Virus record (IMG/VR): IMGVR_UViG_3300024358_000017
Coordinates: 1-59,697 of that record
Direction: 5' to 3' (one strand)
Length of the DNA stretch: 59,697 bases
From: a virus
A program made the position numbers and the translations under genes. The notes beneath the pieces are model-generated. The model was not told where the DNA came from and searched no databases. It was given only the letters and a program-made list of their open reading frames with translations. This document shows positions 1 to 59,697 of the stretch, in pieces. How positions within the stretch are numbered: the first letter of the stretch is position 1; each line of letters begins with the position of its first letter.

Positions 1-2
1 AC

Positions 3-188
3 AAAGGTGGTACACAAGGTGGTTTAGCAAATCCATCAACAAAGGATTTGAATTCAGGTAACGTTAATGTGCCTGGTTCAAAAAATGCGACAAAACTTAA
101 TGCTCAAAGCAAAGGTCATGGCGCAGAGAAGAAAGGCGCAGGCGAAAGCGGCGCTGATACCAAGAGTATCATTGGTAGCAAAGGTTAA
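3..188 (+). CDS. C-terminal end of an unidentified phage gene (partial)
   Basis: The frame is open from base 3 to the TAA at 186-188 and encodes about 61 residues rich in Gly, Lys, Ser, Asn and Ala, with no hydrophobic core, so it reads as a disordered tail. It lies 16 bases upstream of the prohead protease, where T4 has the small prohead core genes 67 and 68 after the portal. A prohead core component is therefore possible, but nothing in the visible part proves it. The 5' part lies outside the window. Confidence 0.6.
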   Translation, partial: KGGTQGGLANPSTKDLNSGNVNVPGSKNATKLNAQSKGHGAEKKGAGESGADTKSIIGSKG

Positions 189-204
189 TTAGGGTCTAAT
201 CTAG

Positions 205-837
205 ATGAGTAATTTCTACTTACGTGAGAACCTAACATTCGACCAAGCCCGAATGGTTGTGGAGTCGGATGGCGACGGAGGCAAAAACCTTTATATGAAG
301 GGTATTTGTATCCAGGGCGGCATTCGTAACGCAAATCAGCGTGTGTATCCTGTGAGCGAAATCGGCAGGGCTGTCAAAACACTAAACGACCAGATCACTG
401 GTGGATATTCAGTTCTTGGCGAAGTAGATCATCCAGACGACTTAAAAATTAACCTAGACCGTGTAAGCCATATGATTACAGAAATGTGGATGGATGGCCC
501 AAATGGTTACGGTAAACTTAAGATTCTTCCAACCCCAATGGGACAATTAGTGAAAACTATGTTGGAAAGTGGTGTTAAGTTAGGAGTTAGTTCGCGCGGA
601 TCCGGAAACGTCAAAGAAGACGGATCCGGTGAAGTGTCAGATTTCGAGATTATTACAGTTGATGTAGTAGCTCAACCATCAGCCCCGGGTGCGTATCCAA
701 CGCCCATTTATGAGCATCTCATGAATAGTAAGGGCGGATATAAGGCACTAAGAATAGCACAAGAAGTACAAGGCGACGCAAAGGCACAGCAATACTTAAA
801 AGAAAGCCTATTAAAAATAATAGGCGGACTCCAATAA
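205..837 (+). CDS. 21: Prohead core protease, T4 gp21 family
   Basis: This 210-residue protein matches the T4 gp21 maturation protease family, which cleaves scaffold and capsid proteins inside the prohead before DNA packaging. The family-typical segments are visible: the GEVDHP motif with the candidate catalytic His76, and the GVSSRGSG motif with Ser129 or Ser130 as candidate nucleophile. The DVVAQPSAPGA segment follows around residues 153-163. Length is close to T4 gp21 (212 aa). It lies directly upstream of scaffold and major capsid genes in the canonical T4 order. The ATG at 205 follows a purine-poor leader without a strong ribosome site. The family call is secure; the exact catalytic Ser is inferred from the motif. 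Confidence 0.95.
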   Translation: MSNFYLRENLTFDQARMVVESDGDGGKNLYMKGICIQGGIRNANQRVYPVSEIGRAVKTLNDQITGGYSVLGEVDHPDDLKINLDRVSHMITEMWMDGPNGYGKLKILPTPMGQLVKTMLESGVKLGVSSRGSGNVKEDGSGEVSDFEIITVDVVAQPSAPGAYPTPIYEHLMNSKGGYKALRIAQEVQGDAKAQQYLKESLLKIIGGLQ

Positions 838-852
838 CAAGGGAGAATCACA

Positions 853-1944
853 ATGTTGGATGCACTTAAATCATTATTTGAAAACAACGTGATTTCCGAA
901 GAAATCAAAGCAGACATCGAGTCTGCTTGGAACGCCAGAATCGCTGAAAACCGCGAACAGGCTACTCAACAACTACGCGAAGAATTCGCGCAAAAATACG
1001 AACATGACAAACAAGTAATGGTCGACGCAATCAATAACATGATTGAAGATCGTTTATCTGTCGAAATCCAAGAGTTTACAGAAGATCGCGCACAACTAGC
1101 AGAGGCGAAAGCCAAGTATGCTGTTGCTATTCGCGAACACTCAAGTAAACTTAACGAGTTTGTATTGACTTCTCTTGCTAGAGAAATTTCTGAACTTCAC
1201 GAAGATCAGAAAGTAATGGCTGAGAATTTTAGTAAGTTAGAGCAGTTTGTAGTCGAAGCATTGGCTAAGGAAATTGCAGACTTCTATGATGACAAGAAAG
1301 ACTTGGCAGAAACCAAAGTTAAACTTGTTAAAGAAGCAAAAGAACAATTTGCTCAACTTAAGAGCAAGTTTGTAAAGACTTCAGCAGAATTAGTTGAATC
1401 TGTTGTAAAACAAGGTCTTGAGAAAGAGATTACTCAACTTAAAGAAGATATCGACCAAGCTCGTCAAAACGACTTTGGACGTAAGATTTTTGAAGCATTT
1501 ACAACTGAGTATCAATCTAGTTTGTTGAACGAGAAATCAGAGACAAGCAAGTTACTCAAAGTAATCGCAGAAAAAGAACAAAAACTCGCAGAAGCACAGA
1601 GCATTATTTCTGAAAAGCAACAGTTGGTAGAAAGCAAAGAGCAAGAAGTTGCTCGCGCACAAGAAGCCGCTGAACGTAAAGAAGTAATGAGTGAACTTCT
1701 AAATCCTCTAAACAAGGACCAAAAAGACATCATGAGCGAGTTACTAGAAAGTGTGCAAACTGCAAAACTACGTACTAGTTTCGACAAGTACTTACCAGCA
1801 GTATTGAGTGGTAGCACACCGGAGAAGAAGAAGGCTCTTGTAGAGGCAAAAGAAATCACAGGCAACAAAGAAACCCATAGCATTAGTAGTGCTAATAGCC
1901 AGGCCGATGTAATTGACATCCGTCGCCTTGCTGGATTAAAATAA
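853..1944 (+). CDS. 22: Prohead core scaffold protein, T4 gp22-like
   Basis: A 363-residue, highly charged protein rich in Glu, Lys, Gln and Ala, with long heptad-like helical stretches and almost no Cys or Trp. This is typical of the T4 gp22 internal scaffold that nucleates gp23 assembly and is then degraded by gp21. It is longer than T4 gp22 (269 aa). Its start ATG follows an AAGGGAG ribosome site at about 839-845. It sits between the protease and capsid genes, which is the main reason for the assignment because scaffold sequences diverge quickly. The pentapeptide MSELL occurs twice near residues 279 and 294 and again at the start of gp23. Confidence 0.85.
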   Translation: MLDALKSLFENNVISEEIKADIESAWNARIAENREQATQQLREEFAQKYEHDKQVMVDAINNMIEDRLSVEIQEFTEDRAQLAEAKAKYAVAIREHSSKLNEFVLTSLAREISELHEDQKVMAENFSKLEQFVVEALAKEIADFYDDKKDLAETKVKLVKEAKEQFAQLKSKFVKTSAELVESVVKQGLEKEITQLKEDIDQARQNDFGRKIFEAFTTEYQSSLLNEKSETSKLLKVIAEKEQKLAEAQSIISEKQQLVESKEQEVARAQEAAERKEVMSELLNPLNKDQKDIMSELLESVQTAKLRTSFDKYLPAVLSGSTPEKKKALVEAKEITGNKETHSISSANSQADVIDIRRLAGLK

Positions 1945-1955
1945 GGAGAATTTAA

Positions 1956-3131
1956 ATGTCAGAACTACTAGAAAGCCGCTGGCAAGAAACTAAAGAGGCA
2001 CTATTAGAAGGCCTTCAAGGTACCAAGCGTAGCGTAATGGGAGTTACTTTAGAGAATACTCGTAAGTATCTTTCAGAATCTGCGTCAACTGGTGCTACTT
2101 CTGCCGGTAACGTCGCAACCCTTAACCGCGTGATCCTTCCAGTGATCCGTCGTGTTATGCCAACAGTTATTGCCAACGAATTAGTTGGTGTACAACCAAT
2201 GACTGGTCCAGTTGGTCAAATCCATACTCTACGTGTTCGCTACAGCGATACACTAAGTGGTACATATGGTGCTACCGCTGGTGAAGAGGCTCTAAGCCCA
2301 TTCAAGATTGCAGAAGGTTATTCTGCAAATAACGGATCTGCTACTACAGCCGCCGCAACTGCCGCATTAGAAGGTGTTGCTGGTAAGCGTATGAGCATCC
2401 AAATCTTGAAGCAAACAGTTGAAGCCAAGACTCGTAAATTGTCTGCACGTTGGACATTCGAGGCTGCTCAAGATGCACAAGCCCAACAAGGTATTGACAT
2501 CGAAGCAGAAATCATGGCTGCTCTTGCTCAAGAAATCACTGCTGAAATCGACCAAGAAGTTCTAGGTTCCCTAGCAACTCTTGCAACATCTAACGGTAAC
2601 AACCAAGCATTTGACCAGGCAACAGTATCTGGTACAGCAACATTCGTTGGTGACGAACACGCCGCTTTGGCAGTTCTAATCAACCGTGCCGCTAACGTTA
2701 TCGCACAACGTACACGTCGTGGTGCTGGTAACTGGGCCGTTGTTAGCCCATACGCATTAACAATCCTTCAAAGTGCAACAACTTCTGCGTTCGCAAGAAC
2801 AACAGAAGGTACTTTCGAAGCACCTACAAACACTAAGTTTGTTGGTACATTGAACAATGCTATGAAGATCTATGTTAACACATACGCATCTGACAGCGCA
2901 TCAGTATTAGTTGGTTACAAAGGTTCTAGCGAATCTGACGCAGCCGCTTTCTACTGCCCATACGTTCCATTGATGAGCTCTGGCGTTGTATTAGACCCAA
3001 CATCATTCGAACCAGTCGTGTCTTTCATGACTCGTTATGGATATGTTGAGTTGAACAACACAGCATCATCTCTTGGTAACGCGGCTGATTACTTAGGTAC
3101 AGTTAGTATCTCTAACGCTACATTCCAGTAA
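1956..3131 (+). CDS. 23: Major capsid protein, T4 gp23 family
   Basis: The 391-residue protein carries family-typical segments such as NRVILPVIRRVMPTVIANEL near residues 57-76, QPMTGPVGQIHTLRVRY, and a C-terminal SFEPVVSFMTRYGY. It forms the hexameric shell of the head. It is clearly shorter than T4 gp23 (521 aa), implying loss of insertion domains. A gp21-type cleavage site (Leu/Ile-x-Glu followed by a small residue) is present at L39-S40-E41/S42, so residues 1-41 are a likely removed propeptide. It follows gp22 by 11 bases with a strong AAGGAGAA ribosome site, and a strong hairpin terminator follows, as expected for an abundant product. Confidence 0.97.
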   Translation: MSELLESRWQETKEALLEGLQGTKRSVMGVTLENTRKYLSESASTGATSAGNVATLNRVILPVIRRVMPTVIANELVGVQPMTGPVGQIHTLRVRYSDTLSGTYGATAGEEALSPFKIAEGYSANNGSATTAAATAALEGVAGKRMSIQILKQTVEAKTRKLSARWTFEAAQDAQAQQGIDIEAEIMAALAQEITAEIDQEVLGSLATLATSNGNNQAFDQATVSGTATFVGDEHAALAVLINRAANVIAQRTRRGAGNWAVVSPYALTILQSATTSAFARTTEGTFEAPTNTKFVGTLNNAMKIYVNTYASDSASVLVGYKGSSESDAAAFYCPYVPLMSSGVVLDPTSFEPVVSFMTRYGYVELNNTASSLGNAADYLGTVSISNATFQ

Positions 3132-3154
3132 TCAACACTTAACAAGTGTAACAA

Positions 3155-3182
3155 GAAAAGGACTCTTCGGAGTCCTTTTTCT
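3155..3182 (+). terminator. Rho-independent terminator after the capsid gene
   Basis: An 11-bp stem (3155-3165 with 3170-3180, GAAAAGGACTC against its complement) closes a stable TTCG tetraloop at 3166-3169 and runs into a T-rich tract. It lies 23 bases past the gp23 stop codon and separates the head genes from the fibre region. Confidence 0.9.
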
Positions 3183-3188
3183 TTTGTG

Positions 3189-3198
3189 GCTAAATACA
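3189..3198 (+). promoter_or_regulatory. Putative T4-type late promoter
   Basis: GCTAAATACA resembles the T4 late promoter core TATAAATA, and the same TAAATAC core recurs before other units in this window (9299, 22421, 57784). It lies between the gp23 terminator and the next gene. The 80-base leader that follows holds two small hairpins (TTCGC/GCGAA at 3213-3226 and GCAGA/TCTGC at 3232-3246). Confidence 0.6.
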
Positions 3199-3280
3199 AT
3201 GTCTAAATTATATTCGCATTAGCGAACTTATGCAGAATCCCTCTGCGTAGACCTAAAACGTCAACATAAGGAGAAAACAA

Positions 3281-3703
3281 ATGGGACGTCCATTAAAGAA
3301 AGATGTATACGGTACTAAAGTTACTCGTTCATTTACTACATCACAAGCAGGTATTTTAGTTCAAGGTTACTTCGGCGGTTCATTAGCCAGTGACTATCAA
3401 ATTGTTAAACAACGTGGCAAGAGCACATACGTTGTTTTAAAAACATCCGATGATGCATTTACTGAAGCAGAAAGCATCAGTTCTATTACAGGTACTAACT
3501 TAAAAGTTGGTAAACTAGTTTCTGGAACACCAGCAGCCAATGGTGAAATTCGTATTTTAGGTTCTACAACTGGTCAAACTCCTGGTACTACTGCTATTGC
3601 TAAATTAACTAAGCGCCTTGCTTATGACTTTAGCGGTAACAAGTACAAGTGGTATTTAGATAACGATTCGTCAGCAGACGTATTAGTATTGATTGCAGTT
3701 TAA
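3281..3703 (+). CDS. Conserved small structural protein candidate
   Basis: A 140-residue protein that begins MGRPLKKDVYG and has repeated short beta-type stretches, with no membrane segment and no catalytic motif that I recognise. A strong AAGGAG site precedes the ATG, and it is the first gene after a late promoter. A late virion component is likely by position, but I cannot name its role. Confidence 0.7.
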   Translation: MGRPLKKDVYGTKVTRSFTTSQAGILVQGYFGGSLASDYQIVKQRGKSTYVVLKTSDDAFTEAESISSITGTNLKVGKLVSGTPAANGEIRILGSTTGQTPGTTAIAKLTKRLAYDFSGNKYKWYLDNDSSADVLVLIAV

Positions 3704-3705
3704 TA

Positions 3706-3725
3706 TAAGGGACTTAGGTCCCTTA
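3706..3725 (+). terminator. Hairpin after the 140-aa gene, possible weak terminator
   Basis: A perfect 8-bp stem (TAAGGGAC at 3706-3713 with GTCCCTTA at 3718-3725) closes a TTAG loop. Only a short T-rich stretch follows, so it may stabilise the upstream mRNA or terminate partially before the gene at 3739. Confidence 0.55.
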
Positions 3726-3738
3726 TTAAGGATTACAC

Positions 3739-4755
3739 ATGGCAAGAATAGTTAAAGTACAAGACACCGATTATAAGATATCAGTTAATTCTGGCGGAAC
3801 AATTACGCTGAATACTGGTGATCAAATTGGTACGGTTCTTGTCACCGGTGATTTAACTGTATTAGGTAATACAACATCCATACAAACAGTCAACGTTGAA
3901 ATAGAAGATAAAATTATTCTATTAAACAGAGGCGAAAGCGGCGCAGGTATTAGTCCAACAGGACTAGGAGAAGCGGGTATTCAAATATCTCGCGGATCAA
4001 GACCTGATGTTTTTTTAGTTTTTGATGAATCAAAAAACTGGTTAGATACACAATCTGGTACAACACGTAGCGGACTGTTTGTTGCTAAAAATGAAACTGA
4101 TGATTTAATTGGAATACAGACTAATTCCATTACTACTGCTGGATATAATTTAAACTTGTTAGGAACAGGAACGGCTGTAGTTAACGTTACTGGCACAGTA
4201 AACTATGAAGAACAAGTTTTAGATTATACAGCACCTGGCCTTCCTCCGATTGATCCAGATATTATTCCTAACATTCAAGCAGTTACAGATTATGTAGGTA
4301 GTTACTTTACATTAAATCCGCCTTACAAATTACAAGATAGTGCTAAGATTGGCGGCGTAACAGTATTGTATGATTCTTATTTGGAAATTAGTGACTTTGA
4401 AGCAGATGGTGGCCCAAGTAATTTAACATTAACTTTAGATAATGTAATTAATGCCGCTTGGTTTGTAGACAGATTTGAAGTACAGAATTTAAAGTTTTAT
4501 AATGCTACTATTGAAAGTAGATTAAGTAACGAAGATTTAGTTTTACGCAGTGACGGTACAGGTTGCGTAGGTGTCGATGACCATTTTAAATTATACCTAC
4601 AAACAGAAGATCCAGGAAGCGTAGCCGATGGTGTAAAACTTTATGCTAAGAATGAAGCCCAAGGTGGCACAGGATTGTTCTTTGTAAACTCAGAGAACAA
4701 GCAAGATGAATTAATAAGTAAACGTAAAGCAATCGTTTACAGTATGATATTTTAA
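3739..4755 (+). CDS. Fibre-like virion structural protein (338 aa)
   Basis: The protein is a chain of beta repeats rich in Thr, Gly, Asn and Val, such as LVTGDLTVLGNTTSIQTV and EIEDKIILLNRG near residues 34-70. These are common in the shafts of phage fibres and appendages. A segment SNEDLVLRSDGTG near residue 260 is a variant of the SNSDLELRANGTG repeat found many times in the two beta-helix fibres downstream, so it belongs to the same module pool. No enzyme motif is visible. It is followed closely by two small structural genes, suggesting one appendage or baseplate-associated assembly. Confidence 0.7.
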   Translation: MARIVKVQDTDYKISVNSGGTITLNTGDQIGTVLVTGDLTVLGNTTSIQTVNVEIEDKIILLNRGESGAGISPTGLGEAGIQISRGSRPDVFLVFDESKNWLDTQSGTTRSGLFVAKNETDDLIGIQTNSITTAGYNLNLLGTGTAVVNVTGTVNYEEQVLDYTAPGLPPIDPDIIPNIQAVTDYVGSYFTLNPPYKLQDSAKIGGVTVLYDSYLEISDFEADGGPSNLTLTLDNVINAAWFVDRFEVQNLKFYNATIESRLSNEDLVLRSDGTGCVGVDDHFKLYLQTEDPGSVADGVKLYAKNEAQGGTGLFFVNSENKQDELISKRKAIVYSMIF

Positions 4756-4764
4756 GGATAGAAC

Positions 4765-5100
4765 ATGGCAATCACAAGCAATTTAGTAACTACACTAGGC
4801 AGTGCAATTTATACTGCCCCTGGCACTGTTGGTTCTGATGACAGAGAATATGCTGTGACCTGCATGATGTTTTGCAATTATTCAACATCGGATGTTGTTT
4901 TAAATCTTTGGTTATTAGCACCTTTACCGGCTACTATTGCTAACACTACTAAAGTTATTCATAACTTAACAATACCAGCAGGTGAAACATTTACATTTGA
5001 TACAGAAAAAATTGTACTAGGTTCAGAAGAAAGAATTTGGGCAACAGCAGATGCAAATACACGACTAAGTGTATCTCTAACTTCAATGAGAGTAAGTTAA
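4765..5100 (+). CDS. Small beta-sandwich virion protein (paralogue group of three)
   Basis: The 111-residue protein starts after an AAGGAT ribosome site and has a predicted all-beta layout with alternating hydrophobic residues. The pattern resembles two other small proteins in this window, at 13645 and 33975: an N-terminal Thr/Tyr/Val strand, a central strand on 'N-x-S/T-x-x-x', a KVI..LTIPAGET-like turn, and a C-terminal V/S-rich strand. Each of the three sits directly after or before a large fibre gene, so they may be fibre-associated caps or decoration proteins. That role is inferred from position and size. Confidence 0.6.
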   Translation: MAITSNLVTTLGSAIYTAPGTVGSDDREYAVTCMMFCNYSTSDVVLNLWLLAPLPATIANTTKVIHNLTIPAGETFTFDTEKIVLGSEERIWATADANTRLSVSLTSMRVS

Positions 5101-5813
5101 TGAAGTTTTTAAAACGTAATCAATTAAACAGTCGTAATGTAAAAGACAATCGTATTGCGGTTGAAATTACAGACGAAGTTAAGTTAGATACTGAAAACGT
5201 ATTGTTAATTCCCAACGGACCTACTACTAGTCGTCCTGGCGAATCTGGCACAGTAACTAGTCCAGTCGAAGGACATATTCGTTATAACACAACGGACCAA
5301 GAATTTGAAGGACGTCAAGGAACTCCAGCGGCATGGCGCAAATTTAGATTTAAAGAACCAGCACTAATTACACAACAAAATCTAGGTAACGGTGACGCTG
5401 CCGAAGTTTATTTTGGCCCGTTGGATTCGGGGTATGCTGATTATCCATATCCAGAACTAACAAACCCACAGAACTTATTCGTATTAATTGAAAACGTTTA
5501 TCAAATTTCTACAACAAACTACACACTAGTAGATGCGCCCGCAAGTACTATTTCTGTAGCAAAGACAGACGGAAACCCAACATTAATTACTTCAGAAGCC
5601 ACTGACAGTATGATCGGTGCAACTGTATCTGGATCTGGTGTTTCTGGGACTGTAACAGGTGTAAGTCCTGGCGTAAGTTTAACACTAAACACAAATGCTA
5701 GCGGATCTGGAACTGTTAGCGTTACTGTAACAAGAGTTGGACGTTTTGTAGAGTTCACAAGTGCTGTTCCTTACGGTAAACCAGTCACTGTCATTCACGG
5801 CTTCGACCGTTAA
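5100..5813 (+). CDS. Virion structural protein with fibre-type repeats (237 aa)
   Basis: I place the start at the ATG at 5100, which overlaps the preceding TAA (TAATG), giving MKFLKRNQLNSRNV. A TTG 63 bases upstream would run inside the previous gene. Residues 39-80 contain the NGPTTSRPGESGTVTSPVEG and FEGRQGTPAAWRKF pattern, a variant of the 'P.GTTA.RP....G..R.N...G..EG..G..W' unit found at the ends of the big fibres downstream. Residues about 155-215 are Ser/Thr/Val/Gly beta repeats. Probably a fibre or baseplate accessory; no enzymatic signature. Confidence 0.6.
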   Translation: MKFLKRNQLNSRNVKDNRIAVEITDEVKLDTENVLLIPNGPTTSRPGESGTVTSPVEGHIRYNTTDQEFEGRQGTPAAWRKFRFKEPALITQQNLGNGDAAEVYFGPLDSGYADYPYPELTNPQNLFVLIENVYQISTTNYTLVDAPASTISVAKTDGNPTLITSEATDSMIGATVSGSGVSGTVTGVSPGVSLTLNTNASGSGTVSVTVTRVGRFVEFTSAVPYGKPVTVIHGFDR

Positions 5814-5840
5814 TCTCAACACTTTTAATAATTCAGGATC

Positions 5841-5850
5841 CAATAAATAT
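5841..5850 (+). promoter_or_regulatory. Putative late promoter inside a palindrome
   Basis: CAATAAATAT lies within the 17-base inverted repeat CCAATAAATATTATTGG (5840-5856), 18 bases before the ATG at 5868. The core AATAAATA matches the T4 late consensus at seven of eight positions. The right arm of the palindrome contains the GGAG ribosome site, so an RNA hairpin could mask translation on any transcript that reads in from upstream. Confidence 0.5.
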
Positions 5851-5867
5851 TATTGGAGACTAATCAC

Positions 5868-8800
5868 ATGCCTGTAGATATTGGCCGAATTTCCGGTGGA
5901 ATGCTTAAAGACAACCTGTTGCGAGACGGTGTTGATCTTTCCTTTGAAACCGATTTAATATACTTCGATGTTGGCACTAGCCGCTTGGGCATTAAAACTA
6001 ATTCTCCCAACACAGAATTAGAAGTATTAGGTACAACACGCAGTACCAATACACTATCAACAAATTTTACTAATAACGATATTACTGTAGATTTCTCTAG
6101 AATTACTACAGCATTAGGATCGTTAAACATTACCGCAGTTAATCGTGTAGTTGCATCTGCTATATCTACAGACGATATTTTTATTAACAATAATATTATT
6201 GCCACTACTAGCAGTATTTTATTAGATCAATTAGACGGTGGTCCAGCCAGCGGCGGACAGGATTTCTTCTTAGACTTAGGACTAGCATCTACAACAACAT
6301 TTGATGATGTTATCGATTTGGGCGATGCCGCCTTGACAGCAAGTTCATCTAATACTAACTTAGAAATTAGACCAAACGGATCAGGCACGTTAGAAGTTTA
6401 CAACGAGTTTAATATTACTGGTAATTTACACTCTACCGGCGATATTACCTTAGACGGCACGATTACATTTGGTTCAGATCAAAACGATGCTGTAGATTTT
6501 AATGCAGACATAGCCAGTAACATTGTTCCAGATACAGATGCATTTTATAGTTTAGGAACATCATCATCTAATAGATGGAACGGCCTGTACACAAATCTAG
6601 TCAACGGGCAACAAGTAACTACTAGCAGTTTATCAACTCCTAGTGGAGTTAACTATGCTCTTCGTCCGGGCAAAACATGGTTTGTTGCTGAAAATGGCGA
6701 TAACTTAAATCAAGGTAATCACGAAAACGCACCGTATGCTACTATTGAAAAAGCATTAAGCGTGGCCACTGCCGGTGACACAATTAAAATATATCCAGGA
6801 ACTTATGCAGAACTATTACCATTAGTTGTTCCGGCAGGTGTTGCTGTAAGTGGATTAGAATTAAGAAGCGTTACCATTGTTCCAGACACAGCCAGTCAAA
6901 GCGAAGACGTATTTCATTTAAATGGTGAAACCACAGTTAATAACTTAACAATCAAAGACTTTTACTATGACAGTATTAACGACAAAGGTTATGCTTTCCG
7001 TTTTGCTCCAAATGCGCAGGTAACTAGTCGCAGTCCTTACATTCAAAATGTATCAGTTATAACACAAGGTACAACAACTACAGCCGATGATCCAAGAGGT
7101 TTTGCCAGTGGCGATGCGGGTAAAGGTGCCCTAGTAGACGGTAGTGAAACAAACTACTTAACTAAAGAAGCAAGTATGTTGTTCCATGCTGTGACATTTA
7201 TCACACCTGGTGTAGATGCATTGACAATGACCAACGGTGTGCGTGTTGAATGGTTAAATTCATTTACATATTTTGCTAATAGAGCTCTATATGCTATACA
7301 AGGCACAGGTAGATTAACTGAAGATGGTAGCACACTGGCCTATGGTGCAGAAGTTCGTAGTATTGGTTCAGCAAACGTTTACGGAAATTATGGAGCAGTA
7401 GCAGACGGTGCAGATACATTAATGTATCTAATTCAGCACAACTTTGCCTATATAGGTACAGGCAAAGATGCTACTAATGATGACACACTAGTTGTACAAA
7501 CTAACGAAACAGTAGAATTAAACAGCGGTAGAGTTTACTATCAAAGTCAGGATCACAAAGGTACATTCCGTGTAGGCGATCAATTTTATGTCGATTTTGA
7601 AAATGGTACAGTTAGTTTTGACGCCAGCGGATTAGCATCAACAGGTGCAACTGGTTTGACTATTACCACGGGCGCAGACGTAACAACAATTACAAAAGAT
7701 TTTGTTAATACAGGCAATTTAAAAATAGCAGGAAATACAATTGAATCTTTATTTGGCGAAGTAAACATTTTATCAGCCAGCGGAGAAACTAACCTAACTT
7801 TAGATGTTAATGTTGCTAAGAATTTAGATATCACCGGAGATTTTAGTCTAGGTGGACAATTAATTTTAGGTAATCAAACAGTAGATACCGTAACATTCAA
7901 ACAAACATTAAATCAAAATTTTGAACCAGATGTAACAGAAACCTACAACTTAGGTTCAAGTACAAAAGTATGGCGAGATACTTATACATCAGAAGCAAAT
8001 ATTAACGATATTAGAATTAGAGGAAATGTAATAGAAACTACTGTGTCAAACAGTGACTTAGAACTACGTGCTAATTCTGCAGGAATCGTAAACTTAAAAG
8101 ATTATGCGGCGTTCGACCAAAATCTTACTGTCAGCGGATTAACTACTGTAAAATCTGTAAATGTTATAGGAACTTTAAATCATACCGGTGCAGTAGTACT
8201 CGCTGGTGATAAATCTAACACAGGATTTTTAGACATTAGCGGAACATTAACTGTAGGATCTAGCGCATATTTTGACAATGTTCAGATAGTTAATAATAGA
8301 ATTTTCACCAGTGATTCAAACAGTGATTTAGAACTAAGCGCACACGCTTCCGGCATTATACAAATTCCAGTAGATAATGTTAGCATTACACGAAGTCTTA
8401 GCATTTCTGGTGATTATTACACAACAAATATCACAGCCAGCAATAGATATACTGCTGAAGAATTTTATAATGCAGATATCTTAATCAAAGACAACTACAT
8501 TTCTACAACTACCAGTAACTCAAATTTAGAATTAAGAGGAAACTCTGCAGGCGGAGTATTTTTAGAAACTACAAAATTTACTGGAAGTACTGTTTCTAAT
8601 GCAGATGACATTGTACTACAGCCCAACACTGGTAAAAATTTAAAATTTGATACTACTGCGGCATTAATAGTTCCAAAAGGTACCACGGCAAATCGCCCAA
8701 CATTCCAACAAGGTGATGTTAGATTTAATACCACAACTGGAATTTTTGAAGGCTATGGCGCGGCATTTGGCGGAGTATATTCAGCAGATAGACAAACATC

Positions 8801-9287
8801 TGTAACTGCTGGTTCTAGTGAAGAAATAAACTTTAAAGCAGATAATATCCTAACAATGGATATTACTTCCACAAGATTACGTACTAACGGATTACTAGTA
8901 GACAATACATTATTTGATGTTAACACAGTTACTACAACTAACAATGATCTAACATTTGCACCCAATGGAACCGGACTTAATAGAATTGAAAATATTACCC
9001 CAGATGGATCTGATATTAGAAACGAGTTAAATTCTGCAATAACACTTGGATCTACAGGGCTAGGATATATTAAATTTACTGGAACTAATGGTCTAGTAAT
9101 TCCCTACGGAACTACAGCAGAACAACCTTCATCCCCAGAAGTCGGTGAAACTAGATACAACATTGAAGAAAGTGTTGTTGAAGTGTGGACTGGTACAAAA
9201 TGGGGTAATGCTGGCGGTGAGGGCGAAACTGTTACGCAACAATATATGGAAGACATTTCCTATCTTTGGAACCTAATACTAGGTTAA
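5868..9287 (+). CDS. Large fibre protein with beta-helix domain (1139 aa)
   Basis: I choose the ATG at 5868 because it follows GGAG at 5854-5857 and gives MPVDIGRISGGMLKDNLL, matching the N-terminus of the 9426 paralogue; an upstream TTG adds only five residues. Residues 1-60 are a conserved N-terminal domain, perhaps a virion attachment part. Residues about 270-530 look like a right-handed beta-helix (pectin-lyase-like) headed by TWFVAENGDNLNQG and including NAPYATIEKALSVATAGDTI. Residues 690-930 hold repeats of the type I-x-x-N-x-I-x-T-x-x-SNSDLEL. Two C-terminal units (near 934 and 1076) follow the P.GTTA..P......R.N pattern. It is a fibre or appendage shaft; lyase activity should not be assumed. 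Confidence 0.75.
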   Translation: MPVDIGRISGGMLKDNLLRDGVDLSFETDLIYFDVGTSRLGIKTNSPNTELEVLGTTRSTNTLSTNFTNNDITVDFSRITTALGSLNITAVNRVVASAISTDDIFINNNIIATTSSILLDQLDGGPASGGQDFFLDLGLASTTTFDDVIDLGDAALTASSSNTNLEIRPNGSGTLEVYNEFNITGNLHSTGDITLDGTITFGSDQNDAVDFNADIASNIVPDTDAFYSLGTSSSNRWNGLYTNLVNGQQVTTSSLSTPSGVNYALRPGKTWFVAENGDNLNQGNHENAPYATIEKALSVATAGDTIKIYPGTYAELLPLVVPAGVAVSGLELRSVTIVPDTASQSEDVFHLNGETTVNNLTIKDFYYDSINDKGYAFRFAPNAQVTSRSPYIQNVSVITQGTTTTADDPRGFASGDAGKGALVDGSETNYLTKEASMLFHAVTFITPGVDALTMTNGVRVEWLNSFTYFANRALYAIQGTGRLTEDGSTLAYGAEVRSIGSANVYGNYGAVADGADTLMYLIQHNFAYIGTGKDATNDDTLVVQTNETVELNSGRVYYQSQDHKGTFRVGDQFYVDFENGTVSFDASGLASTGATGLTITTGADVTTITKDFVNTGNLKIAGNTIESLFGEVNILSASGETNLTLDVNVAKNLDITGDFSLGGQLILGNQTVDTVTFKQTLNQNFEPDVTETYNLGSSTKVWRDTYTSEANINDIRIRGNVIETTVSNSDLELRANSAGIVNLKDYAAFDQNLTVSGLTTVKSVNVIGTLNHTGAVVLAGDKSNTGFLDISGTLTVGSSAYFDNVQIVNNRIFTSDSNSDLELSAHASGIIQIPVDNVSITRSLSISGDYYTTNITASNRYTAEEFYNADILIKDNYISTTTSNSNLELRGNSAGGVFLETTKFTGSTVSNADDIVLQPNTGKNLKFDTTAALIVPKGTTANRPTFQQGDVRFNTTTGIFEGYGAAFGGVYSADRQTSVTAGSSEEINFKADNILTMDITSTRLRTNGLLVDNTLFDVNTVTTTNNDLTFAPNGTGLNRIENITPDGSDIRNELNSAITLGSTGLGYIKFTGTNGLVIPYGTTAEQPSSPEVGETRYNIEESVVEVWTGTKWGNAGGEGETVTQQYMEDISYLWNLILG

Positions 9288-9298
9288 AAATACAAACG

Positions 9299-9308
9299 GC
9301 TAAATACT
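9299..9308 (+). promoter_or_regulatory. Putative late promoter before the 1404-aa fibre
   Basis: GCTAAATACT carries the TAAATAC core shared with sites at 3189, 22421 and 57784. It lies 12 bases after the stop of the previous gene and begins a leader of about 115 bases. Confidence 0.6.
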
Positions 9309-9310
9309 AC

Positions 9311-9425
9311 TGATTACAAGGAACGACCAATTTCTTGTATGATTAAACTGTGGTAAACCAGCAAAGAGCCCGCAAGGGATGAGAACTTGGTTAACCGTGA
9401 AACACGGGGTTATCAGGAGTGATAT
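9311..9425 (+). ncRNA. Structured 5' leader of the 1404-aa fibre gene
   Basis: This leader is unusually long for this region and can fold into at least three elements. TACAAG at 9315-9320 pairs with CTTGTA at 9334-9339. GGTAAACCAG at 9352-9361 pairs, with one mismatch and one bulge, with CTTGGTTAACC at 9386-9396, enclosing a CCC-GCAA-GGG hairpin (9369-9378). CCGTG at 9395-9399 pairs with CACGG at 9403-9407 around AAA. The last two stems share bases 9395-9396, so they abut or compete. The AGGAG ribosome site at 9415-9419 follows immediately. I do not recognise a known RNA family. Confidence 0.45.
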
Positions 9426-12400
9426 ATGGCCGTTGGTCGAATTTCCGGTCCGCTCTTAAAGGCCAACCTTCTACGCCAGGGTGTGGATTTAGCCTTTGAG
9501 ACTGACCTTGTTTACTTAAAAGTTACTGATCCAGACTCCGCCAACCACAGAGTTGGTATAAAGACTAACGACCCTACACATACTTTACACGTAAATGGTA
9601 CAACTAGAACTACTAACTTACTAGTAGATACTCTAGCAGAAATTGCAGACATTAGCATTTCTGCTACAACAATTTCCACAACACAAGATGTATTATCCTT
9701 GCTACCTAGCGGTGCAAGTCCAGTAGTATATCAAGCAAAATTACGTGTTGACGACATTGACATAGAAAACAATGTTATCAGCACAAACAGCACAAACACC
9801 AATCTTGAACTACGTCCAAATGGCACAGGCACAGTAGAAGTATTTGCCGACACTAATGTTTACGGAAATATTCATGCTACTGGAAATATCACAGCAGACG
9901 GCAATATTACATTAGGTGATGCCAATACAGATAATATTACTTTTGCCGCAGATGTAGCCAGCAACATTGTTCCAGATCAAGACGATACTTACACATTAGG
10001 TGAAAGTGGCAAACGTTGGGCAGACGTATGGACTAACAACTTATTTGCTGATGTAATCGATACTGGTGATTTAGTTGTAGATAACATTAACTTAAACCTA
10101 CGTCAGGGGAACATTTGGTACGTTGCTGTAAACGGCAGTGACAGTTACAGCGGCACACACCAAAACGATCCGTTCTTAACAATCAAACATGCTCTTAGCC
10201 AAGCAACTACAGGCGATACTGTTTATGTGTACCCTGGCGATTACGAAGAAATTTTTCCACTAACAGTACCACAGGGCGTTGCGATTGTTGGTGCTAACCT
10301 GCGTTCTGTAACAATTCGTCCTACAGCGGCAACACGTCAACAAGACTGTTTCAAGATGAATGGCGAAACTACCATTCAAGACTTTACAATTACAGGTTTT
10401 GAGCACGAGCCAATTGGCAACACTGGACACGCATTTACATTTGCTCCAGGTATGACTGTTAGTACACGCAGTCCTTATGTAAAAAATATTACAGTTTTAA
10501 CCTTTGGTAGTAGTGTAAGACTGGGTACAGCCACAGCAGATGACCCTCGCGGATATGCCGCAGGTGATGCAGGTCACGGTGCATTCTTAGACGGTAGCAT
10601 TGTCAATGCAAACAGCATTGAAGCGGCCATGTTATTCCACGCAGTGACATTTATCACACCAGCGGCTGAAACATTAATTGCTACAAACGGTGCAAGAATT
10701 GAATGGTTAAACTCGTTTACATACTTTGCTGATAAAGGTATGTATTTGTACAGCAGTAGCGAAGGATTTGCTGGACAGGGTAGAACAGAAGTTAGAGTTA
10801 CTGGCAACTCCGGTACATTTGCTGTGGGCAACACACTAAGTTACTATGACACAGACGGAGTTACTGTTCTAGGCTCAGGTACAATCGACGAAGTTGGTAC
10901 AGACGGTAAAATTTATCTAACAGGTAAAGTTACAGGATTAGAAACACAGTCAGAACGTGGCGGTAAAACTATTACAGCCAATGGAGATGCACAACTTAAA
11001 ACAGCACAGAAAAAATTTGGAACTGCTAGTCTGTATCTAGACGGTACAGGCGATTATGTAACTGTAAACAGTTTAACTGACTTTGTATTCGATGCAGATT
11101 TCGCATTAGAAGGTTGGTTCTATCCAACAAACGTAACTGGCACATTTTCATTGTTTACCATCGGTGGTGAAGCAGCCGACAGATACACCACAATGATTGA
11201 AAACGGTACACTAAAAGGAAACTTTTACGGAAGCAGTACTGTTACTTTTGGCGGCACAATATCTATTAACACATGGACACACATCGCATTTACACGAAGT
11301 GGTTCAACTATCAGAGCATTTGTCAACGGAACTTTATTAGGAACAACTGATACTGTTGCAGGAGATGTAGGCAATAATGGTTCATTTAGAATAGGTTCTG
11401 ATGGTAGCGGATCTGCAAATTTTGTTGGATATGTAGACGATGTCCGAGTGAGCAAAGGAACTGCTAGACACACTAGTTCGTTTACTGCTCCTTCTTCTGC
11501 ACTACCAAACGATTCTTACAGCGTATTGTTAGCGCACTTTGACGGCGCAGATACTTCTACAGTTTTTGTAGACGATGTTCTATTGCCACAGGACATTAGA
11601 ACTAATGCAGGAGGCACAGCCACAGCATTTAGTCTAGTTGATTATTCAGACTTTGGTGCAGAAGTTCGTAGTATTGGATCTGCCGCAGTTTATGGTAACT
11701 ATGGTATCTATGGCGACGGACTAGGTGTTGTTGCTTACTTAATTGGACAGAACTTAGCCTATATTGGTGTACTACACAGAACAGATAATGATGTAACGTA
11801 TGTAGTACAGGCTAACGAAGTTGTTGAACTAAACGGTGCAAAGATTTATTATTCCAGCGTCGACCATAAAGGTGACTTTAGAGTTGGCGACTTATTTTAT
11901 GTTAACCAGGCCTCTGGTACAGTAGAATTTACCACAACAAGTTTTAACATTAGTTCTTTAACTGGTGTAACATTTACTGATGGCGTAAACACAACTTATA
12001 TTGATGGTACAGAAGTTAGCACTGGTAATATTAAAATCAGTGGCAACACTATTGAAAGCACTACCGGTGTAGTTAACGTTCTAAGTGCCAACGATGAAAT
12101 TAATCTACAAAATAATGTAAACATTACTGGTAATTTAGATGTTACTGGTAACGTAACAGTTGGCGGAAATATTACACTAGGTGATCAGCCCACTGACACT
12201 ATTAGCATTGTTGCCGGTATTACCAGCAATATCACTCCAGGCGTAACAGAAACTTATACACTAGGAACTAACGGACTACAGTGGGCAAATTTATACACTG
12301 GTAATTTACACGTTGACAGTATTAATATCGACGGCAATGTAATTAAAACCGTTGACTCAAATGCTGACTTAGAATTACGTGCTAACGGCACAGGAAGAAT

Positions 12401-13640
12401 TTATGTACCTAGTGACAATGTTTTAATTAACAACGACCTAACAGTACTAGGAACATCTACATTAGGTAATACAAATATTACCGGAACAGTTACCTACACT
12501 GGTAATATTATTCAAACTGGTAACGTAACACAGACTGGTAACTACAGCGTTTCGGGCACATTAACAGTTGGCAGCGATGCACAATTTCAAAATATTAAAA
12601 TTGCTGGCAACACAATTAAAACAACACTTTCTAACAGTAATTTAGAATTAAGCGCAGCCGGTACAGGCATTATTACAATGCCATATAACAACGTTTCATT
12701 GGGACAGAATTTAACTGTCAGCGGAAACGTCAGTTCAACAAACGCATTGGCCAGTAACAGAGTTACAGCAGAAGAATTTTATACAGGTGACATAATTGTC
12801 AAAGACAATTACATTGCCACAACAGTATCCAACAGTAATTTAGAACTACGTGCTAATGGCACAGGCTACATTGTTCTAGAAGAATTTAATGTTAACGCAA
12901 ACGTTATCAGCAGTAATTCTGCCAGCGACATTGTAATCCAACCAGGAACTAATAAACTAGTAAGCATTAATTCAAATCAAAGTTTAATAATTCCTGTGGG
13001 TAACACAGCAGAGCGTCCAACAGCACAGTCTGGTATGATTCGTTTCAATAGCCAGATGGGTCGTTATGAAGGCTATGACGGAGTTAACTGGATTAAACTA
13101 AGTGGTGTCGGCGACTTGGATGATACAACACGTATCACAGCAGAACTAACACCTGGCGCAAATGATGATACTATTAGATTTTACAACAATAATGTTGTAA
13201 CAGCAGATTTAACCAGTGCTAGATTACAAGTGCCACGTGTTGAAGTTGACAACATTATTATTGACGGCAATACAATTAGCAGTACAACAAACACAGACAT
13301 TATTTTTAATGCCACAGGTACAGGCAGTATCAAACTGGCCAACTTTGCTATTAAAGATAATACTATAACAAACACAGTTTCTGGAGCAATAACAACAATT
13401 ACTCAGTCCGGAACTGGATATTTTAAAATTGCAGGTACAAATGGTTTCGTAGTTCCAACAGGTATTAGCTCAGAACGTCCAGCATACGCTGTAGTCGGTA
13501 TGACACGTTACAACTCAGAACTAAAACAGTTAGAAATTTTTAATGGAACTACTTGGGACTCTGCCGCAGGTGCTGGTGGTGGTATTAATGCGGCCACTGC
13601 TGAAGATATTGCAATCACCTACGCACTGATATTAGGATAA
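9426..13640 (+). CDS. Large fibre protein with beta-helix and LamG-like domain (1404 aa)
   Basis: A paralogue of the 1139-aa fibre, with the same N-terminus (VGRISGPLLKANLLRQGVDL), the same beta-helix opening (IWYVAVNGSDSYSG, near residue 229) and the same SNSNLELRANGTG repeats and C-terminal units. The difference is an extra block of about 290 residues (roughly 453-743). It holds a short beta domain followed by a concanavalin/LamG-like domain (about 519-712) with FGTASLYLDGTGDYV, WFYPTN, TWTHIAFTRSGSTIRAFVNG and FVGYVDDVRVSKG. LamG folds commonly bind glycans or proteins, so this is a candidate receptor-contact domain; the ligand is unknown. Likely a long fibre or appendage. Confidence 0.75.
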   Translation: MAVGRISGPLLKANLLRQGVDLAFETDLVYLKVTDPDSANHRVGIKTNDPTHTLHVNGTTRTTNLLVDTLAEIADISISATTISTTQDVLSLLPSGASPVVYQAKLRVDDIDIENNVISTNSTNTNLELRPNGTGTVEVFADTNVYGNIHATGNITADGNITLGDANTDNITFAADVASNIVPDQDDTYTLGESGKRWADVWTNNLFADVIDTGDLVVDNINLNLRQGNIWYVAVNGSDSYSGTHQNDPFLTIKHALSQATTGDTVYVYPGDYEEIFPLTVPQGVAIVGANLRSVTIRPTAATRQQDCFKMNGETTIQDFTITGFEHEPIGNTGHAFTFAPGMTVSTRSPYVKNITVLTFGSSVRLGTATADDPRGYAAGDAGHGAFLDGSIVNANSIEAAMLFHAVTFITPAAETLIATNGARIEWLNSFTYFADKGMYLYSSSEGFAGQGRTEVRVTGNSGTFAVGNTLSYYDTDGVTVLGSGTIDEVGTDGKIYLTGKVTGLETQSERGGKTITANGDAQLKTAQKKFGTASLYLDGTGDYVTVNSLTDFVFDADFALEGWFYPTNVTGTFSLFTIGGEAADRYTTMIENGTLKGNFYGSSTVTFGGTISINTWTHIAFTRSGSTIRAFVNGTLLGTTDTVAGDVGNNGSFRIGSDGSGSANFVGYVDDVRVSKGTARHTSSFTAPSSALPNDSYSVLLAHFDGADTSTVFVDDVLLPQDIRTNAGGTATAFSLVDYSDFGAEVRSIGSAAVYGNYGIYGDGLGVVAYLIGQNLAYIGVLHRTDNDVTYVVQANEVVELNGAKIYYSSVDHKGDFRVGDLFYVNQASGTVEFTTTSFNISSLTGVTFTDGVNTTYIDGTEVSTGNIKISGNTIESTTGVVNVLSANDEINLQNNVNITGNLDVTGNVTVGGNITLGDQPTDTISIVAGITSNITPGVTETYTLGTNGLQWANLYTGNLHVDSINIDGNVIKTVDSNADLELRANGTGRIYVPSDNVLINNDLTVLGTSTLGNTNITGTVTYTGNIIQTGNVTQTGNYSVSGTLTVGSDAQFQNIKIAGNTIKTTLSNSNLELSAAGTGIITMPYNNVSLGQNLTVSGNVSSTNALASNRVTAEEFYTGDIIVKDNYIATTVSNSNLELRANGTGYIVLEEFNVNANVISSNSASDIVIQPGTNKLVSINSNQSLIIPVGNTAERPTAQSGMIRFNSQMGRYEGYDGVNWIKLSGVGDLDDTTRITAELTPGANDDTIRFYNNNVVTADLTSARLQVPRVEVDNIIIDGNTISSTTNTDIIFNATGTGSIKLANFAIKDNTITNTVSGAITTITQSGTGYFKIAGTNGFVVPTGISSERPAYAVVGMTRYNSELKQLEIFNGTTWDSAAGAGGGINAATAEDIAITYALILG

Positions 13641-13644
13641 GAAC

Positions 13645-13974
13645 ATGGCAAACTTTTTTAAGAACAAAGTAGTTAACGAAATAGGAACAACTCCTATACA
13701 AGTTTTAGAATTTGGACCAAGTACCAGAGGTACAGTCATTGGTTTAAGTCTGGCAAATTTAACAGGCAGTAATATTTTAGCCAGTATTACCGTTACAGAC
13801 GATGCTAGTACTGTAGGTTATTTTATTAAAGATATTATTATAGCACCAAATTCAAGTTTACGTGTTGTTAACGGTGGCGAAAAATTAATTTTAGCACCAA
13901 ATAACGCAATTCATATTTCTGCTAGCCAAGAAGCGGCATTAGACTGCATCATGAGTTATGTTGAAATATCATAA
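13645..13974 (+). CDS. Small beta-sandwich virion protein (paralogue group of three)
   Basis: This 109-residue protein starts four bases after the 1404-aa fibre and is probably translationally coupled to it. It is predicted all-beta, with a central KDIIIAPNSSLRVVNGGEKLIL segment that corresponds to the IPAGETFTFDTEKIVL segment of the 4765 protein. Like the other two members of the group it accompanies a giant fibre gene, so a fibre-tip, collar or decoration role is plausible. No catalytic residues stand out. Confidence 0.6.
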   Translation: MANFFKNKVVNEIGTTPIQVLEFGPSTRGTVIGLSLANLTGSNILASITVTDDASTVGYFIKDIIIAPNSSLRVVNGGEKLILAPNNAIHISASQEAALDCIMSYVEIS

Positions 13975-13984
13975 GGAATAGATA

Positions 13985-14350
13985 ATGACATACTATATTG
14001 GAACACAACCATCAGACCTAGCAGGTGACCTTAGCATACGTTTTTTCTACGGGCTAAGAAGAGATGACAACGGAATGCTTTATTTTATTAAAGTTGACGG
14101 TTTAAAAGATGAAGACGATATTACTATCAACAATCCAGGTTTAACAGAAAACGACTTTACGGATTTTCAATACGGTGTTGATTTCTTTGAAGGTAGATTA
14201 GAACTCGACCATAGTCGTCCTTACTCAAATTTAGAGTGGGATCAGTATAGATGGGACAGCAGAAGTATGTTTTACTATATCAACGACAACGGCGAATTTG
14301 TTGTACGTCTAAACAAAGAATATGTTTATCCAGTCGATTCTATAGTGTGA
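13985..14350 (+). CDS. Hypothetical structural-region protein (121 aa)
   Basis: An acidic, aromatic-rich protein (many Tyr, Phe, Asp) with no family that I recognise. It reads like a compact cytosolic or virion-associated fold with no signal peptide or membrane span. It lies between the small beta protein and the first giant fibre and follows an AAGGAATAG ribosome site. The local gene order suggests a structural or fibre-assembly role; this is inference only. Confidence 0.6.
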   Translation: MTYYIGTQPSDLAGDLSIRFFYGLRRDDNGMLYFIKVDGLKDEDDITINNPGLTENDFTDFQYGVDFFEGRLELDHSRPYSNLEWDQYRWDSRSMFYYINDNGEFVVRLNKEYVYPVDSIV

Positions 14351-14387
14351 TAAGTACATGAGTTTAATGATAATTTAAGGATTAAAA

Positions 14388-17300
14388 ATGGCGGCAGAAT
14401 TTAAAATTGGTAGATTAAGATATACCTGGAAAGGACAATGGAACGATGGCGTGTTCTACAACAGAGACGCTGTATCTCAATACGAAGGTAAAACTTACGT
14501 ATGTAAAGAGCCGCACACATCCTCTAGTAATTTCTACGACGACTTATATTATGTAACAGGCGGTGGCGCAAGCACTCCTCGCTGGGAACTAATGATTGAT
14601 GGTCGAGCATGGAGAGAAGAATGGACACCGAGCACATTTTATTCAATCGGCAATATCATTAGATTTGGTGGTGTTGTTTATATTTGTACCGAGGCACATA
14701 CCAGTGGATTAACAACCATTGACCTAACCAAATGGGACACATACGCACAGTTCGATAACTGGAATACTGCTTGGGCTATTTCTACTGTCTATGGTTTTGG
14801 AGATATTGTAAAATATGGCGGTATAGTTTATCGTTGCGTTGAAGATCATACATCTGCTGACAATATTACAGACGGCCGCGAAGCAGACAACTACAAATGG
14901 GAAGTAGTAAACAATGGTATCGAATACAAAGGTGCTTGGACTGCATCGACAAGATATAAATTAAACGACCTTGTTAAACTAGGAGCAGATGTTTATATTT
15001 GTACAGAAGGACATACTTCTACTACTACATTTGATACAACTACATTTAATGTTTGGCTACCAGGTACACAATTTGAAAATGGCTGGACCAGTTCAGCATT
15101 GTATCAAAAAGGCGACATTGTTATCTATGGCGGTTACACTTACGTAAGTTTAATCAACAATAACTTAAATATCATTCCTTCAGTTAATGCTGAAGACTCG
15201 TCATCTGCTTGGGAACTAATAACCCAAGGTTATAGAATGATGAACGAGTGGAGTTCGGGTGCTCAATATAGAGTCGGTGATGTTGTACGCAGAGGCGGAC
15301 AATTATTCACAGCCGTGATAGATAGCGCAGGCCAAGATCCAACAAGTTATGCAGTAACTGGTTCTTATGTGGACACAGGAAGTTCTGGAACAACTTTAAA
15401 AGTAGTTTCAACGGCTGGCATTACAAAGGGCATGGTTTTAGTTAACCCATCATTTACGCAAGGCCAGACTGTGGTATCTGTAAATGACAGTACAACATTG
15501 ATTATCAGCGAAGTTCCTAACGGTTCATTGACCAATGGGGACAATATTGACTTTGTAGGTGTCAATTATCTTAAATGGAAGTTGGTTGTTCCATCAGTTA
15601 GATGGACTAATTTCTGGACTAACACCACAAATTATATTATCGGCGACTTAGTAATCTGGGAAAACTGCACATATCGTTGTATTAGAAATCATACATCTAG
15701 TTCGTTCTTTAGACCTGACCTAGATGTTGCTAACGCATTCTGGGTAGTATATGTAGTTCATGCAAAAGAAAACGCAGGTAATACTCAAGGCGACATTGTT
15801 ACATTTGACGGAACATCAACTGTTGCTGTTCCAATTATTCCACAAGGCGGTGCTGCCGGAGATACAGAAGATTATCACTTCCACATTTCTAACGGACAAC
15901 CAAACTGGAAAAAAATGTTTGTTATTCCAGATCTGTACTACGTATCTAACGACGGTGTAGACGATGCAGATCACGGTCAGACATGGGATAAACCTTGGAA
16001 AACTATTGCGTATGCTTGTCAACAAGTTGAGAACGGATTTTATTTCCAGAATGCCAATACATTATTAACTGAGAACAAAGATTTCTTAGTTGAAGAAATG
16101 TATCAGTGGATGCTATATCAAAAAGCAAATAGTAATTCTCCATTTAGCCCAACATCGGAATTCCAAGAATACTCGACTAGACGAGATGCAGAATTAATTA
16201 TTGACGCACTTTCTTATGACATTACTAGAGCTAGTAATAGTAGAACAGTAATTGCTACTAAGGCATTCTTTGCTGAAGGTAGCACTACTACTTTCTTTAA
16301 CACAGAAACAGATGCGGCACAGCCATATATTGTTGCCGCACTTGAACGACTATTAGTTTTGATTGGTTATGTCTATCAAAACTCTAACCCAGATGTTAAC
16401 TATCAAGTTGAAAATATTGTTTGGGACGCTACAGAAACTTATGTCACTAACGACATTGTCTATTGGAACGAAATATTTTATAAGAGTTTAATTGATGGCA
16501 ATATCGATAACAATCCAGAAACCGTTGGAAATCAAAATTGGGAAGTAATAGCAGACCCGACAGTACAACAGTATATCAACAATGGATTAACTTTAGAGTC
16601 TGGTGCGTATCTTGAAATTACCAGCCTGATGAACATTGTAATCGATGCAATACAAAATGCCAGCACAGAAAATGTTCCTTTAATTAATCAAGGTCAGACA
16701 ACTTCTATCATGATTAAAACAGGAACATATTCTGAAGAACTACCGATCATAGTTGCAGATAATACTGCTCTAATCGGTGACGAACTTCGTGGAACTGTGG
16801 TACAACCTAAAGTAACTGTTTATACATCAACTTCTAGCTCAAGTAGCTCAACTAATAGATTTACACTGAGATCTATTAAAAATGTCACAGTTAATATGCC
16901 TATTCAATTTTCTGCGGCAACAACAAATGATGATTTTGGTGGAGTTACTCTAGGACAAACATATTATGTTAAAGAAATAGTAGGCAGTCAAATTACTATT
17001 TCAGAAACAGTAGGAGGTTCAGTAGTTGCACTAACAACTGGCACAGGATTTATGACAGTGTATGCTGGAGACTGTTTGAAAGATATGTTCTATGTACGTA
17101 ATGCTACAGGCATTCGTAACATGACATTAACAGGTCTAGCAGGATCTTTAACAAGTCCAAACGGCTTTGGCACACGCAGACCAACGGGTGGTGCCTATGT
17201 AAGTCTAGATCCAGGTAATGGTCCTGACGATACTAGAACTTGGATTATTCGTCGAAGCCCTTACATTCAAAACGTTACCAACTTTGGTGTCGGTTGCACC

Positions 17301-20300
17301 GGATTAAAAATCGATGGAACACTACACAACGGCGGCAATCGTTCAATAACTTGTAATGACTTTACACAAATCATCAGTGATGGTATTGGTGTATGGTGTA
17401 CTGGTTCTAATTCATTAACTGAGTGCGTGTCAGTATTCGGTTACTACAATTATGCTGGATATTTTGCCGAAGACGGCGGTAGAATCCGTGCTACCAACGG
17501 TAACAGCTCATATGGTACATATGGTGTTATTGCTGAAGGTTACGATAATACAGAAGTTCCTATCTCAGGAAAAATTGACAACAGATCTAGCCAAGTACAG
17601 GCCAGTGTACAAAGTGCATTTGGTACTAATGCTGAATTATTAGCAATACAATTTAGTAATGCTGGCTCTAACTACGTTGCAGACACAACAAACTTATTAC
17701 AATACAGTAATAAATTTTCAACTAGTCCATGGACTACAGACGGTAATGTTACTATTCAGAAGAATACAACATCTCCATTTGGACAATCAGATGCATGGAC
17801 ACTGACAGGTGCAACATCTGGTAGCGATTCAAGTTATATCTATCAAAATATTTCTGTATTACCTCCTGGTAAAGTTTACACAGCAGTAGAAACAGTTAAT
17901 GTGACTGGTTCAGGTAATAGTGCTACATTCGATATTACTGTGGGTGCTACAGGTTACTCAGCAGTAGTCAATGCTGGAGGTAGCGGCTACGTTACTGGTA
18001 ACGAATTAAGAATTCCAGGTAGCTCGTTGGGCGGCGAAGACGGAACAAATGATTGCTTCTTAACTGTAGCAACTCTATCGGGAAGTTCTATTTTATCCGC
18101 CACTGTTTCAGGAGTTGTTCCAACAAACAGCGATTTAAATTACACATTTAGCATCTACGCAAAACAAGGATCATCTGCAACATTTGACATCGCCGCAATA
18201 TACAGTGGTTCATCAACAGTATATTCTTATTTAGAATTTACATTTAGCACTAAAGGTCTTGCAGTATCTACAGCATCTGGCGGCGCAGTTCCAGTTTCAT
18301 ACGGTAAACTAGAGTTAACTGAAGGTTGGTATAGAATATGGATGACTGTGTACGACAATGTTGGATTGAATAATAATCTTCAATTTAGAATTTATCCAAG
18401 AGGTCGAGCAGGTCTAAGCGGAAATACACGCTTCTACGGAGCACAAGTTCAGATTAATTCTGATCCTACGTTCTACCTTGAGACAGAGAATGATCAATAT
18501 ACTGCCTATGCAAATTATTCTATAGTAGGTGCAGGTACTAATGCTCGCTTAATTGGAGACGAAATTAGATCCAACGCAGTATTCCAGGCACGTATTACAG
18601 ATACAGGTAGTGCAGTTGGCGGAAGAAATTACTTAGTGTCATCTAATAATGCTCAAGCAGGAGACGAAGAAACTATTACTTTAGCAGGATCAGATACAAA
18701 AACTGCAAGTAACTACATTGGTATGAGAGTGTTCCTTAACAGCGGAACAGGAGCAGGACAATACGGATATATTTCGTCATATGACGAGGGCACTAAAGTA
18801 GCACAGATTCTTAAAGAATCTTTTGAACCGTTGAACATTATTTCTACAAATAACAGTACAGGAATACTTACTTTAGACGGAGACTATACCACAGATACAT
18901 TGTATTTGAATCAACCAGTACAATTTATTCCTACATATTACAGTACCACTGTAACTAATACTTCTGTTGATTTCGTCAACGTTGTTGAAACAATTGGCGG
19001 ATCAACTAATACGTTAACGTTGGCTAGTACTGCAAAATTAAGTGTTAATATGCAAGTTAAGTTTGGCGGCGCAGTTTTTGGCGGCGTTACCGACTCTTAC
19101 ACTTATTACATTAAAGAAATTATCGATGGTACGACAATAACTATCAGTACTGAACCTTTTGGAACAGCATGGCTGTTAAATTCTGACACAGGTGCAATGA
19201 CTATGTCGTTCCCAGGTTATAACAGTTATGTATTAGGTCAAACTAATGATATGAAAATTAACATGCCTGTTCAGTTTACTGGAACCTCAATAGGAGACAT
19301 TGCAGTAGGTACAACATATTATGTTAATGATGTTATTTCAGCATCCAAATTTACAATATCGACAACATTAGTAAGTATAACTGCCACAGCAACTACTGCG
19401 GCTACAAATTACATTACAACATCTTCAACAGCATCGCTAGTGCCATTAAATCCAATAGAATTTACAGGCGTTGTGTTTGGAGGAATTGTTGCTGGAACAA
19501 AGTATTATGTTAATAAGATTGTTAACTCTTCAACATTTACAGTTACAGATACAGTTATTTCTGTAACTGTAACAGAAACAGAAACTTTAACAAACTTAAT
19601 TACTGTTGACTCAACAGCAGGATTTGTTGCAAACAATCCAATTAAGTTTACAGGAAATACATTTGGCGGTATTGTCAACGAAACAACATATTATATTCTA
19701 GCCGTTAATGATGCAACAACATTTACAATTAGTTCTTCTCCTGGAGGTAGTGCGCTAAACCTTTCAACTGCTACCGGAGAAGTATTGGGTAAAACAACAG
19801 CGGCAGCATTTACATTGTCTACAGCATCAGGATCGATGACAGGAACAACTACAAATGCAAAATCGACACTAACCATTGGTTACGGTTCGATGAACGGTAC
19901 ATATTCGACTAATTTGTTTGGAGATGTATCTGCTGGAACAACATATTATGTCAAGACGATCGATAGTACTTCAACATTTACAGTCAGCGGTACACCTGGC
20001 GGCACTGCAAGTACATTAAAAACAGATACCGGATCTATGAACATTGCGGCAGTAGGTTGGGATCATATGAATCCAGGAACTACTATAGAAGCGTTATTAG
20101 ATAATTCAACCGTTTACTATGTTGAACCAAGAGTTACAATATCTGCTCCTAGTTTGACACAAACAGCATCGACAACTAATACATTGGCTCCGGGCACTAG
20201 TTGGATAGGATTAGCCTATGGCGATGGCACATTTATTGCTCTACCAAGTGGTAATGCTATTGCTGGAAAATCGACAGACGGTGGCGCAACCTGGGACGCA

Positions 20301-22400
20301 ATACCTTTGCCAAGTCCAAAAACTTGGACAGATATTGCCTACGGTAACAATCGCTGGGTTGTAATTTCCAGCGGTGGCGCCCTTGGAGATCCAGGTTCAG
20401 TTGCACTATATTCTATTAACAACGGAGAAGGTTGGAGAACAACTACATTGCCTTCGTTGACTACTTGGAGTAAAGTTGCGTACGGCAACGGAAAATTTGT
20501 CGCTATAGCCGCTGAAACTACTAGCTCTGCATACAGTTCAAACTATGGCGGTACATGGTCTAGCGGTACAGGACTAGTTGCAAGAAGTTGGACTGGACTA
20601 ACGTTTGGTAACGGAAAATTTGTTGCAGTATCCGATGGAACTACCTATACAGGTGTTACATCGTCTACTACTTCAGGCGGTGGATCTGGGGCAACATTTA
20701 ATGTAACCGCTAGAAGCAGTGGCTATACAGTAACAGTTAATAGTGGTGGTTCTAGTTATACAACATCTAGTATAGTTAGTGTTTTAGGTACAGCAGTTGG
20801 CGGAGCAACCACAGCAAACGATATTACAATTACTGTAACAGGCGTAGCGGCTATTGGCGGCGCTATTACATCATTTACTGTTTCAGGAACTGCTAGTTCA
20901 ACAGTAAGTACTACTGCATCTTACAGTTCAAACGGAACAAGTTGGTCATCAGCAACATTACCTAGCTCTACAACATGGAGCGACGTTGCTTATGGTAATG
21001 GCTTGTTTGTTGCAGTTTCTAGCAGTAGTGCTAAACCTGCTTACAGTAGAGATGGTATAACATGGACACAATCTCCATATACTATCTCAGGTGTAAACAA
21101 AATTGAATATGGTCAGGGTGTATTTTTAGCTCTATCTAGCACTGCTGGAGTTGCATATACATCAGAAGACGGCTACGCATGGACAGAACGCACAGTATCG
21201 GATGACGGATATGGTGCTATTAAATTTGCGTTTGTAGGCACAAACAACGACCAAGGAAAATTTGTTACAGTGGCGGCTCAAACTGTTGGTAGTATTATTG
21301 AAACAGGTTGCAGAACTAAAGGTCGTGCAGTTATTACTTCAGGAACTATTACATCTATTAGTTTATGGGAGCCAGGGTCAGGTTATACCAGTACTCCATT
21401 ATTAACTTTTAGAGATCCAAACGTTACTGTGTCTGCAACTACTTCATTAAGAATTAGCAACGGTACACTAGGAAATCCAACTTTTGTAAACAGAGGACAA
21501 GATTATAATACTAACTCTACAATTATTACAATTAATGGCAGTGGCTATGCTGATACATTCCAAACCGGATTAACATTAATAGTTAAGAATTTATCTAAAC
21601 TACCTGCTCCTGGTGATAACTTGGTTATTTCAGGAAACAGTAAAATTTATAAAGTAACAAATGCTACCCCTGTGTATGGAACAACAGCACCAAATATTGA
21701 AGCAAATATTGAAATTTCTCCAGATATGACCGTGGAATTAAGTCCAGCACACGAAGCAAATATTATTATTAGAACAAAATACAGCCAGGCAAGATTAACA
21801 GGACACGATTTCTTAAATGTGGGCTACGGAAACGCTATTCAAAGTAACTATCCTAACCTACCAGAAGATACAGTTCTTGCTCCACAGGATCAGGCAGTTG
21901 AAGTTAACTTTGGTCGTGTGTTCTATACTAGTACTGACCAAGACGGTAACTTTAAAGTTGGTGATTTGTTTGGTGTTGAACAAGCAACTGGTATTGTTAC
22001 TTTAAGTGCTACACAATTCGGACTAACAGGTCTAGAAACACTATCACTGGGCGGTATTGCAGTTGGTGGATCAAGTGTGGTTATTAGACAGTTTAGCACA
22101 GACGAAACATTTATTGCTAACAGTAATAATATTATTCCAACACAGAGAGCAATTAAGGCATACTTAACTGGACGTTTGAGTCAAGGTGGTGCTAATACAT
22201 TTACTGGACAGTTGATTGCTGGTACAGTTTTAGTAGGTGGCGCAGACAGAATTGCCAGCACTATTCCGGAAGGCTTAACAGGCGCAGTGGTTAATATGCC
22301 AACAAAGGTAACAGTTGACGGACAATTTGGCGGGTGGGACGGTGACGGTATGGCGTATTCTTACTTTGTTAACACATGGAACCGCCCAGGAGCAATATAA
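14388..22400 (+). CDS. Giant modular fibre protein (2670 aa)
   Basis: Residues about 4-460 contain seven repeats of a Trp/Tyr module (W..G.W.....Y..GD.V.YGG..Y.C...HTS......W) like the carbohydrate-binding modules of chitinases (CBM5/12 type). From about 515 comes a beta-helix start (DLYYVSNDGVDDADHG), then one RD-IDALSYD module near 596. Several about 70-residue modules with GTTYYV and TFTIS follow between 820 and 1890. Residues about 1935-2300 hold beta-propeller-like repeats (W..IAYGN.RWVVIS). The C-terminus (GRVFYTSTDQDGNFKVGDLFGV, near 2509) is shared with the 3835-aa paralogue. It is a fibre or large appendage, probably glycan-contacting. Confidence 0.75.
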   Translation: MAAEFKIGRLRYTWKGQWNDGVFYNRDAVSQYEGKTYVCKEPHTSSSNFYDDLYYVTGGGASTPRWELMIDGRAWREEWTPSTFYSIGNIIRFGGVVYICTEAHTSGLTTIDLTKWDTYAQFDNWNTAWAISTVYGFGDIVKYGGIVYRCVEDHTSADNITDGREADNYKWEVVNNGIEYKGAWTASTRYKLNDLVKLGADVYICTEGHTSTTTFDTTTFNVWLPGTQFENGWTSSALYQKGDIVIYGGYTYVSLINNNLNIIPSVNAEDSSSAWELITQGYRMMNEWSSGAQYRVGDVVRRGGQLFTAVIDSAGQDPTSYAVTGSYVDTGSSGTTLKVVSTAGITKGMVLVNPSFTQGQTVVSVNDSTTLIISEVPNGSLTNGDNIDFVGVNYLKWKLVVPSVRWTNFWTNTTNYIIGDLVIWENCTYRCIRNHTSSSFFRPDLDVANAFWVVYVVHAKENAGNTQGDIVTFDGTSTVAVPIIPQGGAAGDTEDYHFHISNGQPNWKKMFVIPDLYYVSNDGVDDADHGQTWDKPWKTIAYACQQVENGFYFQNANTLLTENKDFLVEEMYQWMLYQKANSNSPFSPTSEFQEYSTRRDAELIIDALSYDITRASNSRTVIATKAFFAEGSTTTFFNTETDAAQPYIVAALERLLVLIGYVYQNSNPDVNYQVENIVWDATETYVTNDIVYWNEIFYKSLIDGNIDNNPETVGNQNWEVIADPTVQQYINNGLTLESGAYLEITSLMNIVIDAIQNASTENVPLINQGQTTSIMIKTGTYSEELPIIVADNTALIGDELRGTVVQPKVTVYTSTSSSSSSTNRFTLRSIKNVTVNMPIQFSAATTNDDFGGVTLGQTYYVKEIVGSQITISETVGGSVVALTTGTGFMTVYAGDCLKDMFYVRNATGIRNMTLTGLAGSLTSPNGFGTRRPTGGAYVSLDPGNGPDDTRTWIIRRSPYIQNVTNFGVGCTGLKIDGTLHNGGNRSITCNDFTQIISDGIGVWCTGSNSLTECVSVFGYYNYAGYFAEDGGRIRATNGNSSYGTYGVIAEGYDNTEVPISGKIDNRSSQVQASVQSAFGTNAELLAIQFSNAGSNYVADTTNLLQYSNKFSTSPWTTDGNVTIQKNTTSPFGQSDAWTLTGATSGSDSSYIYQNISVLPPGKVYTAVETVNVTGSGNSATFDITVGATGYSAVVNAGGSGYVTGNELRIPGSSLGGEDGTNDCFLTVATLSGSSILSATVSGVVPTNSDLNYTFSIYAKQGSSATFDIAAIYSGSSTVYSYLEFTFSTKGLAVSTASGGAVPVSYGKLELTEGWYRIWMTVYDNVGLNNNLQFRIYPRGRAGLSGNTRFYGAQVQINSDPTFYLETENDQYTAYANYSIVGAGTNARLIGDEIRSNAVFQARITDTGSAVGGRNYLVSSNNAQAGDEETITLAGSDTKTASNYIGMRVFLNSGTGAGQYGYISSYDEGTKVAQILKESFEPLNIISTNNSTGILTLDGDYTTDTLYLNQPVQFIPTYYSTTVTNTSVDFVNVVETIGGSTNTLTLASTAKLSVNMQVKFGGAVFGGVTDSYTYYIKEIIDGTTITISTEPFGTAWLLNSDTGAMTMSFPGYNSYVLGQTNDMKINMPVQFTGTSIGDIAVGTTYYVNDVISASKFTISTTLVSITATATTAATNYITTSSTASLVPLNPIEFTGVVFGGIVAGTKYYVNKIVNSSTFTVTDTVISVTVTETETLTNLITVDSTAGFVANNPIKFTGNTFGGIVNETTYYILAVNDATTFTISSSPGGSALNLSTATGEVLGKTTAAAFTLSTASGSMTGTTTNAKSTLTIGYGSMNGTYSTNLFGDVSAGTTYYVKTIDSTSTFTVSGTPGGTASTLKTDTGSMNIAAVGWDHMNPGTTIEALLDNSTVYYVEPRVTISAPSLTQTASTTNTLAPGTSWIGLAYGDGTFIALPSGNAIAGKSTDGGATWDAIPLPSPKTWTDIAYGNNRWVVISSGGALGDPGSVALYSINNGEGWRTTTLPSLTTWSKVAYGNGKFVAIAAETTSSAYSSNYGGTWSSGTGLVARSWTGLTFGNGKFVAVSDGTTYTGVTSSTTSGGGSGATFNVTARSSGYTVTVNSGGSSYTTSSIVSVLGTAVGGATTANDITITVTGVAAIGGAITSFTVSGTASSTVSTTASYSSNGTSWSSATLPSSTTWSDVAYGNGLFVAVSSSSAKPAYSRDGITWTQSPYTISGVNKIEYGQGVFLALSSTAGVAYTSEDGYAWTERTVSDDGYGAIKFAFVGTNNDQGKFVTVAAQTVGSIIETGCRTKGRAVITSGTITSISLWEPGSGYTSTPLLTFRDPNVTVSATTSLRISNGTLGNPTFVNRGQDYNTNSTIITINGSGYADTFQTGLTLIVKNLSKLPAPGDNLVISGNSKIYKVTNATPVYGTTAPNIEANIEISPDMTVELSPAHEANIIIRTKYSQARLTGHDFLNVGYGNAIQSNYPNLPEDTVLAPQDQAVEVNFGRVFYTSTDQDGNFKVGDLFGVEQATGIVTLSATQFGLTGLETLSLGGIAVGGSSVVIRQFSTDETFIANSNNIIPTQRAIKAYLTGRLSQGGANTFTGQLIAGTVLVGGADRIASTIPEGLTGAVVNMPTKVTVDGQFGGWDGDGMAYSYFVNTWNRPGAI
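14397..15770 (+). repeat. Seven sugar-binding-like Trp/Tyr modules in the 2670-aa fibre
   Basis: Each unit of roughly 50-60 codons keeps a W at the start, a 'Y..GD.V.YGG..Y.C' core, HTS and a closing W. The seventh unit is separated from the sixth by an inserted Gly/Ser/Thr beta stretch. The pattern matches CBM5/12-like modules; ligand binding is inferred from the motif. Confidence 0.65.
17475..17540 (+). repeat. 66-bp near-identical segment shared with 30246-30311
   Basis: This stretch of the 2670-aa fibre gene matches 64 of 66 bases of the 3835-aa fibre gene, although the flanking DNA is far more diverged. Both mismatches are synonymous. It encodes GGRIRATNGNSSYGTYGVIA, a conserved beta-helix segment. 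Confidence 0.8.
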
Positions 22401-22420
22401 AATCCCATTTTTTGGGTTTA

Positions 22421-22430
22421 GATAAATACT
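22421..22430 (+). promoter_or_regulatory. Putative late promoter before the 3835-aa fibre
   Basis: GATAAATACT is the best match in the window to the late core (seven of eight to TATAAATA) and is identical in sequence to the site at 57784-57793. It lies 19 bases before the ATG of the giant fibre. Confidence 0.65.
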
Positions 22431-22448
22431 ATCAGAGGATGATATAAA

Positions 22449-25400
22449 ATGGCAGAATTTAGATTAGGTAGAATTAAATTTGTTTGGAAAGGTGATTGGA
22501 CACCAAGTACTTCTTACGTAGTTGACGACGTAGTCAACATCGGTGGTAAGAGTTATATTTGTGTTATAAATCATACTTCAGCAAGTTTATTTGTCACTGA
22601 TAGTGACGCAAATCCACCAAAATGGAATCTAGTCAGTGACGGTACTAGTTGGCAGGGCGACTGGGACGTTTCTACTTATTATAATAAAGGCGACCAAGTT
22701 AAGTACGGCGGCTTAGTTTATATTTGTTTAACTTCTCATACATCTGCGGCAACCACAACACTGGGCTTAGAAGCAGATCAAAGCAAGTGGGAAGCATTTG
22801 CAGAATCGTTTTACTGGACAGGCGAGTGGGCAACCTCGACTCGTTACCGCGTATATGACTTTGTTTCGTATGGCGGTATTACATATATTTGTAATACAGC
22901 ACACACATCTGCTGCCACAGCATCATTAGGTCTCGAAGCAGACCAAAGTAAGTGGACTGTATTCAACAGTGGCTTAGAATATCTAGGTGTATGGAATTCT
23001 TCTGTACGCTACAAAATTAATGATATCGTTAAGTACGGCGCCAACACTTGGATCTGTACAACACAACACACTTCCAGCACAACTTTTGATGATACTAAGT
23101 GGGGAGTATTTGTTGAAGGTCTTCAATTTGAAGATTCTTGGAGTTCTTCTACAGTCTACCAAGAAGGCGATGTGGTAACATATGGTGGTTATTCATATAT
23201 TGCCACACAAAATCATACAAATCAAAATCCAAGTACAGCGACAGCATACTGGGACGTCTATACTACTGGATTTAATTTTAACGGTGATTGGGTTTCGTCT
23301 ACTGCTTATAAAGTAGGCGATGTTGTAAGATTAGGAAGTTATACTTACCTGGCAATAGCAGACAACACAAATCAAGAGCCACCAAATTTAACTTATTGGA
23401 ACAGATTAAACACAGGTATTAAGTGGACCAATGTGTCAACAACATATACTGGAGTATCTGGAACATCAGTTAGCCCAAGCATTGGCTCGGCCGCAACTTT
23501 CGATATTACACGTACAGGAACTGTTTATACAGTTGTTAAAAACAACACAGGAACAAATTATTCAGACGGAGATCAAATTGTTATCTCTGGTACAAGCGTC
23601 GGTGGTATTAGCCCAGCCAACGATTTAACATTGACAGTAGACGGAGTAACTGCTGGCGCAATTGATAATATTATTATTGAAAGCGGTTATTCTGTAACAT
23701 GGACAGTGAATCATGATTATGTACAAGGCGATGCAGTATTCTTTGGTGCAAACAGTTATATCTGTGTATTAGAGCATACAGCAAGTTTATTAAACAGACC
23801 AGATGCAGACACAACCGCAACATATTGGAATTTATTGGCTGCTGGTAGTGAATCAGCAGTTCTAACCACAGCAGGCGACACATATTACTACGGTACAACA
23901 GGACCAACAAGACTGCCAGTGGGCACAGAAGGTCAAATATTGCGTGTTAGCGGTGGCTATCCTACATGGGCGTACTACGGTGTTATTAATAACCTAGTAT
24001 ATGTTGCTCCACTGGGAACAGATAGTCTTGAAGATGGCCAAGGTCTTACAATTGATAAGCCTTGGAAGACTGTGCGTTATGCTTGTGAACAAATTGAAAA
24101 AGGTTACAGAAATAGACAAGCAACAGAATTGTTGGCAAAGAACAAACAATTCATTATGAAAGAAGTTAGTAACTGGGTTACTAACACATATTCTGTAGCA
24201 ATTACAGCAAGTTCTGCGGCAACTAATGAATTTACAGCAGACGACACAACAAACTTAACAGCAAATATGCCTATTGAGTTCTCAGGAACAGTTGGCGGTG
24301 TAACTGCTGGAACAAAATATTTTGTTAAAACAGTTGTAGACGGCTCACACTTTACAATTAGTTCTACACAAGGTGGTACAGTTTCTACACTAACAACACA
24401 AACAGCATCAATGACTGGATCATTATCCTACGATTATGATTTCTGCCAACGCGATGTTGGCCTGTTAGTAGACGCACTAATTTATGATATCGGCCACGGT
24501 GGTAATGAAGAAGCAACTAAAGCAGCCAAGGCCTATTATACCACTGCTGGTAGTGCATATATTAACAGCAACTTTGGACAACAGATTACTCAAACTGTTG
24601 CCGCATACAATTACATGAAAGATTTAGTGGAAGATGTTTTAAACAACAACCCACCAGAAATTAATTATCAATTGGCTAACGGTGTTGCTTTAAACACAGC
24701 AGTAGCTCAGATTATTGACAGTACATTAACTGCGGAAGCAGACACAGTAACTACAGCACAATCATTATTGACTATTGTTACTGACGGTATCCTAGCAGGA
24801 ACATCCACAGCAATTCCAGCGGCAGTATTTTCAAACACAACAATCAGCGTTAAGACTGGTACATTCTACGAAGTGTTGCCAATCGTTCTTCCAAAGAATA
24901 CCGCAGTTGTTGGTGATGAACTACGTTCAACTGTTATCAGTCCTAAGCCTGCTATTGCAAATTTAGTTAATGACAAGCCAAAAACTATTTCTGCACTAGA
25001 AAGAATTAAGGCAGTTGCACCAAACTTAGTAGCAAACAACTCTATTGTGCCAACAGAAGGCAACACAGCAACACAAGAGTTTATGTTTAATGTCACAGAA
25101 ACTATTGCATTAGATTCTGTAACAACTAATATTGCATCAATCAAAGCAATTTTAGAAAACGGCCTAAGTTCTGTTCCAGCATTTGTATACCCAACACCAA
25201 CTGGTGGAACAGGTAATGCTTATGATGCAGATTATTACAATGCCGCAAGATTAATTCTTGCTAACAAATCATTTATTCAGTCTGAAGTTAGTGCATGGAT
25301 TAATGCACAGATTTCTGGAAACATCTCTCCATTCGTTGGATTTACATACGGCGGCGCAGGACAAACAGCCTGCGAACGAGATGTTGGTTATATTGTAGAC

Positions 25401-28400
25401 GCATTGGTATATGACTTAACCTACGGTGGCAATTTAGCAACACAGGTAGCCGCACGTTCTTACTACAGCAAGGGCATTTTTGTTGAAACAGGCGAAAAAG
25501 ATCAAGCATTGGCTGTTCAAACAAGAATTAAATCGTTTATCGACAATATTGCTGTAGGTAATACAGCAGGATGGACAAAAACAACTTCATCTTCACAGGT
25601 AACTTCTGGAACACCAGGCGGTGCAGCCGCAGGAACATTTGCACAAGCACGTATCCAAGAAATGTACGACACAATCAATACAGGCACAGAGCCAACAACT
25701 ATTGCTCCAAGCACAAGTTGGGTTCGTCCAAGATTGTTAACAGCATTTAACGCTATTGTTGCAGATAAAACAAATATTCAAATAGGTGCTATTGCTTGGA
25801 TTAATGCAAATTATCCAACATTAGATTACGACCAAGCATTATGTTCACGTGATGTTGGCTATATGGTTGATGCACTAGCATACGATGTTATGTTTGGCAG
25901 TAACTTTATGTCTGCAAAAGCAGGTATGGCATATCAACGAGGCCTTGCATCAACCGGAGTTGTTTTAGCAGATCAATTACCACAGACTTTAGGTACTGTA
26001 GATTTTGTTAAGAATGCAGTATTAAAAGCCAGCGCAGGTACAGATACAATTACATCAAATATTGGTGTAATGACAGACATTCTGTCAACAGGACTAACCG
26101 CAGTTCCTACCTTTGACCTACCAACACCAACTGGTGGTAGTAGCAACGCTTATACTTCTGGATACTTCCATGCCGCAAGATTAATTCTTGCTAACAAAGC
26201 ATTCTTAAAAGCAGAAGTTACAGCATGGATTAATGTACAAATTGCAGGTTCTGTCTCTCCGTTCAGCGGATTTATCTACGATGCAACAACTTGCGAACGT
26301 GACGTTGGCTACATTGTAGACGCACTAACTTTTGACTTAACATATGGTGGCAACCTAGCAACACAAATTGCCGCACGTTCTTACTATAGCAACGGTGTGT
26401 TAGTTGAAGTAGGTGAAAAATCTCAAGCATTGGCACTATGGGCTTATGTAAAAACTATTATCGATGATATTGCAAAAGGTCTTGCAATTACACCTAGCTC
26501 AGGAAACGTTGTAAGTCAAGTAACTAGCGGCACAGCCGGTAGTGCTGGCGCCGCAACAGATGCACAAACACGTATTCAAGAATTGTACGACACAATCAAT
26601 ACAGGAACAGAGCCAACAACAGTTGCTCCAGATATTACTTGGGTAGCAAGTGATCTTACAACTAAGAATACTAATATTCAAGCGGCAAAAACAAGAATTA
26701 AATCAGCCGCAATCAACTGGATCAATGCAACATATCCAGATTTAATCTATACAGCATCTACATGCTCACGAGATGTGGGTTATATTATTGATGCATTATG
26801 CTACGACCTAATGTTTGGTAGTAACTTCCTAAGTTCATGGAACGCAATGAGCTATTACAGAGGAATTACATCAACACAGACAGTAATTGCACAACAGTTA
26901 TTGCCAACAATAGGTGTAATCGGCTTTATTGGAGCATCAGTAAAAGAAATTACTACTGGTGTTACAGGTTCAGTGGGTAATTCCGTAGCAATTGATAGAA
27001 TTGAACTAAGTGCTAACACAGCCTACGACATTCTAAACAACGGTTTGGATGCTGTCCCAGCAGAAGTTATCACAGATCCAACTAATCTTGATGTAGATTT
27101 CTTAAATGCAAGAACACAGATTGCAAATAACTATGCTTTCATTAAAGCAGATGTTAGCCGATACATTCAAAACAACTATGCTGTTGTTTGGACAGCACTT
27201 GGCGCAACAGGACAAGCCGCTTGCCAACGCGATATTGGCTACATCCTTGACGCAATTCGTTACGATTTAACCTACGGTGGTAACACACAGACTTTAATTG
27301 CCGGTAGTGCATATTACAGTGGTTTAAATCTAACTATTAGTTCTAGCGAAACAGCCGCAACAGTGGCCGCATACACATTCTTAAAGAGCATTATCGACGA
27401 TGTTGCACAAAGAATTTCTGTAACTCCACAGTCTGGTAACACAACACCTCAGGTAACATCTGGAACAGGCGGTGATGCAACTGCGGCAGCATTTGCACAG
27501 GCTCGTGTACAAGATATTATAGATTGGATTAACAACGGCGAAGCAGGAACTGCTATAGCACCAGATACAAGTTGGGTTGATCCAGCATTAGTAGCAGGAT
27601 TTAACATTTTACAAGATCGTAAATCTGAAATTCAACTAGATGGTACTGGTTATGTACAGAAATTCCATCACTATCTATCCTACGACGAAACAACTTGCAG
27701 TCGAGACATTGGATACATGGTAGATGGTATCGGCTACGACATGATGTTTGGCAGTAATTTTGCCGCAATCACTATTGGACGTAGTTATCATAGAGCAATA
27801 TCTTCGACAGCAATCGTGCTGGCAAACCAGTTAAGTGCAAGTCTTGGACTAATTAAGTTCTTAAAATACAAATTAAAAGGCTATGCAGTTGGCGGTGCAG
27901 TTGCACAAATTGGTACAATCGTTGACGATATCGTTGGTACAATTGACGGAGGAGCAGTTCCTCGCTTCTTATGGCCAGACTTTACTGGTGTAGATGCAGA
28001 GAACTATGCGGCGGCAAAGTTAATCTATGATAACAAAGATTTTATCACAGCAGAAACATTAAAGTATATCAATACAAACTATCCAGCGATTGTGTACAGC
28101 AAGAGTGCGTGTGCTAGAGATACTGGTTACATTATCGATGCACTACGCTATGACTTAACCTACGGTGGTCATTTTGCAAGTAAGCAAGCAGGTATTGCAT
28201 ACTACTCACGTTTAACTTCTGCACTACAGATTGATAGCGGAGATAAAACAGCAACATTAGCGGCCTATGCTAATATGAAATCTATTGTGACAGACATTGC
28301 TAACGGAGGTTTAAGCTCTTATTCAGCACTACAAACTAACGTAAGTTATGTTACAGGCACAGGCGGCGATGCTACAAGTTCTACAAGAGTTGGCGCATTA

Positions 28401-31400
28401 ATGGATGTTATTACAAACATCATTGATACTGGTTTAACAACTGGTGTGCCACGTATTACAATTACAACTATTGCTAGTGGCACAACATTTACCAGCACAG
28501 CACACGGTTTATCTGTAGGCGATGAAGTAATCGCACAAACCACAGCCAACGGATTAGTTGCTGGTACTACATATTATGTTAAGACAACACCATTGACATC
28601 GACATTTACATTGGCAGCAACCTACGACGGCACAGAATTAACAAGTTTCACCAACGGAACTGGATTATCTATTGCTGTAGAAATTACTAACTTGCCAAGT
28701 ACAAGTTGGGTAGATACTAATGTAGCAACACAGGCAAAAGTGTTGTCAACAGACAAAGCATCAATTCAGAGTGCAGTAACACTTTACATTGACACTAACT
28801 ATCCAAACTTAGACTACAATTCTGCTACTTGTGCTAGAGACGTGGGTTATATTTTAGATGCTCTACGTTACGATATTCTAATGGGCAGTAACTTCCGCTC
28901 AATCAAAGCAGGTATGAGTTACTATCAAGCACAGGCATCACTAGTAATCGGTGATCAGAAGCGAGCAACTTTGAATGCTTACAGATATCTAAGAGATGCT
29001 GTTAATCTTAAAGTTGAAAGTAATGCTACAGCACTAGCATCTGCTAAAGCAAACATGGACACTATTATTGCAATATTAGACAAGGGTGTTGGAGAAACTC
29101 CAGACGTTGTGGGTACAACAACATACCATAACGATCCAGGACATATTGCTGCCGCAGAAATCTTACGTGCTAATAAGACATTCTTAGAAAACGAAGCAAC
29201 TGCTTGGATTTCTTATAACTTCGGCGGACCAACATCAGGTACAAGTTCTAGTGGCAACGTTATTACAACAACCAGAGCACACAACTTGTCTGTGGGCGAT
29301 CCAGTTAAGTTCTTGGCAAATCAAGTATCGACTGTGGCCACAGACACAACTGCAACTGGAAACATTGTTACAGTTCTATCTACAACAGGAATGACAGTAG
29401 GTTCTAAGATTACATTTACCGGAACTGGTATTGGTAACATTGTATCTGGTGTTACATATTATATTTTAACTGTTGAAAGTGACACAGAAATAACAATTAG
29501 TGCAAGTTATAATGGTTCTGTGTTTAGCGTAGGCACCGGCACAGGCGAAATGACTGTAGTAGCCGGAGCAGTAATTGGCGGGTTGGCTGAAAATACACAA
29601 TACTACGTATTAACAGTTCCATCTACTACAACATTTACAATTGGTACAACAGCAGGATCCATTACTCCGACATCTGTAAGTACAGATACAGGAACTTGTA
29701 CAGCAGTTTACTCATACGACGAAGCATCATGCAAGCGTGATATGGGCGAGTACATTGATTCTATCATTTACGATATTAATTTACCAGGTAACTACAAAGG
29801 AACACGCTCTGCCGTATTGTACAACAATGCAGTTGCAGGTTCTGAATTGTCAGATATGTTCCAAGTAAGTAACGCTTCTGGTTTACGTAACTGTACTCTA
29901 AGCGGATTGAATGGCGACTTAACTGCTGAAAACGACTATGGTACAAAACGCCCAACTGGTGGAGCATACGTAGCCCTTAACCCAGGATTTGGTCCATGGG
30001 ATAGCAAAGTATGGGTAACAAGTCGCTCACACTACTCACAGAACGTTACAATGTTTGGTGTAGGCTGTACAGGTGCTAAGATCGATGCGGCTCTACATGC
30101 CCGTGGTAATAAGTCAATGGTTAAAAACGACTTTACTACAATTATGTCAGACGGTATTGGTGTATGGTGTACTGGTAGTGACTCATTAACAGAACTTGTT
30201 TCTGTGTTTAACTACTACGGCTATGCAGGTTACCTAGCAGAACTAGGCGGTAGAATCCGTGCTACCAACGGCAACAGCTCATATGGTACATATGGTGTTA
30301 TTGCCGAAGGTGTGGATGTTAGCGAAGTACCATTATATGGTACGGTTGACAACCAAGCATATCAGGCACAAATTACAAATACTGTAACAGATGCATTATC
30401 AGAAGTGCTTCGTTTAGAATTTGGTAATGCTGGTACAAATTATACAAATACAACATATACAATTAGCGGTTCAGGATATAACATCGACGCAATCGGCGAC
30501 GAATTCCGTGACAATACTGTATTTGAATCAAGAATTATTGACTTAGATGATGACAACGGTGTTGGAGGTACAAGTTATGTAACAGCCAGCAACGCGGCTC
30601 AGAGTGGTGATAAAGTCAGCATTACTATTGCGGCCACTGATACTGCACTAAGCGCGGCATATACTGGCATGAGAATTCAATTAACTGCCGGTACTGGTGT
30701 TGGTCAATATGCTAACATCTTAACATACCAAACTGGCAGCAAGATTGCACAGGTATACAAAGACAGTTTCACACCGTTAACAGCAACAAATACCACAGTA
30801 ACTACAAACTTAATTACAGTGGCAAGTACTGTAACCTTGTATGATAACATGCCAGTTTACTTTAGCGGTACAACATTTGGCGGAGTTTCTGCAAATACTG
30901 CCTACTATGTAATTGGTTCGACTATTACAAGTACACAATTTAAAGTTGCGGCAACATCAGGAAGTTCTACACCAATTACATTGTCTACAGCATCTGGCTC
31001 TATGACTATGTATGAAGCAGGTTGGGACCATACTGTACCTGGTAAGACTATTGAAAACACACTAGACTTAACAACTCAGTACATCATTGAACCAAGAATT
31101 AGTTATACAGCACCTGGTTATACAGCAACAGCAAGAACTTTAAGTGCAACTGCTACATGGAAAGAACTAACCTATGGTGATAGCAAGTATGTTGCCATAG
31201 CAAGTAGCGGAACAACTACATCGTATAGTGCAAACGGCACAACTTGGGCTACAGCAGGCGCATTGTCCGCTAGTGCAAGTTGGGTAGATGTTGTATATGG
31301 TGGTGGCGAAGGAGCAAGAGCAACTGCAATTATTGGCGGCTTAGGCGGTCAAGGCGCTGTATTTGAAGCAGTTCTAGGTGTAGCAAATACAACTGGTGCG

Positions 31401-33956
31401 GCCACAGCGGATCAAGTTGCCAGTGTTAATATTATCAGCGGCGGACAAGGTTATACAACACCACCGGTTATTGTGTTTACTCCAGTAAGTGGCGGAACAG
31501 GCGCAGTAGCGACTTGTGCAGTTCTTGACGGTGAGATTGTTAGCGTAACTGTTACAATTCCAGGAACAGGATACACAGTTCCTCCAACAGTAAGTGCAGC
31601 CACTGACAGACTGACTCAGGTAACTGTTAATAGTTGGGGAAGAAACTATACAGGTGCACCAAGTGTAACTGTATCAGATCCATTTACTGGTTCAGCATGG
31701 AGCTCAGGAGGTACAGTTACAACTGGAGTTTACATTTATTATGTTGATTCTGGAGATAAGAACTGGTATTATGTAACAAGTGGCGGAACATTTACAACAT
31801 CTGGCCCAATACATACCAGCGGATCTGCCGCAAACGGTACAGTAACATTAACTTATGCTGGTACAACAGCAGTCCTAACACCAACAAGAACTAACGAAGG
31901 TGTTAGCGGATTTACTGTTACAGATACTGGTAAAGGTTACACAACAACACCTACTATTTCTATATTAGATACAGGTGCAAGATATGTGGCAATTGCTACA
32001 AGTACAGGCGATAACTGCTATACAACTAGTGCAGGCATACTAGCAGGTTCTACATGGACCGCAGGAACAAGTACTGGTAAGACAGACTTAGCAGGATTGG
32101 CCTATGGTGGTGGCGTTTATGTTGCAGTTGGCGGAACAGCCAGTGCAGTATCTAGCACCAGCGGTAGTTTATGGACTAGCAGAACTATTCCTACATTAGG
32201 TTCAGGTACTTACTCATCAGTAGCCTACGGTGCTGAAATGTTTGTTGCAATTTCTACAGGAAACCTAGCAACAGCATATTCTTCAAACGGAACAAGTTGG
32301 ACCGCAGGCGGAAACTTACCAGCAAGTTTATCATGGACCAGTGTTGCCTATGGTAATGGACGCTTTGTTGCTATCGCTAGCGGTAGTAAGAGAGTTGCCT
32401 ACAGTATTGACAGAGGAACTACTTGGTTAGAAAGCCCAGCAGGTCTACCAGCAAGTACAACTTGGAGTAAAATTTCTTATGGACAAGGTTTATTCTTTGC
32501 AGTAGCCACAGGCGGAACAACAGCCGCAACAAGTCCAGACGGTGTAACTTGGACTTTACGTGCAATGCCAAGCAGTTCTAACTGGACAGCAGTACAATTT
32601 GGTAACATTTCAAGTAACCCATTATGGGTTGCGGCATCTGCAACATCAGGTACAGTGGCCGCAAGCATTAGAACAGGTGCTCAAGCAACAGGTCGTGCTA
32701 AAGTAGCCAGCGGTGTAGTAACAGAGATTCGTATGTTAGAACCTGGATCAGGTTATCCAAAAGGAACTGTAACTGCAACTACTGTTACAACTAACTTGAT
32801 TACAGTTGACAACACTACAAACTTAGTAGATAGTCAGCCAATTGAGTTCTACGGCACTAGCGCAGGCGGATTAGTTGAAGAACAGACTTACTATGTAATC
32901 GGTTCAACAATTACCAGCACACAATTTAAGGTAAGTGCTACACAAGGAAGCGCAACTCCTGTAACATTGTCTACTGCTACAGTTAGTGGAATGACATATC
33001 GTGCAGGACCAATCTATACATTGACAGATCCTAACAAGGTTAAGGTAGCAAGTCTACGTATTAGAATGGCAGACGGCGCACTAGGTAACCCAAGTTTTGT
33101 AAATCGTGGAGCAGATAATACAACTGCTACTTCTGAAACACAAGGTGACGGATACAGCGATTTGTATCAACCAAGCAACTTTATTAATATTGCAGGGTTG
33201 TACGACATTCCTGAAGCAGGTGCTAACGTTGAATTTGACAGCCTACCAGGCGTTTACTTCAAACTGGTTGTGGTAACTAATGAGTTAGGTGAATTGGGTG
33301 ACAAAACTGCTCAATTCCAGATTAACCCAGCATTAACAGTACTACAAGCACCACGTCACGGCGACAGAGTAACAACACGAATCAAGTACAGTCAAGTACG
33401 TCTAACTGGACACGACTTCTTGTACATCGGTACTGGTAATAAAGAACAAACTAACTATCCAAATGTGGATATTTCAACTGCTAACGTAGCAAATCAGGCT
33501 CAGTTCTCAGCAGGTGGACGAGTGTTCTTTACAAGTACTGACCAAGATGGTAACTTTAACGTTGGTAACTTGTTCGGAGTACAACAGGCAACTGGTACTG
33601 CTACATTGAACGCTAGTGCGTTTAACCTAAGCGGATTGAACAGTTTGCAGTTGGGCTCAGTAGAATTAGGTATTGGATCTGCGATTATTACACAATTCAG
33701 TACAGATCCGTTCTTTACAGCAGATTCGGACAGCGTAGTACCAACTCAAAGAGCTATTAAAGCGTACATTACTGCACAAATCGGTGGTGGACAGAGCTCG
33801 TTGAACGTAAATACATTGACTTCGGGTATTGTGTATATTGCTGGCAACAGCATTAGCACAACAACAGGGGAAGGTATTAAAGTAACTTCTAAGATGAATT
33901 TTACAGGCGGCATAGACGGGGCTCCCGTTGCCCTTGGATTCTTTATGCAAAGATAA
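22449..33956 (+). CDS. Giant modular fibre protein with expanded repeat array (3835 aa)
   Basis: A paralogue of the 2670-aa fibre with the same plan. Residues about 8-468 hold seven Trp/Tyr sugar-binding-like modules. A beta-helix opening (NLVYVAPLGTDSLEDGQG) lies near 514. Residues about 661-2451 hold ten copies of a module with the core C-x-RDVGYI-DAL-YDL-YGGN. Next come GNGNSSYGTYG beta-helix segments, GTTYYV/TFTI modules, beta-propeller-like YGNG.FVAIS repeats (about 2898-3401), and the shared GRVFFTSTDQDGNFNVGNLFGV C-terminus. At 11.5 kb it is one of the longest genes expected in a phage of this type. It is uninterrupted and therefore under selection. Role: long fibre or tail appendage; receptor unknown. 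Confidence 0.75.
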   Translation: MAEFRLGRIKFVWKGDWTPSTSYVVDDVVNIGGKSYICVINHTSASLFVTDSDANPPKWNLVSDGTSWQGDWDVSTYYNKGDQVKYGGLVYICLTSHTSAATTTLGLEADQSKWEAFAESFYWTGEWATSTRYRVYDFVSYGGITYICNTAHTSAATASLGLEADQSKWTVFNSGLEYLGVWNSSVRYKINDIVKYGANTWICTTQHTSSTTFDDTKWGVFVEGLQFEDSWSSSTVYQEGDVVTYGGYSYIATQNHTNQNPSTATAYWDVYTTGFNFNGDWVSSTAYKVGDVVRLGSYTYLAIADNTNQEPPNLTYWNRLNTGIKWTNVSTTYTGVSGTSVSPSIGSAATFDITRTGTVYTVVKNNTGTNYSDGDQIVISGTSVGGISPANDLTLTVDGVTAGAIDNIIIESGYSVTWTVNHDYVQGDAVFFGANSYICVLEHTASLLNRPDADTTATYWNLLAAGSESAVLTTAGDTYYYGTTGPTRLPVGTEGQILRVSGGYPTWAYYGVINNLVYVAPLGTDSLEDGQGLTIDKPWKTVRYACEQIEKGYRNRQATELLAKNKQFIMKEVSNWVTNTYSVAITASSAATNEFTADDTTNLTANMPIEFSGTVGGVTAGTKYFVKTVVDGSHFTISSTQGGTVSTLTTQTASMTGSLSYDYDFCQRDVGLLVDALIYDIGHGGNEEATKAAKAYYTTAGSAYINSNFGQQITQTVAAYNYMKDLVEDVLNNNPPEINYQLANGVALNTAVAQIIDSTLTAEADTVTTAQSLLTIVTDGILAGTSTAIPAAVFSNTTISVKTGTFYEVLPIVLPKNTAVVGDELRSTVISPKPAIANLVNDKPKTISALERIKAVAPNLVANNSIVPTEGNTATQEFMFNVTETIALDSVTTNIASIKAILENGLSSVPAFVYPTPTGGTGNAYDADYYNAARLILANKSFIQSEVSAWINAQISGNISPFVGFTYGGAGQTACERDVGYIVDALVYDLTYGGNLATQVAARSYYSKGIFVETGEKDQALAVQTRIKSFIDNIAVGNTAGWTKTTSSSQVTSGTPGGAAAGTFAQARIQEMYDTINTGTEPTTIAPSTSWVRPRLLTAFNAIVADKTNIQIGAIAWINANYPTLDYDQALCSRDVGYMVDALAYDVMFGSNFMSAKAGMAYQRGLASTGVVLADQLPQTLGTVDFVKNAVLKASAGTDTITSNIGVMTDILSTGLTAVPTFDLPTPTGGSSNAYTSGYFHAARLILANKAFLKAEVTAWINVQIAGSVSPFSGFIYDATTCERDVGYIVDALTFDLTYGGNLATQIAARSYYSNGVLVEVGEKSQALALWAYVKTIIDDIAKGLAITPSSGNVVSQVTSGTAGSAGAATDAQTRIQELYDTINTGTEPTTVAPDITWVASDLTTKNTNIQAAKTRIKSAAINWINATYPDLIYTASTCSRDVGYIIDALCYDLMFGSNFLSSWNAMSYYRGITSTQTVIAQQLLPTIGVIGFIGASVKEITTGVTGSVGNSVAIDRIELSANTAYDILNNGLDAVPAEVITDPTNLDVDFLNARTQIANNYAFIKADVSRYIQNNYAVVWTALGATGQAACQRDIGYILDAIRYDLTYGGNTQTLIAGSAYYSGLNLTISSSETAATVAAYTFLKSIIDDVAQRISVTPQSGNTTPQVTSGTGGDATAAAFAQARVQDIIDWINNGEAGTAIAPDTSWVDPALVAGFNILQDRKSEIQLDGTGYVQKFHHYLSYDETTCSRDIGYMVDGIGYDMMFGSNFAAITIGRSYHRAISSTAIVLANQLSASLGLIKFLKYKLKGYAVGGAVAQIGTIVDDIVGTIDGGAVPRFLWPDFTGVDAENYAAAKLIYDNKDFITAETLKYINTNYPAIVYSKSACARDTGYIIDALRYDLTYGGHFASKQAGIAYYSRLTSALQIDSGDKTATLAAYANMKSIVTDIANGGLSSYSALQTNVSYVTGTGGDATSSTRVGALMDVITNIIDTGLTTGVPRITITTIASGTTFTSTAHGLSVGDEVIAQTTANGLVAGTTYYVKTTPLTSTFTLAATYDGTELTSFTNGTGLSIAVEITNLPSTSWVDTNVATQAKVLSTDKASIQSAVTLYIDTNYPNLDYNSATCARDVGYILDALRYDILMGSNFRSIKAGMSYYQAQASLVIGDQKRATLNAYRYLRDAVNLKVESNATALASAKANMDTIIAILDKGVGETPDVVGTTTYHNDPGHIAAAEILRANKTFLENEATAWISYNFGGPTSGTSSSGNVITTTRAHNLSVGDPVKFLANQVSTVATDTTATGNIVTVLSTTGMTVGSKITFTGTGIGNIVSGVTYYILTVESDTEITISASYNGSVFSVGTGTGEMTVVAGAVIGGLAENTQYYVLTVPSTTTFTIGTTAGSITPTSVSTDTGTCTAVYSYDEASCKRDMGEYIDSIIYDINLPGNYKGTRSAVLYNNAVAGSELSDMFQVSNASGLRNCTLSGLNGDLTAENDYGTKRPTGGAYVALNPGFGPWDSKVWVTSRSHYSQNVTMFGVGCTGAKIDAALHARGNKSMVKNDFTTIMSDGIGVWCTGSDSLTELVSVFNYYGYAGYLAELGGRIRATNGNSSYGTYGVIAEGVDVSEVPLYGTVDNQAYQAQITNTVTDALSEVLRLEFGNAGTNYTNTTYTISGSGYNIDAIGDEFRDNTVFESRIIDLDDDNGVGGTSYVTASNAAQSGDKVSITIAATDTALSAAYTGMRIQLTAGTGVGQYANILTYQTGSKIAQVYKDSFTPLTATNTTVTTNLITVASTVTLYDNMPVYFSGTTFGGVSANTAYYVIGSTITSTQFKVAATSGSSTPITLSTASGSMTMYEAGWDHTVPGKTIENTLDLTTQYIIEPRISYTAPGYTATARTLSATATWKELTYGDSKYVAIASSGTTTSYSANGTTWATAGALSASASWVDVVYGGGEGARATAIIGGLGGQGAVFEAVLGVANTTGAATADQVASVNIISGGQGYTTPPVIVFTPVSGGTGAVATCAVLDGEIVSVTVTIPGTGYTVPPTVSAATDRLTQVTVNSWGRNYTGAPSVTVSDPFTGSAWSSGGTVTTGVYIYYVDSGDKNWYYVTSGGTFTTSGPIHTSGSAANGTVTLTYAGTTAVLTPTRTNEGVSGFTVTDTGKGYTTTPTISILDTGARYVAIATSTGDNCYTTSAGILAGSTWTAGTSTGKTDLAGLAYGGGVYVAVGGTASAVSSTSGSLWTSRTIPTLGSGTYSSVAYGAEMFVAISTGNLATAYSSNGTSWTAGGNLPASLSWTSVAYGNGRFVAIASGSKRVAYSIDRGTTWLESPAGLPASTTWSKISYGQGLFFAVATGGTTAATSPDGVTWTLRAMPSSSNWTAVQFGNISSNPLWVAASATSGTVAASIRTGAQATGRAKVASGVVTEIRMLEPGSGYPKGTVTATTVTTNLITVDNTTNLVDSQPIEFYGTSAGGLVEEQTYYVIGSTITSTQFKVSATQGSATPVTLSTATVSGMTYRAGPIYTLTDPNKVKVASLRIRMADGALGNPSFVNRGADNTTATSETQGDGYSDLYQPSNFINIAGLYDIPEAGANVEFDSLPGVYFKLVVVTNELGELGDKTAQFQINPALTVLQAPRHGDRVTTRIKYSQVRLTGHDFLYIGTGNKEQTNYPNVDISTANVANQAQFSAGGRVFFTSTDQDGNFNVGNLFGVQQATGTATLNASAFNLSGLNSLQLGSVELGIGSAIITQFSTDPFFTADSDSVVPTQRAIKAYITAQIGGGQSSLNVNTLTSGIVYIAGNSISTTTGEGIKVTSKMNFTGGIDGAPVALGFFMQR
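22470..23850 (+). repeat. Seven sugar-binding-like Trp/Tyr modules in the 3835-aa fibre
   Basis: The units follow the same W...Y..GD.V.YGG..Y.C...HTS pattern as in the 2670-aa fibre. Between units six and seven (about 23430-23690) sits an inserted ATFDI.....YTVVKNN.GTNYSDGDQI module that also occurs elsewhere in the fibre region. Confidence 0.65.
24430..29800 (+). repeat. Ten-copy alternating A/B module array
   Basis: Cores C/Q-RDxGYxxDAxxYD occur at about 24441, 25366, 25840, 26290, 26760, 27220, 27693, 28108, 28828 and 29728. From the second copy on they alternate strictly between a TYGGN/H type and an MFGSN-like type, giving a dimeric unit of about 920-930 bp. Later spacings are longer where beta modules are inserted. 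The 2670-aa paralogue has a single diverged copy near 16173. Confidence 0.8.
30246..30311 (+). repeat. 66-bp near-identical segment shared with 17475-17540
   Basis: Second member of the 64/66 match between the two giant fibre genes, suggesting recent gene conversion or strong constraint. Confidence 0.8.
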
Positions 33957-33974
33957 TAATGGAGAAATTATAAC

Positions 33975-34301
33975 ATGGCAACAGGAAGATTAGCAACGCC
34001 AGCACAACTGGCAGCAACCACAAGCACCACAGTTTACACCGTACCTATCGGTTATTACTCAGTGTTTAACGTTTCATTTACAAATACAGGTGCATCATCT
34101 GTAACAATTCGATTAGCACTGGCTACAACTGGAACTCCAGGTACAGCAGAATGGATCGAATACGATACAGTAGTTGTATCTAAGGGCGTGTTTGAAAGAA
34201 CAGGTCTAGTCGGCGGCCCAGGCTTAAACGTTGTAGCCTGGACTAACACAGGATCTGCTGTTAACGTTACTGTGTATGGCATTGAAACATCAACAGCATA
34301 A
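33975..34301 (+). CDS. Small beta-sandwich virion protein (paralogue group of three)
   Basis: A 108-residue protein with an all-beta pattern, starting after a GGAG ribosome site and 18 bases behind the 3835-aa fibre. The TTVYTVPIGYYSVFNVSFTN opening and the C-terminal VVAWTNTGSAVNVTVYGIE strand resemble small phage proteins that pack against fibres or capsids. It shares layout with the 4765 and 13645 proteins. Function is not established from the sequence. Confidence 0.6.
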   Translation: MATGRLATPAQLAATTSTTVYTVPIGYYSVFNVSFTNTGASSVTIRLALATTGTPGTAEWIEYDTVVVSKGVFERTGLVGGPGLNVVAWTNTGSAVNVTVYGIETSTA

Positions 34302-34316
34302 CAGGAGATTTTAAAA

Positions 34317-34937
34317 ATGGCACGTTATAATACCATAACACCAACAACTTCAACGACTGGTGCCGCATCTATTTCTGCACCAGCGCAGGGTCTAGTAACA
34401 ACATTTACTGGATCTGCTCCGTATACTGTTACATTAGCCAGCCCTGTATTGTATATTGGTGTACAACAGAGTTTTTACAATGCTACTAGTGGTACAGTTA
34501 CCATTAGTACACCTAGCGGTCAAATTAAAGGTCCAGGGTTTACTGCGGCAACTAGCCAAGCAGTTCCAACAACCTCAACCTATACTGTGGTGTCCGATGG
34601 CACAGATTACATAATTATTAATAACGAAGGTGGTCCACAGTATTCCACAAGCGGTACATTTACTGGTACACTAACTGCTCAAAGTACAGTAGCAATGAGT
34701 CCAGCAAATGCTAACGTAACAATTAGTCCATCAGGAACGGGTACAGTAACAATGGCTCCTGCCACTGCTGGTACAATTAATAATATTGCTATTGGCGGAA
34801 CTACAAGAGCCGCAGGTAGTTTTACTACGTTAGATGCCAACGGAAACGTTACATTGGGCGATGCAACCGGTGACACTATAACATTAAATGGCACTATGAG
34901 TGGCGGACTTGGTACTGTTGACGGCGGAACATATTAA
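34317..34937 (+). CDS. Short fibre-type structural protein (206 aa)
   Basis: Ala/Thr/Gly/Ser-rich throughout. The C-terminal half contains SPSGTGTVTMAPATAGTINN and the widespread fibre motif GTTRAAGSFTTLDANGNVTL (about residues 163-182), which usually forms part of a trimeric beta shaft. The N-terminal half is a beta-type domain with a STYTVVSDGTDYIII segment. It follows AGGAG and lies just upstream of three glycine-rich tip-like genes, so it may be an adaptor or short fibre. No chaperone or peptidase domain is visible. Confidence 0.65.
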   Translation: MARYNTITPTTSTTGAASISAPAQGLVTTFTGSAPYTVTLASPVLYIGVQQSFYNATSGTVTISTPSGQIKGPGFTAATSQAVPTTSTYTVVSDGTDYIIINNEGGPQYSTSGTFTGTLTAQSTVAMSPANANVTISPSGTGTVTMAPATAGTINNIAIGGTTRAAGSFTTLDANGNVTLGDATGDTITLNGTMSGGLGTVDGGTY

Positions 34938-34950
34938 TAAGGTAAATTAA

Positions 34951-35892
34951 ATGCCAAAGATAAAATTTAAATCTAGCACCACAGCAAGTTCTGTACCAGG
35001 CTCCTTAGCCGATGGCGAAGTTGCTGTCAATACTACTGATGCTAAAATGTATATCGGTAATGCTGGTGTTAGAAAAATTATTGGCTCGTTTGGTAATCAA
35101 GAATCTAACAGCGTAAGCATTACTGGCGGAACAATTACAGGAACTACACAGTCTAGTGGTACACTGACTACATCAAACTTACAACTTAACGGCGGACAAA
35201 CTGCTACAGGAGTTAGTACCAGTACTAGTTTAGGTACTAGTAACTCGTTAATTCCTACACAAAACGCAGTTACTTCTTATGTGTCTAGTAAAAAAGGTTC
35301 TTTAAAGAACATTTATACCTGGACATCTAATGGAACTTATACTAAAAGCGGATCAGATGTACAAAGAATTCGTGTAATTTGTATTGGCGCAGGCGGTGGT
35401 GGACGTGGCTACGGTGAAAGTGGCGGCAGTGGTGGCATGTCTGAATTAATTTTAGACGCTACTGGTATATCAACTGTAGCAGTTACAGTAGGCGGTGGAT
35501 CAGGCGGTGGCCAATATTTTGGTTTTAGTGGACAGGGTGGCACAACTAGTTTTGGCGGATATTGTTCTGCTACCGGTGGTTATGGTGCTAATCAAAACTA
35601 TCAACACAGTGGAGGCCACGGCGGTGTTGGCTCTGGCGGTAACATGAACATTCACGGTGGCGGTGGCTCAGGACACAAAAATTGTCACAGCGCATCGTAT
35701 CACAATCCAGGACACGGTGGACAAAGTTTCTTTGGTGGCGCTAATTCAGGACATCACTATAGCGAAAGATGGGCTCAAAACCTTGGCGCACCTGGAACAG
35801 GTGGCGCAGGACATAACAGTTACGGTCAAGGTACGTGGTCAGCAGGCTACGACGGGACCTATGGAATTTGTGTAGTATATGAATATAGGTAA
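34951..35892 (+). CDS. Glycine-rich fibre tip protein, copy 1 (313 aa)
   Basis: Residues 1-45 form an N-terminal domain of the type found at the start of many phage receptor-binding proteins (IKFKSSTTASSVPGSLADGE, then AKMYIGNAG). A short SITGGTITGTTQSSGTL linker follows. Residues about 145-313 are strongly glycine-rich (GAGGGGRGYGESGGSGG, YFGFSGQGGTTSFGG, GGHGGVGSGG) and end in GICVVYEYR. Glycine-rich tips of this style occur in T-even adhesins such as gp38, where polyglycine helices present variable receptor loops; the link is by style, not by proven homology. It is the first of three tandem paralogues. Confidence 0.65.
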   Translation: MPKIKFKSSTTASSVPGSLADGEVAVNTTDAKMYIGNAGVRKIIGSFGNQESNSVSITGGTITGTTQSSGTLTTSNLQLNGGQTATGVSTSTSLGTSNSLIPTQNAVTSYVSSKKGSLKNIYTWTSNGTYTKSGSDVQRIRVICIGAGGGGRGYGESGGSGGMSELILDATGISTVAVTVGGGSGGGQYFGFSGQGGTTSFGGYCSATGGYGANQNYQHSGGHGGVGSGGNMNIHGGGGSGHKNCHSASYHNPGHGGQSFFGGANSGHHYSERWAQNLGAPGTGGAGHNSYGQGTWSAGYDGTYGICVVYEYR

Positions 35893-35898
35893 AATAGA

Positions 35899-37380
35899 AT
35901 GCCAGTAATTAAAGTAAAACGTGGAACAACAACACCATCTTCATTGGTACAAGGCGAGGTAGCATATAATACCAGCGCCAACCAAATGTGGATTGGTAAT
36001 GCATCAAACACTCCAGTAAAAATTATTGGATCTGCAGGTGCTATGGAAAGTAACAGCGTGGCAATCACCGGGGGTACGATGTCCGGTGTAACTACAACTG
36101 CTACTAGTGTAAACTTAACATCATTAACTCTTAATGCTGGCGAACGTTTGTACTACGATGAAGGCGGTAACGCTAGTGCCTATACAGGAAACTGGAACTA
36201 CACAGAAACATATAACATGACAGACTGTGCTGGACTAGGAAACGTAACAGTACACGGCTGGGGCGGTAGTGCAAGAACTTATCAGTTGACACTAACAGGT
36301 GTACCGACTCATACAGAAATTAAATTTGAATGTTTGATTCATCAAGTAGACTCATGGGACGCTGAACAAAACGTAATTTATTTACAAAACTCTTCAGGCG
36401 CAGATGTTACAATGGCATCTTGGAATAAACAATATTCAACTGCGCCATATAATGTGGCCACATATAATAGCACTGAACATACATGGTTCGGTGGTCGTTG
36501 GTATTCTTACTTACCCTGGGGTGGTAATCAATCAGAAAACTCTGCAAGATTTAACGGTTATTCAAAAGTTACCACAGGATGGTTTGGACATACTACATCT
36601 ACAATCATTGCTAAGATGTATACAGGATTGGATCAAGCACAAAGTGACGAAGCATTTTACATTAGTCACGTTAAAGTATGGATCAGAGGCGGAAACTCTC
36701 AGGTAACTGGAGTAACTACAAGTACTTCTCTCAGCGGAAACAGTAACTCTACGCTACCAACAGAAGCGGCTGTCAAAGGATATGCTGACCAGTACAACGG
36801 TACATTAAAGAACTTATACAGTTATACTGGAAACAGTACCTATACTAAGAGCGGATCCGATGTACAACGCTTACGTGTTATCTGTGTAGGCGGTGGCGGC
36901 GGCGGCCGTGGCTATCACGAAAGTGGTGGTGGTGGCGGATATGCCGAGCGTTGGATTGACGCTACAAATATTTCCAGTGTTTCTATCACAGTAGGCGGCG
37001 GATCTGGTGGCGGTTATTACTTTGGATTCAGTGGACAGGGTGGCACAACTAGTTTTGGTAGTTATGTAAGTGCATCTGGAGGCTACGGTGCTAATCAAAA
37101 TAAGAGCCACTGCGGTGGCCACGGCGGCATCGGTTCAGGCGGTCAAATTAATACATACGGAGGCGGCGGCGGCGGACACGCACCGGGCTATAATAACCAA
37201 CAAGGCGGTATGAGCGGCGAAGGTGGCGCAACGTTCTTTGGAGGTGGCGGAGCAGGGCGTCACGGAGGCAACAGTTTTAACCCTGTGGCAGCACCTGGAG
37301 GTGGCGGACCTGGTGGCGCAGGTAACCACAACGGCTCAGACGGATATGCCGGAATTTGTTTAGTTTACGAGTACAGATAA
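35899..37380 (+). CDS. Glycine-rich fibre tip protein, copy 2, with inserted domain (493 aa)
   Basis: It has the same N-terminal domain (IKVKRGTTTPSSLVQGEVAY) and the same glycine-rich end (GGGGGGRGYHESGGGGG through GICLVYEYR) as its neighbours. It carries an extra domain at about residues 75-265. That domain is rich in Trp, Tyr, Asn and His and includes THTEIKFECLIHQVDSWDAE, resembling a beta-sandwich binding domain of secreted proteins. An LYSYTGNSTYTKSGSDVQRL segment joins it to the tip, nearly identical to copy 1. It starts six bases after copy 1. A receptor-binding role is inferred. Confidence 0.65.
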   Translation: MPVIKVKRGTTTPSSLVQGEVAYNTSANQMWIGNASNTPVKIIGSAGAMESNSVAITGGTMSGVTTTATSVNLTSLTLNAGERLYYDEGGNASAYTGNWNYTETYNMTDCAGLGNVTVHGWGGSARTYQLTLTGVPTHTEIKFECLIHQVDSWDAEQNVIYLQNSSGADVTMASWNKQYSTAPYNVATYNSTEHTWFGGRWYSYLPWGGNQSENSARFNGYSKVTTGWFGHTTSTIIAKMYTGLDQAQSDEAFYISHVKVWIRGGNSQVTGVTTSTSLSGNSNSTLPTEAAVKGYADQYNGTLKNLYSYTGNSTYTKSGSDVQRLRVICVGGGGGGRGYHESGGGGGYAERWIDATNISSVSITVGGGSGGGYYFGFSGQGGTTSFGSYVSASGGYGANQNKSHCGGHGGIGSGGQINTYGGGGGGHAPGYNNQQGGMSGEGGATFFGGGGAGRHGGNSFNPVAAPGGGGPGGAGNHNGSDGYAGICLVYEYR

Positions 37381-37381
37381 T

Positions 37382-38338
37382 ATGCCAACAATTAAATTTA
37401 AAAATAGTGTAACTTCTAGTAGTGTACCAGGATCAGGAACATTACAACCTGGAGAACCAGCATTTAATATTGCTGATCAACGTGCTTGGGCAGGTAATGC
37501 CTCTAATAACCCAGTTAAAATTATTGGTAATGTTGCACAACAAGAAAGTAATGCAGTAAGTATTTCAGGCGGTACAGTTACCGTCAGCACTTATTCTTCA
37601 TCAGCAGTTACTGGTAGCCAGTTAACACTAGGTGGTACAGCAGTAACACAAAGTACAGGCGCATGGGACGGCACGTCTAACTCAGTGTTAGTTAGCGAAG
37701 CCGGCGCCAAGTATATGACCGATAACAGATTAAAAGATAGATTGGTTGGTGTTTATGTTTATTCAGGATCAGGTACATACACTTATACTAAGAGTGGGCC
37801 AGAAGTACAAACATTACACGTTCTGTTATGTGGTGGGGGCGGTGGAGCCCGTGCATATTCAGAGTGTGGAGGTGGAGGTGGCTTTAGCGAAGGTATTATT
37901 ACCGCTACGAGTATAACAACAGTAACAGTTACTATCGGCGGTGGCGGGTCCGGCGGAGCATATTTTGGATTTAGTCCTGATGGTGGTACAACTAGTTTTG
38001 GTGCTTATCTATCAGCAGGCGGCGGTTACGGCGCAAATAGAAATACACAGCACAGCGGTGGACATGGTGGAATAGGTTATGGCGGTAGTATAAATACCTA
38101 TGGAGGTATGGGAGGCAGTCATAATAATATGGACCAATATTCCACATCAAACGCTTCGGGCGGAATTGGTGGCGGAACATATTTTGGTGGTTGTTTGCAA
38201 GGCGATAGACCTGACTGGAGTACTTCAAGTAGTACGGCAGCACCAGGTACAGGCGGAGTAGCCATTGCACCGAACCATAACGGACAAGGTGGCAGAAGCG
38301 GCCAGTCTGGAATTTGTATAGTTTATGAATATAGATAA
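37382..38338 (+). CDS. Glycine-rich fibre tip protein, copy 3 (318 aa)
   Basis: The third tandem paralogue begins one base after copy 2. The N-terminal domain (IKFKNSVTSSSVPGSGTLQPGE, AWAGNASNNPVKIIG) and linker match the others. The glycine-rich half (about residues 150-318) shares the YFGFS..GGTTSFG core and the final GICIVYEYR but differs in the loops between, such as GGMGGSHNNMDQYSTSNASG. This is what is expected of tips under diversifying selection. Confidence 0.65.
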   Translation: MPTIKFKNSVTSSSVPGSGTLQPGEPAFNIADQRAWAGNASNNPVKIIGNVAQQESNAVSISGGTVTVSTYSSSAVTGSQLTLGGTAVTQSTGAWDGTSNSVLVSEAGAKYMTDNRLKDRLVGVYVYSGSGTYTYTKSGPEVQTLHVLLCGGGGGARAYSECGGGGGFSEGIITATSITTVTVTIGGGGSGGAYFGFSPDGGTTSFGAYLSAGGGYGANRNTQHSGGHGGIGYGGSINTYGGMGGSHNNMDQYSTSNASGGIGGGTYFGGCLQGDRPDWSTSSSTAAPGTGGVAIAPNHNGQGGRSGQSGICIVYEYR

Positions 38339-38346
38339 GGATTATT

Positions 38347-38988
38347 ATGAAACGAGCACTAATTGATAGCAACAACTCTAGAGTAATTCAGATTGTTAAC
38401 ATCGGAGAAGAATTTGAAGTACACTCAGCATTGTATTGGGTAGATTGTCCCGATGATGCTGACACATACTACCTGTATGATCCAGAAGAGTTAACATTTG
38501 AAGACCCACATGCGGCATCTAAAGACGAATTTGGAAATCCTGTAGAGCCATTTACTATGCAACGTCAACGTGCATACCCTCCAGCAGGCGATCAAATGGA
38601 TATGTTATGGAAAGAAATTAGAGATACTGGTGGTATTTCAGCAGACGGTGCTTGGTTCCAATCTATACTAGCCGTAAAAGAATCAATTCCTAAGCCTGTA
38701 GCCTACGATCCAGCAAACCCTATTGCTTCTACAACTACACAATGGTATACATCTGATGGACAGTTTGTTCAGTTATTTTCAGAAGTTAGCGGAACAGGTG
38801 GCAAAGGATCTGGTGCTAAGTTTAAAGTAAGAAAAGCAGGCGATGTGTATCAGGTTATTGCTACAACTGGCGGCACAGGATACAAAGCCAACGATGTAAT
38901 TACATTGTCAGGTAATGATTATAATTGTGCTGTTACAGTATCTGAAGTAGATAATACAGGTAGCATTGTTACAGTATCTGTGAATTAA
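38347..38988 (+). CDS. Tail-fibre-region protein, possible assembly or structural factor (213 aa)
   Basis: The N-terminal part is a short beta domain (MKRALIDSNNSRVIQIVNIGE). Residues about 76-115 contain RQRAYPPAGDQMDMLWKEIR, a segment often found in phage fibre-associated proteins where 'YP..GDQ.DML' is followed by 'I...K..IPKP'. Residues about 155-213 are a copy of the A-K-F-x-V......Y.V....G.GY...D.I module seen in the two giant fibres. It is the last plus-strand gene before the convergent operon, with its TAA overlapping the facing stop codon. A fibre assembly or structural role is inferred. Confidence 0.6.
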   Translation: MKRALIDSNNSRVIQIVNIGEEFEVHSALYWVDCPDDADTYYLYDPEELTFEDPHAASKDEFGNPVEPFTMQRQRAYPPAGDQMDMLWKEIRDTGGISADGAWFQSILAVKESIPKPVAYDPANPIASTTTQWYTSDGQFVQLFSEVSGTGGKGSGAKFKVRKAGDVYQVIATTGGTGYKANDVITLSGNDYNCAVTVSEVDNTGSIVTVSVN

Positions 38989-39560
38989 ACACAGACACTA
39001 TTAAACGCAATTAATATTCTTCTATCTTTTCCCAAGTATGGTTTTGCATAATGCAACATTATACTTGGGAATATTATTAAGCGTCCAGGAATAAATTCTG
39101 CAGAGAAATTTTCATCAAAAAATTCTAGCCCGGGACGTTCGGGCAACTTAAACATATTAAACCATATATTATTTCCGCTCTGCGGCTCATCGGCATCTAT
39201 ATAAAATATACCACTCCAGGTAGAGTCTGGGTGTCTATGTGGTTCATGCTGACCCAATGGACGAGTAACGTGTGCCCAACTTTCTGTAATTGCTATATGA
39301 TAATCCGATTTGTTTACAGCATTAACAAAGTCTCTAGTAGTACTGTTTAACCAAGTATCAAGAGCTTTTAACTCTGAATGTTGCTGTAAGAAACTAAAAT
39401 TAGATTCCCATAAGTTTGTTTTAACCTTAGGTGCAATATTAGATTCTATGACATTAGGTTTTTCTTCTCTAAGGCATAGATCAACAATCGCATCTTTGTG
39501 ATCGGTAAATTCTTTCCATTCAAATATTCCTACAGGAATAGCACCAACTGATATTATCAT
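38985..39560 (-). CDS. 2OG-Fe(II) oxygenase, HxH type (191 aa)
   Basis: I choose the ATG at 39560, which overlaps the upstream stop as ATGA; a GTG at 39569 is less likely. The double-stranded beta-helix pattern of the 2OG-Fe(II) oxygenase family 5 is visible: H108-R-H110 followed by STWSGIFYID, a distal H170 in FPSIMLHYAKPY, and the 2OG-binding Arg180 or Arg181 in KDRRILIAFN. The residue two after the first His is His, not the usual Asp/Glu. It would hydroxylate or otherwise oxidise an unknown substrate using 2-oxoglutarate and oxygen. It is the last gene of the 22-gene minus operon. Confidence 0.8.
   Translation of the reverse strand: MIISVGAIPVGIFEWKEFTDHKDAIVDLCLREEKPNVIESNIAPKVKTNLWESNFSFLQQHSELKALDTWLNSTTRDFVNAVNKSDYHIAITESWAHVTRPLGQHEPHRHPDSTWSGIFYIDADEPQSGNNIWFNMFKLPERPGLEFFDENFSAEFIPGRLIIFPSIMLHYAKPYLGKDRRILIAFNSVCV
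39031..39069. terminator. Long hairpin at the convergence of the two transcription units
   Basis: A perfect 9-bp inverted repeat (CCCAAGTAT at 39031-39039, ATACTTGGG at 39061-39069) encloses a second inverted repeat TTGCAT/ATGCAA (39044-39056). It is 42 bases past the plus-strand stop and inside the minus-strand oxygenase gene. It may end plus-strand transcripts or protect their 3' ends. The T tract on the plus strand is weak. Confidence 0.4.
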
Positions 39561-40231
39561 CTTACACACGTATTAACAACTAAACGGTGACCGCTATTGC
39601 ATCTAGCCGCACTATGATACCTTGCACCGTTGAATATTGCTACCCTTCCCTTTTTTGGAGTTACTCTTTTAATAACACTAAAATTAGTCTTATCAACTTG
39701 ACTATCGATCAATTCCAGAATAGTTTGATCATAAAATGTTAGATCTTTGCCCTCTAATTGGGCCTTTATTTCCTGCGTTTCTAAAATATCCTTTACTGTT
39801 TTATCAAAAAATACAGTATCGCCGCCATCGCTGTCGCTGGCATAATATAAACACACCATATGATCTTCAGGAGTGTCTACATGAATATGATCAAAGTCGT
39901 TAGGACCGCATCCAGGCACAGGAAATGTTAAAAAACTTCTTGAAAACAATACATTATCAAATGGCAGATTTGCCTTATGAAAAGATTCAAACACCATAGG
40001 TAAAATCATAGGATACAAATCACTAGTAGATCCAGTTCTTACACTATAAAACGATTTTGCAAAACCAGGTTTAGTTTTTAAATCTAGTTTGTCAATCACG
40101 TTGTCTGCTAATGCAACATCTCGAGAAAACTGCCAAGTACTAGACGGAGATAATAACCAATTTTCTATCATATCCTGATACTGCGGACAGATAACATCAT
40201 CTAATACTAAAATTTCATTTATATCTATCAT
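39557..40231 (-). CDS. 2OG-Fe(II) oxygenase, prolyl-hydroxylase-like, HxD type (224 aa)
   Basis: The ATG at 40231 (MIDINEILVLDDV) begins one base after the upstream TAA and aligns with the 40233 paralogue; ATG at 40243 and TTG at 40246 are alternatives. The iron motif is H117-V-D119, the distal His is H206 (GARYHSA), and the 2OG Arg is R216 (GHRLVVN). CLYYASDSDGGDTVFFD and RVTPKKGRVAIFNG are shared with the neighbour, so the pair arose by tandem duplication. Small aromatic-rich substrates or peptidyl residues are possible; the substrate is unknown. Confidence 0.8.
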   Translation of the reverse strand: MIDINEILVLDDVICPQYQDMIENWLLSPSSTWQFSRDVALADNVIDKLDLKTKPGFAKSFYSVRTGSTSDLYPMILPMVFESFHKANLPFDNVLFSRSFLTFPVPGCGPNDFDHIHVDTPEDHMVCLYYASDSDGGDTVFFDKTVKDILETQEIKAQLEGKDLTFYDQTILELIDSQVDKTNFSVIKRVTPKKGRVAIFNGARYHSAARCNSGHRLVVNTCVR

Positions 40232-40232
40232 T

Positions 40233-40871
40233 TTATTCCACATCAAAATTTATAATACAACGTCTTCCTTGTGTAGGAGTACTACTGCTATGATAATGTT
40301 TTCCGTTAAACAATACTACTCGTCCTTTTTTGGGAGTTACTCGTTGTTTGATAGTAAACACTTCTTCATTAATGCCAGGAACATTGGGCACAATATCTGT
40401 GGTTTGATCATATATTATTGTATCGCCATCGCTGTCATTGACATAATAAAGACAAACTATGTGCGGTATGTTGTCATCAACGTGCGGATTATTAATGCTG
40501 GTTTGTTCTGTGGGAAATTGTAAAAAAGATCTGGCTTGAATTATATTCGACAATTTAAAATCAATTTTTGTCAATGCTTCATATAACAGCGGTAATAATA
40601 AATTATACACAGGACTCATGCCATTAAATGTTGGCACTATAGGATGCACTAGTCCAAGATTTTGTTTTTTAACTTTTCTAGTATTAGAGTATGTAATGTC
40701 GTCCAATAAAAACCAAGGAATACTCATTTCGCTTAATAGTGTTTTTTCAAGATCATCTTGATACATGTGATTAATCACGTCGTCAATAACTATAATATCA
40801 TCGAATGATATCTGAGGTTTTAAAGAATCTTGAAATTTAAAAAATTCTTTGGACTTAGCACTACCAATCAT
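40233..40871 (-). CDS. 2OG-Fe(II) oxygenase, tandem paralogue, HxD type (212 aa)
   Basis: A close relative of the 39557 gene product, sharing CLYYVNDSDGDTIIYDQT and RVTPKKGRVVLFNG. The iron-binding set is H130-V-D132 and H194 (KHYHSS), with R203 or R204 for 2-oxoglutarate. The ATG overlaps the upstream stop by four bases (ATGA), showing translational coupling. N-terminal residues 1-25 are an extension absent from the paralogue. Likely hydroxylase; substrate unknown. Confidence 0.8.
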   Translation of the reverse strand: MIGSAKSKEFFKFQDSLKPQISFDDIIVIDDVINHMYQDDLEKTLLSEMSIPWFLLDDITYSNTRKVKKQNLGLVHPIVPTFNGMSPVYNLLLPLLYEALTKIDFKLSNIIQARSFLQFPTEQTSINNPHVDDNIPHIVCLYYVNDSDGDTIIYDQTTDIVPNVPGINEEVFTIKQRVTPKKGRVVLFNGKHYHSSSTPTQGRRCIINFDVE

Positions 40872-41602
40872 AAGTCTAAATCTTTCCTATCTAATAGATA
40901 ATTAACTTTATTTTTTATAAATTGTCTCCAGCCATATCTGCTTAACTGTCCTAGTCCCAACAAGGAGTCTTTTCTTTTAGCATCAGATTCGTTATATTCT
41001 CTGCTAACGGCGGTAATAGTTTCCTTCTTAAATGGAATAACTTGAACTAACGGATCGCCCATTTTAATTAATGTGTCCTTGGGTTCGAACAACATGATAT
41101 TAATTGGATTATGATTTGGCACTCTGTCAGAATCTACAATAGCAGGTACTGCTTGATAATTTGCATTATGAAACCACATAGGCATCCACATTAAACTATA
41201 CCCAGGTGCTGTATAGATACTCCACGGATTGTCAATTTTAATATCTGTTCTAAATTTAAATCTATTAAACATCTCACCAAACTGTTCTTCAGGATGTGTT
41301 CTATGTTGATAGTTTAAATTACTGTAGTTTACATGATATTGGTCGTTTTGAAATTTTATTTCAATATCGCACCATGCCGGAATAACATACCCTGCCTGCA
41401 AATAATTGTTTACCGCAGGACATAATCTTACACTTAACAACGATGCAGAATTAAAATGATCAAACGGACAAATGTTTCCAGGATGCAATTCTTCATATTC
41501 TTTAGGCAAAAAGTTTCCAGCAGGCAACACAGGAGCGTGAGTCCTTATAGCCCACTCTCTACAAGTAAATGTAATAATCGGTTCTTGTTTCTTTTTAAAC
41601 AT
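40868..41602 (-). CDS. Unknown protein, DUF6065-like (244 aa)
   Basis: The protein shows an aromatic-rich beta pattern. It has a CPAVNNYLQAGYVIPAWCDIEI segment near residues 61-82, a NPWSIYTAPGYSLMWMP segment, and a KMGDPLVQVIPFKKE segment near the C-terminus. The 47604 protein has a comparable order (PAFVKYNEQTWVIRSLIDVEL, then LRWRLMPGSFNI, then FKRGQPLAYVRFRA), so the two are probably distant paralogues. The layout resembles DUF6065, of unknown function. Its ATG lies eight bases inside the end of the halogenase gene upstream, and the two copies flank the halogenase block. A partner, carrier or substrate role for the flavoenzymes is possible. Confidence 0.6.
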   Translation of the reverse strand: MFKKKQEPIITFTCREWAIRTHAPVLPAGNFLPKEYEELHPGNICPFDHFNSASLLSVRLCPAVNNYLQAGYVIPAWCDIEIKFQNDQYHVNYSNLNYQHRTHPEEQFGEMFNRFKFRTDIKIDNPWSIYTAPGYSLMWMPMWFHNANYQAVPAIVDSDRVPNHNPINIMLFEPKDTLIKMGDPLVQVIPFKKETITAVSREYNESDAKRKDSLLGLGQLSRYGWRQFIKNKVNYLLDRKDLDL

Positions 41603-43166
41603 TATACTTGTCTTTTAAGAACTGATATAAAGTAGGAGCGGCATCTGCAATCTTTTTCCAATAAGTTTTATTTGACTCCCAAATATCAAATGAATCATTA
41701 ACATAATCTAACCGTCTATTAAATTTAAATTCTGATCGTTTGATAACTGATTCTGTAATAGGGAAATAATTTAATCCAGCGGCAATGAAAAGTGCGCCAC
41801 CTGTACTTGAGTCGTACATTGATTGAACATCTCTTTTAAAGATGGCATTATCAAATCCATACCCTAAAAAGTCACCTGGAATTCTTTTTCCATTATTAAA
41901 TTTACGCTCTCTAGCATCTCTCCAATATTGAGTGTCACTGCGTTGGCTTAATAAGTAGTGCATACTTACAAACTCTGCAAACGCTCTGAAGTCTCCTCGA
42001 TTTGCTTCGTTAAATCCAACTTTATCAATTAAACTTATATCATCGCGAGATAAAGTTTTAACTAATCTATGCAAAAATTCGTGTACGGTGAACAAGCCAT
42101 TAGACTCTAATGGTTCTATGAATCCTGCACTTAGTCCAATAGCACAAACATTTTTATGGAAGAGTTCTTCGTGAATACCTACACGCATTTTAATTAATTT
42201 AAATTCTAATGTGTCGATTAAATCTGCAGGATTATTTTCCTTCAAGTAACGTTTAAATTCTTCTAACGCATCTTCGTTGGATACATAAGCATCACTGAAT
42301 ACATAACCAGTACCAATTCTAGACCATAAGGGAATATTCCACACCCAGCCGTGTTCAATAGCAGTACAGTTAGTGTAAGGTTCCAACTGACTTTCTTTGT
42401 CTGTATAAGGCATTCTAGTTGCCCATGCGCTGTTATTGGGTAGTATGTCTGAATAACTCTCGAATGGCACACCTAGTGCTTTTCCTAGTAGTAGACTTTT
42501 CCAACCTGTGCAGTCGATGTATAAATCTGCTGTGATTTTTTCACCTGTAGTTAGCTCAACACACTTAACACCTGCGCTATCAGTTTCGATATCTTCTTTG
42601 ATAGTGCCTACAATATGCTGAACTCCTCGGGGCTTACAATATTCTTCACGTAGCCACATACCAAACTTAGTAGCATCAAAGTGATAAGCCACATCGCTGT
42701 CGTAGCGCCAACCAGGTAGCTCATCATTTTCATTTTTAATAATTTTATTTTGATTAACTAACTGCATAGCGGGAAAGAAACACTCTGCAAAATCTGTATT
42801 TGGAGTTCCAGGATACTTGGCCTTTTTAATAAACCAGTCGTTTACACCGAATACTGTTCCCACATTCCAGGAGTCTCCGAAAGGATAATGAAATCCACCA
42901 GATCCTTTGCCTGCCCAGTCTGTGAATTTGATGCTCATCTTAAGACCAGCATCTGTGTATTTCATAAAATCGTCTTCTTTAATATCAAGTATGTGTAGCC
43001 ATTCATTAATTTGACCTAATGTGCTTTCGCCCACCCCTACAGTAGGAACATCTGCACTTTCAATTAAAGAGATAGTTTTTTCTGGAAAGAATTTTATAAG
43101 AGTTGCGGCAGTCATCCAACCGGCGCTACCACCTCCGACTACAACTATGCTATTGATTTTTGACAT
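41595..43166 (-). CDS. Flavin-dependent halogenase homologue 1 (523 aa)
   Basis: This is a full-length member of the tryptophan-halogenase-like flavoenzyme family. Visible are the N-terminal FAD loop VVVGGGSAGWMTAA (about residues 8-21) and GVGESTLG. The candidate catalytic Lys76 lies in LKMSIKFTDW, equivalent to Lys79 of PrnA and RebH. The family motif is GWVWNIPLWSR (about 273-283), and EPLESNG near 351-357 holds the Glu equivalent to PrnA Glu346. A flavin reductase would normally supply FADH2; none is in the window. Relatives include the cyanophage iodinating halogenase VirX1. Whether this enzyme uses chloride, bromide or iodide, and on what substrate, cannot be read from the sequence. Confidence 0.9.
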   Translation of the reverse strand: MSKINSIVVVGGGSAGWMTAATLIKFFPEKTISLIESADVPTVGVGESTLGQINEWLHILDIKEDDFMKYTDAGLKMSIKFTDWAGKGSGGFHYPFGDSWNVGTVFGVNDWFIKKAKYPGTPNTDFAECFFPAMQLVNQNKIIKNENDELPGWRYDSDVAYHFDATKFGMWLREEYCKPRGVQHIVGTIKEDIETDSAGVKCVELTTGEKITADLYIDCTGWKSLLLGKALGVPFESYSDILPNNSAWATRMPYTDKESQLEPYTNCTAIEHGWVWNIPLWSRIGTGYVFSDAYVSNEDALEEFKRYLKENNPADLIDTLEFKLIKMRVGIHEELFHKNVCAIGLSAGFIEPLESNGLFTVHEFLHRLVKTLSRDDISLIDKVGFNEANRGDFRAFAEFVSMHYLLSQRSDTQYWRDARERKFNNGKRIPGDFLGYGFDNAIFKRDVQSMYDSSTGGALFIAAGLNYFPITESVIKRSEFKFNRRLDYVNDSFDIWESNKTYWKKIADAAPTLYQFLKDKYNV

Positions 43167-43167
43167 T

Positions 43168-44664
43168 TTATTTTCCTAAGGCTTTATTATAATTACCTAT
43201 AAATTTTTCAAGACCTACTTTATGTGGAATATGAGGTAATGTATTTTCTAAATGTTTTTGTTCGTCGACAATCCTATCACAATGCTGTCTAATTTCCGGA
43301 GTCAGCATCATATATTCATGTTTGACACGTTCTGGATTTAAGAGATTTAATCCGTGTAATGTAACTATCCAATTATCAGCAGTAAACAGTACATACTTTT
43401 GATCAAATTCTAATACCAATGGCAGTCGTTTGCTCCACTTTTCTAAATTATCTTTTAATCTTTTAGGTACCCAGGTGTCTCTGTTATTTTTAAGATCCTT
43501 CCAGAATGCTGTATCTTCTCTGGGTACGTAGTAATGTACTGCAATAAAATCTAAAATATTTTCGCAGATGTCGTCTACTCGTTTATTGTATATTCCGGCC
43601 ACTTCGTCTGGACTGTTGGTCCAACTAGGCAATAAATTCATAATTAAAAAAGTCTGCAAAATAGTTTGACTAATGGCACTACTTTCTAGTGGCTCTACAA
43701 AACTAGAACATAAGCCGATACTAGCGCAGTTTTTAATCCAAGTGCGGTCAAGTTTACCTGCATCAAACTTGATTTTCTTTGCTATGTTTATTTTTCTACC
43801 TAACTTTGCTTCGACTTCTGCCTGCGCCTGGTCGAAATCTATGTACTTGTCACTGAACACATAGCCGTTGCCCCATCGACCATGTACGGGAGTATTCCAC
43901 ATCCAACCATAATCCATACCGGTTGCGCTGGTGTAAATTGGATATTCGTCTGTATCTTCTGTAGGAAATGCAATAGCACTATTAACCCAAAGATTATCTT
44001 TATAACTTTCCCACTTTGCTCCAAGTTTTTTCATTATCACTTTGGCAAAACCAGAACAGTCAACAAAGAAATCTGCCGAGTGTACGGCATTTTCTCCAAT
44101 TAGTTCTTTAACATATCCGTTGTCGTCTAAGATTACATCTACAATTTTATCATCTATTGTAGGAATGTTTCTTTCTTTACACAACTTATGTAAGTAGTCG
44201 TTGGTGGAAAATGTATTGAAATGAAATTGATTAACAGGGCAAGGAACATTAAGATTTACCCAATCTTCGGGTACTGTGCTATCGATTGTACGTTTTTGAA
44301 TAATGTCTAAAGGACCAGCACCTTCTGCAATTAATTTAGCGTAAACTGCTAGATAATCTCCAGCGGGTCTTGCATAAGGTTCACAGGTAGCATGCCAGTA
44401 ATCAGGCACACCCCAATTACTAAATTTTATTCCTGTTTTAAGAGTAGCATCGCAGGCAACCAGCGTATCTTCTAACCTAACACCTATAGTTTCGCAGAAG
44501 TATCTCCAATGTTCTGTAGCGCCTTCCCCTACACCTATAACTCCAACGGAAGAACTTTCGATAACTTTAATATCTAAATGTTCATGTTGCCTTTTTAACA
44601 TCAAGGCAGTAATTAATCCGCTGGTGCCGCCACCTAATACTATTATACTTTTAATTGTTTTCAT
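43168..44664 (-). CDS. Flavin-dependent halogenase homologue 2 (498 aa)
   Basis: It has the FAD loop VLGGGTSGLITALML, then GVGEGATEHW, then the candidate catalytic Lys76 (ATLKTGIKFSNW). The central motif reads GWMWNTPVHGRWGNGYVFSD, a Trp-x-Trp-x-x-Pro form. EPLESSA carries the conserved Glu. It shares the G-x-TEHW signature with the 46147 gene, so these two form a sub-pair. It overlaps the next gene upstream by 14 bases and leaves one base before homologue 1. Full length with no frameshift, so likely active; substrate unknown. Confidence 0.9.
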   Translation of the reverse strand: MKTIKSIIVLGGGTSGLITALMLKRQHEHLDIKVIESSSVGVIGVGEGATEHWRYFCETIGVRLEDTLVACDATLKTGIKFSNWGVPDYWHATCEPYARPAGDYLAVYAKLIAEGAGPLDIIQKRTIDSTVPEDWVNLNVPCPVNQFHFNTFSTNDYLHKLCKERNIPTIDDKIVDVILDDNGYVKELIGENAVHSADFFVDCSGFAKVIMKKLGAKWESYKDNLWVNSAIAFPTEDTDEYPIYTSATGMDYGWMWNTPVHGRWGNGYVFSDKYIDFDQAQAEVEAKLGRKINIAKKIKFDAGKLDRTWIKNCASIGLCSSFVEPLESSAISQTILQTFLIMNLLPSWTNSPDEVAGIYNKRVDDICENILDFIAVHYYVPREDTAFWKDLKNNRDTWVPKRLKDNLEKWSKRLPLVLEFDQKYVLFTADNWIVTLHGLNLLNPERVKHEYMMLTPEIRQHCDRIVDEQKHLENTLPHIPHKVGLEKFIGNYNKALGK

Positions 44665-46150
44665 AAACCAATTTTACCCATTCTTCTAAAGTATAGCAGA
44701 TTGATGTTATGTTGTCAACATCGTTAGATAATTTTTGGTATGATTGGTGAAAGTCTTCAAATATAGTTGACCGTTTGGATAATAGACGTTGTCTAAGTTT
44801 GTCTTTATTGATTAAATCCAGTCCTTGGATAACAACTGCATAATTTTCTAAAGCATATACTTCTGTATTGTCGATACCTAATGATCCAGATTTCCATAGA
44901 TCTAATTTATGCTGTAATGACGCCGATATACGCTGTGGATTAGAGTTATGATCCTGCCAAAAATCGGAATCATTTCTGTGTCCTCGATAATGTAGTGAAA
45001 GGAAATCGCTGATATCAAACATTATTTTTTGATATTTGTCATTAAATGATTTTTGTTCATACACGGTATTACTGTCGGGAGACCAAAATTCTGACAATAT
45101 TTTTAATTGTTCAGCAACAGATGCTAGTCCGTTCGACTCCAACGGCTCTAAAAATCCCGAACTAATTCCAACGGCAATTACATTATTTTTCCAAGAATTT
45201 AAAAACAACCCAGGTGTAAATTTTAAATTAGCCACCGGATCTATCTTTATATTAAAATATTTTTCTGCTTCGTCTATTGCCTGATCCGCAGTAATTCTGT
45301 CGGGGTCGTAAATGTATCCATTACCTGCCCTATGTTTTAAATTAATATTCCAAGACCATCCATTTTTCAATGCTGTCATTTCGGTATAATTTTTAAGTAC
45401 AGGCTCGTTCCACCATGCTACAACTGCCCTAGCAGGAAAATATTCGCTTAAATCCTTAAAAGGTTCATTTAATTCTTTTTGTAGAAGTAGTCTGGCGAAT
45501 CCGGAGCAATCAAAAAACCAATCTGCATTTATTTGATCCCTAGTATCTAATGTAATAGAATCAATGTCACCGTTGAGTGCTTTATTAGATTTAATATACT
45601 TGCCTTCGATTAGTTTAATCCCCTTGCTTATGCCGCGACGTTTCATATAGTCGGCATTGGCGCGGCTGTCGAAGTGCCACATAGGTAGTGTAATAACATT
45701 AAATTTACCTACACTACTAGGACTGATAGGCAATTTATTCACACGCTGTAACGATCCGTTGTAGAATATTTTTTCAGTAGGTATGCCTTCCGCCAATGAA
45801 CAGGCTAAAAAATCATTACCCAATCCAAACTCTGGAAACTTAGCATTAAAGTCTAATCTATACCAGTCTGGTATAAGCCCATGAACAAACTCTGTTCCTA
45901 TTCCGTTCCAATTTACAAATTTGCCGCCGAGTTTAGGCATGGCATTTACAGACACTATCCAGTCATCAAACGGAATTTCTAAAAAGTTGAATAGTTTATT
46001 AAGGGATGCGGAACCACTTTCTCCAGCAATAATAGGTGGAGTATTAGGGTCTTCTATTACTGTCACATCGCAGGCAGGCCACACTTGTTTAACAAACAAA
46101 GCAGTTAACCAGCCAGCACTTCCTCCGCCTAATATTGCGATGGTTTTCAT
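44651..46150 (-). CDS. Flavin-dependent halogenase homologue 3, divergent (499 aa)
   Basis: The FAD loop is AILGGGSAGWLTALFV and the following loop is IIAGESGSASL, where the others have GVGE. The Lys73 equivalent is kept (AMPKLGGKFVNW), as is the Glu in FLEPLESNG. The Trp motif reads GWSWNINLKHR: both Trp are kept but the usual Pro is Asn. It is the most divergent of the four and may have a different substrate or halide preference. Its ATG overlaps the upstream stop by four bases. Confidence 0.88.
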   Translation of the reverse strand: MKTIAILGGGSAGWLTALFVKQVWPACDVTVIEDPNTPPIIAGESGSASLNKLFNFLEIPFDDWIVSVNAMPKLGGKFVNWNGIGTEFVHGLIPDWYRLDFNAKFPEFGLGNDFLACSLAEGIPTEKIFYNGSLQRVNKLPISPSSVGKFNVITLPMWHFDSRANADYMKRRGISKGIKLIEGKYIKSNKALNGDIDSITLDTRDQINADWFFDCSGFARLLLQKELNEPFKDLSEYFPARAVVAWWNEPVLKNYTEMTALKNGWSWNINLKHRAGNGYIYDPDRITADQAIDEAEKYFNIKIDPVANLKFTPGLFLNSWKNNVIAVGISSGFLEPLESNGLASVAEQLKILSEFWSPDSNTVYEQKSFNDKYQKIMFDISDFLSLHYRGHRNDSDFWQDHNSNPQRISASLQHKLDLWKSGSLGIDNTEVYALENYAVVIQGLDLINKDKLRQRLLSKRSTIFEDFHQSYQKLSNDVDNITSICYTLEEWVKLVYENN

Positions 46151-47607
46151 CGTTTCACTTCTTTTGCTAAGAATTCAATTGCGCCTCTGTGATTAAATTT
46201 AAGAGCATCGCGTTGGTATAATAATATATTGTCGTATATTTTATCTGTTTCAGTAATAACAGAGGGATCCTGAGACATCCATATTTGTTTTATTTTTTCT
46301 ATATCAAATAATTTTAAACCGTGTAATACTTGTAACCAGTTCTGTTCTGTAAATAACACCCAGTGACTGGGAAAATATGCTCTACTTGGCACAACTGTTT
46401 TAAAGTGTTCCAGTGTATCTTTATTAAACTCGGTCAACTTTAAATCTTTGCAACTACGCCAGAATGGTGTATCGTTACGTTGAGTGATGTAATGTAACTG
46501 TACAAAGTCAATAATGTTTTTAGCAACTGCTTCAAATTGTTGATTATATTTGTCCGCTATTTTTTCGTTGCCTTTAGTCCAAGATGCCAGTGCTGATCCT
46601 AGTGCAAACGCCTGTTGAATACTAGTTCCTATGCTAGTAGCCTCGAGAGGTTCAACAAAACTTCCAGCAAGACCTACTGCAACACAATTTTTAATCCAGA
46701 ATTTATCAACATAACCTGCACTAAACTTAAAACTTTTACCTACTTGTATAGGATCTTTATAGTACTGTTGCATTTCAGACAATGCTTGATCGTCGGATAA
46801 AAATTCACTGGAATAAACGTAACCGTTGCCATAGCGTTCTTGCGTTGGTATTCTCCATGACCATCCGCTGGATAATGCACGACTCAGGGTCCAACTTGGA
46901 AACTCGTCGTCACTGGGTGTAGGAAAAGCAAACGCTCTGTCCATGGGTAAATATTCTTTACAATCATTCCACTTTGCGCCAAGTTTAGAACTAATGACTC
47001 TTCTGAACCCAGAAGAATCTACAAAGAAATCTGCTGTATATTTGACACCGTCTTTGTTAATTAAAGAACTAATGTATCCTTGACTGTCAATTTCAACGTC
47101 GTCTATATCATCTTCAACAACAACTACTCCGCGTTCGATACATTTCTTGTGTAAAAATTTATTAAGTTTAAACGTATCAAAATGATATTGATTTACACTG
47201 GCATCGATAGGAAAGTAATGTATGGAATTAATGACATTATCTGGATATAAGTGCGGCTGATCTTCAGAAATTAATTTGACCATTACTCCTGGCAACCCGT
47301 TACCCATTAGTTGCGTATAATCGGCATGTAGAGCGTGCATATAAAATGTGCCGTCACCATTCCAATTTTCAAATCTAATACCTGCTTTGAAAGTAGCACC
47401 AGTTTCTAACATTAATTCTTGTAGAGTAATCCCTACAGTATTAATAAACTGTTTCCAATGTTCTGTACTACCTTCTCCGACGCCGACAATACCTATAGTG
47501 GGAGACTCGATAATTTTAATATCCATGGTAGGATACCACTTATTGAGTACTAGTGCCGTTATTAGTCCGCTAGTACCTCCACCTAATATGCAAACGGACT
47601 TGATCAT
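46147..47607 (-). CDS. Flavin-dependent halogenase homologue 4 (486 aa)
   Basis: The FAD loop is CILGGGTSGLITALVL, followed by GVGEGSTEHW, the candidate catalytic Lys74 (ATFKAGIRFENW), GWSWRIPTQERYGNGYVYSSEF and FVEPLEATS with the conserved Glu. It is the first of the four halogenase genes to be translated in the operon and a sister of homologue 2. It is coupled to the DUF6065-like gene upstream by an ATGA overlap. The catalytic residues are intact, so halogenation is plausible; a monooxygenase or dehydrogenase role cannot be excluded. Confidence 0.9.
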   Translation of the reverse strand: MIKSVCILGGGTSGLITALVLNKWYPTMDIKIIESPTIGIVGVGEGSTEHWKQFINTVGITLQELMLETGATFKAGIRFENWNGDGTFYMHALHADYTQLMGNGLPGVMVKLISEDQPHLYPDNVINSIHYFPIDASVNQYHFDTFKLNKFLHKKCIERGVVVVEDDIDDVEIDSQGYISSLINKDGVKYTADFFVDSSGFRRVISSKLGAKWNDCKEYLPMDRAFAFPTPSDDEFPSWTLSRALSSGWSWRIPTQERYGNGYVYSSEFLSDDQALSEMQQYYKDPIQVGKSFKFSAGYVDKFWIKNCVAVGLAGSFVEPLEATSIGTSIQQAFALGSALASWTKGNEKIADKYNQQFEAVAKNIIDFVQLHYITQRNDTPFWRSCKDLKLTEFNKDTLEHFKTVVPSRAYFPSHWVLFTEQNWLQVLHGLKLFDIEKIKQIWMSQDPSVITETDKIYDNILLYQRDALKFNHRGAIEFLAKEVKR

Positions 47608-48365
47608 TTTTTTAAGATCCTTCTAAAGAATCTACAAATCCAAGGTTCTGATTTTACTAATTTCTTTGGACGTAATCTATTTGGAATGACCCCCGACACA
47701 ATTTTCCAACTTAAATTGTTTTGATATGATTTAAGAGACACAGAAGAATTTACAATATGATCGAGTTCTTCTGTTCTTGGTTGTTTGTTTAATTGAAACA
47801 TTGCCTGTGGGTCTCTTGCTCTAAATCTTACATAGGCTAACGGCTGTCCTCTCTTAAATTCAATTCTGTCATTGAGCATTTCAAAAGTAGGAACCAGCGG
47901 ACGTTGCCAATTACAAATATTAAAACTGCCAGGCATCAATCTCCATCTTAAATCGATATGATTATAAGGAGGTAAAAAGTCTACCCATACTTCTTCGTCT
48001 GCATAGAACAGCATGGCGCTGTTTAATGCAACTATAGGTTTATCAACTTCAGGATTAAAATCTCCCCAGTGAACTTTGACCATAGCATCGTGTGCAAGAC
48101 TTGGAAGATTACTGCTTAAAACTTTATTATATTTGTCCCAGTGCAATTCTACATCAATTAAAGAACGTATTACCCATGTTTGTTCGTTATACTTTACAAA
48201 TGCAGGGCATTTCATAAATCCTACTTTTGAATCTTTCCATGTGTCTAACTTTTCTAAATCAAAATGAATAATTTCGTTCCAGCCGTAATAATTTAGCGGA
48301 CCCAGTCCGCTAGTATTTGGAGATTTTTCAAACCATGGAGTATATCCTACTTTTACAACTGACAT
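47604..48365 (-). CDS. Unknown protein, DUF6065-like (253 aa)
   Basis: The protein opens with VGYTPWFEKSPNTSGLGPLNYYGW and has PAFVKYNEQTWVIRSLIDVEL, ALNSAMLFYADEEVWVDFLPP, and FKRGQPLAYVRFRARDPQAM. The order of aromatic-rich strands matches the 40868 gene, its likely distant paralogue. A strongly basic end (about residues 228-253, RLRPKKLVKSEPWICRFFRR) is unusual and could contact nucleic acid or membrane. Its ATG shares one base with the upstream stop. Function unknown. Confidence 0.6.
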   Translation of the reverse strand: MSVVKVGYTPWFEKSPNTSGLGPLNYYGWNEIIHFDLEKLDTWKDSKVGFMKCPAFVKYNEQTWVIRSLIDVELHWDKYNKVLSSNLPSLAHDAMVKVHWGDFNPEVDKPIVALNSAMLFYADEEVWVDFLPPYNHIDLRWRLMPGSFNICNWQRPLVPTFEMLNDRIEFKRGQPLAYVRFRARDPQAMFQLNKQPRTEELDHIVNSSVSLKSYQNNLSWKIVSGVIPNRLRPKKLVKSEPWICRFFRRILKK

Positions 48366-48631
48366 TATTCGTCCTTAAAATTATCATTAAAACTATACCA
48401 ACTAGTCCATTTACCATAAGGACAACTTTGTGATTTATTTCTTACGGTCTTGGGCATAAAATATCCAGTAATAGTACAGCCGTAATTTTCATACGACTTA
48501 CAGTTATTGCATATTTCTAAACGTTTTTGTTCTACTTCTCTTGGGACTAGTAAAATTTTTTCGTTGAAGTGAACTCTACGTTGCGATGTATCAAGGTTTC
48601 TTATAACACGAGGTACTTTTTTATCTTCCAT
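48365..48631 (-). CDS. Small Cys-cluster protein, possible metal binder (88 aa)
   Basis: Four Cys lie in C-x2-C-x8-C......CPYGKW order between about residues 41 and 75 (ICNNCKSYENYGCTITGYF, then SCPYGKW). Small phage proteins with C-x2-C...C-G-C-F-x6-C-P-x-GKW occur often next to baseplate or neck genes and are thought to bind zinc or iron. The Cys pattern here fits a one-site metal protein. It is tightly coupled to the neighbours (11-base overlap upstream, one shared base downstream). It could be an electron-transfer or assembly partner for the oxygenases, which is inference only. Confidence 0.65.
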   Translation of the reverse strand: MEDKKVPRVIRNLDTSQRRVHFNEKILLVPREVEQKRLEICNNCKSYENYGCTITGYFMPKTVRNKSQSCPYGKWTSWYSFNDNFKDE

Positions 48632-49394
48632 CAGCGCCTCCAGTGAGCATTGCTTTTAATTGATTTATAATAATTTCCTGAGTATGTAACTTATTAAACA
48701 AATAATCCATGGTACTGTTATTCGATTCCACTATTACGGGAGTTGAAAAATTATCAGGCATTGTAGTTTCTTTAACGACCGGATATGGTTGTTGAGAATC
48801 TAAGTATACTCCGCTGTATCTTAAATTAAATGTGATTACTATACGTTCATCATCAGTGTGACTTACTTCAGTTTTATGTCTCAACCATCCAGGAAACATT
48901 AACACATCGCCTGATTTAATATGAATTGTGGTATTAATTTTTTCTTCTACAGGACGATTGTAAGGAATGTGTGTAATACTGTATTCCATAGGATTAGTAA
49001 ACACTATTCCTCCACTACGTTCAGGAGCACTTAGATAAAAACTTACAACAATAGGGTGCATACTATGAGAATGCCAGTCAGTAAAACTACCGTTAACGTG
49101 TTTATTAGACCAGCACTCGTCTATTGCAGGGCGCAGACCGTCGTTGATATCCAGGACTTTCCAATATAAATTTGCATGATACAAAATTAAATCGCACAAT
49201 GCTTTAAATTCTGGTACTTCATGCAAATTTCTATTAGTGCCGTAGGTACTTATACCGCCATTTTTTTCCAACCCAACATGAAATTTTATTTCCTTGTATT
49301 GTTGTTCAAGCGTAGACCTTATGACTCCAAAGTCTATATCAGAGTCAAAAATATTAGTTTTGTAGATAGGTAACGCAAATAAATTTTGAATCAT
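48621..49394 (-). CDS. 2OG-Fe(II) oxygenase, HxH type (257 aa)
   Basis: A family-5 2OG oxygenase core covers residues about 95-195: WHSHSMHPIVVSFYLSAP with H108-x-H110, GIVFTNP, SGDVLMFPGWLRHKTEV with distal H173, and DERIVITFNL with R184. The residue expected to be Asp/Glu is His110. An extra C-terminal 60 residues after the core are low complexity with no recognised motif. ATG overlaps the upstream stop by four bases. Substrate unknown. Confidence 0.82.
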   Translation of the reverse strand: MIQNLFALPIYKTNIFDSDIDFGVIRSTLEQQYKEIKFHVGLEKNGGISTYGTNRNLHEVPEFKALCDLILYHANLYWKVLDINDGLRPAIDECWSNKHVNGSFTDWHSHSMHPIVVSFYLSAPERSGGIVFTNPMEYSITHIPYNRPVEEKINTTIHIKSGDVLMFPGWLRHKTEVSHTDDERIVITFNLRYSGVYLDSQQPYPVVKETTMPDNFSTPVIVESNNSTMDYLFNKLHTQEIIINQLKAMLTGGADGR

Positions 49395-50002
49395 TTAACT
49401 TCGGCTTCAATATCGCCACTAAAATCAAACTTATTAACAAACGTCTTAAAAGAAATATATTTTCTTAATTCTGTACAATTTCTGTTAGGAGCAAGGCCTC
49501 TGTGAGGAATGTTACTGTCAAATACAATACAAGTATTAGGCATTGGATAATAACTGGCTATAATATTTCCTTGATTGTCAAAAAATTGCAGTTCACCGCC
49601 CCATTCCGGGCTCCATTCTTTATTAGGAAAATAACACATTGTCATATAACCGTCGCCGTTTGAATTAAATTCAAACTCTCTGTCAACGTGTATATTTCCG
49701 TCTAGGCCAAATGTTTTGCCGCCGGCAACAACGTCAAGACTTTTAAAGTTATAACCTTTGACTCTAGGATCTAGTGCTTCGAGTTTGTCAATAATATCCT
49801 GAAATAATACTTCTGTCCAACGATTTTTAACCATATCTACAGACCAAAAGTTTGCGTTATCTTCGATATCAAAGCCAGCGGCATTAATTTTTATAACACC
49901 GTATTTCCAAACTCCGTCGTTTAAATCTGCAATAATGTTAGCAAAAACATCTTGCTTTGCAACGTTTTCGAGATAAAAAATTTCTGGTAATTTGTTAGAC
50001 AT
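49391..50002 (-). CDS. 2OG-Fe(II) oxygenase, HxD type (203 aa)
   Basis: The motif set is H105-V-D107 (GNIHVDREF), WGGELQFFD, FDSNIPHRGLAP with distal H167, and LRKYISFKT with R180 as the 2OG ligand. This is the type frequently seen in T4-like cyanophages. Its ATG at 50002 follows a strong AAGGAGAATTAC ribosome site, and it is the first gene after an internal late-promoter-like element at 50025-50034. It heads the second half of the minus operon, including the halogenases. Confidence 0.85.
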   Translation of the reverse strand: MSNKLPEIFYLENVAKQDVFANIIADLNDGVWKYGVIKINAAGFDIEDNANFWSVDMVKNRWTEVLFQDIIDKLEALDPRVKGYNFKSLDVVAGGKTFGLDGNIHVDREFEFNSNGDGYMTMCYFPNKEWSPEWGGELQFFDNQGNIIASYYPMPNTCIVFDSNIPHRGLAPNRNCTELRKYISFKTFVNKFDFSGDIEAEVK

Positions 50003-50024
50003 ATATGTAATTCTCCTTAATTCG

Positions 50025-50034
50025 ACAATATTTA
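50025..50034 (-). promoter_or_regulatory. Putative internal late promoter of the minus operon
   Basis: Read on the minus strand, CTAAATATTG lies in the only gap of any size (50 bases) in the 22-gene operon, 22 bases before the ATG at 50002. It matches the TAAATA core of the other sites. It could provide extra expression of the oxygenase and halogenase half independent of the neck genes. Confidence 0.5.
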
Positions 50035-50052
50035 GTGGGGTATTTTTGTGAT

Positions 50053-50691
50053 TTACTTAGATCCGGCTTGGATAGCAATATTACCTGCTACGGAAATCCT
50101 GTAATCGTCGGACGTATAAAATGGGTGTACTTCGTGCATACATTCTGCTGGAAACAACAACATTTTCCCTTCCCATGTCTTATCCATGAATATAGGATTT
50201 TTAGTTATTTTACCAAACGAATTTACATAGAAAAATTCAAATGCTGATGCTAGATTTTTATTAGAGTTTACCCCAGGACTTGCAGCCAACTCTTCATTGA
50301 GGTCATATGGAATTTGTAAGTATATTACAAAACTATATAGACCTAGATGTGTATGCGCTGGATTGAATTCATATTTTTTCTGAAAATTAACCCATAGTGT
50401 GTCTACAGCGAAATCTAATCGCCCTGGTTTAAACACGCTGATATTAGAATTATATTTGAACAGCTCGTTATAAGTTTCGGCTACATTAAATGCAAATGGC
50501 TCTACTACCGAAATGGAGTCTTTTAATGAATATTCTCTCTGAATATTACCAGCCAACGTGTGGTTAGTAGCAGAAGCATGGTCAAAGTCTTTTTGTATTT
50601 CTTTAACTTCCTTCCACAAAGTGTCCATAATTTCTTTAGGAACGTCTTCAATAATATAGCCAAACGAATTAAATGTTTGATAATAACTCAT
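50053..50691 (-). CDS. 2OG-Fe(II) oxygenase, HxH type (212 aa)
   Basis: Residues 110-200 carry NPAHTHLGLYSFVIYLQIP (H113-x-H115), an insertion of about 40 residues, then KMLLFPAECMHEVHPFY with distal H186, and DDYRISVAGNI with R198. The second position of the H-x-x motif is His where Asp/Glu is usual. It has an ATGA overlap with the gene upstream. The insertion between the motifs probably forms a substrate lid. Substrate unknown. Confidence 0.8.
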   Translation of the reverse strand: MSYYQTFNSFGYIIEDVPKEIMDTLWKEVKEIQKDFDHASATNHTLAGNIQREYSLKDSISVVEPFAFNVAETYNELFKYNSNISVFKPGRLDFAVDTLWVNFQKKYEFNPAHTHLGLYSFVIYLQIPYDLNEELAASPGVNSNKNLASAFEFFYVNSFGKITKNPIFMDKTWEGKMLLFPAECMHEVHPFYTSDDYRISVAGNIAIQAGSK

Positions 50692-51287
50692 ATAATAATT
50701 GGAATAAATCCCATGTTATCAAAAATTCTATCTCGATGCTCTAAGTCAAATCCAAATGTAATTCGTTCACCCTCGTACGGTTCTAAAATTTCTACATGAT
50801 GAAATCTACTACCAGGGCCTATGTAAAACTGTCCTACTTTGTTTTCAACTCTGTACAACTCTTTGCCGTTAGGCTTATCTGTAAACACAGTATGACTTTT
50901 CTTAGGATCTATAGCCATAAATCCGTGTAAAGGCCAATCATGATTATGTGTTTTAAGAACCTGTCCATTTTTATGACTGTTAATCCAAGCCTGCAACCAT
51001 AGTTGTTTTGGCTTTTCGATACCCGCTAGTTCGTGATATTGTCTAATTCCGTCGATTAAACTTGTATAGATATCATAGAACCATTGATTACAAGAACAAA
51101 GACCAAACACATTATAGTTAGCAAACTGCCAGGTAATGTTGTCTGTGCCAACAGCATAATTACGTGCATTAAATTTTCTTTTAAATTTATCAATACCTAT
51201 GTCTGTCATGCGTTGAATGTCTGCAATATTTTCAACAACATGCGGAACATCAAATGTCATGTATTGATATTCACTGTTGTAATACAT
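50688..51287 (-). CDS. 2OG-Fe(II) oxygenase-like protein, HxH type (199 aa)
   Basis: The likely core is LKTHNHDWPLHGFMAID (H114-x-H116-D117), GQFYIGPGSRFHHVEIL (H163 or H164) and GERITFGFDL (R175). Asp117, one residue beyond, may supply the carboxylate, so the metal set is less clear than in its neighbours. The ATG at 51287 follows AGGAGAAG and lies 17 bases inside the upstream gene. The N-terminal 95 residues are less typical and rich in Tyr and Asn. Confidence 0.7.
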   Translation of the reverse strand: MYYNSEYQYMTFDVPHVVENIADIQRMTDIGIDKFKRKFNARNYAVGTDNITWQFANYNVFGLCSCNQWFYDIYTSLIDGIRQYHELAGIEKPKQLWLQAWINSHKNGQVLKTHNHDWPLHGFMAIDPKKSHTVFTDKPNGKELYRVENKVGQFYIGPGSRFHHVEILEPYEGERITFGFDLEHRDRIFDNMGFIPIII

Positions 51288-51852
51288 TTCTTCTCCTAAT
51301 TACTTCGTCTATTACTTCTTGTGTGGACGCAAAACTATGTCGTCCGTCAAATCTTCTATCAGAATAAGGACCCTGCTTATCTACATAATGGAAAAACCCC
51401 TGATAGTGAAAATCATTTTCTAACGCATGCCGCCAGTGTAGATTTTTAACACCTTTATAAATTAAGATATCTCCAACGTCTAATAAAATTTCATGCCCTC
51501 TATTGCCAGACTGAACATAAATGGGCCATATATTTTTATCGTATTTTAAAGTAAGTGTAAAACTATATTCGCACTCAAACCTATCGATATGTGGATTTAA
51601 CGCTTCATTTTTTGTATAAATCCTTGAGTAAGTGTATGTTGGAAATAACTTCTTTTCCACTAGTTCTTCTATTTTAGGTAACCACAATTTTGATTCGTCA
51701 TTAAAAATTCCATAAAAAGTAGGACTAGACGGACACTGATTATCCGGCGGCAAGTTATAACCTTTTTTATAAAAGTCGTCTAATTTTTCAACCATACGAT
51801 TGCAAGTATCTGCATCTGCAAATCCTTTGATAACTTTGTAATCTTCCTTCAT
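51271..51852 (-). CDS. 2OG-Fe(II) oxygenase, HxD type (193 aa)
   Basis: I choose the ATG at 51852 (MKEDYKVIKGF), one base after the upstream TAA; an earlier ATG at 51894 would overlap that gene by 41 bases. The core contains H88-I-D90 (LNPHIDRFECEYSFTLTL), then LDVGDILIYKGVKNLHWRH with distal H139 and R141. The FHYQGFFHYVDKQGP segment follows in a style common in marine phage oxygenases. The 2OG-binding Arg is not unambiguous. Substrate unknown. Confidence 0.78.
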   Translation of the reverse strand: MKEDYKVIKGFADADTCNRMVEKLDDFYKKGYNLPPDNQCPSSPTFYGIFNDESKLWLPKIEELVEKKLFPTYTYSRIYTKNEALNPHIDRFECEYSFTLTLKYDKNIWPIYVQSGNRGHEILLDVGDILIYKGVKNLHWRHALENDFHYQGFFHYVDKQGPYSDRRFDGRHSFASTQEVIDEVIRRRNVLQQ

Positions 51853-51853
51853 A

Positions 51854-52501
51854 TTATTTCCAATAACATTCCATAGGATCCGCAGGTTGCACAAAATCTT
51901 CAGGATTTAATTTTAAAATTTGATCCTTATTATCAATAGCATTGATAATTTTGTTGTATACCATAAGATTATTTTCTTTGGTTAAATGACATTTTCTGTT
52001 TTCATTGTTACCTGGATGATCTAGACCATAGAATTGTAATTCTAAATCAGCATAGTGGCACAATGACCAAGAATTTAAATTAGGCAAACTTTCTAAAAAT
52101 GCAGGGACAACTAACACATCCTGATACTGTAATATGTCATTAACCATAAAATTATGAAACGCAGTTTCTCGTTTGCTGGAATAAAAGTACCTAAAATACA
52201 TTTCTCCAATGTTAATGCCATCCCATACTGGCCATGTACTAGGATTTAAATTCAAATGCTTATTGTTATATTCTACATGAATTCTGCCCGGAACTGTTAC
52301 CACAAATATTGCCAAATCGTAACTGGCGTGAGTTTCTAAAAATTTATCATAACTCCACCACATGCTAGAACCTGTAAGAGAATAATTTTTGACAGTGTAT
52401 TTCTGTTCTAACATCTCAGGCCACGACAAATAGTCGTTTTGTACCCACGACGGATCTGAAAAACTATCCCCGTATATGGCTAATTTAGGTTTCTTGTTCA
52501 T
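51854..52501 (-). CDS. SGNH/GDSL-family hydrolase candidate (215 aa)
   Basis: The ATG at 52501 (MNKKPKLAIYGDSFSDP) puts the GDSF block-I motif near residue 11, as usual; the upstream extension would lie inside the previous gene. A second element SLTGSSMWW resembles block II, and DHPGNNENRKCHL near residue 160 has the Asp/His spacing of the last block (D-x-x-H-like). These enzymes are esterases or deacetylases acting on sugars, lipids or acyl groups. The candidate triad Ser-Asp-His is plausible but only Ser is certain. It overlaps the upstream gene by 17 bases. Role with the oxygenases unknown. Confidence 0.75.
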   Translation of the reverse strand: MNKKPKLAIYGDSFSDPSWVQNDYLSWPEMLEQKYTVKNYSLTGSSMWWSYDKFLETHASYDLAIFVVTVPGRIHVEYNNKHLNLNPSTWPVWDGINIGEMYFRYFYSSKRETAFHNFMVNDILQYQDVLVVPAFLESLPNLNSWSLCHYADLELQFYGLDHPGNNENRKCHLTKENNLMVYNKIINAIDNKDQILKLNPEDFVQPADPMECYWK

Positions 52502-53138
52502 CATATATAAAATTAAGGTTACAGAAAAATGGTTGAAATAGTCTACCCGTCTCAGGCGTTGAACCAAAATACCTATCCGATTTGTGCCAAGCATTTGGTC
52601 CATAAATTATAGCACGATTATATACGTTAGGTATAGACATTGTCTGTTTAAAAAATTTATGAAATTCTTTGCTGTCCTGATCTCGATTTAATTTAAACCA
52701 CAAATGATTATTACGTGCGGCATATTCTTCAAACTCTTGTCTGTGTTCTTCGTTAAATTTGTAAAACAAAGTTCCTGAATTATCAGGAGGATTTGGATGC
52801 AAATACACAACACCAACATGAGTACAATGCCACGTGGGCGTGTCGTAGTGTACCCAAGAATCTCCATCGGATTCGTAGCACAGTTGAAAATTTGTTTCAA
52901 TATATCCGCCGTATTTTATAGGATTATTTTCTAATAAATTTCCAAGAAACGCATTATGAAATTCGTCGGACAATTCTTGATTAAGATTGTGTAAGAAACT
53001 TGTTCTTCGCCCAGGCCAGTTGCCTCCTGCATTGGCTTCTTTACAATTTTTAAATTCTTGATTAAGAGCAAACTTTCGTATTTTGTCAGGATCTTTGTAA
53101 AAATTATCTATAATTAATATTTTGTCATTCATCCACAT
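52485..53138 (-). CDS. 2OG-oxygenase-like protein, DUF6445-type (217 aa)
   Basis: Residues 94-112 hold SWVHYDTPTWHCTHVGVVY (H97-x-D99), then LHPNPPDNSGTLFYKF, then RAIIYGPNAWHKSDRYFG with distal H185 and GRLFQPFFCNL with R199. The order is that of a cupin-type 2OG oxygenase, with NPP..SGT.F.. resembling the DUF6445 group. It starts at the ATG after GGAGAAT. The N-terminal LIIDNFYKDPDKIRKFAL segment is a helical entry typical of the group. Enzyme activity is inferred from the metal set only. Confidence 0.72.
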   Translation of the reverse strand: MWMNDKILIIDNFYKDPDKIRKFALNQEFKNCKEANAGGNWPGRRTSFLHNLNQELSDEFHNAFLGNLLENNPIKYGGYIETNFQLCYESDGDSWVHYDTPTWHCTHVGVVYLHPNPPDNSGTLFYKFNEEHRQEFEEYAARNNHLWFKLNRDQDSKEFHKFFKQTMSIPNVYNRAIIYGPNAWHKSDRYFGSTPETGRLFQPFFCNLNFIYDEQET

Positions 53139-53140
53139 GA

Positions 53141-53713
53141 TTATTCTCCAAAGACTAGATCAAAACTTACGGAAATGCGATCTTCTTGTGACTCGTTGGG
53201 CATGACAAAATGTTCTAAAAATGACGGAAACAATATTAATTCCGTTTCATAGGGAATAAAATTTTCGCTATCACCCTGATTAAAAATTCTATTTGTAGTG
53301 GAATTAATAGCCGCTGGCCTCGGATCTCTGAAGCATATATTACCCGAGTCAACGGGAACTTTCAAATAAAATACGCCGCTTAGGTGATATTCATTACCAT
53401 GTGCGTGAATTACATTAAAATCTTTGTGCTTGTTAACACAGGCCCACATTTGTTTGATAGAGATATTTTTATTAAACAACCAAAACACAGTACTGGCTAT
53501 TTCATCAGTTAATTGAGCAAACGCAGGATTGTCAAATAAATTTACTTCGCTTTGCCAGCCACCATAGTTTGATTTTTTAACAGCAGACTCCGTGGATTGT
53601 AGTCTATAAATTTCAGAAATCATACTAGGCATATCTAAAATGCGTATTTCAGAAACATACACAGTGGTAGGCCATAAATTCACCGGTTTAATGTTAACGA
53701 AACTTTGGCCCAT
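53141..53713 (-). CDS. 2OG-Fe(II) oxygenase, HxH type (190 aa)
   Basis: A compact family-5 2OG oxygenase. VIHAHGNEYHLSGVFYLKVP contains H103-x-H105, followed by SGNICFRDPRP, ELILFPSFLEHFVMP with distal H168, and EDRISVSFDLVF with R179. The usual Asp/Glu position is His. It begins 20 bases inside the previous gene, and its stop is followed after two bases by the next ATG. Confidence 0.82.
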   Translation of the reverse strand: MGQSFVNIKPVNLWPTTVYVSEIRILDMPSMISEIYRLQSTESAVKKSNYGGWQSEVNLFDNPAFAQLTDEIASTVFWLFNKNISIKQMWACVNKHKDFNVIHAHGNEYHLSGVFYLKVPVDSGNICFRDPRPAAINSTTNRIFNQGDSENFIPYETELILFPSFLEHFVMPNESQEDRISVSFDLVFGE

Positions 53714-54278
53714 GTACCCATCCTACTAGTGTATAACGTGTTCCTTTGGTAACCGGCGTTACTTCGTGAATAGACCAACTAGGAAATGCTGCCAACATAC
53801 CCTTTTCTTTTTTCACTGTCATTGGTTCGTCTAATTTAAAGCGATAGATATTTAAATCACCGCCCTCATAATCGCTCGGGTCTGATAATTGTAGAGTAAA
53901 ACTTAATTTTCTATAATGATTTGAATCATATCCGTCGTCTGTGTGATTTCTATACATACCCTGATAAGACTCGTCGTATTCGGAAAATTGTAAATCTTCT
54001 ATCTGGGTTAATTCGTAGTCGTAAAATGCCTTGTTTACTTTTGTAATAGCATCTGTTAAGCGTTCAAAAATAAAAACAGTGGAAGCATCTGGTCCTATCC
54101 ACGAGATTTTACTACGTCTTGCCCATTGTGCATCTTGATCTTTATTTTCGACACCACCGTCTACAGACGGCTTAGATTTACCAATAGCAATAATACGTGC
54201 AATTTCTTCGTCAGTAAAAACGTTCTTAATCCAAATATAAGGTTCGTTTGGTGGTTTTTGGTGATGGATGGGCCACAT
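53694..54278 (-). CDS. 2OG-Fe(II) oxygenase, PKHD/P4H type, HxD (194 aa)
   Basis: The motif set is H112-T-D114 (YRNHTDDGYDSNHYRKLSF), then YEGGDLNIY, KGMLAAFPSWSIHEVTP with distal H171, and GTRYTLVGWVHGPKFR with R181. This is the well-known PKHD-hydroxylase layout seen in many cyanophages, with a helical N-terminus (FTDEEIARIIAIG). It overlaps the Nudix gene by one base (TAATG). Predicted to hydroxylate an unidentified small or peptidyl substrate. Confidence 0.88.
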   Translation of the reverse strand: MWPIHHQKPPNEPYIWIKNVFTDEEIARIIAIGKSKPSVDGGVENKDQDAQWARRSKISWIGPDASTVFIFERLTDAITKVNKAFYDYELTQIEDLQFSEYDESYQGMYRNHTDDGYDSNHYRKLSFTLQLSDPSDYEGGDLNIYRFKLDEPMTVKKEKGMLAAFPSWSIHEVTPVTKGTRYTLVGWVHGPKFR

Positions 54279-54712
54279 TAAATTAACTCTACAATATCAA
54301 AAATAGTTTGTAATTTTGTTCTGATAGTTTTGTTGCTAAAACTGCTACGCAAACCTTGATGTAAAGGTTTAGGAGAACTATCTACAGTTGACCATGCCCA
54401 TCCATTGTGCTCTTTGCTTAGTACAGGAATAAATTCTTGTTCTATAACACAAAGGTAGGTGTGGAAATTAAAAACGCTGTCATTACTAACAAACGTTTCT
54501 ATAGGAATTGTTTTGATTATTTTTGGAACAGAACCAATTTCTTCTTCGATTTCTCGTTGAAGCCCTTGCCATGCAGTTTCGCCTTCGACGTTAGTGCCGC
54601 CAACTAACCCCCATGTGCCCGCGTGTTTGCCTTCTGCTTTTTGTAGCAGTAGGAATCGTTTAGTGTTTTTGGCATAGAAAAGTGCGCCAGAGCAGACTAT
54701 CTGTTCTTTCAT
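54278..54712 (-). CDS. Nudix hydrolase (144 aa)
   Basis: A complete Nudix box G-x5-E-x7-REU-x-EE-x-GU is present at about residues 39-61 (GTNVEGE ... REIEEEIG), so Mg-dependent pyrophosphohydrolase chemistry is intact. Residues WGLVGGTNVEGE are typical of MutT-like and ADP-ribose/NAD-type members; the substrate cannot be decided. It lies 13 bases after gp15 and one base before the first oxygenase. It might remove a nucleotide by-product or regulate a cofactor pool such as FAD or NAD, which is inference. Confidence 0.88.
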   Translation of the reverse strand: MKEQIVCSGALFYAKNTKRFLLLQKAEGKHAGTWGLVGGTNVEGETAWQGLQREIEEEIGSVPKIIKTIPIETFVSNDSVFNFHTYLCVIEQEFIPVLSKEHNGWAWSTVDSSPKPLHQGLRSSFSNKTIRTKLQTIFDIVELI

Positions 54713-54725
54713 GCACTTACTTAGT

Positions 54726-56156
54726 TTAGAATATCAAACGCCAGTGCCCTTTTCGATATTCGCCTTCGAATGATTTTGTCCATTCTCCGTCTAAGAATTT
54801 GTATTGTATACCGGTTCTAAGATTGGTAATATATACAGGTGTGCCTACTAGGTCAGGATCCGCAGGGTCTAATACTACTTCCCAGTGTGTACCTGCCCAT
54901 TCTATAATACTGTTTGCTTCGGCATAGAAGTCTGTGCCGTCTTGATTTTTCCACCCGTCTGGTCCATCATCATTAATAGTGTCGCCTATGCTTTCTAAAA
55001 TAATGTATCTAATAGGACCATTGGTCATGTCGGGCCAATCTAATGCGCCACCTGGTAATCTTGGACGTGGATTGAATCTTGTTGGGTCAACAATAGCATC
55101 TACAGATCCTCTAAGAACAGAATTATTAGCATTGGCTATCAGTGTGTTAGTTGGGAATGTATCTTGGTCCCAATTAACGTGTAATATTGTACTATCGTCT
55201 GCGTCTTCGCTGAGAGTGCCCACTATCTGATTACCGTCGTCTTGAATTAAAAACACTTGACTAACACCTGTTCTAAATTTACCAGGGTACTGTTCAAATA
55301 TAAAATTCCAACTTATATCTGCACCTATTTTAGTAAACACCGAATCGGCAGCATCGTCGATTAATAAAGGTTCTCTGCCCTTTAATAAACTTAATTTATT
55401 GTTATAAACTAATATACCGTAGCCCGCAACGTTATTAAATTCTACTGCCGCTGGCTTGCCGCTGACAAAATCTGGTGTTAAATTACCTGTAGCATCAAAG
55501 ATATTCATTAATACATCTGTTACTACACCTAATTTCTTAACTTTAGTAGGAGCACTGATCCATATAGGAGTTTCAAACGTTAAACTGCCTACATCAATTT
55601 CTGTTTCAGCACCTACAGGAATACTTCTAGAACTAAAGGTGATATCTGTTAGTTCTACAACACTTAAACTAGTCCAGTCTAGGAAGTTATCTGTTGTTTG
55701 TATTTCTAAACTTGGATTAAACAACATTAGAATCTGCTCCATAATTTGCAGTTTCATATCTGTGTTTGTAGTCCATATATCTGCTTTAAGAGTGAGCTTA
55801 TATGGTGTTGGCATTAGTCGCTCAACAGTAAAATTATTACCTTGTTTAGCAGTATATTCGCCCGTGACATCGTCATATTCTCGTTCACGAATATGCACTT
55901 TGCTAACAAAAGTACTATCACCTAAGCGAGTTTTATCCATAGCCAAGCCAGTAATGTAGACTGCTATACGAGGTGCGCTGGGCAGTTTATTTTCTGAATT
56001 GTCTTTGATTACTTGACCTACTTGACGAGTCATATCGCCGTAGATTACAGGCACGGTAATTTGTTTTCCGTCACCTGTTTGATACTTAAATCCGCTTAAC
56101 ATACGGATTACCTGTCCAATATATCGCCTTATTTGGCCGTCATAAAACCATTGCAT
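54726..56156 (-). CDS. 15: Tail completion and sheath stabiliser protein, T4 gp15-like (476 aa)
   Basis: The N-terminal half follows T4 gp15 in order: a WFYDGQIRRYIGQ opening, TVPVIYGDMTRQ, LPSAPRIAVYITGLAMDK, ERLMPTPYKLTLKADIWT, MKLQIMEQILMLFNPSL and LSVVELTDITFSSRSIPVG. This protein caps the tail and joins it to the neck. It is longer than T4 gp15 (272 aa): residues about 250-476 are extra and end in YKFLDGEWTKSFEGEYRKG, a Trp/Tyr-rich segment like those in the fibres. It shares one base with the end of gp14. The assignment is by remembered family pattern, so moderate to good. Confidence 0.8.
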   Translation of the reverse strand: MQWFYDGQIRRYIGQVIRMLSGFKYQTGDGKQITVPVIYGDMTRQVGQVIKDNSENKLPSAPRIAVYITGLAMDKTRLGDSTFVSKVHIREREYDDVTGEYTAKQGNNFTVERLMPTPYKLTLKADIWTTNTDMKLQIMEQILMLFNPSLEIQTTDNFLDWTSLSVVELTDITFSSRSIPVGAETEIDVGSLTFETPIWISAPTKVKKLGVVTDVLMNIFDATGNLTPDFVSGKPAAVEFNNVAGYGILVYNNKLSLLKGREPLLIDDAADSVFTKIGADISWNFIFEQYPGKFRTGVSQVFLIQDDGNQIVGTLSEDADDSTILHVNWDQDTFPTNTLIANANNSVLRGSVDAIVDPTRFNPRPRLPGGALDWPDMTNGPIRYIILESIGDTINDDGPDGWKNQDGTDFYAEANSIIEWAGTHWEVVLDPADPDLVGTPVYITNLRTGIQYKFLDGEWTKSFEGEYRKGHWRLIF

Positions 56157-57763
56157 TAGTTGTCCGCCTGTGGTCTAAGAGCCTTACTAAGGCTCTGTCT
56201 TTGTGTTACTACCTTGTCATAGATTGTATATCTAATTACAGAATTATCCTGTACAGGGTGTCCGATAGTGAATGCTAATGCACCGCTGACTTCGGATGTA
56301 GTAATCTTTGTTGCTTTACTCTGTTCATCTAACCATACTTCGACTAGATAGTTTTTATTGTATGCAACGTTGGTCTGAATAAACACAGACGTTGTTGTAA
56401 TTTGTAAATCTTGTGTGATACTGCCGCTTTCCCAAATTGGATCTCCAAGCAAGTCGATATAAACAACATCGGTGGCCAATTGATTAATTCCTGACTTCTG
56501 AGTATTATTAACAAATCCAGTACGCTGTGTCTGACGTGTATCGTCACTGTTGCTCATAGTCATACGTACATTATCTTCTTGTTTGACCCATCTTCGACCA
56601 TCGTATCTAAACATGCGATTAGGTAAAAAGTCTGTTCTTAAAAATACATCGCCAGTGCTGGCAGTACTCGGGAACTGTATACCAAATCCAAACTGTGCAT
56701 CTACCTGTCCTTCTGGAATAGTGATATCAGTAGTGTCGACTATTGGACCGTTAGGAGCAATACCGTCGCCTAATAGGTATCCAGTGTAACCATCTTTTAA
56801 AGGTAAAGGACTAGAACTTACATTTGTATCTACGGAAATATCAGTATCAGATGTTACCAACGTTAAATCAACTGTGCCAGTACTTTGATCAACTTTAACT
56901 GTATAAAAATGACTAGTTTCGTAGCCACTTTTCTTAGCATCTGCTTCTGCTTCTGCTACAACTGCATCATTAATTGCCTTTTCTTTTTCATAGGTACTCA
57001 TTAGATCTCTAAGAGTATCGGTGGTGCTGACTGTATAATAGTCTGCCCAGGCATCTGTAACTGTGGGTTCGATCGTAGTTTCAGTTAATCCAGGAATATT
57101 GCCCACAACTTCCTGCGTTACTTCGTAGAGCGTGCCTTTGTATTTTACCACCTGCCCAGGATAGTAGTTCATATTAGGGCTCCACTCCCCAGCATAATTG
57201 TCAGACTCTGTTGGACGATCCAGCAGATCTTTGTATTCTTGACTGTCTACTATGCTCTTTAATTTTACACGATACAAGTGCGGATACCAAGTGGCTGAAA
57301 AACCTTCTGCGGCACGATTAACTTCTTCTACTACATAAAAGCGTTTCAAAGCAGTGGCATAGTCGTTCATGGCATGCTCGTCTTTTAAGTTGGGTAGTTC
57401 TATAACATCTCCCGCCATGATTTTACGACCTAGTAAGTCCACACTATTATTGATGTGAACAGTCATAAAAATTGTATCGTTGCTTAAGAAAAGCCCAAAT
57501 TGACTGAGGTTAAAATCAATGTCCTGTACCTGATAGTGCCCGCGAAGTGTGTAGATATCGTCGCTGTATTTTCTATCTCTGTTTTCTAGGAACAGTAGAT
57601 CCTGAATTTGTGTATGATCTTTGACCACAGAACCGTCGTCTGTGCCTATGTATTTGTGTACGTAGACGTCTACACCGCCTACTTGAAACATCTCGTAGAC
57701 TGTGCGGTCAAAAAACTTGTAATCCTGCGATTTTTCGGGTTTGTAAAGGCTTAATCTTGGCAT
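56156..57763 (-). CDS. 14: Neck protein, T4 gp14-like, with inserted sugar-binding-like module (535 aa)
   Basis: Residues about 20-150 resemble the gp14 neck core, with VGGVDVYVHKYIG, FNLSQFGLFLSNDTIFMTVH and AGDVIELPNLKDEH. T4 gp14 is 256 aa, so about 280 residues are extra. Residues 190-244 contain YAGEWSPNMNYYPGQVVKYKGTLYEV, a single copy of the Trp/Tyr module found seven times in each giant fibre. Further on is GDVFLRTDFLPNRMFRYDGRRW, a phage surface-type segment. The long C-terminal part could be exposed as a collar whisker. It is the first gene of the minus operon, behind a bidirectional promoter. Confidence 0.75.
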   Translation of the reverse strand: MPRLSLYKPEKSQDYKFFDRTVYEMFQVGGVDVYVHKYIGTDDGSVVKDHTQIQDLLFLENRDRKYSDDIYTLRGHYQVQDIDFNLSQFGLFLSNDTIFMTVHINNSVDLLGRKIMAGDVIELPNLKDEHAMNDYATALKRFYVVEEVNRAAEGFSATWYPHLYRVKLKSIVDSQEYKDLLDRPTESDNYAGEWSPNMNYYPGQVVKYKGTLYEVTQEVVGNIPGLTETTIEPTVTDAWADYYTVSTTDTLRDLMSTYEKEKAINDAVVAEAEADAKKSGYETSHFYTVKVDQSTGTVDLTLVTSDTDISVDTNVSSSPLPLKDGYTGYLLGDGIAPNGPIVDTTDITIPEGQVDAQFGFGIQFPSTASTGDVFLRTDFLPNRMFRYDGRRWVKQEDNVRMTMSNSDDTRQTQRTGFVNNTQKSGINQLATDVVYIDLLGDPIWESGSITQDLQITTTSVFIQTNVAYNKNYLVEVWLDEQSKATKITTSEVSGALAFTIGHPVQDNSVIRYTIYDKVVTQRQSLSKALRPQADN

Positions 57764-57770
57764 AGTAATA

Positions 57771-57791
57771 TATTTATCGTAGCGATAAATA
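57771..57791. promoter_or_regulatory. Palindromic bidirectional late promoter
   Basis: TATTTATCG at 57771-57779 and CGATAAATA at 57783-57791 are perfect reverse complements separated by TAG. Each arm is a late-type core (CGATAAATA) reading outward: the left arm toward the ATG at 57763 on the minus strand, the right arm toward 57820 on the plus strand. The spacing to the minus ATG is tight (8 bases), so that start codon lies in or near the predicted transcript start. Confidence 0.65.
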
Positions 57792-57819
57792 CTGGAAGCG
57801 AGCTTATTGGGACGAAATT

Positions 57820-58098
57820 ATGGCCATACAAACAATTAACATCGGAACAGCGTTAAACGCCAAAGACGGCGATACTTTACGCGATGCCTTTAACAAAACC
57901 AATCAAAATTTTGAAGAATTATATGTTCTAGCAGGGCAAGGTTCTGCGGCTGAATTACAAGAATTAGCCCAAGATTATGCGGCAGCAATGTTTACTAATG
58001 GTACACACAACGGTATAACAGCCACATACGTAGACGAAGACAATAAGTTAAATTTGACAGTTTTGATTGATGGCGGAAATGCCGCAACAACATATTAA
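57820..58098 (+). CDS. Small tail-type structural protein (92 aa)
   Basis: The segment NIGTALNAKDGDTLRDAFNK, followed by TNQNFEELY, is a widespread phage N-terminal fibre/attachment motif, and the rest is a short beta/helix tail. Such proteins are often separate adaptor subunits for fibres. It begins 29 bases after the right arm of the bidirectional promoter and precedes a long fibre gene by 12 bases. I favour an adaptor or baseplate accessory role, by motif only. Confidence 0.7.
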   Translation: MAIQTINIGTALNAKDGDTLRDAFNKTNQNFEELYVLAGQGSAAELQELAQDYAAAMFTNGTHNGITATYVDEDNKLNLTVLIDGGNAATTY

Positions 58099-58110
58099 TG
58101 AGGATTAACA

Positions 58111-59697
58111 ATGGCAACGCAGATTAAATTAAGAAGAGACACAGCGGCTAACTGGGCATTAGAAGATCCAGTACTGGCGCAAGGTGAACCGGGATATGAC
58201 ACCACTAACAATATTTTAAAAATTGGTGATGGTTCAACTATATGGTCATTGTTACCAAGCATTTATGATCCATCCACTAACATTATTCCTAGCGCAGATA
58301 ACACCTACGACCTAGGTAGTCCAACAAAACAATGGCGTCACGTTTATACCGCAGGCGGCAGTATCTATCTTGATAATATTAAACTTACTAACGTCGGCGG
58401 GAAGTTTGTCGCCACAAAAGTTATTAATCCAGGAGAAGAAAACGAAGCAGAAGATCCGGAAGATTCAGATGCCACTAGTGAAATTGGCGGCGGTAGTGGA
58501 AGCGGAGACAGATTAACCAGCGGTGATAATGAGTTTGTACTAAATGGACCTAATATAGATATGCCAGACGGCGGCCAAATTTGGTTCAGTTATGGTTACA
58601 TTGATCAAGACGAGGGCGAGGATAGTAACGCTCTACGTGTCAGCGGCGGCAATGGTGTAACTATTAAAGCAGGTGAAGATACTTCAACTTGGCGTTTTAA
58701 CAACGACGGTAGCCTAACATTCCCAGACGGTACAATACAAACAACAGCCTACACTGGACAAAGTGGTGGTGGTAGTACTTCAACATTATATGTTGCTGTT
58801 AACTCTGATGGCAGATCATTTACTTCCTCCGACGGCTTATCGTGGACAGAATATACAACTAATATGCTTGGAGTAGGCAGAGTTGCTGTTGGCCCTGATA
58901 TGATTGTATATACTGCTAACGCTGTTGATGTAAGTAATGGTAATAATGGAGCATTATGGTACGCATCAACATCTACTCCGGGAACGGTGACTGAAGTTAC
59001 TGGTTTTGACAGTTTTAGTTTTAATCAAGTAAAATATTTTGCCAGCATTGAAAAATTTGTAGCAGTAGGTAGCAACACTGATAACCTACCAGTTATACTA
59101 TATAGTTCTAACGGAACAAGTTGGACACCTGTGTCTCTTGATAGTGGTTTCCTTGCCGCATTTAATAGTGGCAGTGGATATACAGCCAATGCGGCATTCT
59201 ATGACATTGAAACCAACGGCACTGGATTCCTTCTAATTACCAGCGATAACAACCTAGGTGCGTTCTACACTACAGATATTACAACATCAATGGGGCAGAC
59301 TAACTGGATTGATTTCAGTGGATTTGGATTAGACCAATCGTTTACAAAAATAGCGTATGCTGCCGCTGGATTCTTTACTGGCTGGCATATAATGCAGACT
59401 AATAGTAGTTCTCAAGACGCTTGGTATCAAAATTCCAACGCAAACCCAACATCTGGGGTATTCAGTGAATTTACGCTTGCAGATACAGGCAGTATGTTTG
59501 TCAGTACAATAAACTACGAACCGGATGTATCAGAAGTTGTGTTTGGTGATTACAACGGTATCACAACAATTATGATGTCTACTAATGACGGTCAGATACT
59601 ATACTGGCCTGCTATTCCAAACGGTCCGTTTGTAAGCATTCCTAAGCCATATACAGCAACAGATTTTGATATTACCCAGTCAAGTACGGCAACTATT
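58111..59697 (+). CDS. N-terminal part of a modular fibre protein (partial, 529 residues visible)
   Basis: The frame opens at ATG 58111 after a GAGGATTAACA ribosome site and remains open to the window end. Residues 1-50 are an IKLRRDTAANWALEDPVLAQ, GEPGYDTTNNILKIGDGST domain of the kind at the start of phage receptor-binding proteins such as Mtd-like trimers. Next come SADNTYDLGSPTKQWRHVY and a Glu/Asp-rich linker. DGSLTFPDGTIQTTA (about residues 204-218) is a common fibre motif. From about 225 a beta-propeller-like series appears (YVAVNSDGRSFTSSDGLSW, IEKFVAVGSNT, YSSNGTSWTPVS), as in the giant fibres. Confidence 0.75.
   Translation, partial: MATQIKLRRDTAANWALEDPVLAQGEPGYDTTNNILKIGDGSTIWSLLPSIYDPSTNIIPSADNTYDLGSPTKQWRHVYTAGGSIYLDNIKLTNVGGKFVATKVINPGEENEAEDPEDSDATSEIGGGSGSGDRLTSGDNEFVLNGPNIDMPDGGQIWFSYGYIDQDEGEDSNALRVSGGNGVTIKAGEDTSTWRFNNDGSLTFPDGTIQTTAYTGQSGGGSTSTLYVAVNSDGRSFTSSDGLSWTEYTTNMLGVGRVAVGPDMIVYTANAVDVSNGNNGALWYASTSTPGTVTEVTGFDSFSFNQVKYFASIEKFVAVGSNTDNLPVILYSSNGTSWTPVSLDSGFLAAFNSGSGYTANAAFYDIETNGTGFLLITSDNNLGAFYTTDITTSMGQTNWIDFSGFGLDQSFTKIAYAAAGFFTGWHIMQTNSSSQDAWYQNSNANPTSGVFSEFTLADTGSMFVSTINYEPDVSEVVFGDYNGITTIMMSTNDGQILYWPAIPNGPFVSIPKPYTATDFDITQSSTATI

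Follow-up and report, generated by a model that had tools for sequence, protein, structure and literature searches.

Four tandem flavin-dependent halogenase homologues beside the tail-tip genes of an uncultured jumbo phage

Introduction

What would a phage do with four flavin-dependent halogenase homologues in a row, and on which substrate would they act? The question arises from a 59,697-nt virus stretch, IMGVR_UViG_3300024358_000017 (the whole of which is referred to here as the window), whose source is an uncultured, marine-type PA5oct/Phosso-like jumbo phage. Reviews put phage halogenases among auxiliary metabolic genes, and the literature that we surveyed names no natural substrate for them; phage 2OG oxygenases are placed there in nitrogen metabolism or DNA repair.

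Results and Discussion

Layout of the array

Four successive ORFs on the minus strand, numbered H1 to H4 by rising coordinate, run from 47607 down to 41595 of the window, with H4 transcribed first. They encode proteins of 486 aa (H4, 46147..47607), 499 aa (H3, 44651..46150, the most divergent copy), 498 aa (H2, 43168..44664), and 523 aa (H1, 41595..43166). In transcription order, H4 and H3 overlap by 4 bases, H3 and H2 overlap by 14, and H2 and H1 are separated by a single base, as a sequence-only reading of this DNA (1-base separation, 4-14-base overlaps) had described. All four match PF04820 over the whole protein (350, 294, 305, and 353 bits from H4 to H1, against a cut-off of 21) as well as phrog_2928 (E <= 6e-90). 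The ORFs, both profile families, and the motifs described below thus bear out the claim that four consecutive, diverged halogenase homologues lie in one operon. An assembly artefact is ruled out since 7 further contigs, including one of 270,181 bases, bear three or four of these genes unchanged.

Active-site residues and predicted fold

The FAD-binding GxGxxG near the N-terminus (GGGSAG or GGGTSG) and the GWxW motif are found in all four copies. The catalytic Lys (RebH K79) is likewise conserved in every copy, as it is in 94 of the 94 phage homologues sampled, and the active-site Glu (RebH E357), within EPLEATS in H4, EPLESNG in H3 and H1, and EPLESSA in H2, is present in all four and in 92 of 94. 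The mapping to RebH therefore agrees with the earlier view that the FAD motif, Lys, and Glu are kept and that none of the copies has decayed; a pseudogene reading is rejected on these intact motifs together with the sequence constraint on each copy. The Trp-x-Trp said to be common to all four is indeed retained, but the complete WxWxIP occurs only in H1 (GWVWNIP) and H4 (GWSWRIP), as H2 has WxWxTP (GWMWNTP) and H3 has WxWxIN (GWSWNIN). The TEHW signature is confined to H2 and H4, as had been noticed.

Structural superposition had been suggested for the four proteins; the Lys and Glu were mapped to RebH in all of them, and H3 alone was modelled. Although H3 is the most divergent copy, its AlphaFold2 model (pLDDT 91.1) predicts a PrnA/RebH-like fold, with Foldseek matches to PrnA 4z44 (E=4e-40, TM 0.87) and VirX1 (TM 0.81). 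At the positions of RebH H109-S-F111, H1 has Y-P-F, H2 has H-A-T, H3 has H-G-L, and H4 has H-A-L; F111 is thus kept in H1 only, being replaced by T, L, and L in H2, H3, and H4, and H109 is Tyr in H1. The His/Phe pair that sandwiches the indole in free-tryptophan halogenases is therefore incomplete in every copy, and for this reason we do not class H1-H4 as tryptophan halogenases; judged by these residues, none of them has free tryptophan as an obvious substrate.

Age and selection

The four copies share only 25-41% pairwise identity, and in the tree every copy clusters with its positional orthologues rather than with its neighbors in the array. H1 falls in the VirX1 clade with support, H2 and H4 share a clade with the P-SSM2 halogenase, and H3 belongs to a separate phage clade. 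A search of other viral contigs, as had been proposed, recovered the same 4-3-2-1 order in two of them (L105 and L155) at 60-74% identity, and shorter versions elsewhere. Positional orthologues of H4 are 60-69% identical (L105, L155, L123, and L156), and those of H2 are 67-68% identical (L105 and L155). For each copy, comparison of the window with its relatives gives a dN of 0.22-0.38 with saturated synonymous sites, which, together with the positional grouping, shows that all four are old and under purifying selection. That the paralogues adjoin in one operon might be expected of a recent duplication yielding redundant copies that serve gene dosage only, but such an origin is highly improbable: it is contradicted by the low identity, the deep and separate clades, the gene order kept at 60-74% identity, and the constraint on each copy. 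The kept array and active-site residues agree instead with four separate putative activities.

The surrounding island

The surroundings of the array, absent from the sequence-only reading, carry most of the information on the likely substrate. The halogenase genes sit in a 20-gene directon on the minus strand that also encodes six certain and about five probable 2OG-Fe(II) oxygenases. The certain ones are at 38985..39569 (PF13759, 57.4 bits, cut-off 27), 48621..49394 (PF13759, 55 bits), 49391..50002 (PF13640, 36.6 bits), 50053..50691 (PF13759, 42.5 bits), 53141..53713 (PF13759, 70.4 bits), and 53694..54278 (PF13640, 62.7 bits). Two probable ones have sub-threshold PF13640 matches (cut-off 27) and an HxD...H pattern, namely 39557..40246 (24.8 bits, with an HVD motif) and 40233..40871 (25.3 bits; phrog_61, 7.6e-12). 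Two probable relatives follow at 50688..51287 (phrog_2696/phrog_81) and 51271..51894 (PHROG label ‘ferrochelatase’, HID motif), and a DUF6445 protein at 52485..53138 (53.9 bits) is probably 2OG-like. An SGNH-hydrolase-like ORF (51854..52603), recognized by eye from its GDSFSD motif, has no Pfam or PHROG match; a small Cys-containing protein (48365..48631) is DUF6171-like at sub-threshold level, and a NUDIX protein (54278..54712, 56 bits) marks the upstream end.

The array itself is bracketed by two related proteins. Directly downstream of H1 lies a phrog_7084 protein (40868..41602, E=9e-37), and directly upstream of H4 lies a phrog_17480 protein (47604..48365, E=7e-18) that also matches phrog_7084 at 9e-4, as a distant relative. 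The phrog_7084 protein has no Pfam match, and its AlphaFold2 model is moderate (pLDDT 75.5) with dUTPase-fold matches (E ~3e-4, TM 0.6 by target length) too weak to name a function, so that an assignment to a known enzyme was dropped. Flavin reductase PF01613 is absent from all ten phage records searched, including the 270-kb contig, and we therefore assume a host reductase.

Association with tail-tip genes

The directon converges on three Gly-rich tail-tip genes on the plus strand, whose products are the candidate substrates: 34951..35892 (PF21722, just below the cut-off), 35899..37380 (PF21722), and 37382..38338 (PF21722; phrog_863, ‘tail fiber assembly’). Between them and the island, a phrog_1787 protein (38347..38988, plus strand) also converges on the directon, and its homologue in cyanophages lies between the tail-tip genes and the halogenases. 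Of the 15 array contigs, 8 have a Gly-rich tail gene at a distance of at most 8 kb, as does 1 of the 49 single-halogenase contigs (Fisher p = 1e-5, a value that overstates independence because the array contigs are partly related); the lone single-halogenase case, L014, is itself a cut-off array. The 270-kb contig has just three Gly-rich tail genes, and these are 3.3 kb away from the array. Array, Gly-rich tail genes, and 2OG oxygenases occur together in the window, in five other contigs (L155, L156, L106, L017, and L020), and in the phages Syn10, P-RSM6, S-RIM44, and P-TIM40. No Gly-rich tail gene is in reach of the arrays or pairs on L114, L118, L052, L184, L060, and L035, and other tail or structural genes are present on L114 and L118. 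Extra genes commonly sit in the tail regions of T4-like phages, so the closeness to tail genes may reflect insertion tolerance.

The tail-tip proteins show no clear excess of Trp (~1-2%) or Tyr (5-6%). An identity as gp38 adhesins found no sequence match in the PDB, and ‘gp38-like’ is a lead only. A tblastn search for the tail genes in halogenase-free phages gave 2 matches only, with the low-complexity filter masking these genes.

A possible role in tail-tip modification

Because the island faces tail-tip genes and VirX1 sits in a similar block, we propose, tentatively and with a probability of about 0.36, that four active halogenases and some eleven oxygenases decorate the phage's own tail-tip proteins, with the copies being site-specific. 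One operon would then yield four FAD-dependent halogenases in turn, along with the 2OG-Fe(II) oxygenases. From host-supplied FADH2, O2, and halide, each halogenase would form hypohalous acid, which would pass through a tunnel to the K79-equivalent Lys near the E357-equivalent Glu, whereupon an aromatic side chain would be halogenated. The likeliest substrates would be residues of the Gly-rich, presumably receptor-contacting tail-tip proteins encoded next door; different copies might modify different sites and the oxygenases might hydroxylate others, resulting in a chemically diversified host-binding tip. We infer that the enzymes may naturally act on a protein of the tail tip. A wider version, in which marine T4-like phages carry a dedicated island of tandem VirX1-type halogenases and many 2OG oxygenases for halogenating and hydroxylating their own host-binding tail-tip proteins, VirX1 naturally acts on a protein of the virion, and the number of halogenase copies, from two to four, sets the count of decorated sites, is speculative and on balance doubtful.

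Only slightly less probable than tail-tip decoration is that the enzymes instead assemble or modify a small molecule or surface glycan during infection, such as a secondary metabolite or capsule/LPS, and that the closeness to tail genes is incidental. Free tryptophan is the substrate of the characterized relatives PrnA, RebH, and Thal; VirX1, going by the title of its paper, reportedly iodinates diverse substrates. The halogenases of contig L161 adjoin carbamoyltransferase-like and heptosyltransferase-like ORFs (identified by eye), and the window island contains the SGNH-like ORF. Such a system was also predicted by Iyer et al. 2021 (PMC7824862) for a ten-gene cluster of the jumbo cyanophage S-SSM6a with one halogenase and 2OG enzymes. 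Against this, the Pfam and PHROG profiles detected neither a scaffold-making enzyme nor a carrier protein or glycosyltransferase in the window island, and the island follows the tail-tip genes in several arrangements.

Less probable still is a takeover of the cell in which the enzymes target proteins or metabolites of the host (e.g., indole or tryptophan signaling, the photosystem, or envelope proteins). This would fit the place of phage halogenase genes under auxiliary metabolic genes in the literature (PMC10452541, PMC3037559) and the location of the gene among metabolic genes in single-halogenase phages such as P-SSM2, but it leaves unexplained both the arrays beside tail-tip genes and the four separately constrained copies. 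That the set includes flavin oxidases or hydroxylases with a halogenase fold, acting without halogenation, seems improbable: the ends of the WxWxIP motif in H2 and H3, the variable halide-site residues (ESN, ESS, and EAT), and a counterpart of H3 in L106 without the Glu (EPLGSPG) would be in keeping with it, whereas the Lys and Glu, kept by every copy and almost every relative, and the RebH-like fold predicted for H3 are not.

If tail-tip decoration is true, it would represent a new chemical route for phages to diversify their host-binding proteins and a source of protein-directed halogenases. As the same halogenase, oxygenase, and tail-tip arrangement is found in cultured cyanophages and in the four-halogenase jumbo phage, the substrate question is directly testable on the tail proteins of isolates.

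Comparison with known systems

The closest known counterpart is VirX1 of Syn10, the only phage halogenase whose structure has been solved (PDB 6qgm), a link already drawn by the sequence-only reading and here narrowed to one copy: H1 belongs to the VirX1 family (E=9e-104; 38% identity to CPUG_00131, which is VirX1). VirX1 is the second of a tandem pair with CPUG_00132, flanked on one side by Gly-rich tail genes and a phrog_1787 homologue and on the other by a phrog_7084 protein and 2OG oxygenases; the phrog_7084 homologue directly follows VirX1, as the phrog_7084 protein follows H1. Unlike the window, Syn10 has two halogenases rather than four, both VirX1-type, without copies of the H2, H3, or H4 type; its halogenases lie on the same strand as the tail genes, whereas those of the window are convergent, and it is a cyanophage rather than a PA5oct/Phosso-like jumbo phage. 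The order of Gly-rich tail genes, phrog_1787 homologue, two halogenases, and 2OG genes is shared by Syn10, P-RSM6, S-RIM44, and P-TIM40, with tail genes homologous to those of the window and VirX1-type pairs. In the latter three, the module likewise lies by ‘tail fiber assembly’ genes and 2OG oxygenases, as pairs only, and in S-RIM44 and P-TIM40 a phrog_7084 homologue directly follows the second halogenase. No annotated phage record has more than three places matching the window halogenases as queries.

By contrast, the PrnA of P-SSM2, which shares a phage clade with H2 and H4 (41% identity to H4), is a single copy away from tail genes, and the halogenase of HTVC008M lies among terminase and tail-sheath genes with no Gly-rich gene in reach. 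PrnA, RebH, Thal, and PyrH share the fold, FAD motif, Lys, and Glu with the window copies, at ~25% identity for H3. Among bacteria, Caulobacter sp. UNC279MFTsu5.1 has four halogenase-family genes in a row, like the window, but bacterial tandem halogenases lie by a TonB-dependent receptor and by genes for xylan use (recognized by eye), have no phrog_7084 protein, and have a 2OG neighbor in only 2 of 134 cases; the Lys and/or Glu is often missing from one copy (L190, L205, and L209), whereas the window copies are intact. In the literature, we found no account of viral halogenases in a tail context or of a halogenase in a SapC and TonB context. The tandem set, which had been treated as unprecedented, is not so, given the pairs in cultured cyanophages and the bacterial rows of up to four. 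The array is an enlarged form of known tandem halogenases, and the new point is its association with tail-tip genes.

Identity and Active Sites of the Four Halogenases

The four consecutive halogenase ORFs proposed by the sequence-only reading were found on the minus strand where it had placed them and are, in order of transcription, H4 (47607-46147), H3 (46150-44651), H2 (44664-43168), and H1 (43166-41595), with the predicted 4-base overlap of H4 and H3, 14-base overlap of H3 and H2, and 1-base gap between H2 and H1. All four match PF04820, with scores far above the cut-off, and phrog_2928, and a halogenase-family search of the window returned exactly these four members. PDB searches led to 9luq, BrvH, and PrnA for H4, RebH for H3, AbeH (8fov) for H2, and VirX1 (6qgm, E = 9e-104), the cyanophage Syn10 halogenase, for H1. 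H3 diverges most among the copies; in Foldseek, its AlphaFold2 model (pLDDT 91.1, pTM 0.91) matched PrnA (E = 4e-40, TM 0.87) and VirX1 (TM 0.81). The catalytic Lys and Glu (K79 and E357 in RebH numbering) are intact in every copy, as had been claimed, and the TEHW signature is indeed present in H2 and H4 and absent from H1 and H3; of the Trp-x-Trp claim, GWxW held in all four, but the ending IP occurs only in H1 and H4 (TP in H2, IN in H3). The assignment of H1-H4 to the flavin-dependent halogenases is well supported. None of them has both residues of the RebH indole-sandwich pair (H109 and F111), and free tryptophan is therefore not an obvious substrate.

All 94 phage homologues sampled have the Lys, and all but two have the Glu; one of the two exceptions is the H3 counterpart in contig L106. 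At this locus (L106:7992-9464), EPLGSPG and GWSFDVS replace EPLESNG and GWSWNIN, and the gene is possibly an inactive or altered copy in an otherwise intact array. In several bacterial tandem arrays, one member lacks the Lys and/or Glu while the others are intact (L190:4787-6472, L205:3095-4606, L209:6410-7960), and another has active-site residues judged by eye to be degenerate (L252:6544-7989). Such a member, perhaps a non-catalytic partner, is mostly absent from phage arrays. In two contigs, the three-gene array is followed by a shorter halogenase-like ORF of 385 aa with a very divergent sequence (L015:12252-13409, L017:15145-16302).

Age of the Array and Its Phage

H1-H3 share 26-41% identity with H4. 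The array was recovered unchanged on other contigs, one of which has 270,181 bases, carries no other halogenases, and contains the window in reverse orientation at ~42,165-101,861. The order 4-3-2-1 recurs at 60-74% identity in viral contigs L105/L170, L155/L157, and L160, with its start in L123; variant orders are 4-3-1 (L156/L158), 3-4-1 (L106), 2-4-1 (L114-L118 and L121), and 4-1-3 (L015, L017-L020). In a tree of 125 homologues, every window copy groups with its counterparts from other arrays: H1 falls within the VirX1 clade, H2 and H4 in a large phage clade with a P-SSM2 protein, and H3 in a separate clade of phage sequences only. Against its relatives, each copy has a dN of 0.22-0.38 with saturated synonymous sites. 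Together with the tree, these values indicate that the array is old and that all four members are kept by selection.

The major capsid protein is nearest to those of jumbo T4-like phages (Sinorhizobium phage Phosso, 70%; Vibrio phage 2.275.O, 70%; PA5oct, 66%). By organism counts, cyanophages make up most of the annotated phages with a halogenase match; Pelagibacter phage HTVC008M and a few others account for the rest, with no Sinorhizobium, Vibrio, Pseudomonas, or Erwinia relatives represented. PF04820-like proteins also occur in four Campylobacter phage records. The 270-kb contig also carries more than 30 tRNA genes and a tmRNA. One tRNA, with anticodon CTA, was called tRNA-Pyl (L096:12503-12576), and TAG is the stop in only 4 of 222 predicted ORFs; amber suppression or recoding is possible. 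Bacterial-looking ORFs at 263,543-270,144 (a fatty-acid desaturase and a CHASE2-type cyclase, by eye) would be host genes or a chimeric end.

Association with Oxygenase and Tail Genes

The array lies in a 20-gene minus-strand directon (54712 to 38985) whose genes mostly overlap or nearly touch, with one 50-base gap. Six of its ORFs exceed Pfam cut-offs for 2OG-Fe(II) oxygenases, and roughly five others are probably related. Such oxygenases lie near 13/17 H1-type, 10/11 H2-type, and 9/9 H3-type phage halogenases, and near 2/134 bacterial ones. The PHROG labels "DNA endonuclease V" (phrog_274) and "ferrochelatase" (phrog_2954), which have spread to cyanophage annotations, match window proteins (49391-50002, 40233-40871, 39557-40246, 51271-51894) that Pfam or sequence motifs identify as 2OG-Fe(II) oxygenases, and the labels therefore look wrong. 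Two phrog_7084-type proteins bracket H1-H4. These phrog_7084/17480 proteins (40868-41602 and 47604-48365), with a predicted fold that is weakly dUTPase-like, flank halogenases in several phages, and one directly follows the VirX1 gene.

Converging on this island from the plus strand are three Gly-rich tail genes with PF21722 domains (34951-38338; one just under the cut-off) and a phrog_1787 gene (38347-38988), preceded by tail-fibre genes, the longest of which encodes 3,835 aa. Island and Gly-rich genes are jointly conserved in L155, L156, and L106. Subtilisin-like features were seen by eye in ORFs among array-adjacent tail genes (L114:3921-5864, L106:1-684). VirX1 is CPUG_00131 of Syn10, with practical identity over 530 residues, and sits in a similar module: two Gly-rich tail genes, a phrog_1787 homologue, a halogenase, VirX1, a phrog_7084 homologue, and oxygenases. 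P-RSM6, S-RIM44, and P-TIM40 have Syn10-like modules with a halogenase pair; homology to the window tail and phrog_1787 proteins was confirmed in all four cyanophages, and three of the four have a confirmed homologue of the phrog_7084 protein. In a set of non-redundant phage contigs, 8/15 arrays but only 1/49 single-halogenase contigs had a Gly-rich tail gene no more than 8 kb away (Fisher p = 1e-5, only indicative as contigs are not independent), and the one single-halogenase case, L014, is itself an array truncated at the end of its contig. The 270-kb contig has only three Gly-rich tail genes, 3.3 kb from the array. The halogenase block and tail genes are convergent in the window but co-directional in cyanophages and L017, which argues against simple descent of one block.

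Proposed Function

In this family, FADH2, O2, and halide yield hypohalous acid, which passes to the Lys/Glu site, where an electron-rich ring is halogenated. PF01613 flavin reductase was not found in ten phage records searched, and we therefore assume that a host reductase would supply reduced flavin. Based on gene neighbourhood, we propose that the halogenases would modify aromatic residues of tail-tip proteins, that the oxygenases would hydroxylate these proteins as well, and that the four copies would serve different sites; we give this full statement a probability of a little over one in three. The main rival is that the enzymes make or modify a small-molecule or glycan product instead, as Iyer et al. 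proposed for another halogenase-containing cluster, that of S-SSM6a (PMC7824862).

Comparison with Known Systems

The literature searched, with incomplete coverage, held no statement of a tail-tip association of halogenases. Cyanophage halogenases, including two per genome, were already tabulated (PMC3037559, PMC2984593), the VirX1 structure was already solved (6qgm), and 24 2OG genes are known from one phage, S-SCSM1 (PMC9602691). No annotated phage record showed four halogenases, the maximum being three places. In bacteria, tandem arrays reach four members, as in L252 (Caulobacter), where the array lies next to a TonB-receptor gene and xylan-use genes. The array described here thus enlarges an already known kind of tandem halogenase system.
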